Assembly (NCBI GenBank): GCA_027030245.1
Contig: JALVFE010000040.1
Span: forward strand, 1-64,000
Direction: 5' to 3'
DNA from: Melioribacteraceae bacterium
GTDB lineage: Bacteria; Bacteroidota; Ignavibacteria; Ignavibacteriales; Melioribacteraceae
DNA length: 64,000 bases
Shown piece after piece: positions 1 through 64,000 of the stretch. A model generated the notes under the pieces. It ran no database searches. It saw only the letters and a program-made list of their open reading frames with translations, and had not been told where the DNA came from. Each line of letters starts with the position of its first letter. The first letter of the stretch is position 1. A program made the position numbers and the translations under genes.

Positions 1-49
1 CAACTTTTGCCTTATATTGGTTAGAAAAATTTTTCCTCTTACTGGACAT
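1..49 (-). CDS. IS3-family transposase OrfA, first 16 codons only
   Basis: The minus strand from 49 reads ATG followed by MSSKRKNFSNQYKAKV, which matches the usual beginning of IS3-family OrfA proteins (basic start, then a YKAKV-like motif at the beginning of the helix-turn-helix). AAGGAG lies about 8 bases upstream. The rest of the gene is outside the window, so nothing can be said about its integrity. Confidence 0.75.
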   Translation of the reverse strand, partial: MSSKRKNFSNQYKAKV

Positions 50-121
50 TTCTTCTCTCCTTTGTTTTTTGTTAATTTACGATTTTTCCACCTTAATTTC
101 TTGTCCAGTTTTTGGGGTACA
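1..121 (-). mobile_element. End of an IS3-family insertion sequence, cut by the window edge
   Basis: The terminal inverted repeat, read on the minus strand from position 121, is TGTACCCCAAAAACTGGACA (102-121). It starts with TG, as IS3-family ends do. About 50 bases inward comes a strong ribosome binding site (AAGGAG) and the start of a transposase OrfA. The element therefore extends left of the window. Its outer end abuts the stop codon of the neighbouring SDR gene (TAA, 122-124) with no spacer. The other end and any target duplication lie outside the window. Confidence 0.8.
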
Positions 122-847
122 TTATATGGTTCCAGAATCTACAAAAATATTTTGGCCAGTTATCGAATTAGATTTTTCAGATAAGAGAAACTCTATTGTA
201 TTGGCAACGGATGTAATATCAGTAGGTATTTTTAATGAAGTTCTTTTATAAATTCTATCTTTTTGTTCATCATCCAACTTACTACTCATAGAAGTTTCCA
301 TAAAGCCGGCGACTAAACTATTAGATCTAATACCTTTTATTCCCCACTCTCTGGCAGTATTTTTAGAAAAGGCTTCTAAAGCTCCTTTGGTTGAAGCATA
401 CATAGCCAGACCTTTATAACCAGTATGAACACTTATTGATGAAACATGTATAATACTACCTTTTATATTGTGAAGCAACATATTTCTAATTACATATTTT
501 GTTAAAATCATGGGTGTAAAAACATTAACTTTATACATGTTTTCAAGTTTACCGTAATTAATATTTGTAACAATATCATCATATGCTATTGCTGCATTAT
601 TAACGAAGCCATGTAATGGAGTATCCAAATTTATAAAATCACCTAGTAGTAGTTCTTTGGATTTTTTTGAATCGGTCAAATCAAACATTTTAATATTAAG
701 CTTTTCTCCATATTTTTCTTTCAATTTTTTCAATTCATCTGAAATAGTTCTATTTATCCCAAAAACCTTATATCTCTGTTTTAGTAATATCCTTGCTAAT
801 TCTAATCCTAATCCCTTTGAAATACCGGTTATTAAAATATTTTTCAT
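122..847 (-). CDS. Short-chain dehydrogenase/reductase, FabG-like
   Basis: The 241-residue protein is a classical SDR. The nucleotide-binding motif TGISKGLG is at residues 7-14, NNAAIA at 83-88, and the catalytic YASTK has Tyr150 and Lys154 with serines near 136. The ending VDSGTI is normal for the family. The start overlaps the end of the AMP-ligase gene by 4 bases (ATGA), and an acyl carrier protein lies one gene further up. An acyl-ACP reductase that makes a 3-hydroxyacyl group for sugar decoration is therefore a reasonable guess; a sugar reductase is the alternative. The IS3 end sits directly after its stop. Confidence 0.85.
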   Translation of the reverse strand: MKNILITGISKGLGLELARILLKQRYKVFGINRTISDELKKLKEKYGEKLNIKMFDLTDSKKSKELLLGDFINLDTPLHGFVNNAAIAYDDIVTNINYGKLENMYKVNVFTPMILTKYVIRNMLLHNIKGSIIHVSSISVHTGYKGLAMYASTKGALEAFSKNTAREWGIKGIRSNSLVAGFMETSMSSKLDDEQKDRIYKRTSLKIPTDITSVANTIEFLLSEKSNSITGQNIFVDSGTI

Positions 848-2073
848 GCTCGTTTTATTTTTCCTGTTCTTGTTAATTCAATTTTTTCAACAAAATTTAT
901 TATTCTTGGTATTTTGAATTCCTGTAGGTACTTCCTTAAATACATTTGGATATCTTTTTCTGTAATATCATTAACCCTTTGAATATCAGCCAATAAAATA
1001 TTACCCAAGACCGAATTTTTTTTACTATAAACTCTCGACATAACGATATTGGGATGTTTGTTTAATAATTCTTCAATTTCAATTGGATTAACTTTATAGC
1101 CACCAACATTAATCATTTCATTTTTTCTACTTACAAACTTAAATTTCAATGGATTATTGGAAATAACTTCCACGATATCACCGGTAAAATACCATCCGTC
1201 AACAACTTTCAATGAGTCAGAATGCCCTAGAAGTTCTTTGTGAATTAACAATTCATTATTGATAATTTTTACTTTATCTTTTATGTCTTCTCGGATTTCA
1301 AAAACATCGTTTTTTGAACCAAAAATTGTTCCTGCTTCAGTTGAAGCATAAACATTCAGCAGTTTTGCTTGAGGGAAAGTTGTTCTTAAATGATTTATTA
1401 AAGTTGTATCGAACTTTTCACCACCGCTTGTAATTTTTACAACACTGTTAAAATGTTTTTTCGATGGAAGTAACAGTCTGAAAAAAGTAGGAGTAGCAGA
1501 AATGTTTGTAACTGAATATTTTTCAATCATATCAAAAATATGAGAACGAGATTGCTCAAATAAATTGACAATGGTATTTAAATTTAATATTGCTTGAAAA
1601 AAAACTTGTAAACCGGCAATATGTGAGGGATTATATGCAAAACCCCAAATATTATCTTTCGTACTTATATTAATTTTAACCATTCTTGTTAAAGTTTCAA
1701 ATGAATGAGAAACTTTTTTAGGCAACCCAGTAGTTCCAGAAGTAAACAGAGTTATATTCCATTCTTTCGTATTTTGCAATAATGATAGAAAGTTTTCATA
1801 ATTAACTAAAATTTTGTTTTTCAATTCTATATTTTCATCAATTTTAGTTAAAGAAATACCAAGATTCTGTATCTCATTGTGACTAAAATCTGAATCTAAC
1901 AAAACTATTGGAATATCATAAATAAGTGAGCCAACGATATTATAAAAGATTGTATTAATATCTTTCGAGTAAATATACCTAGGGAGGCAATTAATTTTAT
2001 TTAAATATTGAAATAATTCTACATATAAAAATTCTTTATCCCTATCAACTAAAAATATTTTTTTTTCATCCAT
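844..2073 (-). CDS. AMP-dependent acyl/amino-acid ligase (ANL superfamily)
   Basis: This 409-residue adenylating enzyme activates a carboxylic acid as acyl-AMP. Visible ANL motifs are TSGTTGLPK (residues 111-119), YASTEAG in the place of the usual YGxTE, TGD in WYFTGD, the hinge and lid motif SRKNEMINVGGYKV followed by NPIEIE, and the C-terminal RTGKIKR with the catalytic lysine. It is shorter than typical acyl-CoA ligases because the N-terminal region is compact. It overlaps the acyl carrier protein gene by 8 bases, so the activated acid is probably loaded onto that carrier rather than onto CoA. The substrate cannot be read from the sequence. Confidence 0.88.
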   Translation of the reverse strand: MDEKKIFLVDRDKEFLYVELFQYLNKINCLPRYIYSKDINTIFYNIVGSLIYDIPIVLLDSDFSHNEIQNLGISLTKIDENIELKNKILVNYENFLSLLQNTKEWNITLFTSGTTGLPKKVSHSFETLTRMVKINISTKDNIWGFAYNPSHIAGLQVFFQAILNLNTIVNLFEQSRSHIFDMIEKYSVTNISATPTFFRLLLPSKKHFNSVVKITSGGEKFDTTLINHLRTTFPQAKLLNVYASTEAGTIFGSKNDVFEIREDIKDKVKIINNELLIHKELLGHSDSLKVVDGWYFTGDIVEVISNNPLKFKFVSRKNEMINVGGYKVNPIEIEELLNKHPNIVMSRVYSKKNSVLGNILLADIQRVNDITEKDIQMYLRKYLQEFKIPRIINFVEKIELTRTGKIKRA

Positions 2074-2299
2074 TTTGCTTTATTTTTTCAATTATTTCAC
2101 CAATTGTTGAAACTATTCCATCTTCAAAAACGTCTACACCAAATTCATTTTCTATTCTAACGGTCAATTCCGCTAGATCCAAAGAATCAAAACCGATGTC
2201 GTTACGTAAATCCATTTTAATATTTATTTCATTTAATACAGGTTTATTTTTTTTATCCAATATAATATTAACAATATTTAATAGTTTATTTAATTCCAT
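2066..2299 (-). CDS. Acyl carrier protein
   Basis: The 77-residue acidic protein has the phosphopantetheine attachment motif GFDSLDLAEL, with Ser39 as the modified serine, followed by VRIENEFGVDV typical of ACP helix III. It is a dedicated carrier, lying between a deacetylase and an AMP-ligase that overlaps its end by 8 bases. The trio ACP, ligase and SDR suggests a small pathway that builds an acyl group and hands it to a sugar through the nearby acyltransferase. It could also be a peptidyl/aminoacyl carrier. Confidence 0.9.
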   Translation of the reverse strand: MELNKLLNIVNIILDKKNKPVLNEINIKMDLRNDIGFDSLDLAELTVRIENEFGVDVFEDGIVSTIGEIIEKIKQNG

Positions 2300-2308
2300 A
2301 TTCTTCCT

Positions 2309-3223
2309 TTATTTATTAAAGTTATAATCTTTTAACGGCACTAAGTTATATCCTTTTGAAACAAAATATTTAATTTCTTTTTCATAAATTGGGATTGCTA
2401 TAGATCCAAGATTTTTAATCTTCAATTTATTCCTTACTAAATCGGCTAAAATAAAACTAAAAAAATTTTTCGTACGCCGTTGAATTATTTTAGTCTTTTT
2501 TTCTTCATCAATAAACTCATTTGGATGTATTAAAAAATTTATCGGCTTACCGTTTATTTTATTTTCTATATTTAGACACTTACCCAAAAACGAAGTTAAA
2601 TTAGGAAATATTCTCAAAGTAGTACCTATATAAGGCATTATGAAAGCAGAAATTGGGATTTCGATAATTGAACTATTACCTTTTCTGGCTAAATTCTTTT
2701 TTGAAGTTCTGTATGGTAATCTAGGCGCAAACATACGGTTAAATTTTTTAAACGACCCAAATGAAAGAAACATATCAAATCTTTGAGAAGCAACAGAACT
2801 ATCAATACTAAAACCAGTATACTCTAATGCTGCAACCGTAAATTCATTTACCCTAAGTGCAGGTGCCCTAAATGAGACAACTTTTTGACCACTTATATCC
2901 TCTAGCATTTTCTTGGACTTATCTAAATGCTGAATTTGTTCCTCCAAAGATAGCACATCAAATGCCTTATGGACCTCATGGGTTAAACCATGGCACGCTA
3001 CTTCATGTCCGTATGGTAAAATCATTCTTACAACGTCAGGGAATAATTGTACAATATCGCCATTAAAAAAGAAAGTTGCTTTAACATTATATTTTTTATA
3101 GAGTTCTAGAAGCAAAGGCATACCCTCTTTTAAAACTCTTTCTCCAGTTTTTTTACTCAACGTATTATTAACTATTGAAGTTGTTTCAACATCATTTGTT
3201 AAAAAACAGAACTTCTTTAACAT
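2309..3223 (-). CDS. Polysaccharide deacetylase (NodB fold)
   Basis: The protein has 304 residues. It starts with FLTNDVETTS, an altered first NodB motif in which Asp-Val-Glu replaces the usual DD. GHEVACHGLTHEVH follows as the metal-binding motif 2, then SFRAPALRVN as motif 3. KATFFFNGD lies between motifs 1 and 2, as expected. No signal peptide is visible, so it is probably cytoplasmic or acts on lipid-linked sugars. It lies 9 bases before the ACP gene and 8 bases after the acyltransferase gene. One possible role is to remove an N-acetyl group so that another acyl group can be added. Confidence 0.85.
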   Translation of the reverse strand: MLKKFCFLTNDVETTSIVNNTLSKKTGERVLKEGMPLLLELYKKYNVKATFFFNGDIVQLFPDVVRMILPYGHEVACHGLTHEVHKAFDVLSLEEQIQHLDKSKKMLEDISGQKVVSFRAPALRVNEFTVAALEYTGFSIDSSVASQRFDMFLSFGSFKKFNRMFAPRLPYRTSKKNLARKGNSSIIEIPISAFIMPYIGTTLRIFPNLTSFLGKCLNIENKINGKPINFLIHPNEFIDEEKKTKIIQRRTKNFFSFILADLVRNKLKIKNLGSIAIPIYEKEIKYFVSKGYNLVPLKDYNFNK

Positions 3224-3231
3224 AATTTAAT

Positions 3232-3780
3232 TCAATTATTAAATTTTCTGAAAACCTTTGCCGGATTACCACGTGCTATTGAATGCGAAGGAATATTATC
3301 ACTTACTACTGACCCCGCCGTTATAACGCTACCTTCCCCTATTGTTACATTTGGTAAAATAATAGCATTTATTCCCACCCATACGTTTTCTTTTAGTGTT
3401 ATTGGGGCAACATACGAGAGTAATTTACCTTTATAATATTCAGGAGCTCTGCTGTGACAAAGTAGATGGTTTCCACCAGCAAGCATTACTCCATCTTCAA
3501 GTGTTATATATTCAGGATAAGCCCTATCTAAAATTACATATAGTCCAATAAATACTCCTTCGCCAATTTTTACACCTCTCATTCTATGCAATATAATTCT
3601 ACAACCATTTATAGGACAAGAATAAGCAAGTGTTAATAGCAAGTGATTCCATATTTTCTTTACAAAAAAAGAAATAAAATTAGTTTTCCTAATTTTGCTA
3701 GAAGTTTTAATAGAATTCCGTAAAGAAGGTTTACCATAAAAAGGAAGTTTTCTGGATTTTAAAGGTTTATCTGAGTTCAT
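3232..3780 (-). CDS. Hexapeptide-repeat (left-handed beta-helix) acyltransferase
   Basis: This 182-residue protein has hexapeptide repeats in the second half (GVKIGEGVFIG, NVWVGINAIILPNVTIGEGS) and ends SIARGNPAKVFRKF, the usual close of WbbJ/maltose O-acetyltransferase-like enzymes. A catalytic His is probably in LLCHSRAP. About 45 basic residues precede the fold. The start lies 14 bases inside the end of the DUF354 gene, so the two are translationally coupled. The donor may be acetyl-CoA or, given the neighbouring ACP and ligase, an acyl-ACP. That second option is inference. Confidence 0.85.
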   Translation of the reverse strand: MNSDKPLKSRKLPFYGKPSLRNSIKTSSKIRKTNFISFFVKKIWNHLLLTLAYSCPINGCRIILHRMRGVKIGEGVFIGLYVILDRAYPEYITLEDGVMLAGGNHLLCHSRAPEYYKGKLLSYVAPITLKENVWVGINAIILPNVTIGEGSVITAGSVVSDNIPSHSIARGNPAKVFRKFNN

Positions 3781-4786
3781 TATATATTACCTCATTTAAA
3801 TCATCAACTTCACTTAACATTTTATTTCTTTTTTCCTTCCATATTTCCTTTAAATTATTTTTAATTAATAAATCATCTAATTTATCTAGAAGTTTTTTTT
3901 GCTCGTTTTTTCTAAAACCAAACGTCAAACCATATTTGTGTTCTAATTCTTCTAAATAATTTATCCTGCCAACAAAATCATTATATCTAAGTGAAGGTGT
4001 CCCTAAAACAGCAGCTTCAGCACTCATTGTTTGACTATCCGAAACAACTAAAGAAGCATAATAAATAAAATCATGAATTTCTGAATACTTTATTTTTAAT
4101 TGATATTTCTTTAATTCTTCTGGGATATTACCTTCATAACTAATAAATATAAAATATTCTTTCTTAACTTTATTTATTATATTTTTAACCAATTCTAAAG
4201 TCATACCACTAATATTTTTATCATGATATGCATTTAGTGCAGACATTCTGATAATTATATATTTATTAATATTATAATTTTTTTTAGGTTTATAATATTT
4301 TGGATGCAAATATGCAAGTTCATGGTAACCATTATATCCAATTCTTTTATTTTCCCAAATTTTACCAACTTTACAACAATAAGGAGCAATTATTTTTGTT
4401 GCAAAAGGATAACTTAAAATCGCAAATTCTGGTACCACATCAAAATCATCTTCATTTACTACTATACTAGGAATATTTAATAATTTACCAATATGTGTTA
4501 TTTCAATTGATGTACCTAAAAGATAATTTGGTTTATATTTACTAATAACATTAAATAATTTTATATCTTTTTCAATAAGTGCATACAATATTTGTAATTT
4601 ATTGTCTTTTCTTTCTTTATCATAAATATTTATAAATTTATAATTATTTTCTATAAGTAAATGTTCTAAGATATCTTTTGTTTTTATAACTATCTTTATT
4701 TCTGTCCCATTCTCTATTAGTTTGGTGAACAAATTTTTAAAAAGATGAAAATGTGCTGGATGACCTAAATAAAATAATACTTTCAT
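3767..4786 (-). CDS. DUF354-family protein (glycosyltransferase-like)
   Basis: I chose ATG 4786, giving a protein that begins MKVLFYLGHPAHFHLFKNLF, because this is where the family homology begins; an upstream in-frame start at 4828 would add 14 residues. The family (Pfam PF04007) resembles GT-B glycosyltransferases, with an N-terminal GHPAHFHLF loop and a C-terminal SDSQTMSAEAAVLGTPSLRYN nucleotide-sugar-like pocket. A second member lies at 36337-37428. The gene is very AT-rich, with long A/T runs, like the rest of 1-8.2 kb. It is the first gene downstream of the IS5 remnant. Confidence 0.8.
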   Translation of the reverse strand: MKVLFYLGHPAHFHLFKNLFTKLIENGTEIKIVIKTKDILEHLLIENNYKFINIYDKERKDNKLQILYALIEKDIKLFNVISKYKPNYLLGTSIEITHIGKLLNIPSIVVNEDDFDVVPEFAILSYPFATKIIAPYCCKVGKIWENKRIGYNGYHELAYLHPKYYKPKKNYNINKYIIIRMSALNAYHDKNISGMTLELVKNIINKVKKEYFIFISYEGNIPEELKKYQLKIKYSEIHDFIYYASLVVSDSQTMSAEAAVLGTPSLRYNDFVGRINYLEELEHKYGLTFGFRKNEQKKLLDKLDDLLIKNNLKEIWKEKRNKMLSEVDDLNEVIYNELR

Positions 4787-4981
4787 TTTTTTGTAAAGTG
4801 GTAAATAATAAATAACTAAGAGCCGCAAACACCTCTGCTTGAAACCAAAATATAGTTGTTGTTTTTATTCAATTACTAATATCATACTTTGCTAATCAGA
4901 AATAATGCAGGCAACCTAATATGTATTTTAATAAAATACTTATTTCTTTTCTAAAATTGATAATACTTAGTATTAATTTAA

Positions 4982-5572
4982 TTAGTTGTTCCTTAAGAAA
5001 TCAAATTTAGAGAAAAATAGCAGCAAAATTCATCTCGAAATCTCTGAAAATGGAGTTTCTGAAAAGCCACAAAACTATAACTTTCAACTTTTCGGCTAAC
5101 TTTTTCAAATTCCACGCTGATGCTGCCAACATTGCATTGATCTTAGGCGAACTTTCTCCGTGCAAATAGTTTTGTTCCATTCTAAATTCTCTTTTCAAGT
5201 GTCCTATTACCGCCTCTATTGCAGCTCTACGTCTAAACTTTTTTCTCTTCTTTTGTCTTTCATATTTACTATCTTTACTTCTAACAGGCTTTGGCGTTGA
5301 TATCTTTACGCCTTTTATCTCCGTTCTTCCACCTCCCCCTCTGTCGTAGATTATTTCTTCCGGTAAATACTCTAAATTTTTCTCTATTCATTCTAGCAAC
5401 GGCTCTATCGTTTTACTATAGTGTGATTTTCCTAACATTATTATCTCTTTTTTTTAGCAAGATTTTTAACACAAATCATCTAAATCTTACATTTATTCAA
5501 CTTTATTTTCCCTCTTTTCCCTTCTTTTTTTGCTATTTTCTATCCCCTTTTTATTTCTTCCGAAGCAACTAA
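4982..5572 (-). mobile_element. IS5-type element remnant with both terminal inverted repeats
   Basis: The segment is bounded by TTAGTTGTTCCTTAAGAAAT (4982-5001) and the inverted partner ATTTCTTCCGAAGCAACTAA (5553-5572), which match at 16 of 20 positions. Inside is the C-terminal part of a DDE transposase on the minus strand. At about 590 bp it is too short for a complete IS5 element, so an internal deletion has removed the N-terminal part. Its right end stops 6 bases from the stop codon of the Wzy gene. It now separates that gene from the DUF354 gene in the same transcription direction. Confidence 0.75.
5007..5482 (-). pseudogene. Broken IS5-family transposase, C-terminal part
   Basis: The minus strand reads GKSHYSKTIEPLLE, then TGA (5388-5390), IEKNLEYLPEEIIYDRGG, EIKGVKISTPKPVRSK, and RRRAAIEAVIGHLKREFRM followed by EQNYLHG. 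This is the C-terminal catalytic part of IS5-type transposases; the Glu in AAIEAVIGHLK is the E of the DDE triad. The TGA stands where a Trp codon would fit. Upstream the frame breaks again at a run of eight A residues (5448-5455). The first two catalytic Asp regions are gone, so the gene cannot make an active transposase. Confidence 0.8.
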
Positions 5573-5578
5573 ATAAAA

Positions 5579-6868
5579 TTAAATTATTTTTTTTCTTTTT
5601 CCAAGCATATATATATGAACCAATATAATTGAGTAAAAAAAAAGGTTTCGCCAAGCAATCAAATCACCACTAAACATTGTTGTTCCAAATCTATATATCA
5701 CGAGCAAAGGAACAATCAAAAACTTTTCTGGTATATTTTCTTTTAAAAATCTGTAAGAATACTTAAAAATAGTTGGAATAAATAAAAATAAAAAAATTAC
5801 CCCTGCAAATCCATATTCAAATACAATTTCAAGAATAAAATTATGAGCATATTGATATCCTAATTTTAAATCAAATCCAGCAGGTCCCGTGCCTATAAAA
5901 AATATACGAGAAAAAACACTAACATTATTATTAAAGAAATTATAAGCTAATATATATCGTTTATATCTCCACATATTTTCATAATTATCAAGTTTATTAA
6001 TCCGTTTTAGGTATACCTCAACAATCTCTAATGAACCAATATTATACATTGATAAAAATATTATTATAATGAAAATTGTAATTACTATTTTAACTGAATT
6101 TTTAGAAAAAATATGGAATAAATTAGTTTTTCTCCTGAAAATTATGTAAAAACTTAATGTTGCCAACAATGATAAAAGTGGACCCCTGGAAGTACCCGCT
6201 ATAATTAGGGCTACAGAAATAAACATAAAGATGTATAAAATATTTATATACTTTTTATACTTAGAATCAAGAAACAAAAGAAAAGAAGTAATAAATAAGT
6301 CACCTCCAATAATTGTAATCGCAATAGGACTTATACCCAGTACTTGTCTGATATCACCTCTCTTATAACTGGCAATATTAATGGCATCAGTTGTTGCCAG
6401 TAAAATCAATGCTAATAAAAAACCATATAATAATATACCTTTTATAAACTGATTAATAAATTTTTCATTTTTAGCGCCTTCTAAAACCAATATTAAATAT
6501 ATAAAAACGGGTAGCATCTGCACAAAATATCTGAACACAAATATTTCGGCATTCTTGGAATACAAACCAATCCCAAAAGTATGTATCAAGAGTAAAGTAG
6601 TAATTAAAATAATGGCTCTAATAATATTATTACTTAATAGATATCGAATCCTCTTTTTTGAGATTTCCAAACTGGTTGCACTTAATAAAAATAGGACAGC
6701 TATAAAAATATAATAGACATATCCTATGCTCTGATATCCTAAATTATTAAAAGGGATAAGATGAATTTCTTGATATAGGATTATATATGCTAGGATAGCG
6801 TAGTCTTTTTTATATATATATTTTAGACAAATTATTAAATTTAATATTAAAAATAAATAATTTAACAT
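5579..6868 (-). CDS. O-antigen polymerase/ligase-like membrane protein (Wzy)
   Basis: The 429-residue protein has about eleven hydrophobic segments and a large periplasmic loop in the second half. That loop is followed by GYQYAHNFILEIVFEYG, whose HN motif marks the Wzy_C/O-antigen ligase fold. It would polymerise repeat units on the periplasmic face. The ATG overlaps the stop of the flippase gene by one base (TAATG), so the two are coupled. The sequence is very AT-rich and unlike the other two polymerases in this window (40120-41484, 55632-56990), as expected for repeat-unit-specific enzymes. Confidence 0.82.
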   Translation of the reverse strand: MLNYLFLILNLIICLKYIYKKDYAILAYIILYQEIHLIPFNNLGYQSIGYVYYIFIAVLFLLSATSLEISKKRIRYLLSNNIIRAIILITTLLLIHTFGIGLYSKNAEIFVFRYFVQMLPVFIYLILVLEGAKNEKFINQFIKGILLYGFLLALILLATTDAINIASYKRGDIRQVLGISPIAITIIGGDLFITSFLLFLDSKYKKYINILYIFMFISVALIIAGTSRGPLLSLLATLSFYIIFRRKTNLFHIFSKNSVKIVITIFIIIIFLSMYNIGSLEIVEVYLKRINKLDNYENMWRYKRYILAYNFFNNNVSVFSRIFFIGTGPAGFDLKLGYQYAHNFILEIVFEYGFAGVIFLFLFIPTIFKYSYRFLKENIPEKFLIVPLLVIYRFGTTMFSGDLIAWRNLFFYSIILVHIYMLGKRKKII

Positions 6869-8172
6869 TATTTTATGATTTTATATATCTGATAACTTAG
6901 TAAAAAAAAATGTACACACATAAATACTGTGTAAATAGATAAAGTTTGATAAGGATCATAAGACAATGAATATGAAATATAAAATGAACTTATCACCAAA
7001 CCAGTGCGATATATACTTGTTTTCAAATATTTTGATTGTTTGTTATATAACAAAAAAAGTTTTGTTAGAGGTGTTGTAATAAATTCAAGCAATAAATATA
7101 TTGATAAGATTCTGGTAAATTCACCAGCTTGTATCCATTTCGAACCAAATGCAAAACTAAATGTTGAGGGTGAAAACAAAAGTATAATAAAAGTAAATAA
7201 ATTAAAAATAATTAGCTTATAAAGTACTGATTTAGTAACGGCAAATACTTGTTTTTTTTCTCTAATACCAATTCTAGCAATTTCAGCATAATAAGCTAGT
7301 GATGCAGTTTTACCAAATAATTGTAAAGGAACACTAATTATCATCAACGCCAAGCCTAATTGTCCCGAATAATCAGGCCCAAATTGATAAGCAAAATATA
7401 GAATGGGAACCTTCGAAGTAAAAACAAGTAATAAATCAGATGGCATATTGAATAGCGGAAAATTTTTATAATATTTAAGGAGAAAAAACTGATACTTTAT
7501 AGACAAAGTAGATATGTTCTTTAATATATCTTTAATGAATATTCTTAATAAGGATATACCCCCCCCCATCTTATGGGCAGTCTCTCCTATAACTAAGCCC
7601 ATAGATTTATATCCCGTTAAGCCTAATACTATTTGGATAATCACCGAAATTGAACTTCGCCATACACCTGTCTTAGCAATTGCGCCAAATTTTAATTTCC
7701 TTGAAGCCCAATTTGTTAATAATTCATATAAGGCTGCCCCCATTATCGCCAAAATGAGCAACCACCAATATTCTGAAATTTCAACAATATTTAGTAAGTT
7801 AAATATAAAATTACCACTTATAACAAAAAATAAAGCAAGCAAGCTACCAAGCACTATTGCAATGATAAATCCCGTGCTTAATAGATTAAATGCTAAAATA
7901 TCATTTTTGGGTAATGGTATTGCAAATGAATATCGTAATGTAGAAAATGGTAACAGTATAAATATTGTAGAACTAAACACTGCTAAAACACCAAAATCAG
8001 CCGGTGAATAAATTCTGGTAATAATTGGATATGAAGCAAAACCAATAAGCTTTGAAATAATTGAACCAGAAGCTAAAATACTCATGTTTTTGAAGATACT
8101 TCCAGTGCTTCCGCTACCAAATATTTTAATTATTTGATATTTTACTTTTTTTAATACTTCTTTTAGATTCAA
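6868..8172 (-). CDS. Polysaccharide flippase, Wzx/MATE-like
   Basis: This 434-residue membrane protein has twelve or more hydrophobic segments. It starts with a cytoplasmic leader and then NMSILASGSIISKLIGFASY and PIITRIYSPADFG, the classical opening of Wzx-type flippases. It would move lipid-linked repeat units across the inner membrane and is paired with the polymerase that follows it. A second flippase is at 38650-40107. Upstream lie gene fossils rather than an active promoter-proximal gene. Confidence 0.85.
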   Translation of the reverse strand: MNLKEVLKKVKYQIIKIFGSGSTGSIFKNMSILASGSIISKLIGFASYPIITRIYSPADFGVLAVFSSTIFILLPFSTLRYSFAIPLPKNDILAFNLLSTGFIIAIVLGSLLALFFVISGNFIFNLLNIVEISEYWWLLILAIMGAALYELLTNWASRKLKFGAIAKTGVWRSSISVIIQIVLGLTGYKSMGLVIGETAHKMGGGISLLRIFIKDILKNISTLSIKYQFFLLKYYKNFPLFNMPSDLLLVFTSKVPILYFAYQFGPDYSGQLGLALMIISVPLQLFGKTASLAYYAEIARIGIREKKQVFAVTKSVLYKLIIFNLFTFIILLFSPSTFSFAFGSKWIQAGEFTRILSIYLLLEFITTPLTKLFLLYNKQSKYLKTSIYRTGLVISSFYISYSLSYDPYQTLSIYTVFMCVHFFLLSYQIYKIIK

Positions 8173-8252
8173 AATTGCGAGCTGTATTTTAATATTAGAA
8201 AAAACAATAAAATTATCGTTCGTATTACTAAAAATTCATATTAAACTTAATG

Positions 8253-8357
8253 TTACAAAACTGATTTTTTACTTATTAGCAAAATGGGTTTAGGTATTAT
8301 CTCAGTAAAAGGTCTTAATCTTGTTCCCAAACCACCTGCTAGTATTACTGCTTTCAT
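8253..8357 (-). pseudogene. Fossil N-terminus of a sugar-1-phosphate nucleotidyltransferase
   Basis: From ATG 8357 the minus strand reads MKAVILAGGLGTRLRPFTEI and IPKPIL, then LISKKSVL and TAA (8253-8255). The GGxGTRLRPxT...PKP signature is the nucleotide-binding loop of RmlA/mannose-1-phosphate guanylyltransferase enzymes and cannot arise by chance. The remaining residues (about 200 or more) of such an enzyme are missing. It is therefore a broken gene, cut exactly where the AT-rich Wzx/Wzy cluster begins. Confidence 0.8.
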
Positions 8358-8375
8358 GTAAATCCCTGTTTTTAT

Positions 8376-8510
8376 TCAAAAATTTATAAAATTATTTATC
8401 TTATCCACAACATATTCAATTTGTTCACCGGTTAATTCCGGATAAATCGGCAAAGCAAGCGAATGCTCTGCGGCAAAATCAAACAACCTATAGTAAAGAT
8501 CATAATCCAT
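8376..8510 (-). pseudogene. Fossil C-terminus of a DegT/DnrJ-type sugar aminotransferase
   Basis: The minus strand from ATG 8510 reads MDYDLYYRLFDFAAEHSLAL, then PIYPELTGEQIEYVVDKI, ending at TGA 8376-8378. This matches the last residues of the complete aminotransferase at 14742-15905 (HSLALPVYPELSGEQIEYVV). The DNA shares a run of about 27 identical bases around 8403-8429. Only the last tenth or so of the gene remains. It is either a partial duplicate of that gene or the end of a deleted paralogue. Confidence 0.8.
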
Positions 8511-8588
8511 TTTATTTACTTTTGGTTTTTCAAATTTTTCAATATTAATTATAACATTTTGCCTTTCGCCTTTTACCTATCTACTTTT

Positions 8589-9182
8589 TTAACTATTTAT
8601 TTCAACAACCTTCCCGTCTTCAAATTTATATTTTATACCCGTTCTTGGCGAAACGAATATACCGTTCTCATCGAATTTCATTTTTTCACCTGCTTCGGAG
8701 TACCACCCTATTATTCGTGCGGGGTTACCTACCACAAGCGCAAAATCGGGAACATCTTTAGTTACCACGGCGCCGGCGCCAACCATGGCAAAACGTCCTA
8801 TTGTATTTCCACAAACGATTGTGCTGTTTGCTCCCAGCGACGCGCCTTCTTTTACAAGCGTTTTAATATAGAATTCGGAGCCTACTTGCGGGTATTTACT
8901 GCGTGGGTTTAATATATTTGTAAATACCATCGAAGGTCCGCAGAATACATAGTCTTCAAGCGTTACACCTTCGTAAACGGAGACGTTGTTTTGTATTTTA
9001 ACGTAGTTTCCAATAGTTACGTTATTTCCAACGTTCACGTTCTGACCGAGTACACACTTTTTACCTATTTTAGCTCCGGATTGCACATGTGAAAAATGCC
9101 AGATTTTTGTTCCTTCTCCAATTTCCACCCCTTCGTCAACAACCGCGTGGGGATTAACGTAGTAATCGTTTTTTGTTTCCAT
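8589..9182 (-). CDS. wbpD: UDP-2-acetamido-3-amino-2,3-dideoxy-glucuronate N-acetyltransferase (WbpD/WlbB-like)
   Basis: The 197-residue left-handed beta-helix enzyme opens with NPHAVVDEGVEIGEGTKIWH and FSHVQSGAKIGK. It contains the family stretch GPSMVFTNILNPRSKYP and GASLGANSTIVCG, and ends in VVGNPARIIGWYSEAGE. These are the hallmarks of WbpD/WlbB, which acetylates the 3-amino group of the nucleotide sugar with acetyl-CoA. WbpB- and WbpE-like enzymes follow upstream at 10597 and 14742, but separated by repeats. Base composition changes here from the very AT-rich 1-8.2 kb block to that of the rest of the window. Confidence 0.88.
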   Translation of the reverse strand: METKNDYYVNPHAVVDEGVEIGEGTKIWHFSHVQSGAKIGKKCVLGQNVNVGNNVTIGNYVKIQNNVSVYEGVTLEDYVFCGPSMVFTNILNPRSKYPQVGSEFYIKTLVKEGASLGANSTIVCGNTIGRFAMVGAGAVVTKDVPDFALVVGNPARIIGWYSEAGEKMKFDENGIFVSPRTGIKYKFEDGKVVEINS

Positions 9183-9330
9183 ATTTTACCTGCGTTTTTG
9201 TTTTATGTTTTAATATGAATTAGAATATTATGTTCTTTTTAGATCCCGAAACAAGTTCGGGATGACAGGTTCTATTCAATCCGCCGGAGGCGTAGGAATG
9301 ACGGCTAAAAATTCCAAATGACCAATGACA
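9183..9330. repeat. Intergenic palindromic repeat and low-complexity text
   Basis: The palindrome ATCCCGAA-ACAAG-TTCGGGAT lies at 9243-9263, preceded by TAG and followed by GACAGG. It is the simplest form of an interspersed element repeated many times up to 22.8 kb. A second part (TCCGCCGGAGGCG, 9280-9292) is another arm seen in the composite copies. The text then passes into the TGACCAATGACAATTGACC type. No gene is seen. Confidence 0.75.
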
Positions 9331-9735
9331 ATTGACCGGTGACGATTGACTGATGACCAATTCTTGCTTAATGGTAAGGTCAAGGTTAAGGTTAAGGTCA
9401 AGGGTAAAGTTTGTTTTTGAATGTTTTAATAATTTTATTTAAATCCAGGTGAATATTTTCTAATAAAGTATCCAATAAATCATAGTCAGATTTTTTAATA
9501 TAACCAACTCTTTTTCCATATTCCAAGTGACTCCGGGTTTCGGTAATGGAGCCTCTTGCATAATATAAAAAATTTATTTTATCCGCAGTATGGCTTCTTC
9601 CATATGATTCAGCTATGTTTGCAGAAATTGACCTCGGCCTCAGCCTTAACCTCATCCTTAGCCTTAGCCTTAAAAATTCTCTGACTTCCAGTTTCTTCAT
9701 TCATTCTTCTTTACAAATCCTCTGTTCCTTCCAAA
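9331..9735 (-). mobile_element. Four-helix-bundle cassette, copy 1 (deleted)
   Basis: The unit consists of a hexamer array on the low side (AAGGTC/AAGGTT, about 9373-9406), the gene, an inverted hexamer array on the high side (CCTTAG/CCTCAT, about 9628-9675) and a conserved outer segment (9676-9735) shared with copies 2 and 3. The left outer text, from about 9331 (GACCGGTGACGATTGACTGA), is shared with copy 3 only. About 190 bases covering the start and first third of the gene are missing compared with copy 2. The element type is unnamed; calling it mobile is inference from three copies in identical orientation and arrangement. Confidence 0.6.
9398..9700 (-). pseudogene. Four-helix-bundle protein gene fused to a hexamer array
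   Basis: From SISANIAESYGRSHTADK onward the 100-residue ORF matches the C-terminal two-thirds of the intact copy at 11988-12356. The first third is replaced by translated repeat, LRLRLRMRLRLRPR, after a start at ATG 9700. The deletion joins the CAATT next to the array with the ATTTCTGCA inside the gene. The first helix and the VWKDA motif are lost. The stop (TGA, 9398-9400) lies inside the first hexamer of the downstream array. If translated it would give an Arg-Leu repeat, but a decayed gene is more likely. Confidence 0.75.
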
Positions 9736-9992
9736 TAACAAATCCCAAATTCCAAATTCCAAATAACAAACTACAAATGATCATTAACCAATTCCCAATG
9801 ACAAAATGTGTCACTCCGCTGGAGTTTATAGTTTATATTGTTATATTGTTTTATAACCACAGATTCGCTCAGATTTTACCACAAACTAATCCGCAAAGAC
9901 GGGTTATCACAGAAAGGATATTTTCATTTATTTTTTTTTTAAAAATTTGTGATCAATCTGTGATCAATCTGTGGAAATCTGTGGTTTCTCTT
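9736..9992. repeat. Intergenic repeats with a long inverted pair
   Basis: The stretch begins with AAATTCCAAATAACAAA text. It then has the short hairpin ACTCC-GCT-GGAGT (9813-9825) of a repeat also found near 12.65, 18.38, 20.39 and 20.58 kb. Next comes AACCACAGATT (about 9855), whose inverted partner AATCTGTGGTT is at 9976-9986, with T- and A-rich text between. No gene is seen; the reading frames here are spurious. Confidence 0.7.
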
Positions 9993-10373
9993 TTAATTAA
10001 TAAACCTCTTAATACCTTGTTTAAGATCCTTTACATTAAAGTTTATCAGCAAACCAATTTTTGTGTTTGACAATTTCATGTATGTTAATATTTGTGCAAT
10101 GTGAACATCATTTATTGTTTCAACTGATTTTAATTCTACTATTACAGAATTTTCTATCATTAAATCGATTCTATATCCTACTTCTAATTTTATACCTTTG
10201 TACACTACTGGCAATGCTTTTTGTCTTTCCACCTTGTATCCTTTTGATTCCAAATCATAAGCTAAACATGCTTCGTAAGTCGATTATAATAAACCGGGCC
10301 CCAATTCGCTATGTATTTTATACGCGCATCCGATTATTTCATATGTAATGTTATTTATTTCTTCTTCGTTCAT
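9993..10373 (-). pseudogene. GxxExxY-family protein with one in-frame stop
   Basis: The full frame from ATG 10373 reads NITYEIIGCAYKIHSELGPG, LL, then TAA at codon 30 (10284-10286), STYEACLAYDLESKG and so on. In the family that position is the Glu of the GLLExxYE motif, so a single GAA-to-TAA change has broken the gene. The rest is intact and has the PD-(D/E)xK-like residues VGYRIDLMIENSVIVELKSV. The shorter frame from 10253 would lack the conserved start. Inverted 11-base repeats flank the gene (9976-9986 and 10385-10395). The function of the family is not established; a nuclease-like fold is suggested. Confidence 0.85.
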
Positions 10374-10596
10374 GTTTATTTTCTAACCACAGATTCTCTC
10401 GGATTTCAACACAGATTATCACAGAAAGAAATTCTATTTTACTACGACTCCCGTCCATACGGTGGTAGAATTAAATTCCAAATGTCAAATTCCAAGTTCC
10501 AATTGACCATTGACTATTGACCAGTGACAAATGACAATATCCCAATGACTAATGACCAATTTCCCAATGACCAAATTCCAATACTCACGCCCGTTA
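10374..10596. repeat. Intergenic repeats upstream of the GxxExxY gene
   Basis: AACCACAGATT (10385-10395) starts a repeat with CTCGGATTT and CACAGATTATCACAGAAAG, seen in other spaces of the window. It is followed by TTCCAAATGTCAAATTCC and TGACCATTGACTATTGACC text up to the WbpB-like gene. No gene is seen. Confidence 0.7.
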
Positions 10597-11589
10597 TTAA
10601 CCGGTTACGGCGGTCTTTTTAAGTTTTTCGGTAGCTTCTTCCAATATTTCCAATACTTTAAGTGCGTGTTTTCCGTCGGTACGCGGAGTTTTATCATTCA
10701 CCACACAATCATAAAAATGAAGATGCTCTTCCGTGAGAGGCATCTTTTCGGGGAATTTCAATAAGAATACCCCTTCGTCAAAAACCTCCAGTCTGCCTTG
10801 ATTATCTCTGAATCCTTTCGGATAAAATCTTAATTTATTTTCTTTTATGCTGTCTTCGAATACAAACATACCTTGTTCGCCTATCACAACCAATTTTTGC
10901 TCTTTAAAAGGATTCAACCAACTCACAAAAATATGTGCTTTAATATTTCCCGGATATTCCAAATACGTTAAAGTAGTATCTTCAATATCGCTTTGTAAAT
11001 AAGCCGCTCCCTTTGCATCGATGGATACGGGATCTTTTCCCGTCAGAAATTGAATCATGGAAATATCATGCGGTGCAAAACTCCATAAAATATTTTCTTC
11101 TTGACGTATTGAACCCAAATTCAATCTGTTACTGTAAATATATTGTATTTTACCCATCATACCCCGGTCTATCAATTCTTTCATTTTAAGAACCGCGGGA
11201 TGATAAAGTAAAACATGCCCAACCATAATTTTCACGTTATTCTCTCCGGCTAATTCCAACAATACCTTAGCATCTTCCGACACCAAAGTGATAGGTTTTT
11301 CTATCAATACGTGTTTGCCCGCATTAATCAGTTGTTTTGCTACGTCGAAATGGGTTTCGGCGGGTGTGGCAACTATTGCGGCAGAAATGTTTTTATCGCT
11401 CAAAATTTCGTTCAAATCGGTAGTAAATTTAATATTATTATTTACTGCTTTTACTGTTTTTTCCGCTTGCGGAGAAAAATCGACAACGGTAATATTTTGC
11501 GGATTTAAGATTGACGCTGCGGTTTTAACATGGTTTTTACCCCATCTTCCCGCACCGATAATTGCGATTTTTAAGTCGGCGCTTTCCAT
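10597..11589 (-). CDS. Gfo/Idh/MocA oxidoreductase, UDP-sugar 3-dehydrogenase (WbpB/GnnA-like)
   Basis: The 330-residue protein has an N-terminal Rossmann fold with IAIIGAGRWGKNH near residue 9, the EKPI motif with the catalytic lysine near 98, and a C-terminal substrate domain with LWSFAPHDISM. It would oxidise C3 of the UDP-sugar with NAD, the step before transamination by the WbpE-like enzyme at 14742-15905. Its closest named relatives are WbpB/WlbA and the UDP-GlcNAc 3-dehydrogenase GnnA; the sequence alone does not decide between them. WbpD downstream favours the uronate pathway. Confidence 0.82.
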   Translation of the reverse strand: MESADLKIAIIGAGRWGKNHVKTAASILNPQNITVVDFSPQAEKTVKAVNNNIKFTTDLNEILSDKNISAAIVATPAETHFDVAKQLINAGKHVLIEKPITLVSEDAKVLLELAGENNVKIMVGHVLLYHPAVLKMKELIDRGMMGKIQYIYSNRLNLGSIRQEENILWSFAPHDISMIQFLTGKDPVSIDAKGAAYLQSDIEDTTLTYLEYPGNIKAHIFVSWLNPFKEQKLVVIGEQGMFVFEDSIKENKLRFYPKGFRDNQGRLEVFDEGVFLLKFPEKMPLTEEHLHFYDCVVNDKTPRTDGKHALKVLEILEEATEKLKKTAVTG

Positions 11590-11949
11590 TTGTTCTCCGA
11601 TAATTAAATTTTCAGATATTTATTTTTCAGCTTCGTGAGCCGGTAAACCTGTAGTTTATAAATTGTAACAGAATATTTAATTGGAATTTATTATTGTAAA
11701 GTATTGATTTATCTATTCATCCCCACAGCTTCGCCCAGTCCCTCACATGCGGTTTGGGTTTGGGTTTAAATAAAACGTTACAAACATAGTAATTTTTAAA
11801 ATATTTTGTAGGGAAAAATTTATTGTTTTTTAAAGAGTTATGTAATTCAGTTAAAGAAAAATTTCAATTTGGTGAATTTTGAGGATATTTTTTAACCACA
11901 GAGAACCCAAAGGGAACCACTGAGGACACGAAGAAAATCAAATTCAAAA
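11590..11949. other. Non-coding stretch with little recognisable
   Basis: About 360 bases follow the start of the WbpB-like gene on its upstream side. The text is AT-rich, with a GGTTTGGGTTTGGGTTT run near 11750-11768. A remnant of the AACCACAGAGAACCCAAAGGG type lies at about 11894-11935. I see no gene, and no promoter I would trust. The WbpB-like promoter should lie in the first part. Confidence 0.6.
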
Positions 11950-12480
11950 TGACCAATGACCAGTTAAGGTTAAGGTCAAGGTTAAGGTTAAGGGTAAAGT
12001 TTGTTTTTGAATGTTTTAATAATTTTATTTAAATCCAGATGAATATTTTCTAATAAATCATCCAATAAATCATAGTCGGATTTCTTAATATAACCGACTC
12101 TTTTTCCATATTCTAAGTGACTCTGAGTTTCGGTAATGGAGCCTCTTGCATAATATAAAAAATTTATTTTATCCGCAGTATGGCTTCTTCCAAACGATTC
12201 GGCTATGTTTGCAGAAATACTAAGAGCAGCTCTCCGGATTTGTGAAGTAAATCCATAGTCTTCTTTTTTAGGCAATTTTTCAGTTAAATTAAAAATTTTT
12301 TCCGCTACTTCTATAGCATCTTTCCAAACCGGCATCTCTTTAAATGAATTGTACATCAATTGACCTTAGCCTCATCCTCAACCTAAGCCTCATCCTCAAC
12401 CTCAACCTTAAAAATTCTCTGACTTCCAGTTTGTTCATTCATTCTTCTTGACAAGTCCTCTGTTCCTTCGAAATGACAAA
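11950..12480 (-). mobile_element. Four-helix-bundle cassette, copy 2 (intact)
   Basis: The order on the plus strand is an AAGGTT/AAGGTC array (about 11963-11995), the gene, an inverted array of CCTTAG/CCTCAT/CCTCAA hexamers (about 12360-12412), and a conserved outer segment (12413-12480; TCTGACTTCCAGTTT, GTCCTCTGTTCCTTCGAAAT). TAAGGTCAA of one array and TTGACCTTA of the other are exact inverse complements. In RNA many further hexamers pair, with A-U or G-U at the first position. The transcript could therefore form a long stem with the gene in the loop. Confidence 0.65.
11988..12356 (-). CDS. Four-helix-bundle protein (23S rRNA intervening-sequence protein family)
   Basis: This is the intact copy, 122 residues from ATG 12356; a TTG one codon earlier is also open. 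MPVWKDAIEVAEKIFNLTEK, QIRRAALSISANIAESFGR and YYARGSITETQSHLEYGKR are the family signature (Pfam PF05635, TIGR02436). The family was first known from genes inside 23S rRNA intervening sequences, and its biochemical role is unknown. The Shine-Dalgarno-like AAGG seven bases upstream and the stop TAA (11988-11990) both lie in the flanking hexamer arrays. Copies 1 and 3 are broken, so this one may be the source or the only active one. Confidence 0.88.
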   Translation of the reverse strand: MYNSFKEMPVWKDAIEVAEKIFNLTEKLPKKEDYGFTSQIRRAALSISANIAESFGRSHTADKINFLYYARGSITETQSHLEYGKRVGYIKKSDYDLLDDLLENIHLDLNKIIKTFKNKLYP

Positions 12481-12957
12481 TTCAAAACGTGAGACGTAAG
12501 ACGTGAAACGTAGAGACGTAAAACGTAAGGGGGATGTAATTTTTTCGTCCCGGTAACAATTTTTTCATTTGCGAATTAGCGACTAACGGATAAAAAATCC
12601 CAAATTACAAATGACCAGTGACCAATTCCCAATGACTAAATGTGTCACTCCGCTGGAGTTTTAATTTTGTGTTAGAATGCTTGTTCTATAAATATGTCAC
12701 GCCTAACGGCGTTTGCAGGTTAAAATAGAGAGTTCTCTTTATATCCCGCAACAATCCGCCGGAAGCATACGGGTTGAAAAGTCATAAATTCCAAATGACC
12801 AATTACTAATGACAATATCGTGTTCAATGCGTGTTTAATCTGTGTAAATCCTCCTCGGCGGACAGGTCTTTGGTTTCTTTTTTTCACACAGAGCGCGAAG
12901 AAAAATAATAAATTACTCAGAAAAAAGCTTTTCACAATAAGTCGAAAATAAGTGAAC
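12481..12957. repeat. Intergenic repeat field between the cassette and the AbiEii gene
   Basis: The stretch contains ACGTGAGACGTAAGACGTGAAACG text (12487-12530) and TGACCAGTGACCAATTCCC text. It also has the two-hairpin repeat ACTCC-GCT-GGAGT (12647-12659) plus ACGCC-TAAC-GGCGT (12699-12712), and a degraded composite palindrome (12741-12775). A last copy of TTTAATCTGTGTAAATCC with CGGCGGACAGG lies at 12836-12880. The open frame at 12720-12935 crosses these repeats and is not a gene. Confidence 0.7.
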
Positions 12958-13608
12958 TCATTTATCGGTTTTCAAATACTCAACAACGGCTTTTTCAATA
13001 AAACTAAAAACCGTTTTCCTATCCACTTCAAAATCCGGCATAAATGATATCGGGAAATCATCAACATCTTCGTAGGCAAGTAAAGCCCTTAAGTAAAGCC
13101 CAACATCGAACTCCGAATGCTTTTTTGTCGCCAGATCTATTATTTCAGCCAGTTTATATTTTTGAAGTATAAAATAAACATCTACGTAGTCTTTATAAGT
13201 AGCTCTATAGAGTGCCAATAACTTCATCACACCGATTTCGGGTATTTGAGCTAAATTAAAAAACTCTGTTTCAACTAATGGAAGAAAATTAACATACGGT
13301 AACTTAAACAAAGATATTTTTACAGAATCATCTAAGATAAAAGTTAGTGTATCCAGCTCATTCTGAATAACGGAAATCTTTGCCTCATAAAAAGTTTCTT
13401 TAACAATATTAATAAGTTTTTGATTACTAAATTCTTTAGCCGTAAAAAAATCGAAATCATCTGATTTTCTGTGACCAAGTTGAAGAGCTAAACCGGTCCC
13501 TCCGGCAAGATAAAAGTCATTTTTAAATACTGATAATTTATCGAGCATTCCAAATCTCTTTTTATCTAAGACCGTGTAAATTAAATTATTTTTTCCAAAG
13601 CTCTTCAT
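12958..13608 (-). CDS. AbiEii/AbiGii-type nucleotidyltransferase, putative toxin
   Basis: The 216-residue protein carries YLAGGTGLALQLGHRKSDDF and DFF near residues 32-55, the nucleotidyltransferase motif of the AbiEii toxin family (GG...H R xSxDxDxF). AbiEii-type toxins are nucleotidyltransferases that stop growth, some by modifying tRNA ends. The upstream gene overlaps it by 23 bases and belongs to a family that often precedes such enzymes, so the two probably form a toxin-antitoxin pair. The frame looks intact. It is an island in repeats between the WbpB- and WbpE-like genes. Confidence 0.85.
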   Translation of the reverse strand: MKSFGKNNLIYTVLDKKRFGMLDKLSVFKNDFYLAGGTGLALQLGHRKSDDFDFFTAKEFSNQKLINIVKETFYEAKISVIQNELDTLTFILDDSVKISLFKLPYVNFLPLVETEFFNLAQIPEIGVMKLLALYRATYKDYVDVYFILQKYKLAEIIDLATKKHSEFDVGLYLRALLAYEDVDDFPISFMPDFEVDRKTVFSFIEKAVVEYLKTDK

Positions 13609-13846
13609 GCTTAACTAATTTTTGCCAAAATAGATAATTTTTTTTGCTTAAAGATTTTTTCCCCTTAGTCGCCAGATATTCCATAACTTCATTTCTTGAA
13701 AATAAATCAAATACAAAACGAATTACGGATAAATCACTTAACGTAAGAAATCTGTTCATAATATAACTTCTATGATTTATCAAATCCAATTTACTGAAAT
13801 CACAATCCCAAAAGTATTTTTTAAATTTACTAGGTAAAGTATTCAT
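13586..13846 (-). CDS. DUF6922-like small protein, putative antitoxin of the AbiEii pair
   Basis: The 86-residue protein has FWDCDFSKLDLINHRSYIMN and RFLTLSDLSVIRFV. This is the FWDxDFxxLDxxxHxxxIxxRxLxxGD pattern of DUF6922 proteins, which commonly precede AbiEii-type nucleotidyltransferases. Its end overlaps the toxin gene by 23 bases. The role as antitoxin is inferred from position only. Confidence 0.7.
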   Translation of the reverse strand: MNTLPSKFKKYFWDCDFSKLDLINHRSYIMNRFLTLSDLSVIRFVFDLFSRNEVMEYLATKGKKSLSKKNYLFWQKLVKHEELWKK

Positions 13847-14022
13847 TTTTTAAAGTTTTGTTTATTTAAAACAGTTCTATATCTTTTAGTTAAATTTATA
13901 AATCCTGCTTTATACGGTATTATTTAAACACAAAGTGAAATGTTTTTATTGTTTTATTGCTGTTTGATGTTACTACCATCCAACTGTGGTAGAAATGCCA
14001 GTAATGAAATTCCAAATTCCAA
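13847..14022. other. Non-coding stretch
   Basis: This AT-rich text contains a short CACAAAGTGAAATG piece and the pair CTACCATCCAACTGTGGTAG (13972-13991), a 6-base stem, followed by repeat text of the TTCCAAATTCCAATT type. A similar CTACCGTCCGCACAGTGGTA occurs at 17051-17070. No gene is seen. Confidence 0.5.
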
Positions 14023-14301
14023 TTATTCTGCGAACAATCCGTGTTTAATCTGTGGTAATCCGTGGTTTCCCAAAAGAACACAAATGAGAAAAATTTCAAA
14101 TAACAAATGACCATCAATCACTATTTGAATTGATTCGAACAAACCATATCTCATTATCCATTGTAATTGTAAATCATTCTTAATTTCCGCCAGTTCATTC
14201 TTACTTCTGAACTTTTCCAATTCACTTATATTTCTTTCCAAAATGCTTAATCTTTCAAGCATAATTCCTTTTTCCGAATTTCTTTGATGAAATACGTTCA
14301 T
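14023..14301 (-). pseudogene. HepT toxin gene truncated by intergenic repeat text
   Basis: MLERLSILERNISELEKFRS and LQLQWIMRYGLFESIQIVID match the first two helices of HepT/DUF86 toxins. At about 14112 the homology stops, and the frame runs on through intergenic repeat (GGTCATTTGTTATTTG, then CCACGGATTACCACAG). The HEPN catalytic R-x4-H-x-Y motif, which lies in the missing half, is absent, so no active RNase can be made. The start overlaps the preceding MntA gene by about 47 bases. Compare the complete pair at 20672-21491. Confidence 0.78.
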
Positions 14302-14674
14302 AAAAAGTATCCCTAACGGATTTCCTTAGTTTTTCCGTATCGAAATAATATAAAAATGCTCTTCTTTTGAATTCAATAAAAAGTTCATTATCTCTTACAA
14401 ATATAATTTTATGTTTTGTAGCAATTCGGTAAGCAAGAGCCGGGTTTTTTTTATAAATATCTTTCAGTTCCAATAAATCGATTTTCTTTTTTGTGATTAT
14501 TTCCAAATCGTATATAATTTTACCTAATAAAAGTAAATCCGGATTTTCTTCACAATATATCCCGATATCCAAATCACTCATATTTCCCGCTTTGCCGTTC
14601 ACATAGGAACCGAAAAATAATGCAAAGTTTATAAAGTCATATTGCTCTAAATATTTTTTTATTTCATTTTCCAT
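14255..14674 (-). CDS. MntA-like nucleotidyltransferase (antitoxin of a broken HepT pair)
   Basis: The 139-residue protein has FGSYVNGKAGNMSDLDIGIY near residue 21, a perfect GS-x10-DxD minimal nucleotidyltransferase motif. In HepT/MntA systems the MntA enzyme adds AMP groups to a Tyr of the HepT toxin. Here the partner downstream is truncated, which would leave an antitoxin without a toxin. The C-terminus (SSKKFGKRNYA) may be altered by the same event. The frame is otherwise intact. Confidence 0.82.
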   Translation of the reverse strand: MENEIKKYLEQYDFINFALFFGSYVNGKAGNMSDLDIGIYCEENPDLLLLGKIIYDLEIITKKKIDLLELKDIYKKNPALAYRIATKHKIIFVRDNELFIEFKRRAFLYYFDTEKLRKSVRDTFYERISSKKFGKRNYA

Positions 14675-14741
14675 TTATGAATCGCAAGAATTTTTAATTG
14701 TAAAATTATTTATACAATTTTCATTTGCAAGAAAATATTTT

Positions 14742-15905
14742 CTACTTCAAAAACTCTTTAATCTTCTCCACAACATATTCAATTTGTTCACCGCTTAGTT
14801 CAGGATAAACCGGTAAAGCAAGAGAATGCGCCGCGGCAAAGTCGGCTACAGGATAATCATCCTTAGAACTTTCCAATCCATTGAAACATTCCTGTTTGTG
14901 AAACGGAACCGGATAATAAATTTCCGTTGCTATGTCGTTTTCTTTTAAGAACGCTTTCAGTTCGTCTCTTTTATTAACTCTGATAACATATTGGTTGTAA
15001 ATATGATACTCTCTAATCCCATTCTCCTTATATACGGCTTTGGGGAGTAAAACTTTGTTATTATCGTCAAATTCCGTTATGCCTTCCGCTTCCGCAAGAC
15101 CGGATTCAATAAATGCTTGTGTATATAAACCTGCGTTTTTTCTTCTGCCTTCCGACCAATCCTTTAGATGCGGAAACTTGACGTTCAACACTGCCGCTTG
15201 AATGGCATCGAGCCGGAAATTACCGCCGATAATTTTGTGATAATATTTCGGTTTTCCGCCATGAACTCTTAATATTCTCAGCTTCTCTCCCAATTCTTCA
15301 TCCATTGTAACTACCATACCGCCGTCGCCGAATCCGCCGAGGTTTTTACTCGGGAAAAATGAAAAACATCCTATATCCCCGATCGTTCCTACATAACTGC
15401 CGTCTTTGTATTGGGCGGTTATTGCTTGTGCACCGTCTTCTATAACCTGTAAATTATGTTTTTTGGCTATCTCCATTATGGGTTTCATATCGGCGCTTTG
15501 TCCGTATAGATGAACCGGAATAATTGCTTTGGTTTTCCCGGATATTTTTTCTTCTATTTTAGCCGGATCAATATTAAAAGTAACGGGATCGATATCAACA
15601 AATACCGGTATTGCGTTCATTCGCGCAACCACACCGGCTGTGGCAAAAAAGGAATATGTCGGTACTATCACTTCGTCGCCTGGTTTTATATCCAATGCCA
15701 TCAAGGCGATCAGCAGAGCGTCTGTCCCGGAAGATACTCCAACCGCTTTTTTAGCGCCGATAGCCTTGGCTATGGTTTCTTCAAGTTTTTGAACTTCGGG
15801 ACCGAGAATAAAATATTGCGACTCGGCTACTTTTAGCAAAGCTTTGTTAATTTCTTCTTTAATCGTTTGATATTGAGCTTTGAGGTCTAATAACGGTACG
15901 TTCAT
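14742..15905 (-). CDS. wbpE: UDP-sugar 3-aminotransferase, DegT/DnrJ/EryC1 family (WbpE/GnnB-like)
   Basis: The protein has 387 residues. It starts NVPLLDLKAQYQTIKEEINK and contains GVSSGTDALLIALMALDIKP, the cofactor site DGAQAITAQY, and SFFPSKNLGGFGDGG with the PLP-binding lysine. It would transfer an amino group to the 3-keto sugar made by the WbpB-like enzyme, and the WbpD-like acetyltransferase would follow. All three are on the same strand but separated by about 1.4 kb and 3.2 kb of repeats and toxin modules. A fossil of the end of a related gene is at 8376-8510. GnnB, which serves lipid A, is the alternative assignment. Confidence 0.86.
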   Translation of the reverse strand: MNVPLLDLKAQYQTIKEEINKALLKVAESQYFILGPEVQKLEETIAKAIGAKKAVGVSSGTDALLIALMALDIKPGDEVIVPTYSFFATAGVVARMNAIPVFVDIDPVTFNIDPAKIEEKISGKTKAIIPVHLYGQSADMKPIMEIAKKHNLQVIEDGAQAITAQYKDGSYVGTIGDIGCFSFFPSKNLGGFGDGGMVVTMDEELGEKLRILRVHGGKPKYYHKIIGGNFRLDAIQAAVLNVKFPHLKDWSEGRRKNAGLYTQAFIESGLAEAEGITEFDDNNKVLLPKAVYKENGIREYHIYNQYVIRVNKRDELKAFLKENDIATEIYYPVPFHKQECFNGLESSKDDYPVADFAAAHSLALPVYPELSGEQIEYVVEKIKEFLK

Positions 15906-16230
15906 TTTTTTCTCCGTAGGATTAAAGTTAAATATTTAGTTTATTAATCTTTGTATTAAATTATATTTTATTAGAACTGCATAAAGATTCAAACATGCCG
16001 GGTTGAGGGGGCAAGAAAAATCCCCAATTTTCAAAAATAAATGTTATATAAATTGTAAGATCTAAATTTTATATTTCTAATCGTTCTCTTTAGATCCCGA
16101 AATAATCCGCCGTGGCGGACGGGATGACAAGATCTTCATTTTTTCATACAAACTGCCGTAAGTGGACGGAATAACAATAAAGAAATTCCAAATAACAAAT
16201 TCCAAATTCCAAACAAAAAAAACTACCAAT
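15906..16230. repeat. Intergenic stretch with a nested palindrome
   Basis: The first 170 bases are AT-rich and should hold the promoter of the aminotransferase gene. A composite element follows. ATCCCG (16094-16099) pairs with CGGGAT (16120-16125), and inside it TCCGCC (16106-16111) pairs with GGCGGA (16114-16119). TTCCAAATAACAAATTCC text follows. No gene is seen. Confidence 0.7.
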
Positions 16231-16892
16231 GACCGGTGACGATTGACTGATGACCAATTCTTGATTCTTGATTAATAGTAATCTCGAGGTTAAGATTAAG
16301 GTTAAAGTCAAGGTTAAGGTTAAGGTCAAGGTTAAGGTCAAGGTTAAGGTCAAAGTTAAGGTCAAAGTCAAGGGTAAAGTTTGTTTTTGAATGTTTTAAT
16401 AATTTTATTTAAATCCAAATGAATATTTTCTAATAAAGTATCCAATAAATCATAGTCAGATTTCTTTATATAACTAACTCTTTTTCCATATCTAAGTGAC
16501 TTTGAGTTTCGGTAATGGAGCCTCTTGCATAATATAAAAAATTTATTTTATCCGCAGTATGGCTTCTTCCAAACGATTCGGCTATGTTTGCAGAAATGCT
16601 AAGAGCAGCTCTCCGGATTTGCGATGCAAATCCATAGTCTTCTTTTTTAGGCAATTTTTCAGTTAAATTAAAAATTTTTTCTGCTACTTCTATAGCATCT
16701 TTCCAAACCGGCATATCTTTAAAAGAATTATACATCAATCAACCTCAACCTTATCCTCAACTTTGACCTCAGCCTCAACCTCATCCTTAGCATTTGCCTT
16801 AGCCTTAGCCTCAACCTCAAAAATTCTCTGACTTCCAGTTTCTTCATTCATTCTTCTTTACAAGTCCTCCGTTCCTTCGAAATGACAAATTA
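16231..16892 (-). mobile_element. Four-helix-bundle cassette, copy 3 (longest arrays)
   Basis: This copy has the longest arrays: AAGGTT/AAGGTC/AAAGTC from about 16285 to 16377, and the inverted CCTCAA/CCTTAG side from about 16738 to 16820. Both are roughly twice as long as in copies 1 and 2. The outer text GACCGGTGACGATTGACTGA (16234-16253) is shared with copy 1, and the conserved segment 16821-16892 with both others. The long low-side array reads as a Thr-Leu repeat in an unrelated frame. Confidence 0.65.
16368..16735 (-). pseudogene. Four-helix-bundle gene with a one-base deletion
   Basis: From ATG 16735 the frame matches copy 2 nearly residue for residue (MPVWKDAIEVAEKIFNLTEK and onward) as far as TQSHL. 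A T is missing near 16490 (CCATATCTAAG against CCATATTCTAAG in copy 2), which shifts the frame, and translation ends at 16466. Beyond the shift the original frame still reads YIKKSDYDLLDTLLENIHLD up to TGA 16368-16370, again inside the array. The damage is therefore recent. A GAGG seven bases before the ATG comes from the array. Confidence 0.85.
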
Positions 16893-17101
16893 CAATTACA
16901 AATGACCAATGACGAATGACAAGTGACCAATAACAATTTTCCAATGACCAATGATCTATTAATCTGTGGGGATCTGTGGTTCTTTATTAACCACCATGAA
17001 CACAAAGGGTAAAATTATTATGGGTTATTGTTATATTTCTGTTCACTGCTACTACCGTCCGCACAGTGGTAATTTTATTTTGTGTTTGATAGAAACTTTT
17101 T
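16893..17101. repeat. Intergenic repeats before cysQ
   Basis: The text TGACCAATGACGAATGACAAG is followed by ATTAATCTGTGGGGATCTGTGG with inverted TTAACCACCATGAACAC (about 16959-17003), then the small stem around CTACCGTCCGCACAGTGGTA (17051-17070). No gene is seen. Confidence 0.6.
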
Positions 17102-17905
17102 TTAGATACTCTTTACAAGAAAAGAACCGTTTAAAACATTCTCTTTATTGAATTGTAATCCTTCTATTTCCGCACCGGCTGCTTTGGCAATAGCATATCC
17201 GGCGCCAACATCCCATTCGTTTGTGGGACCGTGGCGATAATACAAATGAGCGGAACCGTCTGCAACCCTGCAGAATTTAATTGAACTGCCTGCCGATATC
17301 GTTTCGGTAACACCGTATTTTTCAAAGACCGTCTCTTCTTCGGGGAAAGCATGAGATCTGCTTCGTACCGCTATTACCCCGTTTGACTTATCTTTATTGA
17401 CCGATATTCTTCTGTATTTATCGCCTTTGAATTGCATAAATGCACCCAATCCGGTTCCCCCGAAATAAAGCGTACCCGATTTAAGATAGGGCGTTTCAAA
17501 ATCAAGAGAATCTTCCGCCGGTTCGGAATTATTTTCCAGAGCTGGAGAATAAATTACACCAAGCACTGCTTCATTATTTTCTATAAGAGCAATGTTGACC
17601 GTAAATTCATCATTTTTCTTAATAAATTCCTTCGTTCCGTCCAAAGGATCGACAAGCCAGAATTTTTCCCAGTTTTTCCTTTCTTCATAAGGGATATCCC
17701 GGCCTTCTTCGGATAAAACCGGAATACCGGGGAATTCTTTTTTTAATCCTTCCACAATGATATCATGCGATGCACGGTCGGCTAAAGTTAAAGGTGAATT
17801 ATCCGATTTCATTTCTACTCCGAAATCCGCCGAGTGATAAATGTCCATTATCGTTTCACCGGCTTTAACGGCAATAGGGATTATTTTTTCCAAATACGTT
17901 TTCAT
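17102..17905 (-). CDS. cysQ: 3'(2'),5'-bisphosphate nucleotidase
   Basis: The 267-residue enzyme of the inositol monophosphatase superfamily has the metal site SEEG (65-68), DPLDGTKEF (86-94) and, near the C-terminus, NEWDVGAGYAIAKAAGAEI. The DGTKEFI form is typical of CysQ, which hydrolyses 3'-phosphoadenosine 5'-phosphate to AMP and so removes the by-product of PAPS use. cysC and sat are on the same strand about 8 kb away, beyond the toxin modules. The gene was probably once next to them. Confidence 0.9.
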   Translation of the reverse strand: MKTYLEKIIPIAVKAGETIMDIYHSADFGVEMKSDNSPLTLADRASHDIIVEGLKKEFPGIPVLSEEGRDIPYEERKNWEKFWLVDPLDGTKEFIKKNDEFTVNIALIENNEAVLGVIYSPALENNSEPAEDSLDFETPYLKSGTLYFGGTGLGAFMQFKGDKYRRISVNKDKSNGVIAVRSRSHAFPEEETVFEKYGVTETISAGSSIKFCRVADGSAHLYYRHGPTNEWDVGAGYAIAKAAGAEIEGLQFNKENVLNGSFLVKSI

Positions 17906-18522
17906 TAATTTTCCTTATTGAGATTGTGATAAGTAAAAGTAAAGTTTGGGTAGATGCTTCCAATTTGTTTTTGTAGCCGAAAGTTTACGGAATGCAAGAT
18001 TTATTTGTTTATTTTAGATCCCGAAACAATCCGCCGTGGAGGACAGGATAACAAGTCTTATTAACTGTCATGCTGTCCCGAATGCCTTCGGGATCAGCAT
18101 CTGATCTAAATTATAAGTTTTTATTAGATCCCGAAACGAGTTCGGGATGACAAGTTCTTTATACTGTTATGGAATATGTCATGCCAAACTTGGCTCGGCA
18201 TCTGATTAAAGTTACGGGTTCATTTTAGATCCCAAAATAGTCCACCGAAGTGGGAGGAAGGACAATAAAGAAATTTCAAATTACAAATTCCAAATGACCA
18301 ATTACAAACGACATTTTCCCAATAACCAAAGACGAATGACAATTTCCCTGTGACAAATGACTAATAACAAAATGTATCACTCCGATAGAGTTTATATTTT
18401 ATATTGATATATTGCTTTATAAATATATCACGCCAATGGCGTTGGGGGAATTTCTTTTCATAGCTTTTAGGATGAAGTTAATCTAACTGCCGGTGTGAAT
18501 AATTAAAATGGAACTTATAGTC
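17906..18522. repeat. Array of interspersed palindromes, about 600 bases without a gene
   Basis: At least five elements follow each other. They are a composite ATCCCGAAACAATCCGCC copy (18018-18053); ATGCTGTCCCGAA-TGCC-TTCGGGATCAGCAT (18070-18101, 13-base stem with one bulge, reverse orientation); ATCCCGAA-ACGAG-TTCGGGAT (18128-18148); the small GCCAA-AC-TTGGC (18183-18194); and a degraded composite (18227-18273). After TGACCAATTACAAACGAC text comes the two-hairpin repeat (about 18375-18445, ending CACGCCAATGGCGTT). Such structures would strongly affect any transcript running from 19.2 kb towards cysQ. Confidence 0.75.
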
Positions 18523-18912
18523 TTAACTTAAAAGATTTTTAATATTTGAAAAAATCATTTTTGCAAATTGATAAAATTTTTTCGCTTCTTCATAACCAGG
18601 TTTCCCGTTAGGTAACAAACCTATATCACTGGGGTATCTTGACTCAATATAAACCTCGTCCAACCGTTTAATTAATTGTAAATCAATGGTAAAATTCAGG
18701 TAGTTTTTTATTTTACTTAACAAAGTTTCAAGTTTATGCATTTTAATAATTTCAATTTCTTTTTCTTCCAGTATGGCTTTAAAACTTTTTTCTATTGCTT
18801 GTTGAGCGTGAAATGCAACCATATTTGTCAAATGTTTTACGTCTAAAATTTCTTCTATTACATCAAGATCATCTTCGGCAGCTTTTAACCACTCCTTAGT
18901 CATTTCTTTCAT
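18523..18912 (-). CDS. HEPN-domain protein of a HEPN/MNT pair
   Basis: The 129-residue helical protein has EWLKAAEDDLDVIEEILD, VAFHAQQAIEKSFKAIL and ESRYPSDIG, which match the PF05168 HEPN group. The canonical R-x4-6-H RNase motif is not present in the usual form, so it may not be an RNase. The gene begins 17 bases inside the end of the MNT gene, an arrangement typical of HEPN/MNT toxin-antitoxin pairs. Which partner is the toxin cannot be read here. Confidence 0.82.
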   Translation of the reverse strand: MKEMTKEWLKAAEDDLDVIEEILDVKHLTNMVAFHAQQAIEKSFKAILEEKEIEIIKMHKLETLLSKIKNYLNFTIDLQLIKRLDEVYIESRYPSDIGLLPNGKPGYEEAKKFYQFAKMIFSNIKNLLS

Positions 18913-19240
18913 ATAAAACTTTTCCCCTTTTTAATATTGTCTTTGAAAACATACTTTTCATTTCTATGAATTTTCTATACATTGGCTTTGAATAAACTAT
19001 TATATCTATTGGTACTTGAGCGATTATTTCGGTAAGCGCATTCGATACTTTTAGGTATAAATCGCTTTTCTCTTTGTAATTGGAGGGGTAATAATCATCA
19101 TTTGTTACAACAATAATGTCTATATCACTATCTTTTGTGGGAATTCCGTGAGCATAGGATCCAAAAAGAATAATTTTATACGGATTTATTGAGTTTTTCA
19201 ATTTTTCCGTTATTTGCGTGATGTATTTTTCATTGTCCAT
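18896..19240 (-). CDS. MNT-type nucleotidyltransferase
   Basis: The protein has 114 residues with ILFGSYAHGIPTKDSDIDII, a perfect GS-x10-DxD minimal nucleotidyltransferase motif near residue 26. It is the upstream gene of the pair with the HEPN protein. The frame is intact. The surrounding spaces on both sides are repeat-rich. Confidence 0.85.
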   Translation of the reverse strand: MDNEKYITQITEKLKNSINPYKIILFGSYAHGIPTKDSDIDIIVVTNDDYYPSNYKEKSDLYLKVSNALTEIIAQVPIDIIVYSKPMYRKFIEMKSMFSKTILKRGKVLYERND

Positions 19241-19676
19241 AGTATTCCGATTTTTGTAGACTTATAATGCAACCCGATTAAATAATATTCAACCGTTAAT
19301 AATATAAAGTTATAAAAAAGGAAAATTCTAAATCAAAAAAATTTTTTCAAGATGTTTCAGATACCAAAAATTAAAAGTGCCGGATTAGTTCTTAATCCAT
19401 GAAATCGGTAACTTAATCTATTGAACTACCATCAGACAAGTTTTTCAAAAATAATTTCTCTTTTTAGAATCCGTTCAACTCCGTAGGAGTGGAACATAAA
19501 AACTTCAATTCTCATTCGTGAATTAGCGGATGTCTCTTGGATTTCCGGCTGTACGAACCAAAAAGGATCGTACAATTCGATTAATATATCTTGTTTTACT
19601 CTTATACCACAATCTAAATTTTTTCCTATCGATTGTTGGATATTTGCACATTTTAAAATTTTTACAGTTAATCACA
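19241..19676. other. Non-coding stretch, possible tRNA fossil
   Basis: About 435 bases lie between two nucleotidyltransferase modules. On the minus strand 19375-19438 reads GATGGTAGTTCAATAGATTA, then AGTTACCGATTTCATGG and ends AATCCGGCAC. This recalls the D-arm and 3' part of a tRNA but lacks pairing in acceptor and T arms. ACTCC-GT-AGGAGT (19469-19481) is a small hairpin. The remainder shows nothing I recognise. Confidence 0.4.
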
Positions 19677-20132
19677 CTATTCTTTTTTGTTTTTCGATAA
19701 TAATTCCAAATCCGCTAAATCGATTTTCCTTCCACTGGATTTTTTGTTTTTAATCAGATATTCTTTTGAAATAAAATTTGCTTTTACATCTCCGAATTGC
19801 GTTACTTCTTTATTCAAATACGCTTCCCTAAAATCAACACCGGAGATTGATGTAAGTATGTCTATTCTTACAGGTTGCACCCCAAGTTGAATAACCATAT
19901 TTTCTTCAAGAAAATCATTTTTTGATAATCGCAGACTTTCAAAACCAAATTCTTCTAATACATCCAACATTTTTTTCGCATTTTCGTTACTCATCCCTAT
20001 AAATATATCAATATCACCCGTATTCCTGGGTTCGGCATATAGAGCCAAAGCATAAGCACCGACAATTAAATATTCAACTTTGTGTTTGTTTAAAAGCTCT
20101 ATAAAATCTTCGAAGTCTTTTTCTACTTTCAT
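19677..20132 (-). CDS. AbiEii-like/DUF6036-like nucleotidyltransferase
   Basis: The 151-residue protein has EYLIVGAYALALYAEPRNTG and DIDIFIG near residues 19-45, the G(A/G)xAxxxxxxxR.TxDxD pattern of small AbiEii-related nucleotidyltransferases. The preceding small gene overlaps it by 59 bases. Pairs of this kind are widespread and are thought to be toxin-antitoxin modules, but I do not know an experimentally proven one of this exact type. No damage is visible. Confidence 0.78.
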   Translation of the reverse strand: MKVEKDFEDFIELLNKHKVEYLIVGAYALALYAEPRNTGDIDIFIGMSNENAKKMLDVLEEFGFESLRLSKNDFLEENMVIQLGVQPVRIDILTSISGVDFREAYLNKEVTQFGDVKANFISKEYLIKNKKSSGRKIDLADLELLSKNKKE

Positions 20133-20283
20133 GATATTCTTTTTCTTTATTAAAAAATTTGATATACTGCTCTCTCAATATCTGAATAGCAGAAATTCTA
20201 TCACTGCCGGTTTTGGATTCCCAAAACAGCGAATTTTCTATCTGTTCTTCACCAATCTTAATTTTTTTAACTACTTTCTTCAT
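20074..20283 (-). CDS. Small protein paired with a nucleotidyltransferase
   Basis: The 69-residue protein has EQIENSLFWESKTGSDRISA and IQILREQYIKFF, then a basic tail with RLRRFYRAF. Small proteins with the pattern xxxxWxxKTxxERIxAixxLRxQY are commonly encoded just upstream of small nucleotidyltransferases. It overlaps the next gene by 59 bases, a long overlap that supports co-translation. Function unknown; antitoxin by position. Confidence 0.68.
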   Translation of the reverse strand: MKKVVKKIKIGEEQIENSLFWESKTGSDRISAIQILREQYIKFFNKEKEYHESRKRLRRFYRAFKQTQS

Positions 20284-20671
20284 CTATTAAATTATTTTTT
20301 TTATCTCTTTCTTTTTTGATCTTTCGAATGGTATTAGAAGAGCCAAATAACAAAAACAAATCACAAGACTAAATAAAGTTGTTTTACTCCGCCGGAGTTT
20401 TGATTTTGTTTTAGAATTCTTGTTCTATAAAATGTCACACTTAAAGGCGTTTGTTAAATAAAATAGCGAGTTGTTCTTAAAACCCGAAATAAACCGCTGT
20501 GGCGGACGGGATGACAACTAAAAAATTCCAAATGACAAATTCCAAATTACAAATGACCATTGATCAATGACAAAATGCACCACTTCTATAGAGTTTGTAT
20601 TGTATATTGTTATTTAACCACAGACCTGTCCGCTGAAGGAGGATTCGCCCGGATTTTCACAGAAGGATTTT
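20284..20671. repeat. Intergenic repeats between two nucleotidyltransferase modules
   Basis: The stretch contains two copies of the ACTCC-hairpin repeat (20386-20455, complete with CACACTTAAAGGCGTTTG; 20573-20622, degraded) and a composite palindrome AACCCGAAATAAACCGCTG with GGCGGACGGGATGAC (20481-20514). The AACCACAGACCTGTCC repeat lies next to the HepT stop (20621-20668). All face the same way as their counterparts elsewhere. No gene is seen. Confidence 0.72.
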
Positions 20672-21091
20672 TTAGTTTACCAAATAATTTTTAATCTCTT
20701 TTTGAAACTGATAGAAATCGCTCAAATTTTCATCAATTATTTTTTTTACAAACTCATCATCTATGTCCCAATATAAATGAACGATTCTGTTTCTGAATCT
20801 TGTCATTAAAACTAATTTGTCTTTTAATTCCTTTGAAATTATTTTATTTTCATAAAGTATTTTAAACGTTTCGGCATACTCTTTTGGTAATCCCAACTTC
20901 TCGGTAGAGATAATATGATTACTAATATTTACACATGTTTCAATGGAAATTTGGAGCAGATACCTTCCGGAATAAATATTTTTTTTATCCTTTAAATATT
21001 CTTCGGTTGATAACTTATTGATTTCTTTCAAAGAAAGTAGATACTCATCCAATTCGGAAAACAATTTTTCTATTTTCTCTTTATCAACCAT
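20672..21091 (-). CDS. hepT: HepT RNase toxin (HEPN, DUF86)
   Basis: This complete 139-residue HEPN protein has the catalytic R-x4-H-x-Y motif, Arg100-NRIV-His105-L-Tyr107 (RFRNRIVHLYWDI), near the C-terminal part. In characterised HepT toxins the Tyr is the residue that the partner MntA modifies with AMP groups to silence the RNase. QISIETCVNISNHIIS is the conserved helix 2 that is lost in the truncated copy at 14023. It overlaps the MntA gene by 8 bases. Confidence 0.9.
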   Translation of the reverse strand: MVDKEKIEKLFSELDEYLLSLKEINKLSTEEYLKDKKNIYSGRYLLQISIETCVNISNHIISTEKLGLPKEYAETFKILYENKIISKELKDKLVLMTRFRNRIVHLYWDIDDEFVKKIIDENLSDFYQFQKEIKNYLVN

Positions 21092-21491
21092 CTAATAATT
21101 CCCTGTACCTTTGTTCAAATAAAGGTTTGTAAACAATCATATAATCCATATATTTTATTCTATTTTGCACAATATAATCAACAAGAAAAGATTCGTTTCG
21201 TGCGAATATTAATTTGCCTTCGTTGATAATTTTACCAATCACAATAATTGGCGCATAGTTAAGACTCCTGACATCAAATTTTTGATCAGGAATTCTTTCA
21301 GTCAATAAAGCTTCAATTTCCAATTCGAATACTTTAGTTTCATATTCAGTTTTTTTCGTTTTTTGATAGATTGCTATATCTATATCGCTTATTCCGGTCG
21401 CTTCGTTTCTGGCGAAAGAACCGAATAAAAATGCGAATTCTATTTCGGATTGTTCAAATAATATTTCCTTAATCTTGTTGATTAAATTCAT
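21084..21491 (-). CDS. mntA: MntA nucleotidyltransferase antitoxin
   Basis: The protein has 135 residues with AFLFGSFARNEATGISDIDI near residue 19, which fits GS-x10-DxD. MntA antitoxins transfer AMP from ATP to the HepT tyrosine. It is the first gene of the pair. Together with the intact HepT it is the one HepT/MntA module in this window that should still work. Confidence 0.88.
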   Translation of the reverse strand: MNLINKIKEILFEQSEIEFAFLFGSFARNEATGISDIDIAIYQKTKKTEYETKVFELEIEALLTERIPDQKFDVRSLNYAPIIVIGKIINEGKLIFARNESFLVDYIVQNRIKYMDYMIVYKPLFEQRYRELLDG

Positions 21492-21813
21492 ATATCACCC
21501 AGGTTATAGTTTCGATTCTGTATTTTTTAAATACAAAGTATATAAAAGGGAAGAAATTTCAAATGACAAATCCCAAACGTAATACGTAAGACGGTAGTAG
21601 AATGCAAAGAATTTGTCCTGAAAATAATTTTTTATTTGTAAATTACCGGCTAACAGATAAAAAATCCCAACAACAACTTACAAATAACCAATGACTAGTG
21701 ACCAATGACCAATAACTATTTCCCCGTGACCAATGACGAATGACCAATTCCAAATGTTCAAATTCCCTATCTTTATCCACGACCGGTGATTTTTTATGCT
21801 ATCATTAACAGGT
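21492..21813. repeat. Intergenic low-complexity repeat text
   Basis: This stretch has ACGTAATACGTAAGACGG text (21580-21595), like that at 12.49 kb. Dense TGACTAGTGACCAATGACC, TGACCAATGACGAATGACC text follows between 21683 and 21755. An open frame at 21678-21875 reads through it and is not a gene. Confidence 0.65.
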
Positions 21814-22035
21814 TTATCGTGAATTATATTTTTTATCATCAACTTCAAAATTCTTGTATTGCATAAATTCGTCAAAAGAAGTGAACTTCATTAACCCTTT
21901 TTTAACTTTTGTTGTGTTTAACTTTCCCCAAAATTCAAAAAGGTCCATAAGAGTTTCGTAATATTTACTGTCGGGATTTTTTACCCATAACGACTTTGAC
22001 GCTTTTTCAAATGTCTTAAACTTTTCCACAGGCAT
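21814..22035 (-). CDS. Small protein paired with a nucleotidyltransferase
   Basis: The 73-residue protein MPVEKFKTFEKASKSLWVKN then YYETLMDLFEFWGKLN resembles small proteins that follow nucleotidyltransferases and begin MPVxxFxSxEEAxxxxW. Its ATG directly follows the TAA of the nucleotidyltransferase gene (TAAATG), which implies coupled translation. Function unknown; probably the partner in a toxin-antitoxin-like pair. Confidence 0.65.
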   Translation of the reverse strand: MPVEKFKTFEKASKSLWVKNPDSKYYETLMDLFEFWGKLNTTKVKKGLMKFTSFDEFMQYKNFEVDDKKYNSR

Positions 22036-22497
22036 TTATTTACCGAGTTTTGATTTAATGAATTTTAAATCCAATTGATCTATTTCTCTATAAGTTTTTT
22101 CTTTCATTTTATACAAACTTTTTAACCCGGCAAATTTTATTTCGGTTCCTTCAATTACCCGCTTCTCGAATTCCAAATCACTAAACTTAAATTTTTCCCC
22201 GATAGCGGAAATAATGTCGATATAAAATCCATATTCCGTACCGTAACGAATAACCGAATATTTTTGTAATTCTTCAAACGTAATTTCATCAATTTCCGGA
22301 TCGTCAAACACTTCTTTTAAAGCATTTTTTAATTTTTGTATGTTTTCCTTATCCGGGTTTATAAATATGTCAATATCTTGAGTATTTCTGGCAAAACCAT
22401 GTAAATTGATGGCAATTCCACCTATTATAATATATTCTACATCATTTCTCTCAAACGATTTCATTAACTCCAAAAATTTTTCAAAAAGATTTTTCAT
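22036..22497 (-). CDS. AbiEii-like nucleotidyltransferase
   Basis: The 153-residue protein has EYIIIGGIAINLHGFARNTQ and DIDIFINPDKEN near residues 20-52, the same pattern as the enzyme at 19677 but with clearly different sequence. It is the upstream gene of a pair with the small protein at 21814. No damage is visible. Confidence 0.78.
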   Translation of the reverse strand: MKNLFEKFLELMKSFERNDVEYIIIGGIAINLHGFARNTQDIDIFINPDKENIQKLKNALKEVFDDPEIDEITFEELQKYSVIRYGTEYGFYIDIISAIGEKFKFSDLEFEKRVIEGTEIKFAGLKSLYKMKEKTYREIDQLDLKFIKSKLGK

Positions 22498-22968
22498 TAA
22501 TTAATAATTTCTTTTCAGTTAATATTTAAAATTTTATAAATCGAATATTTTGAATTGTATACCAAGCAACAAATTTTTAAAAATTAATTTTATACATTTC
22601 CGACACATCCAAACAACTTGTCATACCGTCCCGAATGCTTTGGAGATCACACCTTACTTGTTTTTTTAGATCCCGAAATAATCCGCCGTAGGCGGAAGGG
22701 ATGATAACCAAGAAATTCTAAAAGACAAATTCCAATTTCCAATAAAATTGTAACATTCCGTGGTAGTTCTTTTTAGATTCCGAAACTAGTTCGGGATGAC
22801 AAGTTCTCATAAATCTGCCGTAGGTGGAGGGAATGACAAGTCAGAAATCCCAAATAACAATCTTCAATCCCAAATGACTAATGACCAATAACCAGTTCCT
22901 AAAATCAATCTATCGTATTGTTTAACGAAATTAACGGGACGTTATATCTTACGTATCGCTAGGATATA
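22498..22968. repeat. Intergenic palindromes between the last toxin module and the permease
   Basis: The elements are a reverse-oriented degraded copy (GTCATACCGTCCCGAATGC, 22619-22637), a nested composite (ATCCCGAAATAATCCGCCG with TAGGCGGAAGGGAT, 22671-22702), TTCCGAAACTAGTTCGGGAT (22779-22798) and half a composite (TCTGCCGTAGGTGGAGGG, 22814-22831). TGACTAATGACCAATAACC text follows. No gene is seen. Confidence 0.72.
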
Positions 22969-24753
22969 TCAACCGAAATACAAAAAATAAATTAATGTAA
23001 TGGCAAGAACACCAACCAAAATTTGTAACGGTAACCCGAGCTTAAGGTAATCGGTGAATCTGTAACCGCCGGGACCGTAAACCATCAAATTGGTTTGATA
23101 ACTGATCGGCGAAGCGAAACTTGCCGCCGAAGCAATTGCCACAGTCAACGCAAAAGGATGAACATCCGCGCCGAGATCAATGGCGGTCGATAATGCTACG
23201 GGGAAAATCAATGCCGAAGTGGCATTGCTTGTAATCACGGTGTTGTAAGCGCTCGTTAAAAAATAAACTCCGGCTAATACTCCCACTACTCCGAACACGT
23301 CTTGCAATTGAATTAATTGTCTAGCAAAAAATTCCGCCAAACCAGAGTTGTGTATGGCTTGTGCTATTCCAAATGCCGAACCGATAACAATAAGTACCTT
23401 AAAATCAATTAAATCTTTAGCCGCTTTTGACGAAATGCTTTTGCTTAAAATTAAAATTATTGCCGCCAATCCCGCGGCGGAAATAAGCGGCATAACGTTG
23501 AACACAACCAGTAAAATCATTCCAATTAAAACTACGACCGAAATTATCGCTTGTTTTCTCGGCTTGGAAAAAACTTCCGAAGTATTGGATATCAAATAGA
23601 AATCTTTTGAATTATACCATTGACGAATAAACTTTTTAGGGGCAAGCAAAAGTAAAGTATCGCCCGGTTTTAAAACTATATCGCCGATTTTTTTCTTTAT
23701 TCTTTCCCCGTTGCGGTGAATGGCAATAATAACCGCGTTATAATTTGTACGGAAACTGCTTTCGCGCACCGTTTTACCTACGAGAGGCGAACTGTGCGAA
23801 ATTACCGCTTCGTAGGTTTTAATTTGATCGGCGTCGTATCTTTTCAAATCGAAAGAAGAATCTTTAATTAGCTGCAAACCGGGAGTTTTTTGTAATTCAA
23901 GAATTGTTTGCGGAATTCCGGTAAAGAAAAGCCTATCGTACAATTGAATTTTTTCATCCGGACCAACAGCGGTTATGGTTTTACCGTTTCGTTCAATTTG
24001 GAAAAGGAACAAGCCTTTAAGATGACGCAGTCCGGCATTCTCTATGGTTTTATTTAAATTTTTATATTCTTCCGTAACTTTCAGTTCTATAACATATTCA
24101 CGCGTCGATTCCCCCAACTCAACCATCGGTTCTTTTCTGTCGGGTAAAATTTTAGCGCCTACAAAAGCCACAAACAAAATTCCGAACAGAGCTACGGGCA
24201 AACCGACCGGTGTCAGTTCGAAAAATGAAAAGCCTTTATATCCGTTTTCAATCAACAAACCGTGCACGATTAAATTAGTGCTGGTTCCGATTAACGTACA
24301 CATCCCGCCCAGTATTGCCGCATAAGAAAGCGGAATGAGAAACTTGGAAACAGAAAGATTATTTTTAGAAGCCCAAGATTTTATACTCGGGATTAAAATT
24401 GCCACTATCGGTGTGTTGTTCATAAATGCCGAAAGCGCCGTAACCGGAAACATAATCCGGAAAATTTTTCTCGGCACGGTTGTCGGCTTTGAACCGTAAA
24501 TAAAATGCGTAAGCTCGTCAACTACTCCAGTTGATTGCAAAGCACCCGCAACAATGAATAGCAAAGCAATCGATATAACACCGACGTTTGAAAATCCGTT
24601 AAAAGCCGCATCTATATCTACAACATTTGCAATTACAAGGAGCAATAGTACGCCGAAAAAAATAATACTAACGTCGAATAACTCTTTTACCAGAGCTACC
24701 GACATTAGTATTAATAAAAACAGCGTAAACCAAAAAGCAAAATCGCTTGGCAT
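22969..24753 (-). CDS. SLC13/DASS-family permease with TrkA-C domains, probable sulfate transporter
   Basis: The 594-residue membrane protein has two blocks of hydrophobic segments (about 1-210 and 400-594) around two TrkA-C (RCK_C) domains (about 215-390; RLFFTGIPQTI, GDTLLLLAP). The symmetric SLC13 motifs are MNNTPIVAILIPSI and GTSTNLIVHG in the first half and SAYNTVITSNATSALIFPV in the second. It lies 27 bases after sat and is part of a cysC-sat-permease operon, so sulfate is the likely substrate; that is context rather than motif evidence. Confidence 0.86.
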   Translation of the reverse strand: MPSDFAFWFTLFLLILMSVALVKELFDVSIIFFGVLLLLVIANVVDIDAAFNGFSNVGVISIALLFIVAGALQSTGVVDELTHFIYGSKPTTVPRKIFRIMFPVTALSAFMNNTPIVAILIPSIKSWASKNNLSVSKFLIPLSYAAILGGMCTLIGTSTNLIVHGLLIENGYKGFSFFELTPVGLPVALFGILFVAFVGAKILPDRKEPMVELGESTREYVIELKVTEEYKNLNKTIENAGLRHLKGLFLFQIERNGKTITAVGPDEKIQLYDRLFFTGIPQTILELQKTPGLQLIKDSSFDLKRYDADQIKTYEAVISHSSPLVGKTVRESSFRTNYNAVIIAIHRNGERIKKKIGDIVLKPGDTLLLLAPKKFIRQWYNSKDFYLISNTSEVFSKPRKQAIISVVVLIGMILLVVFNVMPLISAAGLAAIILILSKSISSKAAKDLIDFKVLIVIGSAFGIAQAIHNSGLAEFFARQLIQLQDVFGVVGVLAGVYFLTSAYNTVITSNATSALIFPVALSTAIDLGADVHPFALTVAIASAASFASPISYQTNLMVYGPGGYRFTDYLKLGLPLQILVGVLAITLIYFLYFG

Positions 24754-24780
24754 TAAATACTTTTCACGATTATTGATAAA

Positions 24781-25932
24781 TTACGAATTTTTCATTCCTT
24801 CTATCAAAACGTCCGCCACTTCCGGTCTGCTGAATTCCGCCGGGGGTCTCTCGCCTCTCCTCAACATTTCACGGACTTTCGTACCGCTCAGAAATACGTG
24901 CGAGGAACCGTCGTGAGGACAAGTTTTAGCGCTTGCCATGTTTCCGCATTCCTTACAATAAAAAGCATGTTCAAAAAATAGCGGAGTTATATCCAATTCT
25001 TCCCTTGTGAATTCCTTGAAAATATGCTGAGCATCGTAGGTGCCGTAATAATTTCCCACACCGGCATGGTCCCTACCAACAATAAAATGCGTACAACCGT
25101 AATTTTTTCTAACCAAAGCATGAAATATAGCTTCGCGCGGACCCGCATAACGCATTGCCGCCGGGAAAACGCTTAACATTGTTCTGTTGGACGGATAATA
25201 TTTTTCCATTAAAACGAGGTAACTTTTCATTCTTATTTCTGCGGAAATATCATCCGATTTTGTTCTGCCTACGAGAGGATGAATCAATAACCCGTCAACA
25301 ATCTCGAGCGCGCATTTTTGTAAATATTCGTGTGCCCGGTGAATCGGATTTCTTGTTTGGAAAGCAACGATAGTATCCCAACCGTTTTCTTCGAATTTCG
25401 CACGGGTTTCAGCCGGATCCAATCTATATTCCAGAAAATCGGTATGCTTGGGTTTATCGAGCATGTAAATCGCCCCGCCTACAAGATAATCCCCTTGCGC
25501 GTAAACATAAGCCACGCCGGGATGTTCGCCGTCTTTTGTTCTGTAAACTTTTTCGGCTTCGTTTTCTTTATCGTAAGTAAAGATTTCTTCAACATCCATA
25601 ACCGCCAGCAGATTACCTGCATCGTCGTATAACCCGGCTTGCTCTGCCGATTTTAATTCATTTGCTTCTGTTTCATCCACCGCCAACGTGATAGGAATGC
25701 TCCAAACCACGCCGTTGGATAAATGCATTGTTTCCACAACCGATTGATAATCGTCTTTTTTCAAGAATCCGGTTAACGGACTCATCGCACCGGAGGCAAT
25801 CATTTCCAAATCGGAAATGTTTTTATCGTCTAAAATTATTTTGGGTAAACTTTGGGCTTTTTCGATGAACGAAGATTTTTCCGCATCGTTTACATATCTG
25901 TTTACTAAAGTTCCGCCGTGAGGTTTAATCAT
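24781..25932 (-). CDS. sat: Sulfate adenylyltransferase (ATP sulfurylase)
   Basis: This 383-residue enzyme makes adenylyl sulfate (APS) from ATP and sulfate. The active-site motif [14 protein letters not shown] (about residue 190) and [17 protein letters not shown] identify the homo-oligomeric Sat type. Four Cys/His residues ([17 protein letters not shown]) form a probable zinc site near 325. The end [20 protein letters not shown] is standard. AAGGAG precedes the ATG. It is second in the operon after cysC, with a 13-base gap. Confidence 0.95.
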
Positions 25933-25945
25933 TTAATACTCCTTT

Positions 25946-26566
25946 TTAATTCGAATTTTTTATATAACCTTTTGAAATTAAATAATCTATTACTTTTTGC
26001 GCATTTTTTTCAACGTCGGTTTCTTCCGTTGTATTCACTACAAGTTCGGGATTTTCCGGAGCTTCGTAGGGAGCTGATATTCCGGTAAATTCTTTAATTT
26101 CCCCGCTTCTCGCTTTTTTGTATAAGCCTTTCGGATCGCGCTCTTCACAAGTTTCCAAATCGGCTTCCACGTAAACTTCCACAAACTCGCCGTCTTCCAT
26201 TAATTCCCGTACCTGGTTTCTATCTGCTTTATACGGAGAAATAAAAGCGGTCATTACCACCATTCCCGCATCAACAAATAACTTTGCAACTTCACCTATT
26301 CTTCTAATATTTTCGGTTCTGTCCTCGGGTGAAAACCCCAAATTTTTATTCAATCCATGGCGGATATTATCGCCGTCTAACACATAAGTTTTAACTCCCA
26401 TTTCAAAAAGTTTTTTTTCTACTTCCCTTGCAATTGTAGATTTTCCGCTACCGGATAAACCGGTATACCAAATACAAACAGCCTTATGCCCGTTTTGTCT
26501 TTCCCTATCGGCTTTAGTTATTTCGCCCTCATGCCAATAGATATTCGTACTTTTAATATCACTCAT
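25946..26566 (-). CDS. cysC: Adenylylsulfate (APS) kinase
   Basis: The 206-residue enzyme phosphorylates APS to PAPS. It has the Walker A motif GLSGSGKS (36-43), [32 protein letters not shown] and the FISPY-type loop. AAAGGAG lies seven bases before the ATG. First gene of the cysC-sat-permease operon. PAPS can serve sulfate reduction or sulfation of sugars; no sulfotransferase or reductase is in this window. Confidence 0.95.
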
Positions 26567-27002
26567 TAAACAGCTCCTTTAATTTATCTTGATTTATTAA
26601 TTACCGGCTGATATAAAGCAAAAGATGTATTTTTCTGTTTGCGCACGTTGAAAAAACCGGATGGAATTTAAATACAGCTTCGCTACCTCAGCTACACGAT
26701 TTAATTTGCTAATTAATTGAAACACAAGTAAATAGTAAAAATTACTTCGGAATTTAAATTAATTTATAAATATAATAATTATTTTTTACTCTTGTATTCA
26801 GTTAATCAATCTTTTGATTACTATAACACGTATACACGGTTTTTCATCAATATTTACATTTCGAACGGTTATTATAGACCAAATTCCCACTGATTTCGGA
26901 AATTAATTTCACATTTTAAAATAAAACCGGAGTATTAAATTTGGGGAAAGGTTATTAATACAATAAATGTATTCAAGAAGATTTATAATTTAAATTTTTC
27001 TG
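26567..27002. other. Non-coding stretch upstream of cysC
   Basis: About 435 AT-rich bases lie between the end of the 2-epimerase gene and cysC. The promoter of the cysC operon should be here. I see no repeat of the families found at 9-23 kb, no hairpin with a T-run and no small gene. Confidence 0.55.
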
Positions 27003-28133
27003 CTAATTTTTCTCATTAAAATATTGCGAAATTATTTTTACAATCCTTTTACTTGCAAGACCGTCTCCGTACGGGTTAACGGCATTCGCCATTTTTGAAT
27101 AAGCGGCGGAATCGGTAAGCAATAATTTAACCTCGTTGAAGATTTTTCCAGGATCCGTGCCTACCAATTTTACCGTTCCAGCGGTAACAGCTTCGGGGCG
27201 TTCGGTATTTTCCCGCATAACCAATACGGGCTTCCCGAAACTCGGAGCTTCTTCTTGCACTCCGCCCGAATCGGTAAGAACGATATCCGATTTATACATT
27301 GCCGCAACAAAAGGCAAATAACTCAACGGCTCAATTAAATGAATATTTTTTCTGCCTGAAAGATATTTCCTTACCGGTTCTTGAACATTCGGATTGAGAT
27401 GAACCGGATAAATAAAATTTACATCCGGAAACTCGTTAGAAAGCTCTTGTAACGCTTGGCAGATTTGTTCGAAACCTTTTCCGAAGTTTTCCCTTCGGTG
27501 ACCGGTAATCAGTACGTTTTTACTTCCGTTTGAAAAAATTTCCGTATTCAACCCGGGAATTTCCGGCATATTTTCTTCTATCTTTTCTTTTGCGATAAAT
27601 AATGCATCAATTACCGTATTTCCGGTAATATAAATATTTTCGTCGGTCAGACCTTCTTTCAACAAATTTCCCTTCGATGTTTCGGTCGGAGCGAAATGAA
27701 AATCAGCCAATCTTGAAGTTAGTACACGGTTAATCTCTTCCGGAAAAGGCGAATATTTGTTCCACGTGCGCAATCCGGCTTCTACATGCGCAATCTTTAT
27801 CTTTTTATAAAACGCAACGAGAGAAACGGCAAAAACGGTGGTCGTATCCCCTTGCACAAAAATTACATCCGGTTTATATTTTTCCAAATATTCGTCAACT
27901 GAATTTATCACCTTAGCTGTTAATTTGGATAAAGTCTGATTCGGTTGCATCAGATTGAGATCAACATCGGGAACAATCTCAAAAATCTCCAGAACTTGAT
28001 CCAGCATTTCCCTATGTTGAGCCGTCACGCATACATTCACATCGAAGGAAGTATTTTTCTTAAATTCCAAAATGAGCGGAGCTAATTTAATTGCTTCCGG
28101 TCTCGTACCGAATATAAACGATAATTTGTGCAT
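27003..28133 (-). CDS. wecB: UDP-N-acetylglucosamine 2-epimerase
   Basis: The 376-residue enzyme interconverts UDP-GlcNAc and UDP-ManNAc. It begins SFIFGTRPEAIKLAPLILEF and contains HVEAGLRTWNKYSPFPEEIN and TDSGGVQEEAPSFGKPVLVM followed by RENTERPEAV. These are the family motifs in their WecB form. The gene is divergent from the + operon that starts at 28407. A second, less similar 2-epimerase is at 47603-48694. Confidence 0.93.
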   Translation of the reverse strand: MHKLSFIFGTRPEAIKLAPLILEFKKNTSFDVNVCVTAQHREMLDQVLEIFEIVPDVDLNLMQPNQTLSKLTAKVINSVDEYLEKYKPDVIFVQGDTTTVFAVSLVAFYKKIKIAHVEAGLRTWNKYSPFPEEINRVLTSRLADFHFAPTETSKGNLLKEGLTDENIYITGNTVIDALFIAKEKIEENMPEIPGLNTEIFSNGSKNVLITGHRRENFGKGFEQICQALQELSNEFPDVNFIYPVHLNPNVQEPVRKYLSGRKNIHLIEPLSYLPFVAAMYKSDIVLTDSGGVQEEAPSFGKPVLVMRENTERPEAVTAGTVKLVGTDPGKIFNEVKLLLTDSAAYSKMANAVNPYGDGLASKRIVKIISQYFNEKN

Positions 28134-28406
28134 TTAATACCTTTTTTACAATTTTTAATATTTCAAAATATAAATTTCTTTAGGAATACACATCACAAAA
28201 AAAATTTTTCATTCCATTACATTCATCGGAAATAACTTATTTTTCTTTAATAGCTCTAATTTTTGTGCCAAAGCTCACAAATTTTTTTTAATCGGACTAT
28301 TAATTGTGAATGAAATTTCACGAATAATGTGACAAAGGGAAATTTTTAATTCAATTTTAAATATATTAATTTTAATCCCTGATAAACTCAAGTAAGGGGA
28401 TAAAAT
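28134..28406. promoter_or_regulatory. Divergent promoter region
   Basis: The 273 bases separate the minus-strand wecB from the first gene of the plus-strand exopolysaccharide operon, so both promoters should be here. The text is AT-rich. AAGGGG (about 28394-28399) is a Shine-Dalgarno sequence for the TTG start at 28407. I cannot place -35/-10 or -33/-7 boxes with confidence. Confidence 0.6.
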
Positions 28407-29294
28407 TTGAGTTTAATTAACAAAATAAAGAGAAACAAAATGGAATTAACACATTCAATCGGAAAAGATAATTTTAGTTCCGTTAAAGTAGTGGAAAACA
28501 CAGCCGACAATGTAGAATCGTTTTATATTCCCAAACCTGTTGGTAAAGCATATTTTGTTCTTCCCGCATACAACGAAGAGGAATCTCTGCCGAATCTTTT
28601 AAAAAGAATATCAGAAATTCCCGAGAACAAAATGCAAAAAGTTGAAGTTTTTGTGGTTGATGACGGTTCGAAAGACAAAACCGCCGAAATTGTAAAAAAA
28701 GGCGTTCCGGGATTGCACTTACGATTAGTTCCTCACGAAAAAAATATGGGTTTGGGTCAAGCGGTACAAACCGGAATAAGAGAAGTATTAAAAGTTGCTA
28801 ATGACGAAGATATTATCGTAATTATGGATGCCGATGACACCCACGATGTTACGTTGCTTACCCCAATGATAGAAAAAATAGAAAAAGGCGCTGATATTGT
28901 AATCGCTTCGAGGTTTGTGGAAGGAGGAGACGACAGCAGTGCACCGCTATTCCGCCGGTTGCTTTCGCGCGGAGCAAGTTTTGTATTCAAAACACTTTTG
29001 CCATTGGGCGATATTCAAGACTTTACCAGCGGTTACCGCGCTTACCGTGTAAACATGCTGAAAAGAATTTCCGCTCATTGGGGCGAAAGATTAGTTGAAG
29101 AAAACGGCTTTGCTTGCATGGTGGAACTTCTGTTAAAATTAAGACATTGGTCGCCCAAAATTACCGAAATACCAATGAAATTACGTTATGATAGAAAATT
29201 AGGCGCGAGTAAGCTGAAATTATTCAGAACTATTTTTCAATACATAAAATTAGCATTGAGAGACAAACTGGCGCCGCCTCCGAGAAGGTTATAA
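28407..29294 (+). CDS. Family 2 glycosyltransferase (dolichyl-phosphate-mannose-synthase-like)
   Basis: The protein has up to 295 residues. The TTG start at 28407 has a good AAGGGG about 7 bases upstream; ATG 28440 is the alternative. The GT-A motifs are VLPAYNEEESLPNLLKRI, VVDDGSKDKT, IMDADDTHD and DFTSGYRAYR. No C-terminal membrane segment is visible, so it is the soluble form. It is followed with 2-3 base gaps by an FAD enzyme and a deacetylase, a set that looks like one functional module. Confidence 0.88.
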   Translation: MSLINKIKRNKMELTHSIGKDNFSSVKVVENTADNVESFYIPKPVGKAYFVLPAYNEEESLPNLLKRISEIPENKMQKVEVFVVDDGSKDKTAEIVKKGVPGLHLRLVPHEKNMGLGQAVQTGIREVLKVANDEDIIVIMDADDTHDVTLLTPMIEKIEKGADIVIASRFVEGGDDSSAPLFRRLLSRGASFVFKTLLPLGDIQDFTSGYRAYRVNMLKRISAHWGERLVEENGFACMVELLLKLRHWSPKITEIPMKLRYDRKLGASKLKLFRTIFQYIKLALRDKLAPPPRRL

Positions 29295-29296
29295 AA

Positions 29297-30601
29297 ATGG
29301 GAAAAAATATAGTTGTTATCGGCGGAGGAATCAGCGGACTCACCGCCTCACATAAATTAGCTAAAGACGGTCACGATGTTACCTTGGTGGAATCTTCTTC
29401 CCAATTAGGGGGATTGGGAACATATTTTAATTTCGAAGGTAAATGGGTCGATAAATTTTATCATTGTCAAATGCCGTCCGATACCCCGCTACTCGAGCTC
29501 ATCGAGCAAGTAGGGATAAAAAACAAAATGTATTGGAAACCCACACGGATGGGTTTTGTTGTAGACGGTAAACGATTTGCTTTTAACGGTCCGGTAGATC
29601 TTTTAAAATTTACCCCGTTAAAATTCACCGACAGAATCAGATTCGGTGTGGCGAGCTTGCTTTTACGCCAATTAGGGAAAGGGCTCGACTTAGATAATAC
29701 AAGAATTGAAGATTGGTTCATTAAACTTTACGGGAAGGATGTATGGGAAAAAATACTAAAACCGCTTTTCCGGTCAAAGTTCGGATCACACGCTGGCAAT
29801 TTGCCCGCATTGTACATCTGGGAAAGACTGGGAAGGGAAAAAAATAAATCTACCCGCGGTTACATCGAAGGCGGGTTAAAAACAATTATCGATGCCGTCG
29901 AAAATAAAATTAAAAACTACGGCGGTAAAATTCTTCTAAATAGTCCGGTAGAAAAAATCGACCGGCAAAACGGTAAGATGAAAGTTAAATTGGCAAACGG
30001 AGAGGAATTAATAAGCGATTGGGTTATTGCCACCGTTCCGGTGCCCGTAATTAAAAAATTAATTGAAAGCACCGAATTAGAATCCGAATCCAATCTGCCT
30101 GAATTAACCTACCAAGGAGTGATAAATGCCCTCTTCTTCCTTAAAAAACCCCTTGATAATTTTTATTGGCAACCGGTGGTAAATTCCAATACCGAGTTCG
30201 ACGGCGTCGTCGAAATGTCCGAACTTGTAAATATCGAACAATATAATAACAATTATCTCGTTTATACGATGAAATATTGCAGTAAAGATTCCGATCTTTT
30301 CAAAGAAAACGAGGAAACGATTGCCGAAAGATGGAAAGAACAACTGAAAACATTATTTTCCGATTTGAACTTAACCGACGATGATTTTACAGCGATAAAA
30401 ATTTTTAAAGCTCCGTTCGTCGAACCGATTTATCCGCTCGGTTATTCCAAACTGAAACCCGAAACCCGGCTTGGCAACTCTAATTTGTTGCTTGCAACTT
30501 CCGCACAAGTTTATCCGTCGATAACCTCGTGGAATTCCAGTGTGGGTTTGGCTAACAAAGTTGTTGACTATTTGTATAAATTGGAAAATGCGGAAAATTA
30601 A
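29297..30601 (+). CDS. FAD-dependent oxidoreductase (amine-oxidase/protoporphyrinogen-oxidase-like)
   Basis: The 434-residue protein starts KNIVVIGGGISGLTASHKLA with the dinucleotide-binding GxGxxG, and then ESSSQLGGLGTYF. The C-terminal FAD motif region is LATSAQVYPSITSWNSSVGLA. It belongs to the NAD(P)/FAD oxidoreductases with similarity to UDP-galactopyranose mutase and carotenoid desaturase-type enzymes. The substrate is unknown. Its place between a glycosyltransferase and a deacetylase, with 2- and 0-base gaps, points to oxidation or isomerisation of a lipid-linked or nucleotide sugar. Confidence 0.8.
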   Translation: MGKNIVVIGGGISGLTASHKLAKDGHDVTLVESSSQLGGLGTYFNFEGKWVDKFYHCQMPSDTPLLELIEQVGIKNKMYWKPTRMGFVVDGKRFAFNGPVDLLKFTPLKFTDRIRFGVASLLLRQLGKGLDLDNTRIEDWFIKLYGKDVWEKILKPLFRSKFGSHAGNLPALYIWERLGREKNKSTRGYIEGGLKTIIDAVENKIKNYGGKILLNSPVEKIDRQNGKMKVKLANGEELISDWVIATVPVPVIKKLIESTELESESNLPELTYQGVINALFFLKKPLDNFYWQPVVNSNTEFDGVVEMSELVNIEQYNNNYLVYTMKYCSKDSDLFKENEETIAERWKEQLKTLFSDLNLTDDDFTAIKIFKAPFVEPIYPLGYSKLKPETRLGNSNLLLATSAQVYPSITSWNSSVGLANKVVDYLYKLENAEN

Positions 30602-31558
30602 ATGAAACCGTTTGCCAGCATATCGCTCGATTTGGATAATCAATGGTCTTACATGAAAACCCACGGAGACGACGGTTGGCAAAGTTTCCCTTCTTATTTC
30701 GACCGGTTTGTTCCGGATTTTCTCCAAATTCTCGATTCGTTCGGATTGAAAATCACTTTTTTTGTAATCGGACAAGACGCCGCATTAGAGAAAAACAGAA
30801 TTTTCTTAAAATTAATCGCTTCGAGCGGTCACGAAATCGCTAATCATTCCTTTAATCACGATCCGTTTATTCAGCTTTACAATAAAGAAGAATTAACGGA
30901 AGAAATATTAAAAGCCGAAAAAGCAATTGTTGATGCCACGGGAATAAAGCCTATCGGTTTTCGTGGTCCGGGTTTCAGCTGGGGAAAAAATCTCTTCGAA
31001 GTGTTGATGAAAAACGGTTATTTGTACGATGCTTCTACGTTTCCGACTTTTATAGGTCCGCTTGCGCGCAAATTTTATTTTTCTTCCGCTAAATTGACGC
31101 CCGGGGAAAAAGAAAAACTAAAAAATTTATACGGTGGATTTACCGAAGGATTCCGCCCGATAAATCCTTATTTCTGGCAAATAAACGGCGGAAAAATAAG
31201 GGAAATTCCCGTTTCCACGTTTCCTGTGTTGAAATTACCGATTCATCTCAGTTATTTGTTATATTTAGCCAAATTTTCAGAAAAAATTATGTTTCTTTAT
31301 CTCAACACCGCCATAAAAATGGCAAAAATTACAAACACGGAAATGAGCTTTCTATTGCATCCGACGGATATATTAGGCGGAGATATTGTTCCCGAACTGA
31401 AATTTTTTCCGGGCATGGAATTGCCCACAGTGAGAAAAAAAGAAATTTTCTCGAAAATCTTAACAAGTTTGAAAAATAATTTTACTTTGGTACCGATGAA
31501 AGAGCACGCTCAACAAAGTAATTTTAAAAAAATAAAACCCATTCCAACCGATAAATAG
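30602..31558 (+). CDS. Polysaccharide deacetylase (NodB fold)
   Basis: The 318-residue protein starts ASISLDLDNQWSYMKTHGDD, an altered motif 1 with Asp-Leu-Asp. Then come ITFFVIGQDAA, GHEIANHSFNHDPF (metal-binding motif 2) and GFRGPGFSWG (motif 3). It has no signal peptide. The gene starts directly after the stop of the FAD enzyme. It resembles the deacetylase at 2309-3223 more than the canonical one at 42366-43166. Confidence 0.85.
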   Translation: MKPFASISLDLDNQWSYMKTHGDDGWQSFPSYFDRFVPDFLQILDSFGLKITFFVIGQDAALEKNRIFLKLIASSGHEIANHSFNHDPFIQLYNKEELTEEILKAEKAIVDATGIKPIGFRGPGFSWGKNLFEVLMKNGYLYDASTFPTFIGPLARKFYFSSAKLTPGEKEKLKNLYGGFTEGFRPINPYFWQINGGKIREIPVSTFPVLKLPIHLSYLLYLAKFSEKIMFLYLNTAIKMAKITNTEMSFLLHPTDILGGDIVPELKFFPGMELPTVRKKEIFSKILTSLKNNFTLVPMKEHAQQSNFKKIKPIPTDK

Positions 31559-31743
31559 CAAAAATTGCAGATTTAATACATCAAATCTTTCCAAGTTTTG
31601 ACCATAATCACAAAAATTTACGCCGATTTCTACTAATTGGGACTAAATTAATTAATAATTAGTGTAAATCGCCAATGAAAAAATTCTATCAATATAATGA
31701 TGTGACTGAGTTGGCGAAGCCATATTTTATAAAAATCAAAAGA
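31559..31743. promoter_or_regulatory. Intergenic region before the export gene
   Basis: About 185 AT-rich bases precede the selected start of the export protein gene. An open frame from 31675 covers part of it, but its translated leader is not conserved-looking. A separate promoter for the export and kinase genes may be here. No clear boxes are seen. Confidence 0.4.
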
Positions 31744-32352
31744 ATGAAAATGAAAAAATTAGCATTATTAATCGCAGTTGTTATACTTTTTTCGGTTAAT
31801 TCAATCGCTCAAACATTAAAACCCGGTGACGGCATCCGGCTAACCGTTTACAATATCGAAGACAAATTAACAGGCGATTATTTCGTAACCGAGGAAGGAA
31901 CGATTCGCTTACCCTATTTGGGTAAATTCGACGTAAAAGATACATTTTTTCCCGTATTAAAAGAAAAAATCATTGCGAAATACGATTCTATTTATAAAAA
32001 TCCGGAAATGACGGTTCAGCCGTTATTCCGCGTTAGTATTATCGGCGAAGTTAACAAGCCCGGTGTTTACTACGTTACGGGTTTTGAAAAGATAAGCGAT
32101 GTTTTGGCGCTTGCCGGCGGAAAAACAAGTTCGGCAAATCTGGACGAAGTTTATCTGATACGCGACGGGAAAAAAGTAGAAGTTGATGCGGAAAAAATAT
32201 TTGAAGAAGGAAATATATTAGCCGACTTTGACGTACGTTCGGGCGACAAAATTTTTATACCCCGGAATTTCTGGGCAAAATCTAACGATGCTTCGATTCT
32301 TGTTTCCGCATTAGCGGTTGTTGCGGCAATAATCGGAATTTTTGTTAATTAA
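31744..32352 (+). CDS. Polysaccharide export protein (Wza/OPX type), short form
   Basis: I chose ATG 31744 (ATG 31750 equally likely), which gives a signal peptide KMKKLALLIAVVILFSVNSIAQ; the longer frame from 31675 hides it. After the signal come the Poly_export domain (LKPGDGIRLTVYNIEDKLTG, YFVTEEGTIRLPYLGKF) and one SLBB domain (IIGEVNKPGVYYVTGFEKIS, DVLALAGG). A hydrophobic end (ASILVSALAVVAAIIGIFVN) closes it. No lipobox Cys is present. About 200 residues is minimal for the family. It pairs with the kinase encoded 14 bases later. Confidence 0.88.
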   Translation: MKMKKLALLIAVVILFSVNSIAQTLKPGDGIRLTVYNIEDKLTGDYFVTEEGTIRLPYLGKFDVKDTFFPVLKEKIIAKYDSIYKNPEMTVQPLFRVSIIGEVNKPGVYYVTGFEKISDVLALAGGKTSSANLDEVYLIRDGKKVEVDAEKIFEEGNILADFDVRSGDKIFIPRNFWAKSNDASILVSALAVVAAIIGIFVN

Positions 32353-32366
32353 GTTTATAATATCAA

Positions 32367-34796
32367 ATGGTAAATGAAATGAATCAAAACAACACGATAC
32401 AAAGGAAAAAGGGAGAAATTAGTCTCGAAGATATTTTTAATATCATACTTCGAAGAAAAGCCATTCTAATCGGCGCAATTGTTTTGGCTTTAATTGTTGC
32501 GTTGTTATACAACTATTTTAAAACTCCCGTATTCGAAGCAACTACATTGCTTAAAAAAGAGCAGGTTGCGCGAAATACCTTTTCGACGGAATTGAGCAAT
32601 TTGTTGTTAATGCAGCCTCAGGAAGAAATTGAAACCGACATGGAGCTCGTTAAAACGAGAAGGGTTTTCTACAAAGTGATTGACAATTTGCACTTAAATA
32701 TCTTCGTTAAAAAAATTGTCATCCCCGAAGAAAAAACCGTTTCGTTAAACAAAACATATTTGGATGTCGCAACTTCGGAAAACGATGAAGACAGCACTGC
32801 ATGTTGCCTTCCCCAATTTAAAAATATGAAAACCGGCTTCACGAAAAGAAAAGAATCTTACGTGTTAAGAAAAATCGAAGGCGATTTGTACGAGCTTGAA
32901 AATCTCGGAACTAAAACCATTTACCGCTCCGATAGCGTCGGTATGATTTCCAGTCCGTCCATCTCTTTCGTTGTTGATTGGAACCGGGCAAGATGGGGTT
33001 GCGAATTTTATTTCGATCTCCAAAGTTATAATCAAGTAATCAAAGATTTGGAAGAAAGAATAACCGTTAACAAAAGAATTAAAACCAATCTGTTCGAAAT
33101 TTCGGCAAAAGCCGCTACTCCGCTCGGGGCAAAAATTCTGGCAAATACGGTTGCAACAAGTTATACAAACGCCAAAATCGAACAGCAAAAAGAAAACATA
33201 AGACATTCATTTAAATTCGTAGATAACCAACTTCAAGAAATTTCCAAGAAACTTGAAGAAGCACAAAAACAATTAACGGATTTCAAAGCGCAAAATAAAA
33301 TTTTATCGATTGACGAAAGTTCCAAAAAATTAATCGAATTCGTAAGCAATTTGGAATCGGAGAAACTTAAGACGGAAATCGAATTAGCCGCTTACGAAAA
33401 CAAAGTGAACGATATTAAAAAAGAAATGAAGGCACAAGGTTTTGTAGATCAAACTTACTTAACGCCAAATGCTTTTCAACCGAGTGATTCACCGTTTTCC
33501 CGATTGCTTTCACAACTTTCGGATTTGGAACTTAAGAAAATTCAATTATTGCAAAAACGAACCGAGAATCACCCTGATGTAATTACTCTTACCGATCAGA
33601 TTAATACGGTACGGGCAAGCTTATCGAAATTCAACGACAATACTCTTACGGCTTATACAATTATTATAGATGCACTCAAAAGCAAAAAGGCAAAAATAGA
33701 TTCGTTAATTAAAACTTATTTAGTTAAAATCGAAACTTTGCCGGCTCAAGAAAACAAATTGGCAAACCTTATGCGTCAAAAGAATGTTTACGCCAAAATG
33801 TTTACTCTTCTTCTGGACAAAAGAGAAGAAATGAGAATGGCGGAACTTTCAAAATTGCAGGATATAATTATTCTGGATTATGCCGAAGAACCGTTAAAAC
33901 CGATTCTTCCCAATAAAAAGTTAAACTTATTGGCGGCGCTTTTATTCGGATTTGTTCTTGGCATGTTTGCATTGTTTATTTATGAATTCAATGACAAAAA
34001 AATCAGTGATGTTTACGAAATAGAAAAAGATTTCGCTTATCCGATTTTAACGGTAATTCCGCCATATACAAAAGAAATTAACGACCAGATAAAAAATTCC
34101 GGCTCCATTTCTAAACGCTTTGTTACCTTAATTGAAGGTGCTTTCAGTTATAAAGAAGCATTCAGAATATTGGAAACAAAAGCCTCCAATTGTATGGCAG
34201 CTTCCTCGAATAAATACATTATGGTTACAAGTCCCGAAGAAAATTCCGGTAAAACATCTACAGCCGCAAATCTTGCTTTAACAATGGCAAGATCCGAGAA
34301 AAAGGTTCTTTTAGTCGATTGCGATATCAGAAAACCGAAAGTAGCAGAATTATTCGGAATGGAAAAATATGCACCGGGATTGATTAATTTCTTACAAGGT
34401 GAGACCGAAAAACCAAATATTTACAAACCTATTAAAATTACCGGTCACGAAAGTATTTTGCGCAACATCGATATTTTGCCGTCCGGTACTTTCTCCGATA
34501 TTTCCGGCGAAATATTCGGTTCGGAACGCATGAAGGAATTACTCGACGAATTGGATTATTACGATGTAATCATCTTCGATACTCCCCCGATTACAAGAAT
34601 AGCCGATGCATTATCTCTGGGGAAATTTGTAAAGACCGCTTTACTTGTAATTCGTCCGGGAGTAACTTACAAAGAAGGTGTGAACTGGGCTGTATCCGAA
34701 TTGAAAGTAGCAAACGTGAAACTTTGCGGATTGGTAGTAAACGATTCTAAAGTAAAGAAATCCATTCCAAGATACCAGTACGGATATAATAATTAA
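32367..34796 (+). CDS. Polysaccharide co-polymerase with tyrosine autokinase domain (Wzc-like)
   Basis: The 809-residue protein has an N-terminal Wzz domain with a membrane segment at about 30-50 (AILIGAIVLALIVALLYNYF), long periplasmic coiled-coil helices (about 275-345 and 440-480) and a second membrane segment at about 530-550. The cytoplasmic BY-kinase has Walker A SPEENSGKTSTAANLA, A' VLLVDCDIRKPK and B VIIFDTPPI. The C-terminal tyrosine cluster is short (YQYGYNN, three Tyr). It would control chain length together with the export protein. Confidence 0.93.
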   Translation: MVNEMNQNNTIQRKKGEISLEDIFNIILRRKAILIGAIVLALIVALLYNYFKTPVFEATTLLKKEQVARNTFSTELSNLLLMQPQEEIETDMELVKTRRVFYKVIDNLHLNIFVKKIVIPEEKTVSLNKTYLDVATSENDEDSTACCLPQFKNMKTGFTKRKESYVLRKIEGDLYELENLGTKTIYRSDSVGMISSPSISFVVDWNRARWGCEFYFDLQSYNQVIKDLEERITVNKRIKTNLFEISAKAATPLGAKILANTVATSYTNAKIEQQKENIRHSFKFVDNQLQEISKKLEEAQKQLTDFKAQNKILSIDESSKKLIEFVSNLESEKLKTEIELAAYENKVNDIKKEMKAQGFVDQTYLTPNAFQPSDSPFSRLLSQLSDLELKKIQLLQKRTENHPDVITLTDQINTVRASLSKFNDNTLTAYTIIIDALKSKKAKIDSLIKTYLVKIETLPAQENKLANLMRQKNVYAKMFTLLLDKREEMRMAELSKLQDIIILDYAEEPLKPILPNKKLNLLAALLFGFVLGMFALFIYEFNDKKISDVYEIEKDFAYPILTVIPPYTKEINDQIKNSGSISKRFVTLIEGAFSYKEAFRILETKASNCMAASSNKYIMVTSPEENSGKTSTAANLALTMARSEKKVLLVDCDIRKPKVAELFGMEKYAPGLINFLQGETEKPNIYKPIKITGHESILRNIDILPSGTFSDISGEIFGSERMKELLDELDYYDVIIFDTPPITRIADALSLGKFVKTALLVIRPGVTYKEGVNWAVSELKVANVKLCGLVVNDSKVKKSIPRYQYGYNN

Positions 34797-34806
34797 TTTT
34801 CATACG

Positions 34807-34836
34807 AGGGAAAGTTTTTTGAACTTTCCTTTGTTA
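34807..34836 (+). terminator. Hairpin after the Wzc-like gene
   Basis: GGAAAGTT (34809-34816) pairs exactly with AACTTTCC (34822-34829) around a TTTTG loop and is followed by TTTGTT. The stem is modest and the T-run imperfect. It could therefore be a partial terminator that lowers expression of the genes that follow rather than a full stop. Confidence 0.55.
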
Positions 34837-34870
34837 TTTGAATATTTTTAAAATCACAAATTTGCCAAAG

Positions 34871-36301
34871 ATGAATTTTTCAATAGAACATATAAAACCG
34901 AGGAAAATTTTTGCCGCATTAATTATTATATTCGCTGTTTTCTATGCCAGTCAAATTTCATTCTTTACTTCCCGTGCCGATGTTTTGGCTTTCGCGTGCC
35001 GTTCGGATTCGGAAACTCCGATATTAAAATATGCTTTTCTAAACGATTCGACATTGCTGGATCAACCGGCTCTGCCTAATTACCATTTAGGTCATACCCT
35101 TGCATTGTGGTTGGTATATGAGATAATGCCGTTCGGATTAGATAAAACAATTTATCCGGCAGGTTTGGTTTCTGCAATAAGCGGTGCGTTTATAGTCGGT
35201 TTTACATTTTTAATTTGGCTTAATCTCGGATTATCGCGTAAAAAATCTTTAATTATTTCCGTAGTAACAGGTTTGGTTCCTACAATCTGGTTTCATAGTA
35301 CATTCGGCGAAGTTTACGCTTTACAGTTTGCATTTATTCTGTGGTTTACATACGCATTTTTAAGAGAAAACATTCCGCTAGCTATTTTTACTTTTTTAAT
35401 AGCGAATTTAATCTCTCCCGTTTCCGCTCTTTCGTTTTCATTTATATTTTTAGCCGGGTGGAACAAAAAAGTATTTAGGAATGCTTTTATTGTCGGAGCG
35501 GTTTCTCTCGCAATTTATGTCGTGATTTACATTTTAATAGGTTCAAATCTATTAAATTTAATAAACCCGCTCGGCACCGAAGTGGAAGGAAGATCTTTCT
35601 TTTACAGAATTTTAGTATTAGGATTTTTCATAGCCATTAATTTCAATTTCTTTCTGCTTTATCTTTATAAAGGATTTTTTCAGTCATTTTCAAATGATAA
35701 AACTCTCACATACAAAGTACTTTTGGCAATTGCTCCTCAATTACTTCTGCTGTTTTTGGGCTCAACGTTTTTTATTGAACTTGGAAGTTTTCAGATTCCG
35801 CTTTTCTGGGGTTTGGCTTTCTTCACGGGTTCTTTTATAGCCGAAGCAAATTTAGGACTTAAAAAACTGGCTATGCCTTTTTGGGGAACAGTGATTCTAA
35901 CAATATTCTTATGGAAAGTGCCAGATATTACTACCGGGATAGATAGACATGATGCGGGAGTGTGGTTAAAAGGAAAAGGTTTGGAAACCAAATTTATCGG
36001 TGATTGGAATACAAGCGTGGGTGTTATACTTGCGAAAGAAGAAATGGGATTAAAATACTTGATTAAAAATTATTACGATTGTCCTTTCCCCGGCGAAAAA
36101 GACATACAAATGACGCACGAGGATTCCCTTTTGATAATAGCAGGTAAAAAAGATATCGTAAGGCAATATTTAGCCAAATTACCTATAAAAGGATTACAAC
36201 TAGAAAATTATAATCCTTCGGAAAAAATAAAAACGGGTAAAACCGAAAAGTTATACGAGAACAAATCGTTAGTAATTTATTTATGGACTAAAAATAACTA
36301 A
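34871..36301 (+). CDS. Multi-spanning membrane protein, glycosyltransferase-39/DUF2723-like
   Basis: ATG 34871 is chosen over the TTG at 34838; the protein then has about 476 residues. About ten hydrophobic segments follow an Arg-Lys-rich start. The early loop SRADVLAFACRSDSETP and the PNYHLGHTLALWLVYE region resemble the acidic first loop of GT-C enzymes. A soluble C-terminal part begins near IDRHDAGVWLKGKG. I think of a lipid-linked-sugar glycosyltransferase, but the assignment rests on topology only. Confidence 0.55.
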   Translation: MNFSIEHIKPRKIFAALIIIFAVFYASQISFFTSRADVLAFACRSDSETPILKYAFLNDSTLLDQPALPNYHLGHTLALWLVYEIMPFGLDKTIYPAGLVSAISGAFIVGFTFLIWLNLGLSRKKSLIISVVTGLVPTIWFHSTFGEVYALQFAFILWFTYAFLRENIPLAIFTFLIANLISPVSALSFSFIFLAGWNKKVFRNAFIVGAVSLAIYVVIYILIGSNLLNLINPLGTEVEGRSFFYRILVLGFFIAINFNFFLLYLYKGFFQSFSNDKTLTYKVLLAIAPQLLLLFLGSTFFIELGSFQIPLFWGLAFFTGSFIAEANLGLKKLAMPFWGTVILTIFLWKVPDITTGIDRHDAGVWLKGKGLETKFIGDWNTSVGVILAKEEMGLKYLIKNYYDCPFPGEKDIQMTHEDSLLIIAGKKDIVRQYLAKLPIKGLQLENYNPSEKIKTGKTEKLYENKSLVIYLWTKNN

Positions 36302-36336
36302 ACGGGATTCTATTGTTTTTCACTTATCAAAATAAA

Positions 36337-37428
36337 ATGACAAAACGATACTCTTTCAATACGAAGAGCAATTTGACAATTTGGGTGGATTTGGATAATC
36401 CACCTCACGTTTTGTTCTTCTTCCCGATCATCCGGGAATTGAAGAAAGAGGGTTACAATGTTTTGATTACCGCAAGGAAACATTCCCAAACAATAGAATT
36501 AGCCGAACTTTATAATTTGGATTATATTCCCGTAGGGAAGCATTTCGGAAAACTTAAATTATTTAAAGCTTTCGGTTTGTTGGTCAGAGCATTACAATTA
36601 TTACCTTACGCCCGTAAAAAGAAAGTAATTCTGGCTTTATCGCACGGTTCGAGATCACAAATAATAGCTGCTTCCATACTTAAAATTCCTTCGGTTGTGT
36701 TTTTAGATTATGAATATGTGAAAGCCGTTCCGTTTACTAAACCGGATATTCTGTTTTTACCTTCGCTTGTAAATACCGATATATTGAAAAAAAGTTTTGA
36801 AAAGGTAATGACGTATGACGGGATAAAGGAAGAAATTTATATTCCTTCTATGCACATCAATCAAAATATTTTGACGGAATTAGGAATCAATAAAGACAAG
36901 GTCATCGTTGTTGTTCGTCCGCCTGCTTCCGAAGCACATTATCACAACGAAAAAAGCGATGAATTGTTCAATAGAGTTTTGAAATTTTTGACAAGGCACG
37001 ATTATGTTGTAAGTATAATTTTACCAAGAACGGAAGGTCAGAAAAAACAAATTTCCAAAAAATGGAAAAAAGAATTAACAATGCGGCGGATCGTAATACC
37101 GCGTAACATCGTCGATGCATTGAATCTAATCAATTCCGCAGATCTGGTTATAGGAGGCGGCGGTACAATGAACCGCGAAGCCGCGGTTTTGGGGGTTCCG
37201 GTTTACAGTATTTTCCAAAGTAAAATCGGTGCGGTTGATAAATATCTGGCGGAAAACGGAAAGTTAAAGTTAATTTCTTACGATGATGATATTTCTGAAA
37301 TAATCGAATTGAAAAAAATCAACAGGGATATTTCTTTGGTTTCTCAAAATTCGGAAACTTTAAACCAAGTTAAAGAGCATCTTATTTCAATAATCAACTC
37401 AATTACTATTCAAAAATCCGGTAACTGA
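36337..37428 (+). CDS. DUF354-family protein (glycosyltransferase-like)
   Basis: ATG 36337 is chosen over the TTG at 36313. The protein begins TKRYSFNTKSNLTIWVDLDN then PPHVLFFFPIIRELKKEGYN, the DUF354 N-terminus. It contains VVRPPASEAHYHNEKS and the C-terminal pocket SADLVIGGGGTMNREAAVLG, a GT-B-like nucleotide-sugar motif. It is the better-conserved of two members in the window (other at 3767-4786). Its stop lies 2 bases before the unknown toroid-like protein, so the two may work together. Confidence 0.85.
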   Translation: MTKRYSFNTKSNLTIWVDLDNPPHVLFFFPIIRELKKEGYNVLITARKHSQTIELAELYNLDYIPVGKHFGKLKLFKAFGLLVRALQLLPYARKKKVILALSHGSRSQIIAASILKIPSVVFLDYEYVKAVPFTKPDILFLPSLVNTDILKKSFEKVMTYDGIKEEIYIPSMHINQNILTELGINKDKVIVVVRPPASEAHYHNEKSDELFNRVLKFLTRHDYVVSIILPRTEGQKKQISKKWKKELTMRRIVIPRNIVDALNLINSADLVIGGGGTMNREAAVLGVPVYSIFQSKIGAVDKYLAENGKLKLISYDDDISEIIELKKINRDISLVSQNSETLNQVKEHLISIINSITIQKSGN

Positions 37429-37430
37429 AG

Positions 37431-38633
37431 ATGAATAAAATTCCAGAATCAAATCTTAGAAATACGATAAATACTGAGATTCATCCTAAAATGAACAGCT
37501 TGGTAAACATTTCATTAAAAGCTATCGAAGAAATGTTTATCGACAGTTCGAAAAGCTTTTATTCAAAAAGAAAATTAAAAAGAAACAAAGTTGTTAATCG
37601 TGGTGAGTTCCAGCGTTATAACCTGATTGCTTTGCTCGGACTTTACAAAGCATCCGTGCACGGATTGAAAACGAAAATTAATATAGAAGAAGTTATCGAT
37701 TACCAAATAAATTACGTGCAAAAGTATAAAAGCATCGGCGATATTGGACTTTTGCTGTGGCTGGTTTCCTTAGCCAATCCCGAAAAGTTGGTGTATATCT
37801 TACCAAAAATAAACTTCAATACGGTTTTGGAAGACTACAACGACGCAAAAAAACAAATGACTACCGAACTTTCTTGGTTTTTAATCGGACTTCTTTCGGC
37901 GACGATTTTCAACAAAAACTTTTCGGCGGTAATCAAGGACTTACCGCAACAAGCTTATCAAATAATTAGAAACAATTATGGCGGAAACGGTATATTTGCT
38001 CACAACGGTAAAAATAAATTCCAACTATTTTCACGTAAACGGATCGGTACATTTTCAGATCAAGTTTATTCGATATATGCATTTACAATGTACGCAAAAG
38101 TATTCCGGAATAAAGAAGCACTAATGATTGCTATGGAATGCGCCGACAAACTCGCCGGTAAACAAGGTGAATACGGACAATGGTGGTGGCATTACGATTC
38201 AAGTACCGGAGAAGTGATCAGTAAATATCCCGTTTATTCCGTTCAACAAGATGCACTTGCACCGATGGCTTTTCTTGCCGTTCAGAGGGCGACCGGTAAA
38301 AATTATACCGATTATATTAACAAAGGAATAAATTGGTTATTTTCAAATAACGAATTGCGTGCAAGAATTGTTAATGAAAATAAAAAATTAATTTATCAAA
38401 GCATATCGATCAATAATTTTACAAGATATTTTAATATTTTGGTATCGTCAATATTCAGATTTAACTTTCCTAAAAAGGTTAAACTGAAAATTTCAAAAAG
38501 AGCGTATTTATATCACTACGGTTGGGTGCTGTTCGTATTCAGCGAATTAAATTCGTTAAATGTTAAACGAAAAATAAAATCGCCGGTAAAAACAAAGAAC
38601 CGGACGGTTAAAATATTTTCCATTAATAATTAA
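37431..38633 (+). CDS. Protein of unknown function, probable alpha/alpha-toroid
   Basis: The 400-residue soluble protein has no signal peptide. Repeated helix pairs with small-residue turns (QVYSIYAFTMYAKVFRNKEA, DALAPMAFLAVQRATGKNY) and an aromatic, acidic stretch GEYGQWWWHYDSSTGEV suggest an (alpha/alpha)6 barrel as in glycosidases, lyases or C5-epimerases. I do not recognise the family. It is coupled to the DUF354 gene and lies before the flippase, so it probably acts on the repeat unit in the cytoplasm. Confidence 0.5.
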   Translation: MNKIPESNLRNTINTEIHPKMNSLVNISLKAIEEMFIDSSKSFYSKRKLKRNKVVNRGEFQRYNLIALLGLYKASVHGLKTKINIEEVIDYQINYVQKYKSIGDIGLLLWLVSLANPEKLVYILPKINFNTVLEDYNDAKKQMTTELSWFLIGLLSATIFNKNFSAVIKDLPQQAYQIIRNNYGGNGIFAHNGKNKFQLFSRKRIGTFSDQVYSIYAFTMYAKVFRNKEALMIAMECADKLAGKQGEYGQWWWHYDSSTGEVISKYPVYSVQQDALAPMAFLAVQRATGKNYTDYINKGINWLFSNNELRARIVNENKKLIYQSISINNFTRYFNILVSSIFRFNFPKKVKLKISKRAYLYHYGWVLFVFSELNSLNVKRKIKSPVKTKNRTVKIFSINN

Positions 38634-38649
38634 ACAACCTGCTATTCCG

Positions 38650-40107
38650 GTGACACTTAAAAATCTCAGTAAAAATACGGCGGTTTATACAGTCGGCAAT
38701 ATCGCTTTAAGAGCATCGGCGTTTTTGCTTTTGCCCCTCTATTCTCATAGCTTAACCAAAAGTGATTTCGGTATTCTACAAACTCTGCTGTTTACAATAC
38801 AAATTATGATTACTTTGGTCGATGTTGGTGTAAGAACCTCGATTGTAAGATTCTTGCACGAAACAGAAAAAGAAAAATCACTTGATAAACTTTTGGGAAG
38901 CGCTTTCCTGATAAATCTTTTCAGCGGGTTGATTTTGATTACCCTTTCCACTACTATTTTTCTGCCGGTTTTCGGTTATTTCATTCCGAAGAAAAACATT
39001 AACGAATTAATTCTTTTAACATCCGTATCTGCGGTAATACAGACATTTGCACTTAATATAATGACTTATTACAGGGCGAAAAATCTGGGTCTTCATTTTA
39101 TGGGCTTTAGCATAACTGCCGCAATACTTTTGATTATCTCTACGTATGTTTTCGTAGTATTAAATAAAATGGGAATTGAAGGTGCACTGTTTTCGTTAAT
39201 TTTCAGTTACGGAATTTTATGGTTGTTAATATCGTTTATTGTATATTCCAAGAACGGTATCTCTATTTCCCCTTCCCTAACCAAAAAGCTTTTGATTTTC
39301 GGCGCTCCGCTAATATTAGCAATGGTCGGCGATTTATTGTTAAATACGGTCGGTTCATTCTTCCTTGGGAAATTCGACAGTTACGAAGAAGTTGCAACCT
39401 ATACCATGGCTTTTAAAATTGCCCAGATAAGTCTTATCGTTCTTATAATTCCTTTTCAGCTTGCTTATGAACCTTATGTTTACTCGAATATTGATAACCC
39501 CGAACTTAAAATTAAAATTTCAAAAATAACTACTTATTTGATGTTAGCTTTCCTTTTACTGTCATTGGTAATTGTTTACATCTTCAGGGATTTATTAACG
39601 CTTATTCTCGGAAAGCATTTTTCGGATTCTTATAAATTGATTTACTTTATTTTACCCGGGTTTGCATTTATGGGTTTGCAATATATCGGACAATCTTTAC
39701 TTCATATTAAAAATAAAACAAATATCACGGGTATTACGGTTATTGTCTACACGTTTATCGGGATTGCATTAAATTATTTTACAATAAAAAATTTTGGAAT
39801 ATACGGTATAATATTAACTTTCAACCTGGTTATGTTTTTAACTGCCGTTACGTTAATTTTGTTGGGTCAAAAGCATTATAAAGTAAATTTCGAAGCCGGC
39901 AGATTAACCGCAATTTTATTCAGTTATATTTTGCTGCTCGGTCTTTCTTATTATTTAAGCTGTTTCTCGGCGTTGTTTTATTATTTAACGTTCGGAATTA
40001 TTATTATCGGATTTATTATTACAATATATTATTCCGGTTTTTTCACTAAAGACGAAAAAGCATTAATGCAGTCGTTTGAAATTTCAAAAATTTTTTCCAA
40101 AGGATAA
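38650..40107 (+). CDS. Polysaccharide flippase, Wzx-like
   Basis: The 485-residue membrane protein with a GTG start has twelve to fourteen hydrophobic segments. It opens with KNLSKNTAVYTVGNIALRAS then FLLLPLYSHSLTKSDFG, typical of Wzx/RfbX flippases. It precedes the Wzy-like polymerase at 40120 by 12 bases. It is distinct from the AT-rich flippase at 6868-8172. Confidence 0.88.
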   Translation: MTLKNLSKNTAVYTVGNIALRASAFLLLPLYSHSLTKSDFGILQTLLFTIQIMITLVDVGVRTSIVRFLHETEKEKSLDKLLGSAFLINLFSGLILITLSTTIFLPVFGYFIPKKNINELILLTSVSAVIQTFALNIMTYYRAKNLGLHFMGFSITAAILLIISTYVFVVLNKMGIEGALFSLIFSYGILWLLISFIVYSKNGISISPSLTKKLLIFGAPLILAMVGDLLLNTVGSFFLGKFDSYEEVATYTMAFKIAQISLIVLIIPFQLAYEPYVYSNIDNPELKIKISKITTYLMLAFLLLSLVIVYIFRDLLTLILGKHFSDSYKLIYFILPGFAFMGLQYIGQSLLHIKNKTNITGITVIVYTFIGIALNYFTIKNFGIYGIILTFNLVMFLTAVTLILLGQKHYKVNFEAGRLTAILFSYILLLGLSYYLSCFSALFYYLTFGIIIIGFIITIYYSGFFTKDEKALMQSFEISKIFSKG

Positions 40108-40119
40108 TTATATTTAAGT

Positions 40120-41484
40120 ATGTTTTCGGGTGATTTATTTTCCATATTGATTTTATTAAGCGCTGCTATTGCGGGCATTGGAATTTTTTATATTTGTTAT
40201 AAAAGGTTCGAATTCGCAATTTTCCTATTCTTGCTGACTCCTTGGATTTTTTCAGCGTTTTACACAAACTACCCCGAATGGATTAACGCCGAATTACAGA
40301 CCGGTATTAACGGATATTTGCGTGGCGGAGCTCTTGCTATGTTGGGAATTATAGGATTATTAAAATTTATTACCAAATGGCCTGAACACAGAGGAAAAAT
40401 TTCATTGCCCTTTATTCTCTTGGGTGTTTTCTTGCTGTTAGCTTTTGTATCCTATTTTTATTCACTCGATCAGAGATATACCTTTATTCGCGCTTCGTTA
40501 TTTACAACGGTTTTTCTTTTCCTCCTCGGTTTATACAGTTGGCTTGACAGTAAAGAGAAGTACCGTTTAGCTTTGGATGCCGCATACTATTACATATTAT
40601 TTATGATAGTAATTAATCTTATTGCATTATTTGTTATGCCCCACCGAGTTTGGTGGTGGAAAACGCCGAGTAGATTTTTAGGACTTTGGGATCACCCGAA
40701 CAGCATGGGCGGTTTCTTTATGCTCTCTTATCCTGTTCTGTTTTATCAACTTGAGAAATCAGAGGGAAAGAGAAAAACACTTGTGGTAATTTCAATAACA
40801 TTTGCATTATTGATGCATTTCCTAACAGGTTCTCGTACAACATTGCTTGCATCTATTTTCGGAATCGGGTTGTGGCTGTTTATGAACAGAAAATGGACCA
40901 AGCTGATTTATATGACTTTGATCTTAAGCGTATTTGTTTTTTTGATTTTCCAATTTATTCCGTCAAGTTTCCAACGGGGCGAAGGAACCGGAATAACCAC
41001 CTTAACCGAAAGAGAAGATTTATGGCAAGGGGCTTATTTAATGATTAAACAAAATCTTATTAAAGGTTATGGATACGGCGTTGAAGCGAAAATATTCGCA
41101 CAACAAAAATTATTTGATTTACAAGGCAAATTCTTTATTGCAAGTGCGCAACAGCCTTTACATAACGGCTTTTTATCGATTCTTGCCGGAGGTGGGGTTT
41201 TTGTTTTCATTCTATGGCTTAGCATTATTATTGTTCCTATATTTATGTTCAGACAAATTAAAGATTCAACATTACAATCTTTTGTTTACACAATATTTTT
41301 CATAGTATTACTTACAAATATTACCGAAAACTCTTTAACCGGATACATGTCCGAAACCGATTTGTTTTTTTGGTTCGCATGGGTTTTGGGAATTAAAGCT
41401 TCCCAATCATCATTGCAGGAAACGGAAAACATGATTGTCGGGCAATACAATACATTGGAAGAAAGAAGTTTGGAGAGTGTTTAA
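40120..41484 (+). CDS. O-antigen polymerase/ligase-like membrane protein (Wzy)
   Basis: The 454-residue protein has about eleven hydrophobic segments. The Wzy_C region is visible as FLGLWDHPNSMGGFFMLSYP, LTGSRTTLLASIFG and QQPLHNGFLSILAGGGVFVF, with the His-Asn motif. It would polymerise the repeat units exported by the neighbouring flippase. The stop lies one base before the start of the next glycosyltransferase gene. Confidence 0.87.
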   Translation: MFSGDLFSILILLSAAIAGIGIFYICYKRFEFAIFLFLLTPWIFSAFYTNYPEWINAELQTGINGYLRGGALAMLGIIGLLKFITKWPEHRGKISLPFILLGVFLLLAFVSYFYSLDQRYTFIRASLFTTVFLFLLGLYSWLDSKEKYRLALDAAYYYILFMIVINLIALFVMPHRVWWWKTPSRFLGLWDHPNSMGGFFMLSYPVLFYQLEKSEGKRKTLVVISITFALLMHFLTGSRTTLLASIFGIGLWLFMNRKWTKLIYMTLILSVFVFLIFQFIPSSFQRGEGTGITTLTEREDLWQGAYLMIKQNLIKGYGYGVEAKIFAQQKLFDLQGKFFIASAQQPLHNGFLSILAGGGVFVFILWLSIIIVPIFMFRQIKDSTLQSFVYTIFFIVLLTNITENSLTGYMSETDLFFWFAWVLGIKASQSSLQETENMIVGQYNTLEERSLESV

Positions 41485-41485
41485 A

Positions 41486-42352
41486 ATGAAGAAATATGTT
41501 TTGGTAACAGCCGCACGAAACGAACAGACATTTATTGAAAGTACAATAAACGCGGTAGTTAAACAAACAATAAAACCGGTCAAATGGATAATTGTTGATG
41601 ATAATTCAACCGACAAGACTCCGGAAATTGTTAAACAATATGCTAATAAGCATGAGTTCATAGAGCTGTTGCAAGTGAAAGAGCATAGCACAAACAGAAA
41701 CTTTGCTTCCAAAGTTTACGCTATAAATATGGGAATTGAAAAACTTAAAGGAACAGATTACGATTTTATAGGGATTTTGGATGCAGATGTTACTTTCGAT
41801 ATAGACCACTATGAAAAAATTTTGGAAAAGTTCGAAAAGAATCCCAAACTGGGTTTGGCAGGCGGTGAATTTTATGATGTATACGATGGGAAATTAAATC
41901 CGATATTTAAAAGCTCGGGAAGCGTACGCGGGGCTACCGCGGTATTCAGAAAAGAATGCTTTGAAGATACCGGCGGATTTACTCCGCTGAAATATGGTGG
42001 CGAAGATGCCGTTATAGAAGCAACTGCCAGAATGCACGGCTGGGAAGTCCAATCGTTTGAGGAACCTGTTATTCTTCATCATAGAAGAACCGGAAGTGAA
42101 ACTTTCAATATTTGGACTCGCAAATTTTATGACGGTCAAATCGCTTATTCAATGGGTTACCATCCGTTTTTTCAATTCTTGAAATCCATACACAGATTCC
42201 TCGAAAAACCTTATATTATTGGAGGTTTATCGATGCTTGCCGGATTTTTTTGGTCGTATATCAATAAACACGAAAGATATGTATCAAAAGAATTTATTCA
42301 ACATATCCGCAAAGAACAACTGAGCCGGATTAAACGATTCTCTATAAGTTAA
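41486..42352 (+). CDS. Family 2 glycosyltransferase
   Basis: The start is taken at ATG 41486, directly after the Wzy stop; the longer frame from 41435 would overlap the Wzy gene by 50 bases and adds non-conserved residues. KYVLVTAARNEQTFIESTIN, IIVDDNSTDKTPEIVKQ, GILDADVTFD (DxD) and GGEDAVIEATARMHGW are the GT-A motifs of a cytoplasmic GT2 enzyme. The C-terminal LSMLAGFFWSYI may touch the membrane. Confidence 0.87.
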   Translation: MKKYVLVTAARNEQTFIESTINAVVKQTIKPVKWIIVDDNSTDKTPEIVKQYANKHEFIELLQVKEHSTNRNFASKVYAINMGIEKLKGTDYDFIGILDADVTFDIDHYEKILEKFEKNPKLGLAGGEFYDVYDGKLNPIFKSSGSVRGATAVFRKECFEDTGGFTPLKYGGEDAVIEATARMHGWEVQSFEEPVILHHRRTGSETFNIWTRKFYDGQIAYSMGYHPFFQFLKSIHRFLEKPYIIGGLSMLAGFFWSYINKHERYVSKEFIQHIRKEQLSRIKRFSIS

Positions 42353-42365
42353 CCGTCCTGCGTCC

Positions 42366-43166
42366 ATGAAACGAATTATAAAACTTATAATCAGCTTATT
42401 ATATCTGCCTTTCCACAAAATTTTTACGATTAATTCGCCGGTGCACTCAATCTTTTATTTTCATTCGGTTTATGAACACAATAAAGAATCGTTTTTTGAT
42501 AAAATTAATTTTATTGGAAAATTCTCTACACCTGTTAACTTGAACGGAATGACAGAACTTAAAAAAAGGGAAAAATATTTTTCACTTACTTTCGATGACG
42601 GATTTCAAAATTTGCTCGAAAATGTAATTCCTTTTCTCGAAAAGGAAAAACTGCCTGCTACCATATTTATCCCGACAAATTATATCGGTAAAGTTCCGGA
42701 GTGGGAATTCGGAAACGAAATTTACGATAAGGATAAATCGGAATTTATAATGACCGAAGAGCAAATTAAAAACTTAAATAAAAATTTATTTTCCATAGGT
42801 TCGCATACTTGCTCACATCCTCACCTTTCGAAACTTGAAGAAAAAGAAATTGAAAAGGAATTAAGGGAATCCAAAAATATTTTGGAATCGATTGTGGGGT
42901 ATGAGATTGAAATGCTAAGTTTCCCGCACGGAGATTATTCGGAAAAAGTAATCGAAATTGCTGAGGCTACAGGTTATAAAAAAATGTTTACGGTAATTCC
43001 GGACAATACAACATATAACGATAAAATTATCGGCCGTATTTTCGTTTCCCCAAATGAACGTAAAACGGAATTATGGCTGAAATTAAACGGCGCTTACAAC
43101 TGGGAATCAAAATTTCAAAAAATAAAAAGAAAACTCCGGAATAAAGTCAATGAGCATTCACTATGA
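42366..43166 (+). CDS. Polysaccharide deacetylase, canonical NodB type
   Basis: The 266-residue protein carries all motifs: SLTFDDGFQN (motif 1 with the DD pair), SIGSHTCSHPHLSKL (motif 2, H-S/T-xxxHP), and LSFPHGDYSEKVI (motif 3). A short hydrophobic stretch near the N-terminus (LIISLLYLPFHKIF) may anchor it. Its last 17 bases overlap the first FemAB-like gene. De-N-acetylation of an amino sugar just before aminoacyl or acyl transfer by the FemAB-like enzymes is a plausible sequence of events. Confidence 0.9.
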   Translation: MKRIIKLIISLLYLPFHKIFTINSPVHSIFYFHSVYEHNKESFFDKINFIGKFSTPVNLNGMTELKKREKYFSLTFDDGFQNLLENVIPFLEKEKLPATIFIPTNYIGKVPEWEFGNEIYDKDKSEFIMTEEQIKNLNKNLFSIGSHTCSHPHLSKLEEKEIEKELRESKNILESIVGYEIEMLSFPHGDYSEKVIEIAEATGYKKMFTVIPDNTTYNDKIIGRIFVSPNERKTELWLKLNGAYNWESKFQKIKRKLRNKVNEHSL

Positions 43167-44187
43167 AATCAACAAATACGATGACGAGACGTGGCGTGAA
43201 ATAATAGAAAAGTTTGATGATGCCAACATCTATCAAACGGTTGCATTTGGCAGATATTCCAAAGGCGGAAATAATCTTGAACATTTTGTACTCAAACGAG
43301 ACGGGGAAATTATTGCCGCCGCTCAAGTAAGAGTTTCTGTTGTACCGGTAATTAAAAAAGGAATTGCTTATATTCGTTGGGGACCTTTATGGAAACTAAA
43401 AAATGAAGAGCTCAAATTTTCTAAACTTGAAGTTGTTCTTAGAGAATTAAGAAACGAGTATGTAATAAAAAGAAGGTTAAAATTACGGATATTCCCTGAA
43501 TGTTATGAAAAAGATAATGATTTTCTTTTAAGCATTTATAAAAAAACAAGATTTAAACTGAATAAAAAATACCGGAACAAAAAAACAATAATTTTAGATA
43601 TTAAACCGCCGATGGAAGAAATAAGAAGCAATTTTAAAAGCAAGTGGAGGAATCGTTTAAAGAAATCGGAACAAAATAATTTTGAGATAATTTCCGGCCA
43701 TAACGATAACTTATTCGAAAAGTTTTTCGAAATTTATAATCAAATGCACGAGTTTAAACACTTCAAAGAACATATTGATATAAATTCCTTTAAATTGATT
43801 CAAAATGATTTGCCGGAAAATCATAAGATGAAAATTTTCTTAGCCGAATCCGAAGGGCAACCCGCCGCAGCTCTGGTTGGCTCGTCAATTGGAAATACCG
43901 GTATTTGTTTATTAGCCGCATCTAACAAATTAGGTCGGCAACTTTCTGCTTCATATTTATTACACATTCGCATGATTGAGTGGTTAAAAAGGATGGGGTG
44001 CAGTTATTACGATTTAGGAGGAATAGATCCCGTTGATAATCCGGGCGGTTATAGATTTAAGTCGGGATTTAATGGGAAAGAAGTTACTTTTATTGGAGCA
44101 TTTGATTCATGTATTTGCCCGATCAGTTGGCTAATAACAAAATTCGGTGAAATTTATTTTAAATTAATAAGTTACATTAAATCTTAA
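43150..44187 (+). CDS. FemAB/GNAT-fold transferase, first of a tandem pair
   Basis: The 345-residue protein has NIYQTVAFGRYSKGGNNLEH, IAYIRWGPLWKLKN, a central FKSKWRNRLKKSEQNNF and the C-terminal YYDLGGIDPVDNPGGYRFKS. This is the double-GNAT architecture of FemAB-like enzymes, which move aminoacyl groups from tRNA or acyl groups from CoA onto cell-wall or sugar acceptors. It shares the same layout with the next gene, so the two arose by duplication. It overlaps the deacetylase gene by 17 bases. Confidence 0.85.
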   Translation: MSIHYEINKYDDETWREIIEKFDDANIYQTVAFGRYSKGGNNLEHFVLKRDGEIIAAAQVRVSVVPVIKKGIAYIRWGPLWKLKNEELKFSKLEVVLRELRNEYVIKRRLKLRIFPECYEKDNDFLLSIYKKTRFKLNKKYRNKKTIILDIKPPMEEIRSNFKSKWRNRLKKSEQNNFEIISGHNDNLFEKFFEIYNQMHEFKHFKEHIDINSFKLIQNDLPENHKMKIFLAESEGQPAAALVGSSIGNTGICLLAASNKLGRQLSASYLLHIRMIEWLKRMGCSYYDLGGIDPVDNPGGYRFKSGFNGKEVTFIGAFDSCICPISWLITKFGEIYFKLISYIKS

Positions 44188-44205
44188 CATTTATTTTTTA
44201 CATAT

Positions 44206-45228
44206 ATGAGGTTAAAAATCGAGAACTTATCAATAGAAAAAATAAATCCGCAATCAAAACAGTGGGATGAAACATTAAAACTTTTCGATGATTCAAATAT
44301 ATACCAAACAGTTGCTTTCGGATTGAATTCCGGAGATGGTTCGAAGCTGGAAAATGTAGTAATTAAGAAGAACAACGAGATAATCTCTATGGCACAAATA
44401 CGCCTGAAAACTTTACCTCTTTTAAACAAGGGAATTGCATATATCCGTTGGGCTCCACTTTGGCAAAAACGTAACCAATCGCCCGATGTTTCAATTCTTA
44501 AAACGGCTCTTGAAAAATTAATCAACGAATATGTGGAAAAGAGAAAGTTAGTTTTACGAATTATGCCGAAATTAACGGAACACAAAGAACTTTTTGAAGA
44601 ATTGAACTTCCATTTATTGGAAAGCAATAAACCTTACAGAACTTTCATACTCGATATTCAAAATTCTCTCGAAGATATCCGGAAAGGTTTTAGAAAAAAA
44701 TGGCGGTACAGCCTTAAACAAGCGGAGAAAAGCGGACTACAAATTGAGTCGGGTGAATCACTCGAATACTTCGATACTTTTCTTGAACTTTATAAATCGA
44801 TGCACACCAGAAAACAATTTAAAGAATTCGTCGATGTTAAAACTTTCCGTGACATTCAACAATTACTCCTTCCGGAAAACAAGCTTAGAATTTTCATTGC
44901 TTACTTACATAATCAACCGTTGGCTTCAATTGTCATTTCGGCAATGGGTGATACGGGGATTTATTTACTCGGCGGTTCTAACGAAACCGCTCTTAAATAT
45001 TCGGCTTCCTATTTACTTCAATGGAAGGCAATTGAATGGTTGAAAGAAAACAACATCAAATATTACGATCTTGGCGGAATCGATCCCGAAACAAATCCCG
45101 GTGTTTATACATTCAAGAAAGGATTAGGCGGTGAAGATATTAGCTTTATCGGTACTTTCGAGCTAAGCGGAGGGATTTTAAGCAAAACAATTGTTAAACT
45201 TGGAGAAAAAGTGAAAAAATTATCCTGA
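44206..45228 (+). CDS. FemAB/GNAT-fold transferase, second of a tandem pair
   Basis: The 340-residue protein has SNIYQTVAFGLNSGDGSKLE, GIAYIRWAPLWQKRN, FRKKWRYSLKQAEKSGLQIE and YYDLGGIDPETNPGVYTFKK, clearly a paralogue of the preceding gene. The conserved segments are the same but the acceptor-side residues differ, so the two may add different groups or act in order. The paralogues are separated by 18 bases and followed closely by the methyltransferase gene. Confidence 0.85.
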   Translation: MRLKIENLSIEKINPQSKQWDETLKLFDDSNIYQTVAFGLNSGDGSKLENVVIKKNNEIISMAQIRLKTLPLLNKGIAYIRWAPLWQKRNQSPDVSILKTALEKLINEYVEKRKLVLRIMPKLTEHKELFEELNFHLLESNKPYRTFILDIQNSLEDIRKGFRKKWRYSLKQAEKSGLQIESGESLEYFDTFLELYKSMHTRKQFKEFVDVKTFRDIQQLLLPENKLRIFIAYLHNQPLASIVISAMGDTGIYLLGGSNETALKYSASYLLQWKAIEWLKENNIKYYDLGGIDPETNPGVYTFKKGLGGEDISFIGTFELSGGILSKTIVKLGEKVKKLS

Positions 45229-45236
45229 AGCGATCG

Positions 45237-46037
45237 GTGAGCTTGATACGAACAACCATAAATTATGAATATTTAATATTTGATATTAATAATATAAATT
45301 ACACTGCATATAACAATCCGGAAACAGTAGAGAAGTATTCGAAAGTTTCCGGTTTGCAACCGCCCGAAAAAATTATTCTTGATATTCTCAAGCCGGACTT
45401 GAGTAAATTGAGAATGTTGGATATTGGGGTGGGAACGGGCAGAACAACTTACCTTTTTGCACATTTGGTGAAAGAGTACGTAGTGATTGATTATTCACCG
45501 CTAATGATTGAACAATGCAAAAAACTATTTAAACCCTCCAATAACTTATCATTTTTGGTAAATGATGTTTTAGACCTTAACGGATACGAAGACGATTACT
45601 TTGATTTTGTATTCTTCGGTTTCAACGGAATAGATTACCTTTCTCACGAAGAACAGCAAACAGCTTTCGAAAATATTTTAAGGGTAGGTAAACCCGGTGG
45701 TTACTTCTGTTTTTCCACACATAATATTTTAAGCATCGAGAATTTATTCAAATTTTATAAACAACTGACCCCCGCCCCGAAACAACTTATAAGAAATATT
45801 TACACGTGGTCAAAATTAAAATCATTATACCCTGAACCGGAAAAACTATACCGTAACCGCGATTACGTTATTTTTAACGATGGCTCTCTAAATTTTAGTT
45901 TGGTGACGTATTACATAAAGCCGGTTTTACAAAAGAAAGAGCTCGAAAAAAATTTTAACAATATAATAGTTATTGATTCGCAAGTTAAAAAAATCAACGA
46001 TGAAGAATTATACTCCGTAAAAGATAATTGGCTTTAA
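45237..46037 (+). CDS. Class I SAM-dependent methyltransferase
   Basis: The protein has 266 residues with a GTG start. Motif I is RMLDIGVGTGRTTYLFAHLV, followed by VVIDYSPLMIEQCKKLF, the acidic motif II/III region DDYFDFVFFGFNGIDYL, and RVGKPGGYFCFSTHN. It could methylate a sugar hydroxyl or a terminal residue of the repeat unit. It is the last gene of the + operon; the next gene faces it (32-base gap) and no strong terminator hairpin is seen between. Confidence 0.85.
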   Translation: MSLIRTTINYEYLIFDINNINYTAYNNPETVEKYSKVSGLQPPEKIILDILKPDLSKLRMLDIGVGTGRTTYLFAHLVKEYVVIDYSPLMIEQCKKLFKPSNNLSFLVNDVLDLNGYEDDYFDFVFFGFNGIDYLSHEEQQTAFENILRVGKPGGYFCFSTHNILSIENLFKFYKQLTPAPKQLIRNIYTWSKLKSLYPEPEKLYRNRDYVIFNDGSLNFSLVTYYIKPVLQKKELEKNFNNIIVIDSQVKKINDEELYSVKDNWL

Positions 46038-46069
46038 TTTTTATGTAATTTTAACAAATAAAGATTCGG

Positions 46070-47599
46070 TCAATAACATTCGCAAGCTCCAATATCCACC
46101 TTTCCGTTAATAATTTCTTTACCCCAATAATCTCTGCTTAAACCAAGCGGCTTACCTTTATCTATGCATGGAGAATTTATTTTTAACTTAAAATTCAAGA
46201 CATTCAACATTGGGTTTAGATTCATTCCGTTTTTTTCAAAGCCGGTATTTTCACTAAACAATAACAAATCTTCATAATAATTGCCGTCCATCCAAATCAA
46301 ATTACCGGATTTTCTGTACCAACAATTATAGTCGATTATTTTATTTGCCGGATTATGAACAAACAAAACAGCATAGTATTTATCCCCTTCTCCTATATTG
46401 TTTATTAATTCTACGTAACCCGAATTATTTTCCAACGTAAAACATGTACTTTCCGGCTGATAAACAGTATTGTTATAAATGAAAATACTATCACAGTTAT
46501 CTTGAATGCTGATTCCAATCCCTCTGTTATTATAAAGAATGTTATAATAAATCCGTGCGTTTTTTACCTTTCCGCCATTGAACCCGTAAAGTTGAATACC
46601 GACTTCTTTTCCCTTAAAATCTATATTATCAAATATACGATTATATCTTATTATAGTATTGTTCAAAAAGCGTAAACTGTCGCCGTTATTCATTATGTCA
46701 ATTCCTGTATGATAATTATCATAAACTGTATTCGATTCAATTATGTTATTTGATACTTCGTAATTTCCGAAAGCGGATAAATAAAATCCGTGCTGACCGT
46801 TTTCATAGAGAACATTATTCGTAAATAATCCGTTTACGCCTTCGTATTGAATACCTTGTCCGTCGCTTTCATCCGTTACCCCATTGTGATGCGACTTGCA
46901 ATTTTTAATTGCCCAATTTTCTCCACCGACAACACGTATTCCGGCATTTTTGGCAAAGAGAATTTCGAAATTTTCCACTAGTACATTCTGCTTGGCATTA
47001 CCGTACCATCCCGAAATTATCCCGAAATCCCTAACGGATATCTCAATCGATTTATATTCGTTAACCGGATTATCCTTTGAGAACACATATACATAAGCGG
47101 AATCAGTAGTAAAATCATATTTGTCATTCAGCTGTTCAAGATTTTCTTTCTTACTTCCCCATTGTATTGTATCATCAAGAACAAACCAAATCCATCCTCC
47201 GTTTTGACTAAAACGTGTTCTCCAAATATTTCCGGCATATTCCTCCCAGTCTGTTAAATTTACGGAACCGAGAATTTTCGGTTTATTACCGCTGCCGTAA
47301 CTAGAATACGTTACATACATATCTTGCGAACCGCCCGATGGAATAATCAATTCTTCCCGCCAAACCGAACCGCACTTGAACAAAATACTGTCGCCCGGTT
47401 GGAAATTAAATGAATTAACTTTAGCAATGCTTTTCCATGGCGAGCTAATGGAATTACCAGAAGAAGAATCGGAACCGTTAAAAGAATCGACATAATATGT
47501 GGTTGCATGCAGATGAATTTGAAAAAAGAAAAACATAAAAAGAAAAAGGTGTCCCAAGAACACCTTTTCCAATTTCGATTTAATATACATAGATAACAC
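46070..47599 (-). CDS. Secreted right-handed parallel beta-helix protein
   Basis: The protein has 509 residues. A signal peptide (KSKLEKVFLGHLFLFMFFFF, about residues 7-32) is followed by YYVDSFNGSDSSSGNSISSP, the standard opening of Pel/PL6-like beta-helix proteins. Asn-rich coils follow (NNTIIRYNRIFDN, NVLYENGQHGF), and it ends KVDIGACECY, close to the common VDIGAYEY end. It could be a polysaccharide lyase or epimerase acting on the exported chain. It is the last gene of the minus-strand locus. A terminator-like hairpin lies inside its signal-peptide codons. Confidence 0.82.
   Translation of the reverse strand: MLSMYIKSKLEKVFLGHLFLFMFFFFQIHLHATTYYVDSFNGSDSSSGNSISSPWKSIAKVNSFNFQPGDSILFKCGSVWREELIIPSGGSQDMYVTYSSYGSGNKPKILGSVNLTDWEEYAGNIWRTRFSQNGGWIWFVLDDTIQWGSKKENLEQLNDKYDFTTDSAYVYVFSKDNPVNEYKSIEISVRDFGIISGWYGNAKQNVLVENFEILFAKNAGIRVVGGENWAIKNCKSHHNGVTDESDGQGIQYEGVNGLFTNNVLYENGQHGFYLSAFGNYEVSNNIIESNTVYDNYHTGIDIMNNGDSLRFLNNTIIRYNRIFDNIDFKGKEVGIQLYGFNGGKVKNARIYYNILYNNRGIGISIQDNCDSIFIYNNTVYQPESTCFTLENNSGYVELINNIGEGDKYYAVLFVHNPANKIIDYNCWYRKSGNLIWMDGNYYEDLLLFSENTGFEKNGMNLNPMLNVLNFKLKINSPCIDKGKPLGLSRDYWGKEIINGKVDIGACECY
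47544..47568 (-). terminator. Terminator-like hairpin inside the start of the beta-helix gene
   Basis: On the minus strand AAAAGGTGT pairs with ACACCTTTT around a seven-base loop and is followed by TCTTTTT. This is the form of a rho-independent terminator. It lies about 30-55 bases inside the coding frame, so transcripts from the upstream 2-epimerase gene may end there unless translation prevents it. Confidence 0.5.
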
Positions 47600-47602
47600 T
47601 AA

Positions 47603-48694
47603 CTATATTTTTTCCGCTAAGATTGCCGCAATTCTTTCGGCGGCTTTTCCATCCCACAGTTCAGGAATTTTTCCTTCTTTCTTTTTGCCGCTTAAGATAT
47701 CAAGTGCGGTTTGCTCCGCCTTATTCAAATCATTGCCCAATAATTGATTTGTACCGACTTCCACGGTAATCGGTCTTTCTGTTGAAGTCCGCAGCGTAAT
47801 ACATTGCACACCAAGATAAGTCGATTCTTCTTGTATACCGCCGCTATCGGTTAAAATAAGCTCGGCGTTTTTAGTAAGAGTTAAGAAATCAATATATCCG
47901 ATGGGATCGGTTAGAATCAAATTATCGTTGTTATCGTTAAGCAAATTGTAATCTGAAAGGTTTTTTCTTGTTCGCGGATGAATGGGGAATATTACCTTTC
48001 TCTTTTCGCTTAGTCTTTCCAGCATACCTATCAATTTGGTAAGTTGTTCTTTCGAATCGACGTTACTTGGTCTGTGAAGAGTAACCAATAAATAATTTTG
48101 CGGAGTCAATCCGAAATCGCTCAATATAGTGCGCCCGTTGGTTTTATCGAGATAGTAAGCCAAACTGTCAATCATAACATTACCCACGAAAAACACTTTA
48201 GAATCATCGACGCCTTCATGTTTAAGATTTTCCAGTCCACTCTTTTCGGTTACGAATAAATAATCCGAAATTGCATCAGTCAAAACACGGTTAACTTCTT
48301 CTGGCATTTTCCTGTCGAAGCTTCTTAAGCCTGCTTCAACGTGAACCACTTTTATATGTAATTTGGCCGCTGTTAAACTACAAGCGATTGTTGAGTTCAC
48401 ATCGCCTACAACCAAAATCATATCCGGTTTTTCCGCGAGCAATACTTTTTCAAATTCCATCATTACCTTTGCCGTTTGTTCGGCATGACTTCCGCTTCCC
48501 ACACCGAGATAAAAATCCGGTTTCGGAAGTTCCAAATCGTCAAAAAATACTTTTGACATTTTTTCGTCATAGTGTTGCCCCGTATGACAAATTAAGTGTT
48601 GAATTTTATCACTATACTTTTGAAATGCTCGATGAATTGGGGCAACCTTCATAAAATTAGGTCGAGCACCAACAACGGATATTATTTTTTTCAA
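47603..48694 (-). CDS. UDP-HexNAc 2-epimerase (WecB/WbpI-like)
   Basis: The 363-residue protein starts KKIISVVGARPNFMKVAPIH and has HTGQHYDEKMSKVFFDDLEL, HVEAGLRSFDRKMPEEVNR and TDSGGIQEESTYLGVQ followed by TSTERPITVEVGTN. It is a 2-epimerase, but the GARPNFMK and STERPITVEVGTN forms differ from the WecB form at 27003-28133. They are nearer to enzymes like WbpI that act on 2,3-diacetamido uronic acids. That assignment is tentative. Confidence 0.87.
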   Translation of the reverse strand: MKKIISVVGARPNFMKVAPIHRAFQKYSDKIQHLICHTGQHYDEKMSKVFFDDLELPKPDFYLGVGSGSHAEQTAKVMMEFEKVLLAEKPDMILVVGDVNSTIACSLTAAKLHIKVVHVEAGLRSFDRKMPEEVNRVLTDAISDYLFVTEKSGLENLKHEGVDDSKVFFVGNVMIDSLAYYLDKTNGRTILSDFGLTPQNYLLVTLHRPSNVDSKEQLTKLIGMLERLSEKRKVIFPIHPRTRKNLSDYNLLNDNNDNLILTDPIGYIDFLTLTKNAELILTDSGGIQEESTYLGVQCITLRTSTERPITVEVGTNQLLGNDLNKAEQTALDILSGKKKEGKIPELWDGKAAERIAAILAEKI

Positions 48695-48714
48695 ATCAAC
48701 CTCTTTTTTCTGAA

Positions 48715-50331
48715 TTATAAACCGTAATATAGAGAAAATGAAAAATTATCAAAGTGATTTATTGCAAAGTTATCTTGCTCTATCTCTTCTTTGTTCCAAT
48801 CATGAGTATAAGCCGACTCTACAAACAGATCGTGCAAAATTTCATATTTTAATTTCATACCAAACTGAAACCGATATTTCTTTAAACCAAATAAAAATTC
48901 CGGCTGCGGTACCGAATATTGCTGCTTGAGCGTACCCTCACTTCCCTTTCTAATAAAATACGACCATCCGCTAATTGTTAAACCTCTCAAAATTCTGTAA
49001 TTCATCGATATAAAAATAATATCGGCATTACCGCCAATCCAATGCCCCAACAAGTACGAATGATTTGTGTACGTTTGGGTTTGGATGAAATTATTATATA
49101 CAAACGGTTGTATTCTTGTATATTCGAAACTAATTGAAAAATTTTCAACCGGAATATCAATAAATTCACTTCCCAAAGTAAAACCGATTTGATTTTTGCT
49201 TTCCCGGGCACTAAAAAGTTTCTCGAACGATATTTCATCAATAAACAAAGTTGCCCACAAATGAGTATTTTTGATTTGATTGCGCGAACTGAGATTAACA
49301 AAAAACTGGGCATTATCCCCTTGTGTAATATCGTAGCGGCTTAGGTAATGATCGGTAGCTTTGAAAAACATTATTGGAATTAGATAGACGGGTTCGAATC
49401 TGTCGCTATAGATTATCGATTCGCCCACTGAAACCGTTAAGCCCTTAACAGGCTTGACAGAAACCGTATGCGATACAAAATACTTCTCCCGTGTAATCCT
49501 TCTTTCGTAAAGCCCGGTTGAATATGTTTTAGCGGAGTCTATGATATCCGACGAGAGTTTTGCATGAATGTAATTAAACGAAAGCCAACGCGTTAGTTTA
49601 AGATCCAAGCGGATAAACGGAAACGACGGTGCTTTATCGGATAAAACCAATTTTCCGCTTTTCCCGTAACCCCATTTTATAAAATCTTTTCCGAGCGAAA
49701 AACTTCCCCATTTCCAGTTAAATCCGAGATCAACATTTACTTCGCTGTATTCTATGGAATTTTCCGATTGATTACTAATTATAATTCCCGTTTCCGGTGA
49801 GAATTTTTTCTTTCTATCTATGGTTTTCCCGCTCTCGCCGTTATCCCTAAAACTGAATCCGAAACCTAAAAAAGAACCGAGATACCCGTAAAACCGAATA
49901 CCGTTCCGTCTGTGAAGATTAAGTTCCCCGTTTCTGAAAGTTGTACTAAGCCCTAAAATCGGATCTAGATTAATATTTATCAAAGAATCGGAATATTTGA
50001 AAAACCGGAATCTTGAGAAAGAATCGTTTGTAAAAAACAACGTTTCGTTAACCGGTTTTCCGAATTCGGGTTCATAAGCAGATTTGTAAAACTCCAATTC
50101 TTCTTTTTCAAGATTTGTTAAGTTTTCATACTTACCGGATACTTCTTTCAATTTACAGGCAATATATTTTCGCGATAACGGTAGAATTAAATCGTCAAAC
50201 TCAATAATTCCTTTATTGCTGAGTCTTCTTAGAAAATCATAAACATCTTTATATAACGGTTCATTTACAAACTGGGCGGAAACGTTTAACGTTAATATAA
50301 AAAAAGTAATTAGAGCAATTGTTTTTTTCAT
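48715..50331 (-). CDS. Outer-membrane beta-barrel, Wzi-like capsule assembly protein
   Basis: The 538-residue protein has a signal peptide KKTIALITFFILTLNVSAQF. The N-terminal helical part is FVNEPLYKDVYDFLRRLSNK with LSRKYIACKLKEV. Many alternating amphipathic strands ending in aromatic residues follow, and it ends FSLYYGL like a barrel. RDNGESGKTIDRKKKFSPE and LGFNWKWGSFSLGKDFIKWG resemble the Caps_assemb_Wzi family. It would help anchor or organise the polysaccharide at the surface. Confidence 0.75.
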   Translation of the reverse strand: MKKTIALITFFILTLNVSAQFVNEPLYKDVYDFLRRLSNKGIIEFDDLILPLSRKYIACKLKEVSGKYENLTNLEKEELEFYKSAYEPEFGKPVNETLFFTNDSFSRFRFFKYSDSLININLDPILGLSTTFRNGELNLHRRNGIRFYGYLGSFLGFGFSFRDNGESGKTIDRKKKFSPETGIIISNQSENSIEYSEVNVDLGFNWKWGSFSLGKDFIKWGYGKSGKLVLSDKAPSFPFIRLDLKLTRWLSFNYIHAKLSSDIIDSAKTYSTGLYERRITREKYFVSHTVSVKPVKGLTVSVGESIIYSDRFEPVYLIPIMFFKATDHYLSRYDITQGDNAQFFVNLSSRNQIKNTHLWATLFIDEISFEKLFSARESKNQIGFTLGSEFIDIPVENFSISFEYTRIQPFVYNNFIQTQTYTNHSYLLGHWIGGNADIIFISMNYRILRGLTISGWSYFIRKGSEGTLKQQYSVPQPEFLFGLKKYRFQFGMKLKYEILHDLFVESAYTHDWNKEEIEQDNFAINHFDNFSFSLYYGL

Positions 50332-50374
50332 TCGGACCCAACGGGTATTTTAATCAAGAAAACATTGTTCCGGT

Positions 50375-51760
50375 TTAATATGCATTCGGATCGCCGGTAA
50401 GGGTTTTGATAATTGTAATTAAAATAATTTTGATATCCAACCAGAGCGACCAATTCTCTATATACCACAAATCATACTCGACCCGTTTGCGCATAAGGTT
50501 TTCGTTTTTTGTTTCGCCGCGGAAACCGTGAATTTGCGCCCAACCTGTAATTCCGGGTTTAACCAAATGCCTTAGCATGTAATTATTTATTTTATTCTTG
50601 GCAAGAACATTTAGCGGAGTAGGATGGGGTCGCGGACCAACAACAGACATCTCGCCTTTCAATACGTTAATGAATTGCGGTAGTTCATCCAGATTGGTTT
50701 TTCTTAAAAACCTGCCGAATTTCGTAACACGCGGATCGTTTTTTGTAGCTTGGGCAAACTCCATATTATCATCATACTTCATTGTTCTGAATTTTATTAC
50801 CTTAAATTTTTTATTCCCCCTTCCCCATCTTTCCTGCTTAAAGAAAACGGGACCTTTTGAAGTCAACTTGATAACCACGGCAATAACCGGAAACAATAAC
50901 GGGTAAACGGTAACAATAACGAAAGCGGAAAAGAATAAATCGAAAATTCTCTTTACTAAACGCCAATGTGTGGAATATAAATAATCTCTTCTTACCGTTT
51001 CGATTTCGAATCTGTCAAAAATCGGAAGAGCATCATTGTTAGCAGTGTATGATTTATATCCTTTAATCAATCTAACCCTAGTGGGAAATTTTTCGCTTAT
51101 CCTGATTAATTCGTTTACTTTCGTATCGGTGAACTGTTGCAAATTAATTAGAACATTATCCACTTTTTCGGAAGCCAATATTTTCTCCAATTCGGCAACG
51201 GTACCTAAATATTTTCCGTTAAGCGACGGAACCGGGGAATCGTTCAGAAAACCGGTTACAAAATATCCCAAATCAGAATTTTTTAGAATTTTATCGTATA
51301 AATCGAGAGTGATATTATCACCCCCGACGAATAAAATACTCCGTAAATTCCGACCTTTCTTTCTCATCCGTTCAAGAATTTTCCGGAACACAAAACGTTC
51401 TGCAGTCACCAAGGTAAAAAGTGAAATCCCGTAAGATATAACGACAAACTTATTGTGGGAGTTAATACCAAGCAAAAACAATAACGCCATTAAACTTATA
51501 AACTGAATAACGGATTGATTGAGAATGGAAATGATTTCAAATTTAATATTTCTAATTTGAAATTCATCGTAAACTTTTGTTTCTCTTGCGGAAATCATCC
51601 AAATTAAAATAAGTGCAGTTGACACAATAAGGAACAGATGATTAATATTTTTATTTTGCTCACCCGAAAATATCCACCAATTAATTACAAGCGTGAAATA
51701 AAGCACTACAATATCGGATGCGACCCGCAAAAAGATATATGTTTTTCTTTGAAAATCCAT
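50375..51760 (-). CDS. Undecaprenyl-phosphate sugar phosphotransferase (WcaJ/WbaP type)
   Basis: The protein has 461 residues. Four N-terminal membrane segments and a Rossmann-like middle domain (RSILFVGGDNITLDLYDKIL) are followed by the catalytic domain. That domain starts KRIFDLFFSAFVIVTVYPLL, with PVFFKQERWGRGNKKFKVIK, FRTM, RFLRKTNLDELPQFINVLKG, SVVGPRP and ITGWAQIHGFRGET. It would transfer the first sugar phosphate to undecaprenyl phosphate, initiating the repeat unit. It is the only initiator of this type in the window, so it may serve both loci. Confidence 0.94.
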   Translation of the reverse strand: MDFQRKTYIFLRVASDIVVLYFTLVINWWIFSGEQNKNINHLFLIVSTALILIWMISARETKVYDEFQIRNIKFEIISILNQSVIQFISLMALLFLLGINSHNKFVVISYGISLFTLVTAERFVFRKILERMRKKGRNLRSILFVGGDNITLDLYDKILKNSDLGYFVTGFLNDSPVPSLNGKYLGTVAELEKILASEKVDNVLINLQQFTDTKVNELIRISEKFPTRVRLIKGYKSYTANNDALPIFDRFEIETVRRDYLYSTHWRLVKRIFDLFFSAFVIVTVYPLLFPVIAVVIKLTSKGPVFFKQERWGRGNKKFKVIKFRTMKYDDNMEFAQATKNDPRVTKFGRFLRKTNLDELPQFINVLKGEMSVVGPRPHPTPLNVLAKNKINNYMLRHLVKPGITGWAQIHGFRGETKNENLMRKRVEYDLWYIENWSLWLDIKIILITIIKTLTGDPNAY

Positions 51761-51763
51761 TGC

Positions 51764-52537
51764 TCAATCAAATTTTCGTAATCTTAAAAAGTCTAATGCA
51801 ATGTACCATAAAAATAACGAGTTTGTAATTAAATATCTTTTCCATAATCGCTTTGGTTCTTGTATCAACCTGTATAACCATTCAAGCGAAAAATTTTTCA
51901 TCCAATGCGGGGCGTGCTTAAGGTTTCCGGCAAAATAATCGAATCCGGCACCTATTCCAATCATTACACCTTTGTTCAATTTGGAATAATTTTCGTAAAT
52001 CCACTTTTCTTGTTTTGGCGCGCCAAGTGCAACCCAAATAAAATCTGGAGCGCTGTTGTTAATGACTTTTAGAAATTTGTTGTTTTCTTCTTCGGTGAAT
52101 TTCCTGAACGGCGGAATAATATTGCCTGCGACATTACATGCAGGAAATGATTCGGAAATTTTTCTTAAAATTTTTTCTTGTGTAATTTTATCTCCACCGA
52201 AAAAGAAATGCTTAATCCCGTCTTTCTGACTCCAGTCGATTGATTTCTCAAAGAAAGTCGGACCGAAAATTCTGGAAATATTTTTTACTCCTTTCAACTT
52301 TGCTACAACCGTCAGCGGTTTACCATCGGGCAATGCTAAAAACGAATTACGGATAATTTTATTATAGTGGTTATCTTTTACTGCCGTTACAACAGTGTGT
52401 ACGTTATTTACAGTAATATAAAAAGGCGAATTATCGGACTGAAGTTTTTTGACAATTATATCATAGACTTTCCGGTAAGAATCAACAACGCTTACCGGAG
52501 AGCCTAATATTGATATTCTATCGACCGTTTCTAACAA
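51764..52537 (-). CDS. WecG/TagA/CpsF-family glycosyltransferase (GT26)
   Basis: The 257-residue protein has LALPDGKPLTVVAKLKG, FFFGGDKITQEKIL and DFIWVALGAPKQEKWIYENY, the family motifs. The family adds N-acetylmannosamine or its uronic acid as second sugar (TagA, WecG). That fits the presence of 2-epimerase and UDP-sugar dehydrogenase genes. It overlaps the next upstream glycosyltransferase gene by 20 bases and ends 3 bases before the initiator gene. Confidence 0.92.
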   Translation of the reverse strand: MLETVDRISILGSPVSVVDSYRKVYDIIVKKLQSDNSPFYITVNNVHTVVTAVKDNHYNKIIRNSFLALPDGKPLTVVAKLKGVKNISRIFGPTFFEKSIDWSQKDGIKHFFFGGDKITQEKILRKISESFPACNVAGNIIPPFRKFTEEENNKFLKVINNSAPDFIWVALGAPKQEKWIYENYSKLNKGVMIGIGAGFDYFAGNLKHAPHWMKNFSLEWLYRLIQEPKRLWKRYLITNSLFLWYIALDFLRLRKFD

Positions 52538-53621
52538 TTTGTTTTATAACTCCTTCGATTTTAGCAAGATGTTTTTCCAAAGTAAATTTTTCCAAATATG
52601 TTTTTCTTCCTTCTTTCCCAAAAGTATTTCTAATCTCCGGATTATTTATAAGCAACTCAATTTTTTCTGCGGCTTTTACCGGATTACGAACCGGTACCAA
52701 AAGCCCGTTAACTCCATCAGAAATTATTCCGGGAACGGAACGCCAATCGGTTGCAACAACGGGAAGTGAAAACATCATTGCTTCGAGAATAGAAACCGGC
52801 AAAGCTTCACTTGTGTAACTAAGAAATACAAAAATATGAGCAGCTGTGTAAAATTCCCACTTTTTCTCACCTGTGATTTCCCCGTCGAATTTGATTTTAC
52901 CGGTCAAGTTCTGTTCCGCAAACAACTTTTCGCATTCTTCTTTTAAACCTTTTGTCGCGAATTCGCCAAGAATATTCCATTCAAAATTAATCTTTTTGTT
53001 TTTCAAAATATTTGCAGTGGCAATGATATCGTAAATTCCTTTTTCTTTAGAAATTAATCCGACTGTTAAAAGCTTAAGCGGGTTTTGGTTTTTTCTTTCG
53101 ATATATTTTTTAGAAATATCCGGAATGCCATTAGGAACAGCAAATACTGAACGCGATTGAAACCATTTGATTTCATCTTTTAATGATTCAAGTAATACAA
53201 TACTTGCATCCGGTTTTCCGAGCGATAAACTTGCAAAAATTTTTTCAACCGGATTTAATTTTTCTATTAATTTATTTATTCCACCGGCATGAAAATGAAA
53301 AACGATTTTATTAGTTGTCCGCCGGATAAACAAAAGAGTGATAATATCTCTGTAAAACGGAATTCTGTTTGGTCCGGCAGGTGGATAATAAATCAAATCA
53401 ATTTTACCTTTAAGTCTTTCCTTCAAAACCTTTAAGATTACGGTCAGCAAAGTAATAACTTTGGAAAAACCGAATTTCCCTACATCTGAAATCTTTTCCG
53501 AATAGTTTAATCTTATATGTTTTTTCTCGCACCAATCCCACTTGGCATCGACTAGATATTTCTGCATTATAGCTTGACCATGATAAGGCGGCGGGGTTTG
53601 CGCGAGGATGAGAATTTTCAT
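52518..53621 (-). CDS. Family 4 glycosyltransferase
   Basis: The 367-residue GT-B enzyme begins KILILAQTPPPYHGQAIMQK and has ERKNQNPLKLLTVGLISKEK with G-rich turn, and the C-terminal FVFLSYTSEALPVSILEAMM then PVVATDWRSVPGII with the nucleotide-sugar-binding E-x7-E region. Soluble, cytoplasmic face. It overlaps both neighbours (20 bases downstream, 4 bases upstream). Confidence 0.9.
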   Translation of the reverse strand: MKILILAQTPPPYHGQAIMQKYLVDAKWDWCEKKHIRLNYSEKISDVGKFGFSKVITLLTVILKVLKERLKGKIDLIYYPPAGPNRIPFYRDIITLLFIRRTTNKIVFHFHAGGINKLIEKLNPVEKIFASLSLGKPDASIVLLESLKDEIKWFQSRSVFAVPNGIPDISKKYIERKNQNPLKLLTVGLISKEKGIYDIIATANILKNKKINFEWNILGEFATKGLKEECEKLFAEQNLTGKIKFDGEITGEKKWEFYTAAHIFVFLSYTSEALPVSILEAMMFSLPVVATDWRSVPGIISDGVNGLLVPVRNPVKAAEKIELLINNPEIRNTFGKEGRKTYLEKFTLEKHLAKIEGVIKQIVRNGR

Positions 53622-54475
53622 TTAAAAATTATCCGGTAATTCTTTTCAAAATATGGCCTGAAATTTTCATTTACAAAAACAACATTTTCTTCAGTTTTCC
53701 GGAGTTTATGGGTGAAACTCATATCTCTATCTGAAAAATTAAACGGTCCGGCAAAATTGTTTTGTTTCATGAACATACTGATTTTATTGTGGTTCCTAAG
53801 ATTTAATTCACCGAATTCGAGTATAATTAATTTAATACCGGCAAGTTTTTCACCGAAACCTTGTAAAACGTCAAATTCGAACCCTTCAACATCCACTTTT
53901 ATGAACGAAGGAATAAGATTAAGTTCATCGCAAATTTTGCTTCCTCTTCTAACTTTAATTGTAATTGTGTTTTTATCCGACTCATTCGCAATTCTGTTTA
54001 TCGAAGATTCCGGAAAGTCAGTGAATTGAATTTCCCCTTCTTCTTTACCGAGAGCGACGTTGAAAGTTTTAATATTTTGTCTTTTATTCAAATTTATATT
54101 CCGCTCTAATTGCCTGAAAGTTTTAGGATGCGGCTCGAACGATATAACATTTACATTTGAATTCTCCGCAGCCAGCAAAGAATACAAACCAATATTTGCT
54201 CCAACATCGAAAAAATAAGTTTCCCTTTCTGATAACAACTTAATTAAATTCATAATGTTATAATCATACATCCCCATACAATTAGCTAGTGCGCAAACAC
54301 CGCAATTTTTATCTTCTGCGATAATTTTTGAATTTGAAACGGTTATTTCGAAAGGAAAGAGATTAAATAGCTTCCGAATTTGCCATAAAAAGTGCTTTAC
54401 AAAAGCGCCAGGCTTTTTTACATGTTTGCTTTTGTTAATTCCGGAAAGTGTATTTACAAATTGGGCATCAGACAT
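53618..54475 (-). CDS. FkbM-family methyltransferase
   Basis: The 285-residue protein has TYFFDVGANIGLYSLLAAEN (motif I), VISFEPHPKTFRQLERNI, and FIKVDVEGFEFDVLQGF, which are FkbM features. A pair of Cys residues in NCGVCALANCMG is unusual and could bind metal or be structural. FkbM enzymes O-methylate sugars. It overlaps the GT4 gene downstream by 4 bases. Confidence 0.9.
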   Translation of the reverse strand: MSDAQFVNTLSGINKSKHVKKPGAFVKHFLWQIRKLFNLFPFEITVSNSKIIAEDKNCGVCALANCMGMYDYNIMNLIKLLSERETYFFDVGANIGLYSLLAAENSNVNVISFEPHPKTFRQLERNINLNKRQNIKTFNVALGKEEGEIQFTDFPESSINRIANESDKNTITIKVRRGSKICDELNLIPSFIKVDVEGFEFDVLQGFGEKLAGIKLIILEFGELNLRNHNKISMFMKQNNFAGPFNFSDRDMSFTHKLRKTEENVVFVNENFRPYFEKNYRIIFK

Positions 54476-54486
54476 AAATTTATCAA

Positions 54487-55635
54487 CTAACTGGAATACA
54501 CAAAATCAACAATTCTTTTTGCGGCAATATCGTGATTAAAAAATACTAACCTCTCTTTGGCTTTTTCCGCATATTTATAAAGCTTATCCGGATTTTCCGC
54601 ACAAAACTTTAGAGTATCGATAAATGCTTTTTCGTTTAACGGATCAAACACTAAACCGCTGATTTTATCTTCTATCAAATCGTTGGCAGAACCGGCATAA
54701 CGGGAGACTGCAACCGGCAAACCCGTTGCAACAGCTTCGTTTACTACTAACCCCCACACATCATTTCTCGTCGGGAAGATAAAACAATCCGAAGCCTTGT
54801 AAAAATAAATCAGCTGTTCAGTTTCTGTAAAATTATATACTTTAATTTTACCGCTAAGCGTGTTGTTAGAAAGCTTTTTCAATTCTGACTCAGAACCGCC
54901 AACGAAAACAAACCGGATTCTCTTGTTATTGACCGTATCGACAAATCTGTTAATTGTTCGAATTAATAAATCCAAACCTTTTATTTGAATAAACCGCCCG
55001 ACATATAAGAATATAAAATCTCGTCCGGACCAACCTAATTTATTTCTTGCTTCCGATTTATTTATATTTTTTGATAAATTGAAAAAGTATTCATTATCGA
55101 TTGCGTCAGGTGAAATAATTATTTTAGTTTTGTCAAATCCTAATTTCACTAAATAGTCGAACGATTGTTTTCCATAGGCAATTCCTCCGTCAAGTAAACG
55201 CGACAACATTTTCCTAAAACTTAACTTTAAGTTTGAAATATATTTTTCACTCTGAGCGGTTACTTCGGATAGAACATAAACTTTCGCTCCGGTTAATTTT
55301 CCGCCGATAAGAGCAAACAAAGTTCTCAACCCGAATTCAGTTGAAAGAATTACGGAAGGTTTTTCTTTTAAAATCACCGGAAAAATATGGAAAGGGAAGT
55401 AAATAAATCTTTGTAGATTAGAATTATTTGATGCATTACTTACTTTATTATAAAAGAAGGTATTTCTAATTTCGTAATTAAATTTTAAGCTATTTACATC
55501 AATCTTCCATTCTCTGTTTAGTTCCGTTTTTCTATCGAAATAGAATTTTATGTTACTGTAAAAATATTTGTTTAATTTGTTAAATAATCCAACGCGGTAT
55601 GGTGCAATTATATTTGTAAAATAAAGGATTTTCAT
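54487..55635 (-). CDS. Family 4 glycosyltransferase
   Basis: The protein has 382 residues. KILYFTNIIAPYRVGLFNKL is the classical N-terminus for this GT-B group, with GRDFIFLYVGRFIQIKGLDL in the middle and CFIFPTRNDVWGLVVNEAVA then GLPVAVSRYAGSAND at the donor site. It overlaps the polymerase gene upstream by 4 bases. Confidence 0.91.
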   Translation of the reverse strand: MKILYFTNIIAPYRVGLFNKLNKYFYSNIKFYFDRKTELNREWKIDVNSLKFNYEIRNTFFYNKVSNASNNSNLQRFIYFPFHIFPVILKEKPSVILSTEFGLRTLFALIGGKLTGAKVYVLSEVTAQSEKYISNLKLSFRKMLSRLLDGGIAYGKQSFDYLVKLGFDKTKIIISPDAIDNEYFFNLSKNINKSEARNKLGWSGRDFIFLYVGRFIQIKGLDLLIRTINRFVDTVNNKRIRFVFVGGSESELKKLSNNTLSGKIKVYNFTETEQLIYFYKASDCFIFPTRNDVWGLVVNEAVATGLPVAVSRYAGSANDLIEDKISGLVFDPLNEKAFIDTLKFCAENPDKLYKYAEKAKERLVFFNHDIAAKRIVDFVYSS

Positions 55636-56990
55636 TTTTCAAATTCATTACTACTATACACAACATTTGCATACATTACAAGCAGCAACAAAATTCCATT
55701 AAAAATAGCTTGTGGAATTTCATAATAATTTTCTTGTATGCCAAGAAAAAATATAAACACAATTCCAGTGGATGTTATGAAGGAGAGGTATCTTTTATCT
55801 GTCTTTTTTTCAGATTCAATTTTTAATTTTTTTATTAAATAAATGACAAAACAAATAACGAAAATAAATGCAATAATACCAAATTCCGATATAATGCTTA
55901 ACCAAGAATAAAAAGGTTGCTGACTTGAACCAAAATATTTAATATCAGCTGTGGCTTCAATTTGAGCAATAACATATGTATCAGAGAAATAATTACTCCG
56001 GCTTTTTAAGAACGGAACAGATTTCGGATTGTCAATCCCGCCCAAATAATTGCCACTGCCAATTAAACTAGCCCGACTTGAAAACTGCCCGGGACCTAAA
56101 CCAATAAATATAACCTCTATATTTTCCGGGATTATTTCACTAAATAAACTATTCGTTACTATTGCACGGGGCACTTCATTCAGCAAATATTGCTTGCCTA
56201 TGTTTACAATTTGTTCTCTCCGGTTAAAAATCAAAACAACAATTACAGTCGAAATTATTCCGGTCAATACATATGAAGAAAAACGCCAATTTAATTTCAA
56301 AAACGAAAACCGGAGTAATTTATTTTTATAGAAAATAATCGCACTTATTAAAACTGCTATAACAAAGAAGATTATTACATGGATTACCGAAGCTAATAGC
56401 AACGAAAGAACGCCCAAAATAAAACCGATTTTGACATTCGTTTTATATAATTTTATCAAAATCAAAACACCCAATAACAAAATAGCCATGTTTACGGCAA
56501 ACATTGGATTTGAAAAGGCCATTTCCGCGCTTAACTGAGGATGGATAGTTCCTTCAACAAAATCTCCACTGTCACTAAAAAAATATCCTCTTTTATAAAA
56601 TCCATAAACCGCTTGTACCAAGCTCCAAAAGGCTTCCAGCGAAAAAACAATTAAACTGAATTTAAGCATTTTATTTAATAGATTTTTATTTGCAATTTTT
56701 TTTTGATTAACAAAAAAAAGTGGATAAAATGAAGAATAGGTAAGGATAGCCAGTAAAAAATTTTGAATTACAAATGTGGGATATGTTAAATAATAGATAT
56801 AAAACAAAATAATACTGATTAAAAGAAAGTAAATTCCCCTTAAAACAATTCGCGGTTTTTCCTCAGTAAAAAGAAACAACAAACCGAGAAATATAAAAGG
56901 AGAAAAGTATGCTAAAGTTTTAAATGGCGAGAAATTAATTACACAAACAATAACAAAACCGTAATAATATATCTTTTGGTATAAATTCAT
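55632..56990 (-). CDS. O-antigen polymerase-like membrane protein (Wzy)
   Basis: The 452-residue protein has about eleven hydrophobic segments, a long periplasmic loop (about 290-370) and SSQQPFYSWLSIISEFGIIA in the Wzy_C position. The usual His-Asn is replaced by Phe-Tyr-Ser, so it is a divergent member. The gene and the GT2 gene upstream are markedly AT-rich compared with their neighbours, common for repeat-unit-specific genes acquired by transfer. Confidence 0.75.
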   Translation of the reverse strand: MNLYQKIYYYGFVIVCVINFSPFKTLAYFSPFIFLGLLFLFTEEKPRIVLRGIYFLLISIILFYIYYLTYPTFVIQNFLLAILTYSSFYPLFFVNQKKIANKNLLNKMLKFSLIVFSLEAFWSLVQAVYGFYKRGYFFSDSGDFVEGTIHPQLSAEMAFSNPMFAVNMAILLLGVLILIKLYKTNVKIGFILGVLSLLLASVIHVIIFFVIAVLISAIIFYKNKLLRFSFLKLNWRFSSYVLTGIISTVIVVLIFNRREQIVNIGKQYLLNEVPRAIVTNSLFSEIIPENIEVIFIGLGPGQFSSRASLIGSGNYLGGIDNPKSVPFLKSRSNYFSDTYVIAQIEATADIKYFGSSQQPFYSWLSIISEFGIIAFIFVICFVIYLIKKLKIESEKKTDKRYLSFITSTGIVFIFFLGIQENYYEIPQAIFNGILLLLVMYANVVYSSNEFEK

Positions 56991-58078
56991 ATATTTAGAT
57001 TTTTATATACCTTATTTATAAAATGTTTCAATTTATTTTGACCATATTTTAGCAATAATATATTTTTAATAAATATTTTGGGTAAATAATTCAAGTTTTT
57101 ATAAAAATAATAAATATGTTGTGAATTTTTCGTCAACCGATGAGATAGCAATTTCGTTTTCCAAAATTTAATATCAGATTCTAAAACATTATTACTCAGC
57201 AGTGAGATCACATAATTAGCTTCTAAGTAAAACCAATTATTTTCAATCTTATTCAGCTCAATGCTTTCATCCAATTTTTCTTTTAGCCAACGGTTAACCG
57301 AATTATACATCATTCGGTTAAGTTCTATATCTTTTTCTTTTATTCTTATCAATTCTTTAATACTACCCTTTCTTTTAGAAAAATTCGAGAGATTACTTGA
57401 GTGCAATCTATAATAACTTAATTCATTTTCATTGCTGCATGCGTGTGAAAGGAGCAAAGCCGTATTAATTATGAATCCATCCACATTTGTTTTCACTTCA
57501 TTAGTTATGGGGAAAATATATTCTGTTAATTCATTTCTTATTGATATTCCACTCATCGGAGGGATATTTAATAATCCAGTGCTGTTTTTTATTACATCTT
57601 CCGCAAGCCATCCGGTTGGTATTTTTGACAATAAAGGATATCGTCCTTCAAATTCTCCATGTTTGTTAACTCTCATCATAGAATGGAAATGCACACCACA
57701 ATTTGGATTCTTTATAAAATCATTAGCTACTTTTTCTATTTTTGTTTCTGAGAAATAATCATCTGAATCTAAAAAACATATAATTTGACCTTTAGAAACC
57801 TTATGAATATCATTTAATGCTGCAGCAATTCCGGCATTTTCTTTTTTTATCAATTTAATACGGTTATCTTTATTAATATATCTCTTAATAATCTCCAATG
57901 AATTATCGGTTGATCCATCATCACAAACTATTAATTCAAAATTAGAATATGTTTGATTTAAAACACTACTTATGGAGTCTTCTAGGAAGTCAGCATAATT
58001 ATAATTTGTCATCCAAACGGATACCAGAGGCTTTTCAGAAAGTTGACTCAGCCGAATTGGTTTAATTATTTCTTGCAT
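56987..58078 (-). CDS. Family 2 glycosyltransferase
   Basis: The protein has 363 residues with VSVWMTNYNYADFLEDSISS, ELIVCDDGSTDNSLEIIKRY, AGIAAALNDIHKVSKG and CFLDSDDYFSETKIEKV (DxDD), the GT-A motifs. The C-terminal half is helical and basic. It is the first gene of the AT-rich segment and is preceded by the perfect inverted repeat at 58152-58180, which separates it from the Wzz gene. Confidence 0.9.
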   Translation of the reverse strand: MQEIIKPIRLSQLSEKPLVSVWMTNYNYADFLEDSISSVLNQTYSNFELIVCDDGSTDNSLEIIKRYINKDNRIKLIKKENAGIAAALNDIHKVSKGQIICFLDSDDYFSETKIEKVANDFIKNPNCGVHFHSMMRVNKHGEFEGRYPLLSKIPTGWLAEDVIKNSTGLLNIPPMSGISIRNELTEYIFPITNEVKTNVDGFIINTALLLSHACSNENELSYYRLHSSNLSNFSKRKGSIKELIRIKEKDIELNRMMYNSVNRWLKEKLDESIELNKIENNWFYLEANYVISLLSNNVLESDIKFWKTKLLSHRLTKNSQHIYYFYKNLNYLPKIFIKNILLLKYGQNKLKHFINKVYKNLNI

Positions 58079-58151
58079 AAACTTTAACTATTATAATAAA
58101 TTCTGTTGAACTTTACATGTATTTATTTCACACAAAATATAAAGGAATGGA

Positions 58152-58180
58152 TTATAACCTTAAGGTTGTTAAGGTTATAA
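58152..58180 (-). promoter_or_regulatory. Perfect 12-base inverted repeat at the end of the Wzz gene
   Basis: TTATAACCTTAA (58152-58163) and TTAAGGTTATAA (58169-58180) are exact inverse complements with a five-base GGTTG loop. The right arm contains the stop codon of the Wzz gene (58175-58177). There is no T-run on either strand, so a standard terminator is unlikely. An operator, an RNA-processing site or a stabilising 3' hairpin is possible. Confidence 0.5.
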
Positions 58181-59173
58181 TAAATTAAATTTTAAAATAG
58201 AATGGGTAATGTTACGAAAAATATAAAAGAAAAAAGAGAAAATGAGGCTTGCAATCATAATTAACAAAAAATTGCCCAATATAGTCGGTCCCGTCTTATT
58301 AACCGGATCTTTTGCATATTCCCTAATATTCAGAACCGGTGTGTCTTTCACTTCTTCTATTTTCGATAATTCCAATTGTTTCCGCAATTCAATATAAACC
58401 GATTGTAAAATTTTAATGTTTCTAAGAAATTTATTTTGTTTGAGTAATAATGAAGGCGATTGCGAAATTCGTCTGTTTTTTTCCTTAAAGTCTTTTAACG
58501 CTTGTTCTGCCCTATTAAGTGAATCTTTTACTTGGGCAATTCTCTTTTGAATATATTTGCTTTGTTCACTTGCGTAAGTTCTTGTTTTGGTTTTAAGATA
58601 ATTATCCAATGAATTTACCAATTTATTAGCAACATCTGCGGAAAGTTTCGATTCAGGCATAGTCACCGATACAGTTAATATTTTCGTTTTTCTGTCCAGT
58701 CGTGTTTCAATCCTTTTTAATAGATACTTCATCGCATCAATAAATCTTTTACGCTCTCTTAATTGCGGCGGATAAGATTTGTAATCTTTCACATCAAAAT
58801 ATTCAATTAAATCAACAGGTTTCTTAAATTCATTCGTTTGATATTTGTTATAAATAACCGGGGCCAGTACTGATTCGGCAGTTATCAAATTCTGATAAAT
58901 TTCTGTTCCCGCTCCTCCATTTATATTTATTCCTGCTAAAGATGCTAAATCACTTAATTGTGTAAAAGCAGCTTTTCTTCCTACATCAGGTAAAATTGTT
59001 ATTGAACTTGTATAATATGGTTTGATAATAAATAAAAGAACAAGTAGCGTTAAGACGGCAACCGTAGCATTGAAAATTATTAACTTGTTTTTATTCGTTT
59101 TTATCTGATTAAGATAAAAATTCAATTTCTCAATTGCTTGGTCGTTCTCGGATAACGGGGTATTCTCACTCAT
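58175..59173 (-). CDS. Chain-length determinant protein (Wzz-type, no kinase)
   Basis: The 332-residue protein has membrane segments near residues 35-52 (IFNATVAVLTLLVLLFII) and 303-322 (ILGNFLLIMIASLIFSFFFY), with a periplasmic region between that includes coiled helices (YIQKRIAQVKDSLNRAEQAL, KDFKEKNRR). This is the PCP/Wzz layout. No Walker motifs follow, in contrast to the Wzc-like protein at 32367. It lies between the SLBB exporter gene (13-base gap) and the glycosyltransferases. Confidence 0.88.
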   Translation of the reverse strand: MSENTPLSENDQAIEKLNFYLNQIKTNKNKLIIFNATVAVLTLLVLLFIIKPYYTSSITILPDVGRKAAFTQLSDLASLAGININGGAGTEIYQNLITAESVLAPVIYNKYQTNEFKKPVDLIEYFDVKDYKSYPPQLRERKRFIDAMKYLLKRIETRLDRKTKILTVSVTMPESKLSADVANKLVNSLDNYLKTKTRTYASEQSKYIQKRIAQVKDSLNRAEQALKDFKEKNRRISQSPSLLLKQNKFLRNIKILQSVYIELRKQLELSKIEEVKDTPVLNIREYAKDPVNKTGPTILGNFLLIMIASLIFSFFFYIFRNITHSILKFNLL

Positions 59174-59186
59174 GTTAAATTATAAC

Positions 59187-61571
59187 TTATTTTGCAGTAA
59201 GATTATATACGGTCAAAATAATTATGGTAGCGGAACTAACGATACTGAACGTATCGCGTATAATCGGCCATGCATCTTTTTTGATTTCGTAGATTGTCGG
59301 AACCAAAACAATCGAACCGGGAAGAATCTCAGGATCGGGAATAAAAAACCATCCCGAAGGTTCCCACTTTCTCCCGTTCGGTAAAATCACGATTTCGTTA
59401 CCGTCATCGGAGTTTTGTGTATAACCGCCTGCTTGATTTATATAATAAGAAAGACTTGCGCCTTTTTTGTATTTAACAGTTGCCGGAATACCGACCTCGC
59501 CAACAACATAAACAACATTCGGATTTCTCGGAATAAAAACAGTATCATTCGGTTCAAGTTCAATGTTTTCATCGCTATCGGGGTTTTTAGAAATCTCATT
59601 CCAATTTATCGGAATGCGGTCCGAATAACCTTCCAAAATACTTGTCTGGAAAAAACTTTTATATTTGAATAAACTGTCCGGTAACGTTGGCTTTTTTACC
59701 AAATCAAAAATCCGGTTTGTTCTTTTGACGTAGAAAGCTTCTTTATACGCCGTTTTTTTCAAGCCGCCCGCCCTTTGAATTATATCGTAAACGGTTTCGT
59801 TTTCATCCAATAATGTAAAAGTTCCGGGAGTAAAAACTTCGCCGACAACGGTTACGGTTTTAGGCACAATTCTTTTTCGATCAATTTTTACTAAAACCCT
59901 GTCGTAATTCTTTAACTCTATATCTTCATCTTTGTTGGTTTTCCAATATTCTTTCGGTAAATCGAATAAAATCCGCTCGGCAAATTTTTCATGGTGCATT
60001 GTATCCATTCGAGCTATTTCAACGCCTTTGTAACAAGCCGAATCGGTTAAACCGCCGGCTAACATTATTAATTTCGATAATGTCAAACCTTTGTATTTCA
60101 GGTATTTCCCGGGGTGTTTAACCTGACCAACTATTTCAACTGTTTTAGTGGGGAAAATCTCGTTGATATTGAAAACATAAACGGAATCGAGATTTTGCAA
60201 AATAATTTTTTCACTATTATTCCCTTCCAGTATTTTACGAAGGTTAAACGAAATAATTTCCTTTCGTTCATTAGGAAAAGTTCTGACAAGAATTCCCTTT
60301 TCCAAAAATGCCGTTTCCAAAACGCCGCCACATTTATCGAATAAATCTTTTAAGCTCATCGTATCGGATTCAAGCTCATAGACTCCGGGATGTTTTACTT
60401 GTCCTTCAATAACCAACCGATTTTCATAAAGCGTATCGGTTGAATCTATTGAAACGATGTCACCGTTTTCCAATTTGAAATTGCTGTGTAGAAGCTCATC
60501 GACCGATTCGAAATTTAAATCAACGGCAAGAATACTGTGTTTGTATTTTTGTCTTTCGTTAAACGGAACTACTCTTTCTATCGTTATTTTTTGAAAATAT
60601 GCATTATAATTCAGACCACCGGAATATTTCAAAAGCTCACCGAGATTTTCACCATCTTTAATTTCATAAATTGCCGAGCGGAATACGGCTCCGTTAACGG
60701 CAACTCTTTTTCCAACCGGGGGAACAAAAACAATATCACCGTCTTGTAATTGAATATCACCGGAATTATTTCCGCTGATTAAATAATCGTACAAATCTAT
60801 ACTTGCAACGACATTTCCTTTTCTTACAATTCTGATATCTCTCAAAGAACCTTTTAATGACGGACCGCCACCATAATATAAAGCGGTAAATGCCGATGAG
60901 AACGCCGGTAATACATATCCTCCGGGCCGGTTAACTTCGCCCAACAAATAAATTTTTGCGGTTCGGAGTTTTCCAGTGCTAACATCCAAAAATGATTTGG
61001 CCGAATCTTTGTCCCCGTTTAACGTGGAATACCGTTGTGATAAAACTTTTCTTAATTTCCGTTTCAAAGATTTGATGGATAATCCGTTAACGTAAACTTG
61101 TCCTACCGACGGAATAAAAATATTACCGTCCGGTCGAACGGTTACCGATTCGTTTAATTCCGATTCGCCCCAAATCGTAATAATAATTTCGTCTCTCGGT
61201 CCAACCCGGTAATTTTGCGGAACGGGAACATTCGGAACCGGAGAAAAAGTTTCGGGAGAAAAAGTAAAAAATTTATAACCGAATGCAGGCAATCTTTTGG
61301 CCTTATCGCGATTTGAAAATTCGGGAAGGTAAAAAAGCGAATCGGGTAATGTTTTATACAAAACATTTTTTTTAACAGAATATTCGAGAGAATCGCCAGG
61401 AACATTTGTTGTTGCGGTCTTTTTAATTGCTTCTTGAACCGGTTCATTACCCGATTTAAGCTCTTCTATTTTTTTTAGTAACGATTCCTTAGTATAATTA
61501 TCAAACTGACCGTAAATATTCACAACGGACAAAACCGTTAACAGAACAATCAATTGGATTAGCGTTTTCAT
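59187..61571 (-). CDS. Outer-membrane polysaccharide export protein with six SLBB repeats
   Basis: The protein has 794 residues. A signal peptide (KTLIQLIVLLTVLSVVNIYG) lacks a lipobox Cys. The Poly_export domain is NYRVGPRDEIIITIWGESEL. Six SLBB-type repeats follow, each with (V/G)E-V-x-x-P-G-x-(Y/F) (for example LLGEVNRPGGYVL, IEGQVKHPGVYEL, IVGQVKHPGKYLK, VVGEVFTPGTFTL). A hydrophobic end (SIVSSATIIILTVYNLTAK) closes it. It is the large OPX type common in Bacteroidota and would form the translocation channel with the Wzz protein. Confidence 0.92.
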   Translation of the reverse strand: MKTLIQLIVLLTVLSVVNIYGQFDNYTKESLLKKIEELKSGNEPVQEAIKKTATTNVPGDSLEYSVKKNVLYKTLPDSLFYLPEFSNRDKAKRLPAFGYKFFTFSPETFSPVPNVPVPQNYRVGPRDEIIITIWGESELNESVTVRPDGNIFIPSVGQVYVNGLSIKSLKRKLRKVLSQRYSTLNGDKDSAKSFLDVSTGKLRTAKIYLLGEVNRPGGYVLPAFSSAFTALYYGGGPSLKGSLRDIRIVRKGNVVASIDLYDYLISGNNSGDIQLQDGDIVFVPPVGKRVAVNGAVFRSAIYEIKDGENLGELLKYSGGLNYNAYFQKITIERVVPFNERQKYKHSILAVDLNFESVDELLHSNFKLENGDIVSIDSTDTLYENRLVIEGQVKHPGVYELESDTMSLKDLFDKCGGVLETAFLEKGILVRTFPNERKEIISFNLRKILEGNNSEKIILQNLDSVYVFNINEIFPTKTVEIVGQVKHPGKYLKYKGLTLSKLIMLAGGLTDSACYKGVEIARMDTMHHEKFAERILFDLPKEYWKTNKDEDIELKNYDRVLVKIDRKRIVPKTVTVVGEVFTPGTFTLLDENETVYDIIQRAGGLKKTAYKEAFYVKRTNRIFDLVKKPTLPDSLFKYKSFFQTSILEGYSDRIPINWNEISKNPDSDENIELEPNDTVFIPRNPNVVYVVGEVGIPATVKYKKGASLSYYINQAGGYTQNSDDGNEIVILPNGRKWEPSGWFFIPDPEILPGSIVLVPTIYEIKKDAWPIIRDTFSIVSSATIIILTVYNLTAK

Positions 61572-61586
61572 TTAAATTATAAAATT

Positions 61587-62924
61587 CTATGATTTATATA
61601 TTTTCTCGGATTTTACACCTGCTTTCTCAAATGCATTACGTGTATCGACAATAACCTTAGCATGTTTTTCAATAAACGCATAATCGTAATCGGAATGATC
61701 CGTGCTGAGAAGTATTAAATCGTATTTTTTAATATTCTCTTCGGTTAATTCGACTGATTTCATTTTGTAATCGTACTTACGCATCGGGAAAAGACTCGGA
61801 ACATACGGATCGTTGTAATCAACTTCGGCGCCGTATTCCGTGAGAAGCTCGATTAATTTAAGCGACGGGGATTCCCTCATATCATCAATATCTTTTTTAT
61901 AAGACGCACCGAGAATTAATATTTTTGAACCTTTAACCGACTTTTGATATTTATTCAAAACGTGAGCAACATTTTCAACTACATAGTATGGCATCGAAGT
62001 ATTAATTTCGCCGGCGAGTTCGATAAAACGTGTGTTCAATTCAAATTCTCGCGCTTTCCACGTTAGGTAGAACGGGTCAATCGGAATACAGTGCCCGCCC
62101 AGACCCGGACCCGGATAAAACGGATTGTAACCAAAAGGCTTGGTTGAAGCAGCGCTAATTACTTCCCAAATATCAATCCCCATTTTGTCGAAAACTACTT
62201 TCAATTCGTTCACCAAAGCAATATTAACCGAACGGTAAATATTTTCGACAAGCTTCGTTGCTTCGGCAACTTTAGGAGACGATACCGGTACGGTTTTAAC
62301 AATTACCTGATTATATAATTCCACCGCAACTTTATTACAATTTTCCGTAACACCGCCAACTACCTTAGGAATTGTAGCGGTAGAATATTTCGGATTGTTT
62401 GGGTCTTCCCTTTCCGGTGAAAAAGAAAGATAAAAATCTTCTCCAACTTTAAACTTAAAATCTCCCAAACCTTGAATTACCGGAGCGGATTCGAACAACG
62501 GCAATAAAATTTCTTCCGTGGTTCCGGGATAAGTTGTCGATTCAAGTGAAACAATTTGTCCCTTCCGTAAATATTTAGCCACAGTATTTGCGGTATTTTC
62601 AACGTAAGACATATCGGGTTCGCGATGCTCATTTAACGGAGTAGGAACACAAATAATAATTGCATCAACTTCTGGAAGACGGCTAAAATCGGTAGTGGCG
62701 CTAAACTTTCCGCTGTCCACGGCTTTTTTAATTTTCTCTTCGCTGATATGCTTGATATAACTCTTACCTTGTTCCAGCATCGGAATTTTTTTCTCGTCAA
62801 CATCAAATCCTAAAACATTAAAACCCTTTAAAGCGTATTCCAAACCTAAAGGCAACCCGACGTAACCGAGTCCGATAATTCCGATTACAGCTTCTTTGTT
62901 TTTGATTTTGTCAATAAGTTCCAT
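61587..62924 (-). CDS. wbpA: UDP-N-acetyl-D-glucosamine 6-dehydrogenase (WbpA-like)
   Basis: The 445-residue enzyme oxidises C6 of a UDP-HexNAc to the uronic acid with two NAD. It has GIIGLGYVGLPLG (residues 15-27), CVPTPLNEHREPD, SLESTTYPGTTEEILLPL, the catalytic-Cys motif GPGLGGHCIPIDPFYL and GASYKKDIDDMRESPSLKL. The LESTTYPGTT form is the WbpA/WbpO-type rather than the UDP-glucose dehydrogenase form. It begins the minus-strand locus and supplies the uronate for WbpB-, WbpE- and WbpD-like enzymes more than 45 kb away. Confidence 0.92.
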   Translation of the reverse strand: MELIDKIKNKEAVIGIIGLGYVGLPLGLEYALKGFNVLGFDVDEKKIPMLEQGKSYIKHISEEKIKKAVDSGKFSATTDFSRLPEVDAIIICVPTPLNEHREPDMSYVENTANTVAKYLRKGQIVSLESTTYPGTTEEILLPLFESAPVIQGLGDFKFKVGEDFYLSFSPEREDPNNPKYSTATIPKVVGGVTENCNKVAVELYNQVIVKTVPVSSPKVAEATKLVENIYRSVNIALVNELKVVFDKMGIDIWEVISAASTKPFGYNPFYPGPGLGGHCIPIDPFYLTWKAREFELNTRFIELAGEINTSMPYYVVENVAHVLNKYQKSVKGSKILILGASYKKDIDDMRESPSLKLIELLTEYGAEVDYNDPYVPSLFPMRKYDYKMKSVELTEENIKKYDLILLSTDHSDYDYAFIEKHAKVIVDTRNAFEKAGVKSEKIYKS

Positions 62925-63047
62925 AGAATATACCTATAAATTTAATTTATTAATATTTATATTTTTAATAATTTGATTTTAATTGAGTTAGCATTTTCAC
63001 AGCTTCGCTCTCTTAGTCACAACAATTTATTTTAACTGCCATCATAA

Positions 63048-64000
63048 TTAAGCCCAATGAATAACGCTTAACTCAAATTGATTAATCAACAATTCGTGTT
63101 TAGGCAAAATCCTAAAAGTAAATCCGAAATGCCCGGTGCTTTTACAAATTATTTCCCCTTCGAACCGGTAAATTTTCTTCTCTTCGTCCGATGCTACATG
63201 TTTCATAGTAATTGCTTTGTTATTAGTCGTATCGTCTTTTTTATCCACTTTTCCGTAATAAATTTGAACTTCGACATCGTTGGGGGTTAATTCTCCTAAG
63301 AATACTTCCGCGCTTAAAGCATATTTTGAATCCACTTTGATTTCGCTTTGATCTTTAAGTACTTTAGTATTAACAAATTTTATTTGATTCCAGTTTTTCA
63401 GCAACTTGGATTTCCAAGTTGTAAACTGACGGGCTTTTTCCCAATTATTTTCTTTCAGATAGTTTCTTTTTTCGTTTGATTTAAGATAGAACTTCGTAGT
63501 GTATTCTTCGACCATCCGGTTTGTATTGAATATCGGTCCCAAATCTCTCATTGATGCTTTCATCATTGCAATCCACCCGCGGGGTAATTGGTCTTCGCCC
63601 CGGTTATAAAACAATGGAATTATTTCTTTCTCGAGTGTGTCGTAAATAAGTCTTGATTCAACTTCATCTTGATAATCAGGATCGGCATATTCTTCGCCGT
63701 TTCCAATTTTCCAGCCGTATTTAGGATCGAACGCCTCATCCCACCAACCGTCTAACACGCTAAAATTCAATCCGCCGTTTGCAATCACTTTCATTCCCGA
63801 AGTTCCGCTTGCTTCCAATGGACGGCGCGGGTTATTTAACCAAACGTCGCAGCCTTCAACCATGTACCTTGCAATGTTCATGTCATAATTTTCGAGAAAC
63901 ACAACCCTTTTTCTGAACGGTTCTTCTTTGGCGTAAGCAATTATTTCCTGAATTAATTTTTTACCCGCTTCATCTTGGGGATGTGCTTTACCTGCGATAA
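63048..64000 (-). CDS. glgP: Alpha-glucan phosphorylase, C-terminal part (cut by the window edge)
   Basis: The open frame runs to the right edge without a start (IAGKAHPQDEAGKKLIQEII at the edge), so only about the last 317 residues are here. VWLNNPRRPLEASGTSGMKV then IANGGLNFSVLDGWWDEAF contains the PLP-binding lysine (Met-Lys) of glycogen/maltodextrin phosphorylases, in the form of the short type (TIGR02094). It releases glucose 1-phosphate from glycogen-like glucans. A C-terminal beta-sandwich-like part follows (VDSKYALSAEVFLGELTPND). It is probably unrelated to the polysaccharide locus. Confidence 0.9.
   Translation of the reverse strand, partial: IAGKAHPQDEAGKKLIQEIIAYAKEEPFRKRVVFLENYDMNIARYMVEGCDVWLNNPRRPLEASGTSGMKVIANGGLNFSVLDGWWDEAFDPKYGWKIGNGEEYADPDYQDEVESRLIYDTLEKEIIPLFYNRGEDQLPRGWIAMMKASMRDLGPIFNTNRMVEEYTTKFYLKSNEKRNYLKENNWEKARQFTTWKSKLLKNWNQIKFVNTKVLKDQSEIKVDSKYALSAEVFLGELTPNDVEVQIYYGKVDKKDDTTNNKAITMKHVASDEEKKIYRFEGEIICKSTGHFGFTFRILPKHELLINQFELSVIHWA

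What the first reader, a model, noticed from the sequence alone, without database searches (positions are those of the whole stretch)
11963..12412. Hexamer arrays supply both the ribosome binding site and the stop codon of the gene they flank
In copies 2 and 3 the AAGG or GAGG seven bases before the ATG belongs to the upstream array. In all three copies the stop codon (TAA 11988-11990, TGA 9398-9400, TGA 16368-16370) is the first hexamer of the downstream array (CCCTTAA or CCCTTGA on the coding strand). The arrays are therefore not passive neighbours: the gene needs them for start and stop of translation, and pairing of the arms would hide the ribosome site. This suggests structure-controlled translation.
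Basis: partly seen in the sequence, partly recalled or inferred. Interest (0 to 1): 0.55.

Follow-up and report, generated by a model that had tools for sequence, protein, structure and literature searches.

The report
Gene cassette ending in mirrored repeats
A small gene of unknown function sits between two mirrored runs of a short repeated DNA word, and the same design, with a word that goes with the gene's own subfamily, recurs in many bacterial phyla and seems tied to short repeats scattered through the same genomes, so it may be an unrecognised kind of tiny mobile element.

Summary
The letters are as described, but only one of three copies is intact, and the reading (arrays supply RBS and stop; structure-controlled translation) does not generalise. 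The gene is PF05635 (IVP). Of 170 such genes, 111 have inverted-complementary flanks (1.8% of cross-locus pairs; 17 of 365 control genes), mostly arrays of a 7-nt word that differs between loci. SD in the arm: 14 of 112; stop touched: 16; neither: 85. Arm mismatches show no G.U excess over A.C (97 vs 109). Cassettes (~485 nt) sit between co-directional genes, arm edge a median 2 nt from the upstream stop; at Bosea nuoC|nuoD, of 41 genomes 3 carry one, 16 are empty, 22 hold other sequence. The word follows the protein, not the genome (different genomes, >=60% identity: 29 of 59 pairs; same genome, <45%: 1 of 37). Genomes with IVP genes are enriched in scattered arrays of the word (Luteimonas family 19/29 vs 4/31; window relatives, matching IVP type, 7/15 vs 2/82). 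The window's AAATNNC heptamers match a second IVP gene on the same contig. Best reading: IVP genes and cognate repeats form a REPIN/RAYT-like system. Mobility and mechanism are unproven.

The parts
11988..12356 (-). Copy 2: intact IVP gene (122 aa), ATG at 12354-12356, stop TAA 11988-11990
   Evidence: PF05635 120.9 bits (cut-off 33.8), TIGR02436 121.8 (cut-off 24); self match
12364..12410 (-). Copy 2: 5' hexamer array RAGGYY (coding strand); AAGG at 12364-12367 lies 7 nt before the ATG
11963..11993 (-). Copy 2: 3' inverted array (coding strand CCCTTAACCTTAACCTTGACC...); includes the stop codon
9401..9655 (-). Copy 1: remnant matching residues 38-122 (88% identical); N-terminal part missing
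   Evidence: Pfam 64.6 bits on the open frame 9398-9700
9629..9673 (-). Copy 1: 5' array
9375..9403 (-). Copy 1: 3' array with TGA 9398-9400
16371..16735 (-). Copy 3: frameshifted gene (residues 1-87 and 78-122 in two frames)
16739..16820 (-). Copy 3: 5' array
16287..16373 (-). Copy 3: 3' array (TRF: 15.8 units over 16287-16381); TGA 16368-16370 not in frame with the start of copy 3
9307..9360 (+). Scattered heptamer array of the AAATNNC/CCAATGA type, no IVP gene inside; further ones near 9729-9805, 10471-10583, 11930-11962, 12586-12640, 12786-12815, 16160-16260, 16880-16965, 18269-18371, 20521-20574, 21659-21751, 22696-22895
   Evidence: AAATTCCAAATGAC with up to 2 mismatches: 30 matches vs 2.6 expected; 29 on the + strand between 9.3 and 22.9 kb, 1 on the - strand at 40.1 kb. 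Same unit as the arms, read by eye, of the IVP gene at contig C40:120012-120392
12485..12529 (+). Solitary ACGTRAR array; same unit as the arms of the IVP gene at C21:213018-213365 of this genome
   Evidence: TRF; L005/L343 arms; match by eye

Best explanation
The finding is one member of a widespread cassette: a single IVP gene (PF05635, four-helix-bundle protein) bounded by inverted arrays of a 6-8-nt word. SHOWN: the arms match each other within a locus; the word goes with the protein subfamily and not with the host genome; the cassette (~485 nt) mostly lies between co-directional genes, starting about at the upstream gene's stop codon; at one junction both empty and filled sites exist among genomes drawn from one genus; genomes with IVP genes (in one test: of the matching type) are enriched in scattered arrays of the word, some as gene-less inverted pairs. 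INFERRED: the arrays are recognition sites of the IVP protein (a pentameric ring in published work), the cassette is or was mobile, and solitary arrays and inverted pairs are non-autonomous derivatives that spread with its help, much as REPINs do with a RAYT. rRNA intervening sequences (same ORF, terminal inverted repeats) would be the case of insertion into an rRNA operon. Start and stop signals in the window's arrays would follow from this hexamer's letters and the small room in the cassette.
For: Inverted arms: score >=13 in 111 of 170 own pairs vs 1.8% of cross-locus pairs; control genes in the same loci 17 of 365. Relatives 52/83, named GTDB genomes 54/77, viral contigs 5/9. Best lag 7 in 65 and 14 in 23 of 111. 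Word tracks protein: pairs of 60-80% identity share it (>=12) in 38 of 71, >=80% in 7 of 7, below 45% in 46 of 4711; across phyla, >=60% identity 4 of 14 pairs score >=15 vs 4 of 2264 below 45% (L123 KSB1, L129 Desulfobacteraceae, L160 Nitrospirae share AGGCACA); same genome <45% identity 1 of 37, different genomes >=60% 29 of 59. Window subfamily has hexamers in Geomonas and Cloacimonadota (by eye). Position (neighbours on the same strand within 220 nt): arm edge to upstream stop median 2 nt (n=91), to next start 11 nt (n=85), insert median 485 nt (n=79); both neighbours co-directional 80 of 99 with arms vs 42 of 85 control triples. Bosea nuoC|nuoD: 16 of 41 unbroken, 3 with an IVP cassette. 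Scattered arrays: GGGANTCx3 >=10 hits in 19 of 29 genomes with IVP vs 4 of 31 without (p=4.3e-5); GTGANTC prediction, written in the same turn as the search: 4 of 4 named genomes are among the 9 of 60 with hits (p=2.6e-4); AAATNNCx3 >=6 in 7 of 15 genomes with the L350-type IVP vs 2 of 82 (p=1.5e-5; 7.7e-5 without G000).
Against: No transposition event, target-site duplication or excision product was seen. The IVP protein has no recognised nuclease or transposase domain, so it cannot obviously cut DNA. 59 of 170 genes show no arms at my threshold, the window's own copy among them (11.5), Geomonas L089 (9.5) and Winogradskyella L147 (8.5) too. Ten of 29 IVP-bearing genomes in the Luteimonas family have fewer than 10 GGGANTC hits, and array-rich genomes without an IVP hit exist (G152 59, G188 40, G197 28, G180 10). 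A strict look for the word in the fetched arms found it in 9 of the 29 genomes (all 9 with >=10 hits), but 10 of the other 20 also have >=10. G055 has seven RAGGYY hits without that IVP type. Hits of scattered arrays are overlapping windows and include each cassette's own arms (G162: one of its two GTGANTC hits); cut-offs for searches were set after seeing the counts; genomes share ancestry. Within-genus contrasts for AAATNNC: 4 for, 2 against, 3 ties. 22 of the 25 filled Bosea junctions hold no IVP gene, so that junction accepts insertions in general. Nine of 111 arms have reversed G/C polarity.
Confidence: 0.6

Rival explanations
1. RNA-level element: the arms pair in the polycistronic mRNA and the stem is cut by RNase III (or bound by IVP), as with rRNA intervening sequences; the arrays serve mRNA processing or autoregulation rather than DNA mobility.
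For: Same ORF and terminal inverted repeats as the Coxiella IVS, whose RNA is excised by RNase III (PMC4990558, abstract and passages); cassettes lie mostly co-directionally between genes; copy 2 folds better than shuffles; size similar (428-nt IVS; 485-nt median insert).
Against: No G.U over A.C excess between arms (97 vs 109). It does not explain scattered arrays of the same word away from the gene.
Confidence: 0.25
2. One reading: the arrays supply RBS and stop, and arm pairing switches translation of the gene.
For: True letter by letter in copy 2; SD in the array in orthologues L034-L036, stop in L035 and L036; upstream arms are G-rich on the coding strand in 101 of 111.
Against: Neither SD nor stop in the aligned arms in 85 of 112 loci; own SD in L039 and L042; no G.U excess.
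Confidence: 0.08
3. Host regulon: IVP is a resident regulator (DNA- or RNA-binding ring), the scattered arrays are its operators, and cassettes spread only vertically or with their operons.
For: Word-to-gene match across genomes; MacGregor 2015 suggested a TAACTGA-binding protein (PMC4679880, passages).
Against: Patchy presence, decayed copies (window copies 1 and 3), several IVP genes with different words in one genome (by eye), close protein-word pairs in different phyla.
Confidence: 0.15
4. Arrays first: ordinary slippage-made simple repeats between genes are hot spots into which IVP genes insert.
For: Heptameric repeats are over-represented in many bacteria, with little literature on them (PMC4692102, passages).
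Against: It predicts words typical of the genome, not of the protein; same-genome paralogues below 45% identity share the word in 1 of 37 pairs, relatives at >=60% in other genomes in 29 of 59. The 16 empty Bosea junctions carry no array.
Confidence: 0.07

Closest known systems
23S/16S rRNA intervening sequences with an S23/IVP ORF (Coxiella, Leptospira, CPR bacteria)
   Same: Same protein family; terminal inverted repeats; similar size; patchy and thought to be horizontally spread; long suspected to be mobile with the ORF as a mobility component (Ralph and McClelland 1993 as cited in PMC4990558)
   Different: Here between protein genes (no Rfam hit at window 8000-23500); ends are tandem arrays of a subfamily-specific word; the word is also scattered over the genome
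REPIN/RAYT systems (PMC3116915, abstract read)
   Same: A gene associated with repeats of the kind that is scattered over the genome, some as inverted pairs
   Different: Protein is a four-helix bundle, not a tyrosine transposase; repeats are tandem 6-8-mers, not palindromic REPs
Heptameric repeats of Xanthomonas/Nostoc (GGGAATC; PMC4692102) and of Beggiatoaceae (TAACTGA; PMC4679880)
   Same: The Xanthomonas word GGGAATC is the arm word of the IVP gene in Luteimonas (L128/L250) and some of its relatives; 70 and 75 inverted pairs were noted in two Xanthomonas genomes
   Different: 'Intervening', 'S23' and 'four helix' occur 0 times in either main text; I saw no link to IVP in the passages read
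Avd of diversity-generating retroelements
   Same: PF05635 resembles Avd (PMC10053308, passages)
   Different: I did not look for reverse transcriptase or template/variable repeats beside these cassettes

Membership tests
PF05635 / TIGR02436 protein family | Profile score above curated cut-off | tested here: met
   120.9 vs 33.8 and 121.8 vs 24 bits
rRNA intervening sequence (IVS) | Lies inside an rRNA gene | tested here: not met
   No Rfam match in window 8000-23500; 0 rRNA matches in the 20 of 80 named loci that I scanned
rRNA intervening sequence (IVS) | Terminal inverted repeats around an S23/IVP ORF | tested here: met
   Copies read; 111 of 170 loci (the window copy scores 11.5, under that threshold)
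rRNA intervening sequence (IVS) | Excised from RNA by RNase III | not testable with these tools
   Needs RNA data; the indirect test (G.U vs A.C) gave no signal
REPIN/RAYT | Gene encodes a REP-associated tyrosine transposase (RAYT) | tested here: not met
   Only PF05635 in Pfam, and TIGR02436 plus two PRK12275 subfamily models below their cut-offs in NCBIfam
REPIN/RAYT | Scattered non-autonomous repeats matching the gene's flanks | tested here: met
   GGGANTC and GTGANTC in the Luteimonas family, AAATNNC and, more weakly, RAGGYY in the window's relatives; gene-less inverted pairs in 4 of 8 regions read, which were picked for it
Insertion sequence / MITE | Transposase in the cassette and target-site duplication | tested here: not met
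   The one gene in the cassette is IVP; no duplication seen by eye at the three filled Bosea junctions
Diversity-generating retroelement | Reverse transcriptase with template and variable repeats | not tested
   Not searched

The most novel reading that the evidence does not exclude
Many heptameric (and hexameric, octameric) tandem repeats between bacterial genes are the cis sites, and often the non-autonomous offspring, of a so far unrecognised class of minimal mobile elements whose only protein is the four-helix-bundle IVP; each IVP subfamily reads and propagates its own 6-8-nt word without a known nuclease, possibly at highly expressed transcripts or with a borrowed polymerase or reverse transcriptase, and rRNA intervening sequences are its best-known members.
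Probability: 0.4. Interest if true: 0.92.

Novelty: new variant of a known kind. Interest (0 to 1): 0.8.

Why it matters
Two open questions meet: what PF05635 proteins do (a pentameric ring is published, function unknown), and where the over-represented heptameric repeats of bacterial genomes come from. A protein-to-word match makes both directly testable by binding assays and gene removal. It also bears on guilt by association: IVP genes were listed among genes of cas loci, e.g. between cmr3 and cmr2 (PMC3936711, passages); a cassette that settles in many kinds of operon (nuoC/nuoD, accB/accC, sdhA/sdhB, atpD/atpC, a tRNA cluster; my recognition of the neighbours) could explain that without a CRISPR function.

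Tried and rejected
Structure-controlled translation: G.U/A.C asymmetry absent; kept only as a minor rival. RNA fold of copy 2: z -2.63, but it cannot tell selection from mere inverted repetition. tRNA and rRNA surroundings: 58 of 60 named loci had no tRNA gene; the 20 loci scanned had no rRNA; so rRNA location is not the rule. Upstream G-richness as a signature of arms: 101 of 111, but also 40 of 45 among genes without detected arms, so uninformative by itself. Shorter flanks did not detect more arms (79-83 of 170 above the 99th cross-locus percentile for 80-220 nt). Literature: searches listed no paper that I recognised as linking PF05635 to such arrays; only 3 papers of the library hold PF05635, TIGR02436, 23S_rRNA_IVP or 'S23 ribosomal protein'. 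The library lacks most subscription papers, so this is not proof of novelty. Rows dropped: of 220 profile hits in 188 sources, 191 were full length; six without a usable start and exact duplicates were removed, leaving 177, of which 170 had at least 150 nt on both sides. The 80 named loci are the best 80 of 562 candidates, not a random sample. Neighbour genes were called by a simple longest-ORF rule (>=90 aa), so start positions are approximate. Phylum labels were set by hand from record titles; the window's relatives are unnamed and were counted as cross-phylum only against non-Bacteroidota, because I take them for Ignavibacteriales (inference). 'Luteimonas family' and 'Bosea genus' are the groups that the tool drew around L128's and L097's genomes; their members are unnamed.

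Full report
1. What is in the window. The gene at 11988-12356 (minus strand) is a PF05635 / TIGR02436 protein, '23S rRNA-intervening sequence protein', a four-helix bundle. But the match of copy 1 starts at residue 38 and copy 3 has a frameshift, so the named stop of copy 3 is not read from its start. Only copy 2 is intact, and the copies are duplicates (93-94% over the aligned blocks). The region lies among genes on the same strand (hexapeptide transferase, GFO/IDH/MocA oxidoreductase, AbiEii-type and Polbeta-type nucleotidyltransferases, DegT aminotransferase, inositol-phosphatase family). No Rfam family reaches its cut-off at 8000-23500.

2. The anatomy is general. I collected PF05635-like genes from the window's relatives, from named GTDB genomes (best 80 of 562 candidates) and from viral contigs. 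Of 170 full-length genes with flanks, 111 have an upstream flank that is inverted-complementary to the downstream flank at score >=13, against 1.8% of cross-locus pairs; the 99th cross-locus percentile is passed by 83 of 170. Control genes in the same loci reach 13 in 17 of 365. By group: relatives 52 of 83, named 54 of 77, viral 5 of 9, and the window copy itself misses (11.5; 0 of 1). The arms are short tandem arrays: the best lag is 7 in 65, 14 in 23, 8 in 16 and 6 in 4 of 111, against a flat spread for shuffled arms. The word differs widely between loci (e.g. GGGAATA, GTAGGGT, TTAGTAG, CAGTTGA).

3. In the 111 loci plus the window, an SD-like word overlaps the aligned arm in 14 of 112, the arm touches the stop codon in 16, both in 3, neither in 85. 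These are lower bounds, because aligned arms are shorter than arrays. L039 and L042 have their own SD. A sense-strand RNA stem under selection should tolerate G.U pairs more than A.C mismatches; the counts are 97 and 109 (p=0.44), and other thresholds give the same. Copy 2's RNA folds at -105 kcal/mol, z -2.63, as an inverted repeat should. Structure-controlled translation is thus unsupported as the reason for the arrays, though an effect in this locus is not excluded.

4. Where cassettes sit. Where both neighbours lie within 600 nt (149 of 170), both are co-directional for 80 of 99 genes with arms and 39 of 50 without, against 42 of 85 control triples. For same-strand neighbours within 220 nt, the outer arm edge lies a median 2 nt from the upstream gene's stop (n=91) and 11 nt from the next ORF start (n=85); the insert has a median of 485 nt (n=79; 10-90% 429-606). 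Reading translated neighbours (the gene names are my recognition) gives nuoC/nuoD in Bosea, accB/accC in Luteimonas, sdhA/sdhB in Winogradskyella (arms weak, 8.5), atpD/atpC in a Bacteroidota MAG, pyruvate dehydrogenase E1/E2 in Thiobacillus and fadB/fadA in Flavobacterium; L141 lies between tRNA-Pro and tRNA-Arg. A joined-flank query of nuoC|nuoD over 41 genomes drawn from the Bosea genus found the junction unbroken in 16 and interrupted in 25. Reading all 41 and testing with the profile shows an IVP cassette in 3 (G097, G112, G118), beginning right at the nuoC stop codon, and other sequence in 22, of which 20 encode a GGCLCG-containing frame. The 16 empty sites carry no array. No target-site duplication was evident by eye.

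5. The word belongs to the protein. Pairs of loci whose proteins are 60-80% identical share the word (arm score >=12) in 38 of 71, those at 80% or more in 7 of 7, those below 45% in 46 of 4711; with one arm reversed the counts are 0, 1 and 14. Across phyla, 4 of 14 pairs at >=60% identity score >=15 against 4 of 2264 below 45%: L123 (KSB1), L129 (Desulfobacteraceae) and L160 (Nitrospirae) share AGGCACA; Bosea L097 and Nostoc L137 are the fourth pair. The other 10 of 14 do not share a word. Among genomes with handles, paralogues of one genome below 45% identity share the word in 1 of 37 pairs (2 of 4 at 45-60%, 1 of 1 above), different genomes at >=60% in 29 of 59. By eye, the window's subfamily keeps hexamers in Geomonas (L089) and Cloacimonadota (L090, L091).

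6. The word is scattered through the genome. Luteimonas's arm word GGGAATC is the Xanthomonas heptamer of Rehm et al. 2015, who found 186 and 183 arrays and 70 and 75 inverted pairs in two genomes (PMC4692102, section 10 read; IVP terms absent). In 60 genomes of the Luteimonas family, PF05635 is present in 29. GGGANTCx3 gives >=10 hits in 19 of these 29 and in 4 of the 31 others (Fisher 4.3e-5, Mann-Whitney 3e-6). The word itself was found, by a strict string test of the fetched arms, in 9 of the 29 genomes, all 9 with >=10 hits; 10 of the other 20 also have >=10, several of them with near variants such as GGGATTCGTGATTC. From the arms I then predicted, in a note sent in the same turn as the search, that GTGANTC arrays would occur in G162, G167, G173 and G189; all four are among the 9 of 60 with hits (p=2.6e-4). 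In the places listed the middle letter agrees too (mostly GTGAATC in G173, GTGATTC in G162 and G189). G162 has only two hits, one its own arm, and G188 has 14 without an IVP hit. As a second system, the window's own scattered heptamers (AAATTCCAAATGAC: 30 matches against 2.6 expected) match the arms of another IVP gene on the same contig, C40:120012-120392, about 108 kb from copy 2 (53.3 bits). Among 97 relatives, 15 have this IVP type (E <= 1e-27, cut set at the break in the list; G004, G043 and G086 with internal stops, G054 partial). Of the 14 other than G000, 13 show inverted arms of an AAAT-containing word (L371 as AAATNCT, L369 weak at 11.0) and L376 none; these genomes may be AT-rich, which helps such matches. 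AAATNNCx3 gives >=6 hits in 7 of 15 of them and in 2 of 82 others (p=1.5e-5; 7.7e-5 without G000); with other cut-offs, >=1: 10 of 15 vs 22 of 82, >=3: 8 vs 4, >=10: 4 vs 0. In the window's genus, G000 with the gene has 141 hits; its three congeners, which lack this type, have 1, 1 and 0. For RAGGYYx4 the same comparison gives 3 of 5 against 3 of 92 (p=0.0013; 0.013 without G000; the partial G014 match was counted as absent), and G055 has seven such hits without the gene. Gene-less inverted pairs of arrays occur in 4 of 8 regions read, chosen because they looked paired (L352-L354, L357).

7. Reading. The plainest account is one system: an IVP gene bounded by its own repeats, set into operons, with solitary arrays and inverted pairs of the same word elsewhere. 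That is the logic of REPINs and RAYTs (PMC3116915, abstract), but with a four-helix bundle instead of a tyrosine transposase and tandem words instead of palindromes. Its relation to rRNA intervening sequences is close: same ORF, terminal inverted repeats (28-bp stem in Coxiella), size 428 nt, and a published guess that the ORF codes for a mobility component (PMC4990558, abstract and passages); IVP ORFs are also known in 16S and 23S insertions of CPR bacteria (PMC11270868, passages). The solved relatives 2gsc (XCC0516) and 2rld each have five chains; the first is described as a homopentameric ring of four-helix bundles (passages). That a ring reads a tandem word is my inference. How DNA would be cut or copied is unknown. 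Correlation of gene and word could also mean a regulator with many sites.

8. Limits. Genomes are mostly draft and related; scattered-array counts overlap and include the cassette's own arms; cut-offs on those counts were set after seeing them; 59 of 170 genes show no arms at threshold; array-rich genomes without an IVP hit exist (G152, G180, G188, G197). The named loci were picked by similarity to an alignment led by the window protein.

Noticed in passing
window 12361-12428 and 9629-9700 (minus strand): The 5' array is also open in another frame as (Leu/Met-Arg)n after an upstream ATG. In copy 1 this frame runs into the IVP remnant and makes a 100-aa ORF; in copy 2 it overlaps the IVP start (read by eye).
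   Followed up: no
L091 (Cloacimonadota), 3001-3490: The IVP gene of the window's subfamily is interrupted by an insert of roughly 130 nt.
   Followed up: no
L283-L306 (Bosea nuoC|nuoD): 22 of 25 filled junctions hold no IVP gene; 20 of them encode a GGCLCG-containing frame, so this junction accepts new genes.
   Followed up: partly
G181, L320: G181 is the only genome with many hits of the reversed control pattern (26 and 44), i.e. CTNAGGG arrays; the arms of its IVP gene contain CTCAGG(G) and CTAGGG. An unplanned agreement of word and gene.
   Followed up: partly
L355 (G166:C5:59700-60700): Three GGGAATC arrays repeat at 228-nt steps with a conserved spacer.
   Followed up: no
L348 (G000:C29:48288-48599): Another IVP gene of this genome, between a dihydrolipoamide acyltransferase end and a dihydrolipoamide dehydrogenase start (my recognition), with hexamer arms of reversed G/C polarity, by eye.
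   Followed up: no
window 12958-13846: AbiEii-type nucleotidyltransferase gene (PF08843) with a small ORF beside it, possibly a type IV toxin-antitoxin pair; next to the cassette.
   Followed up: no
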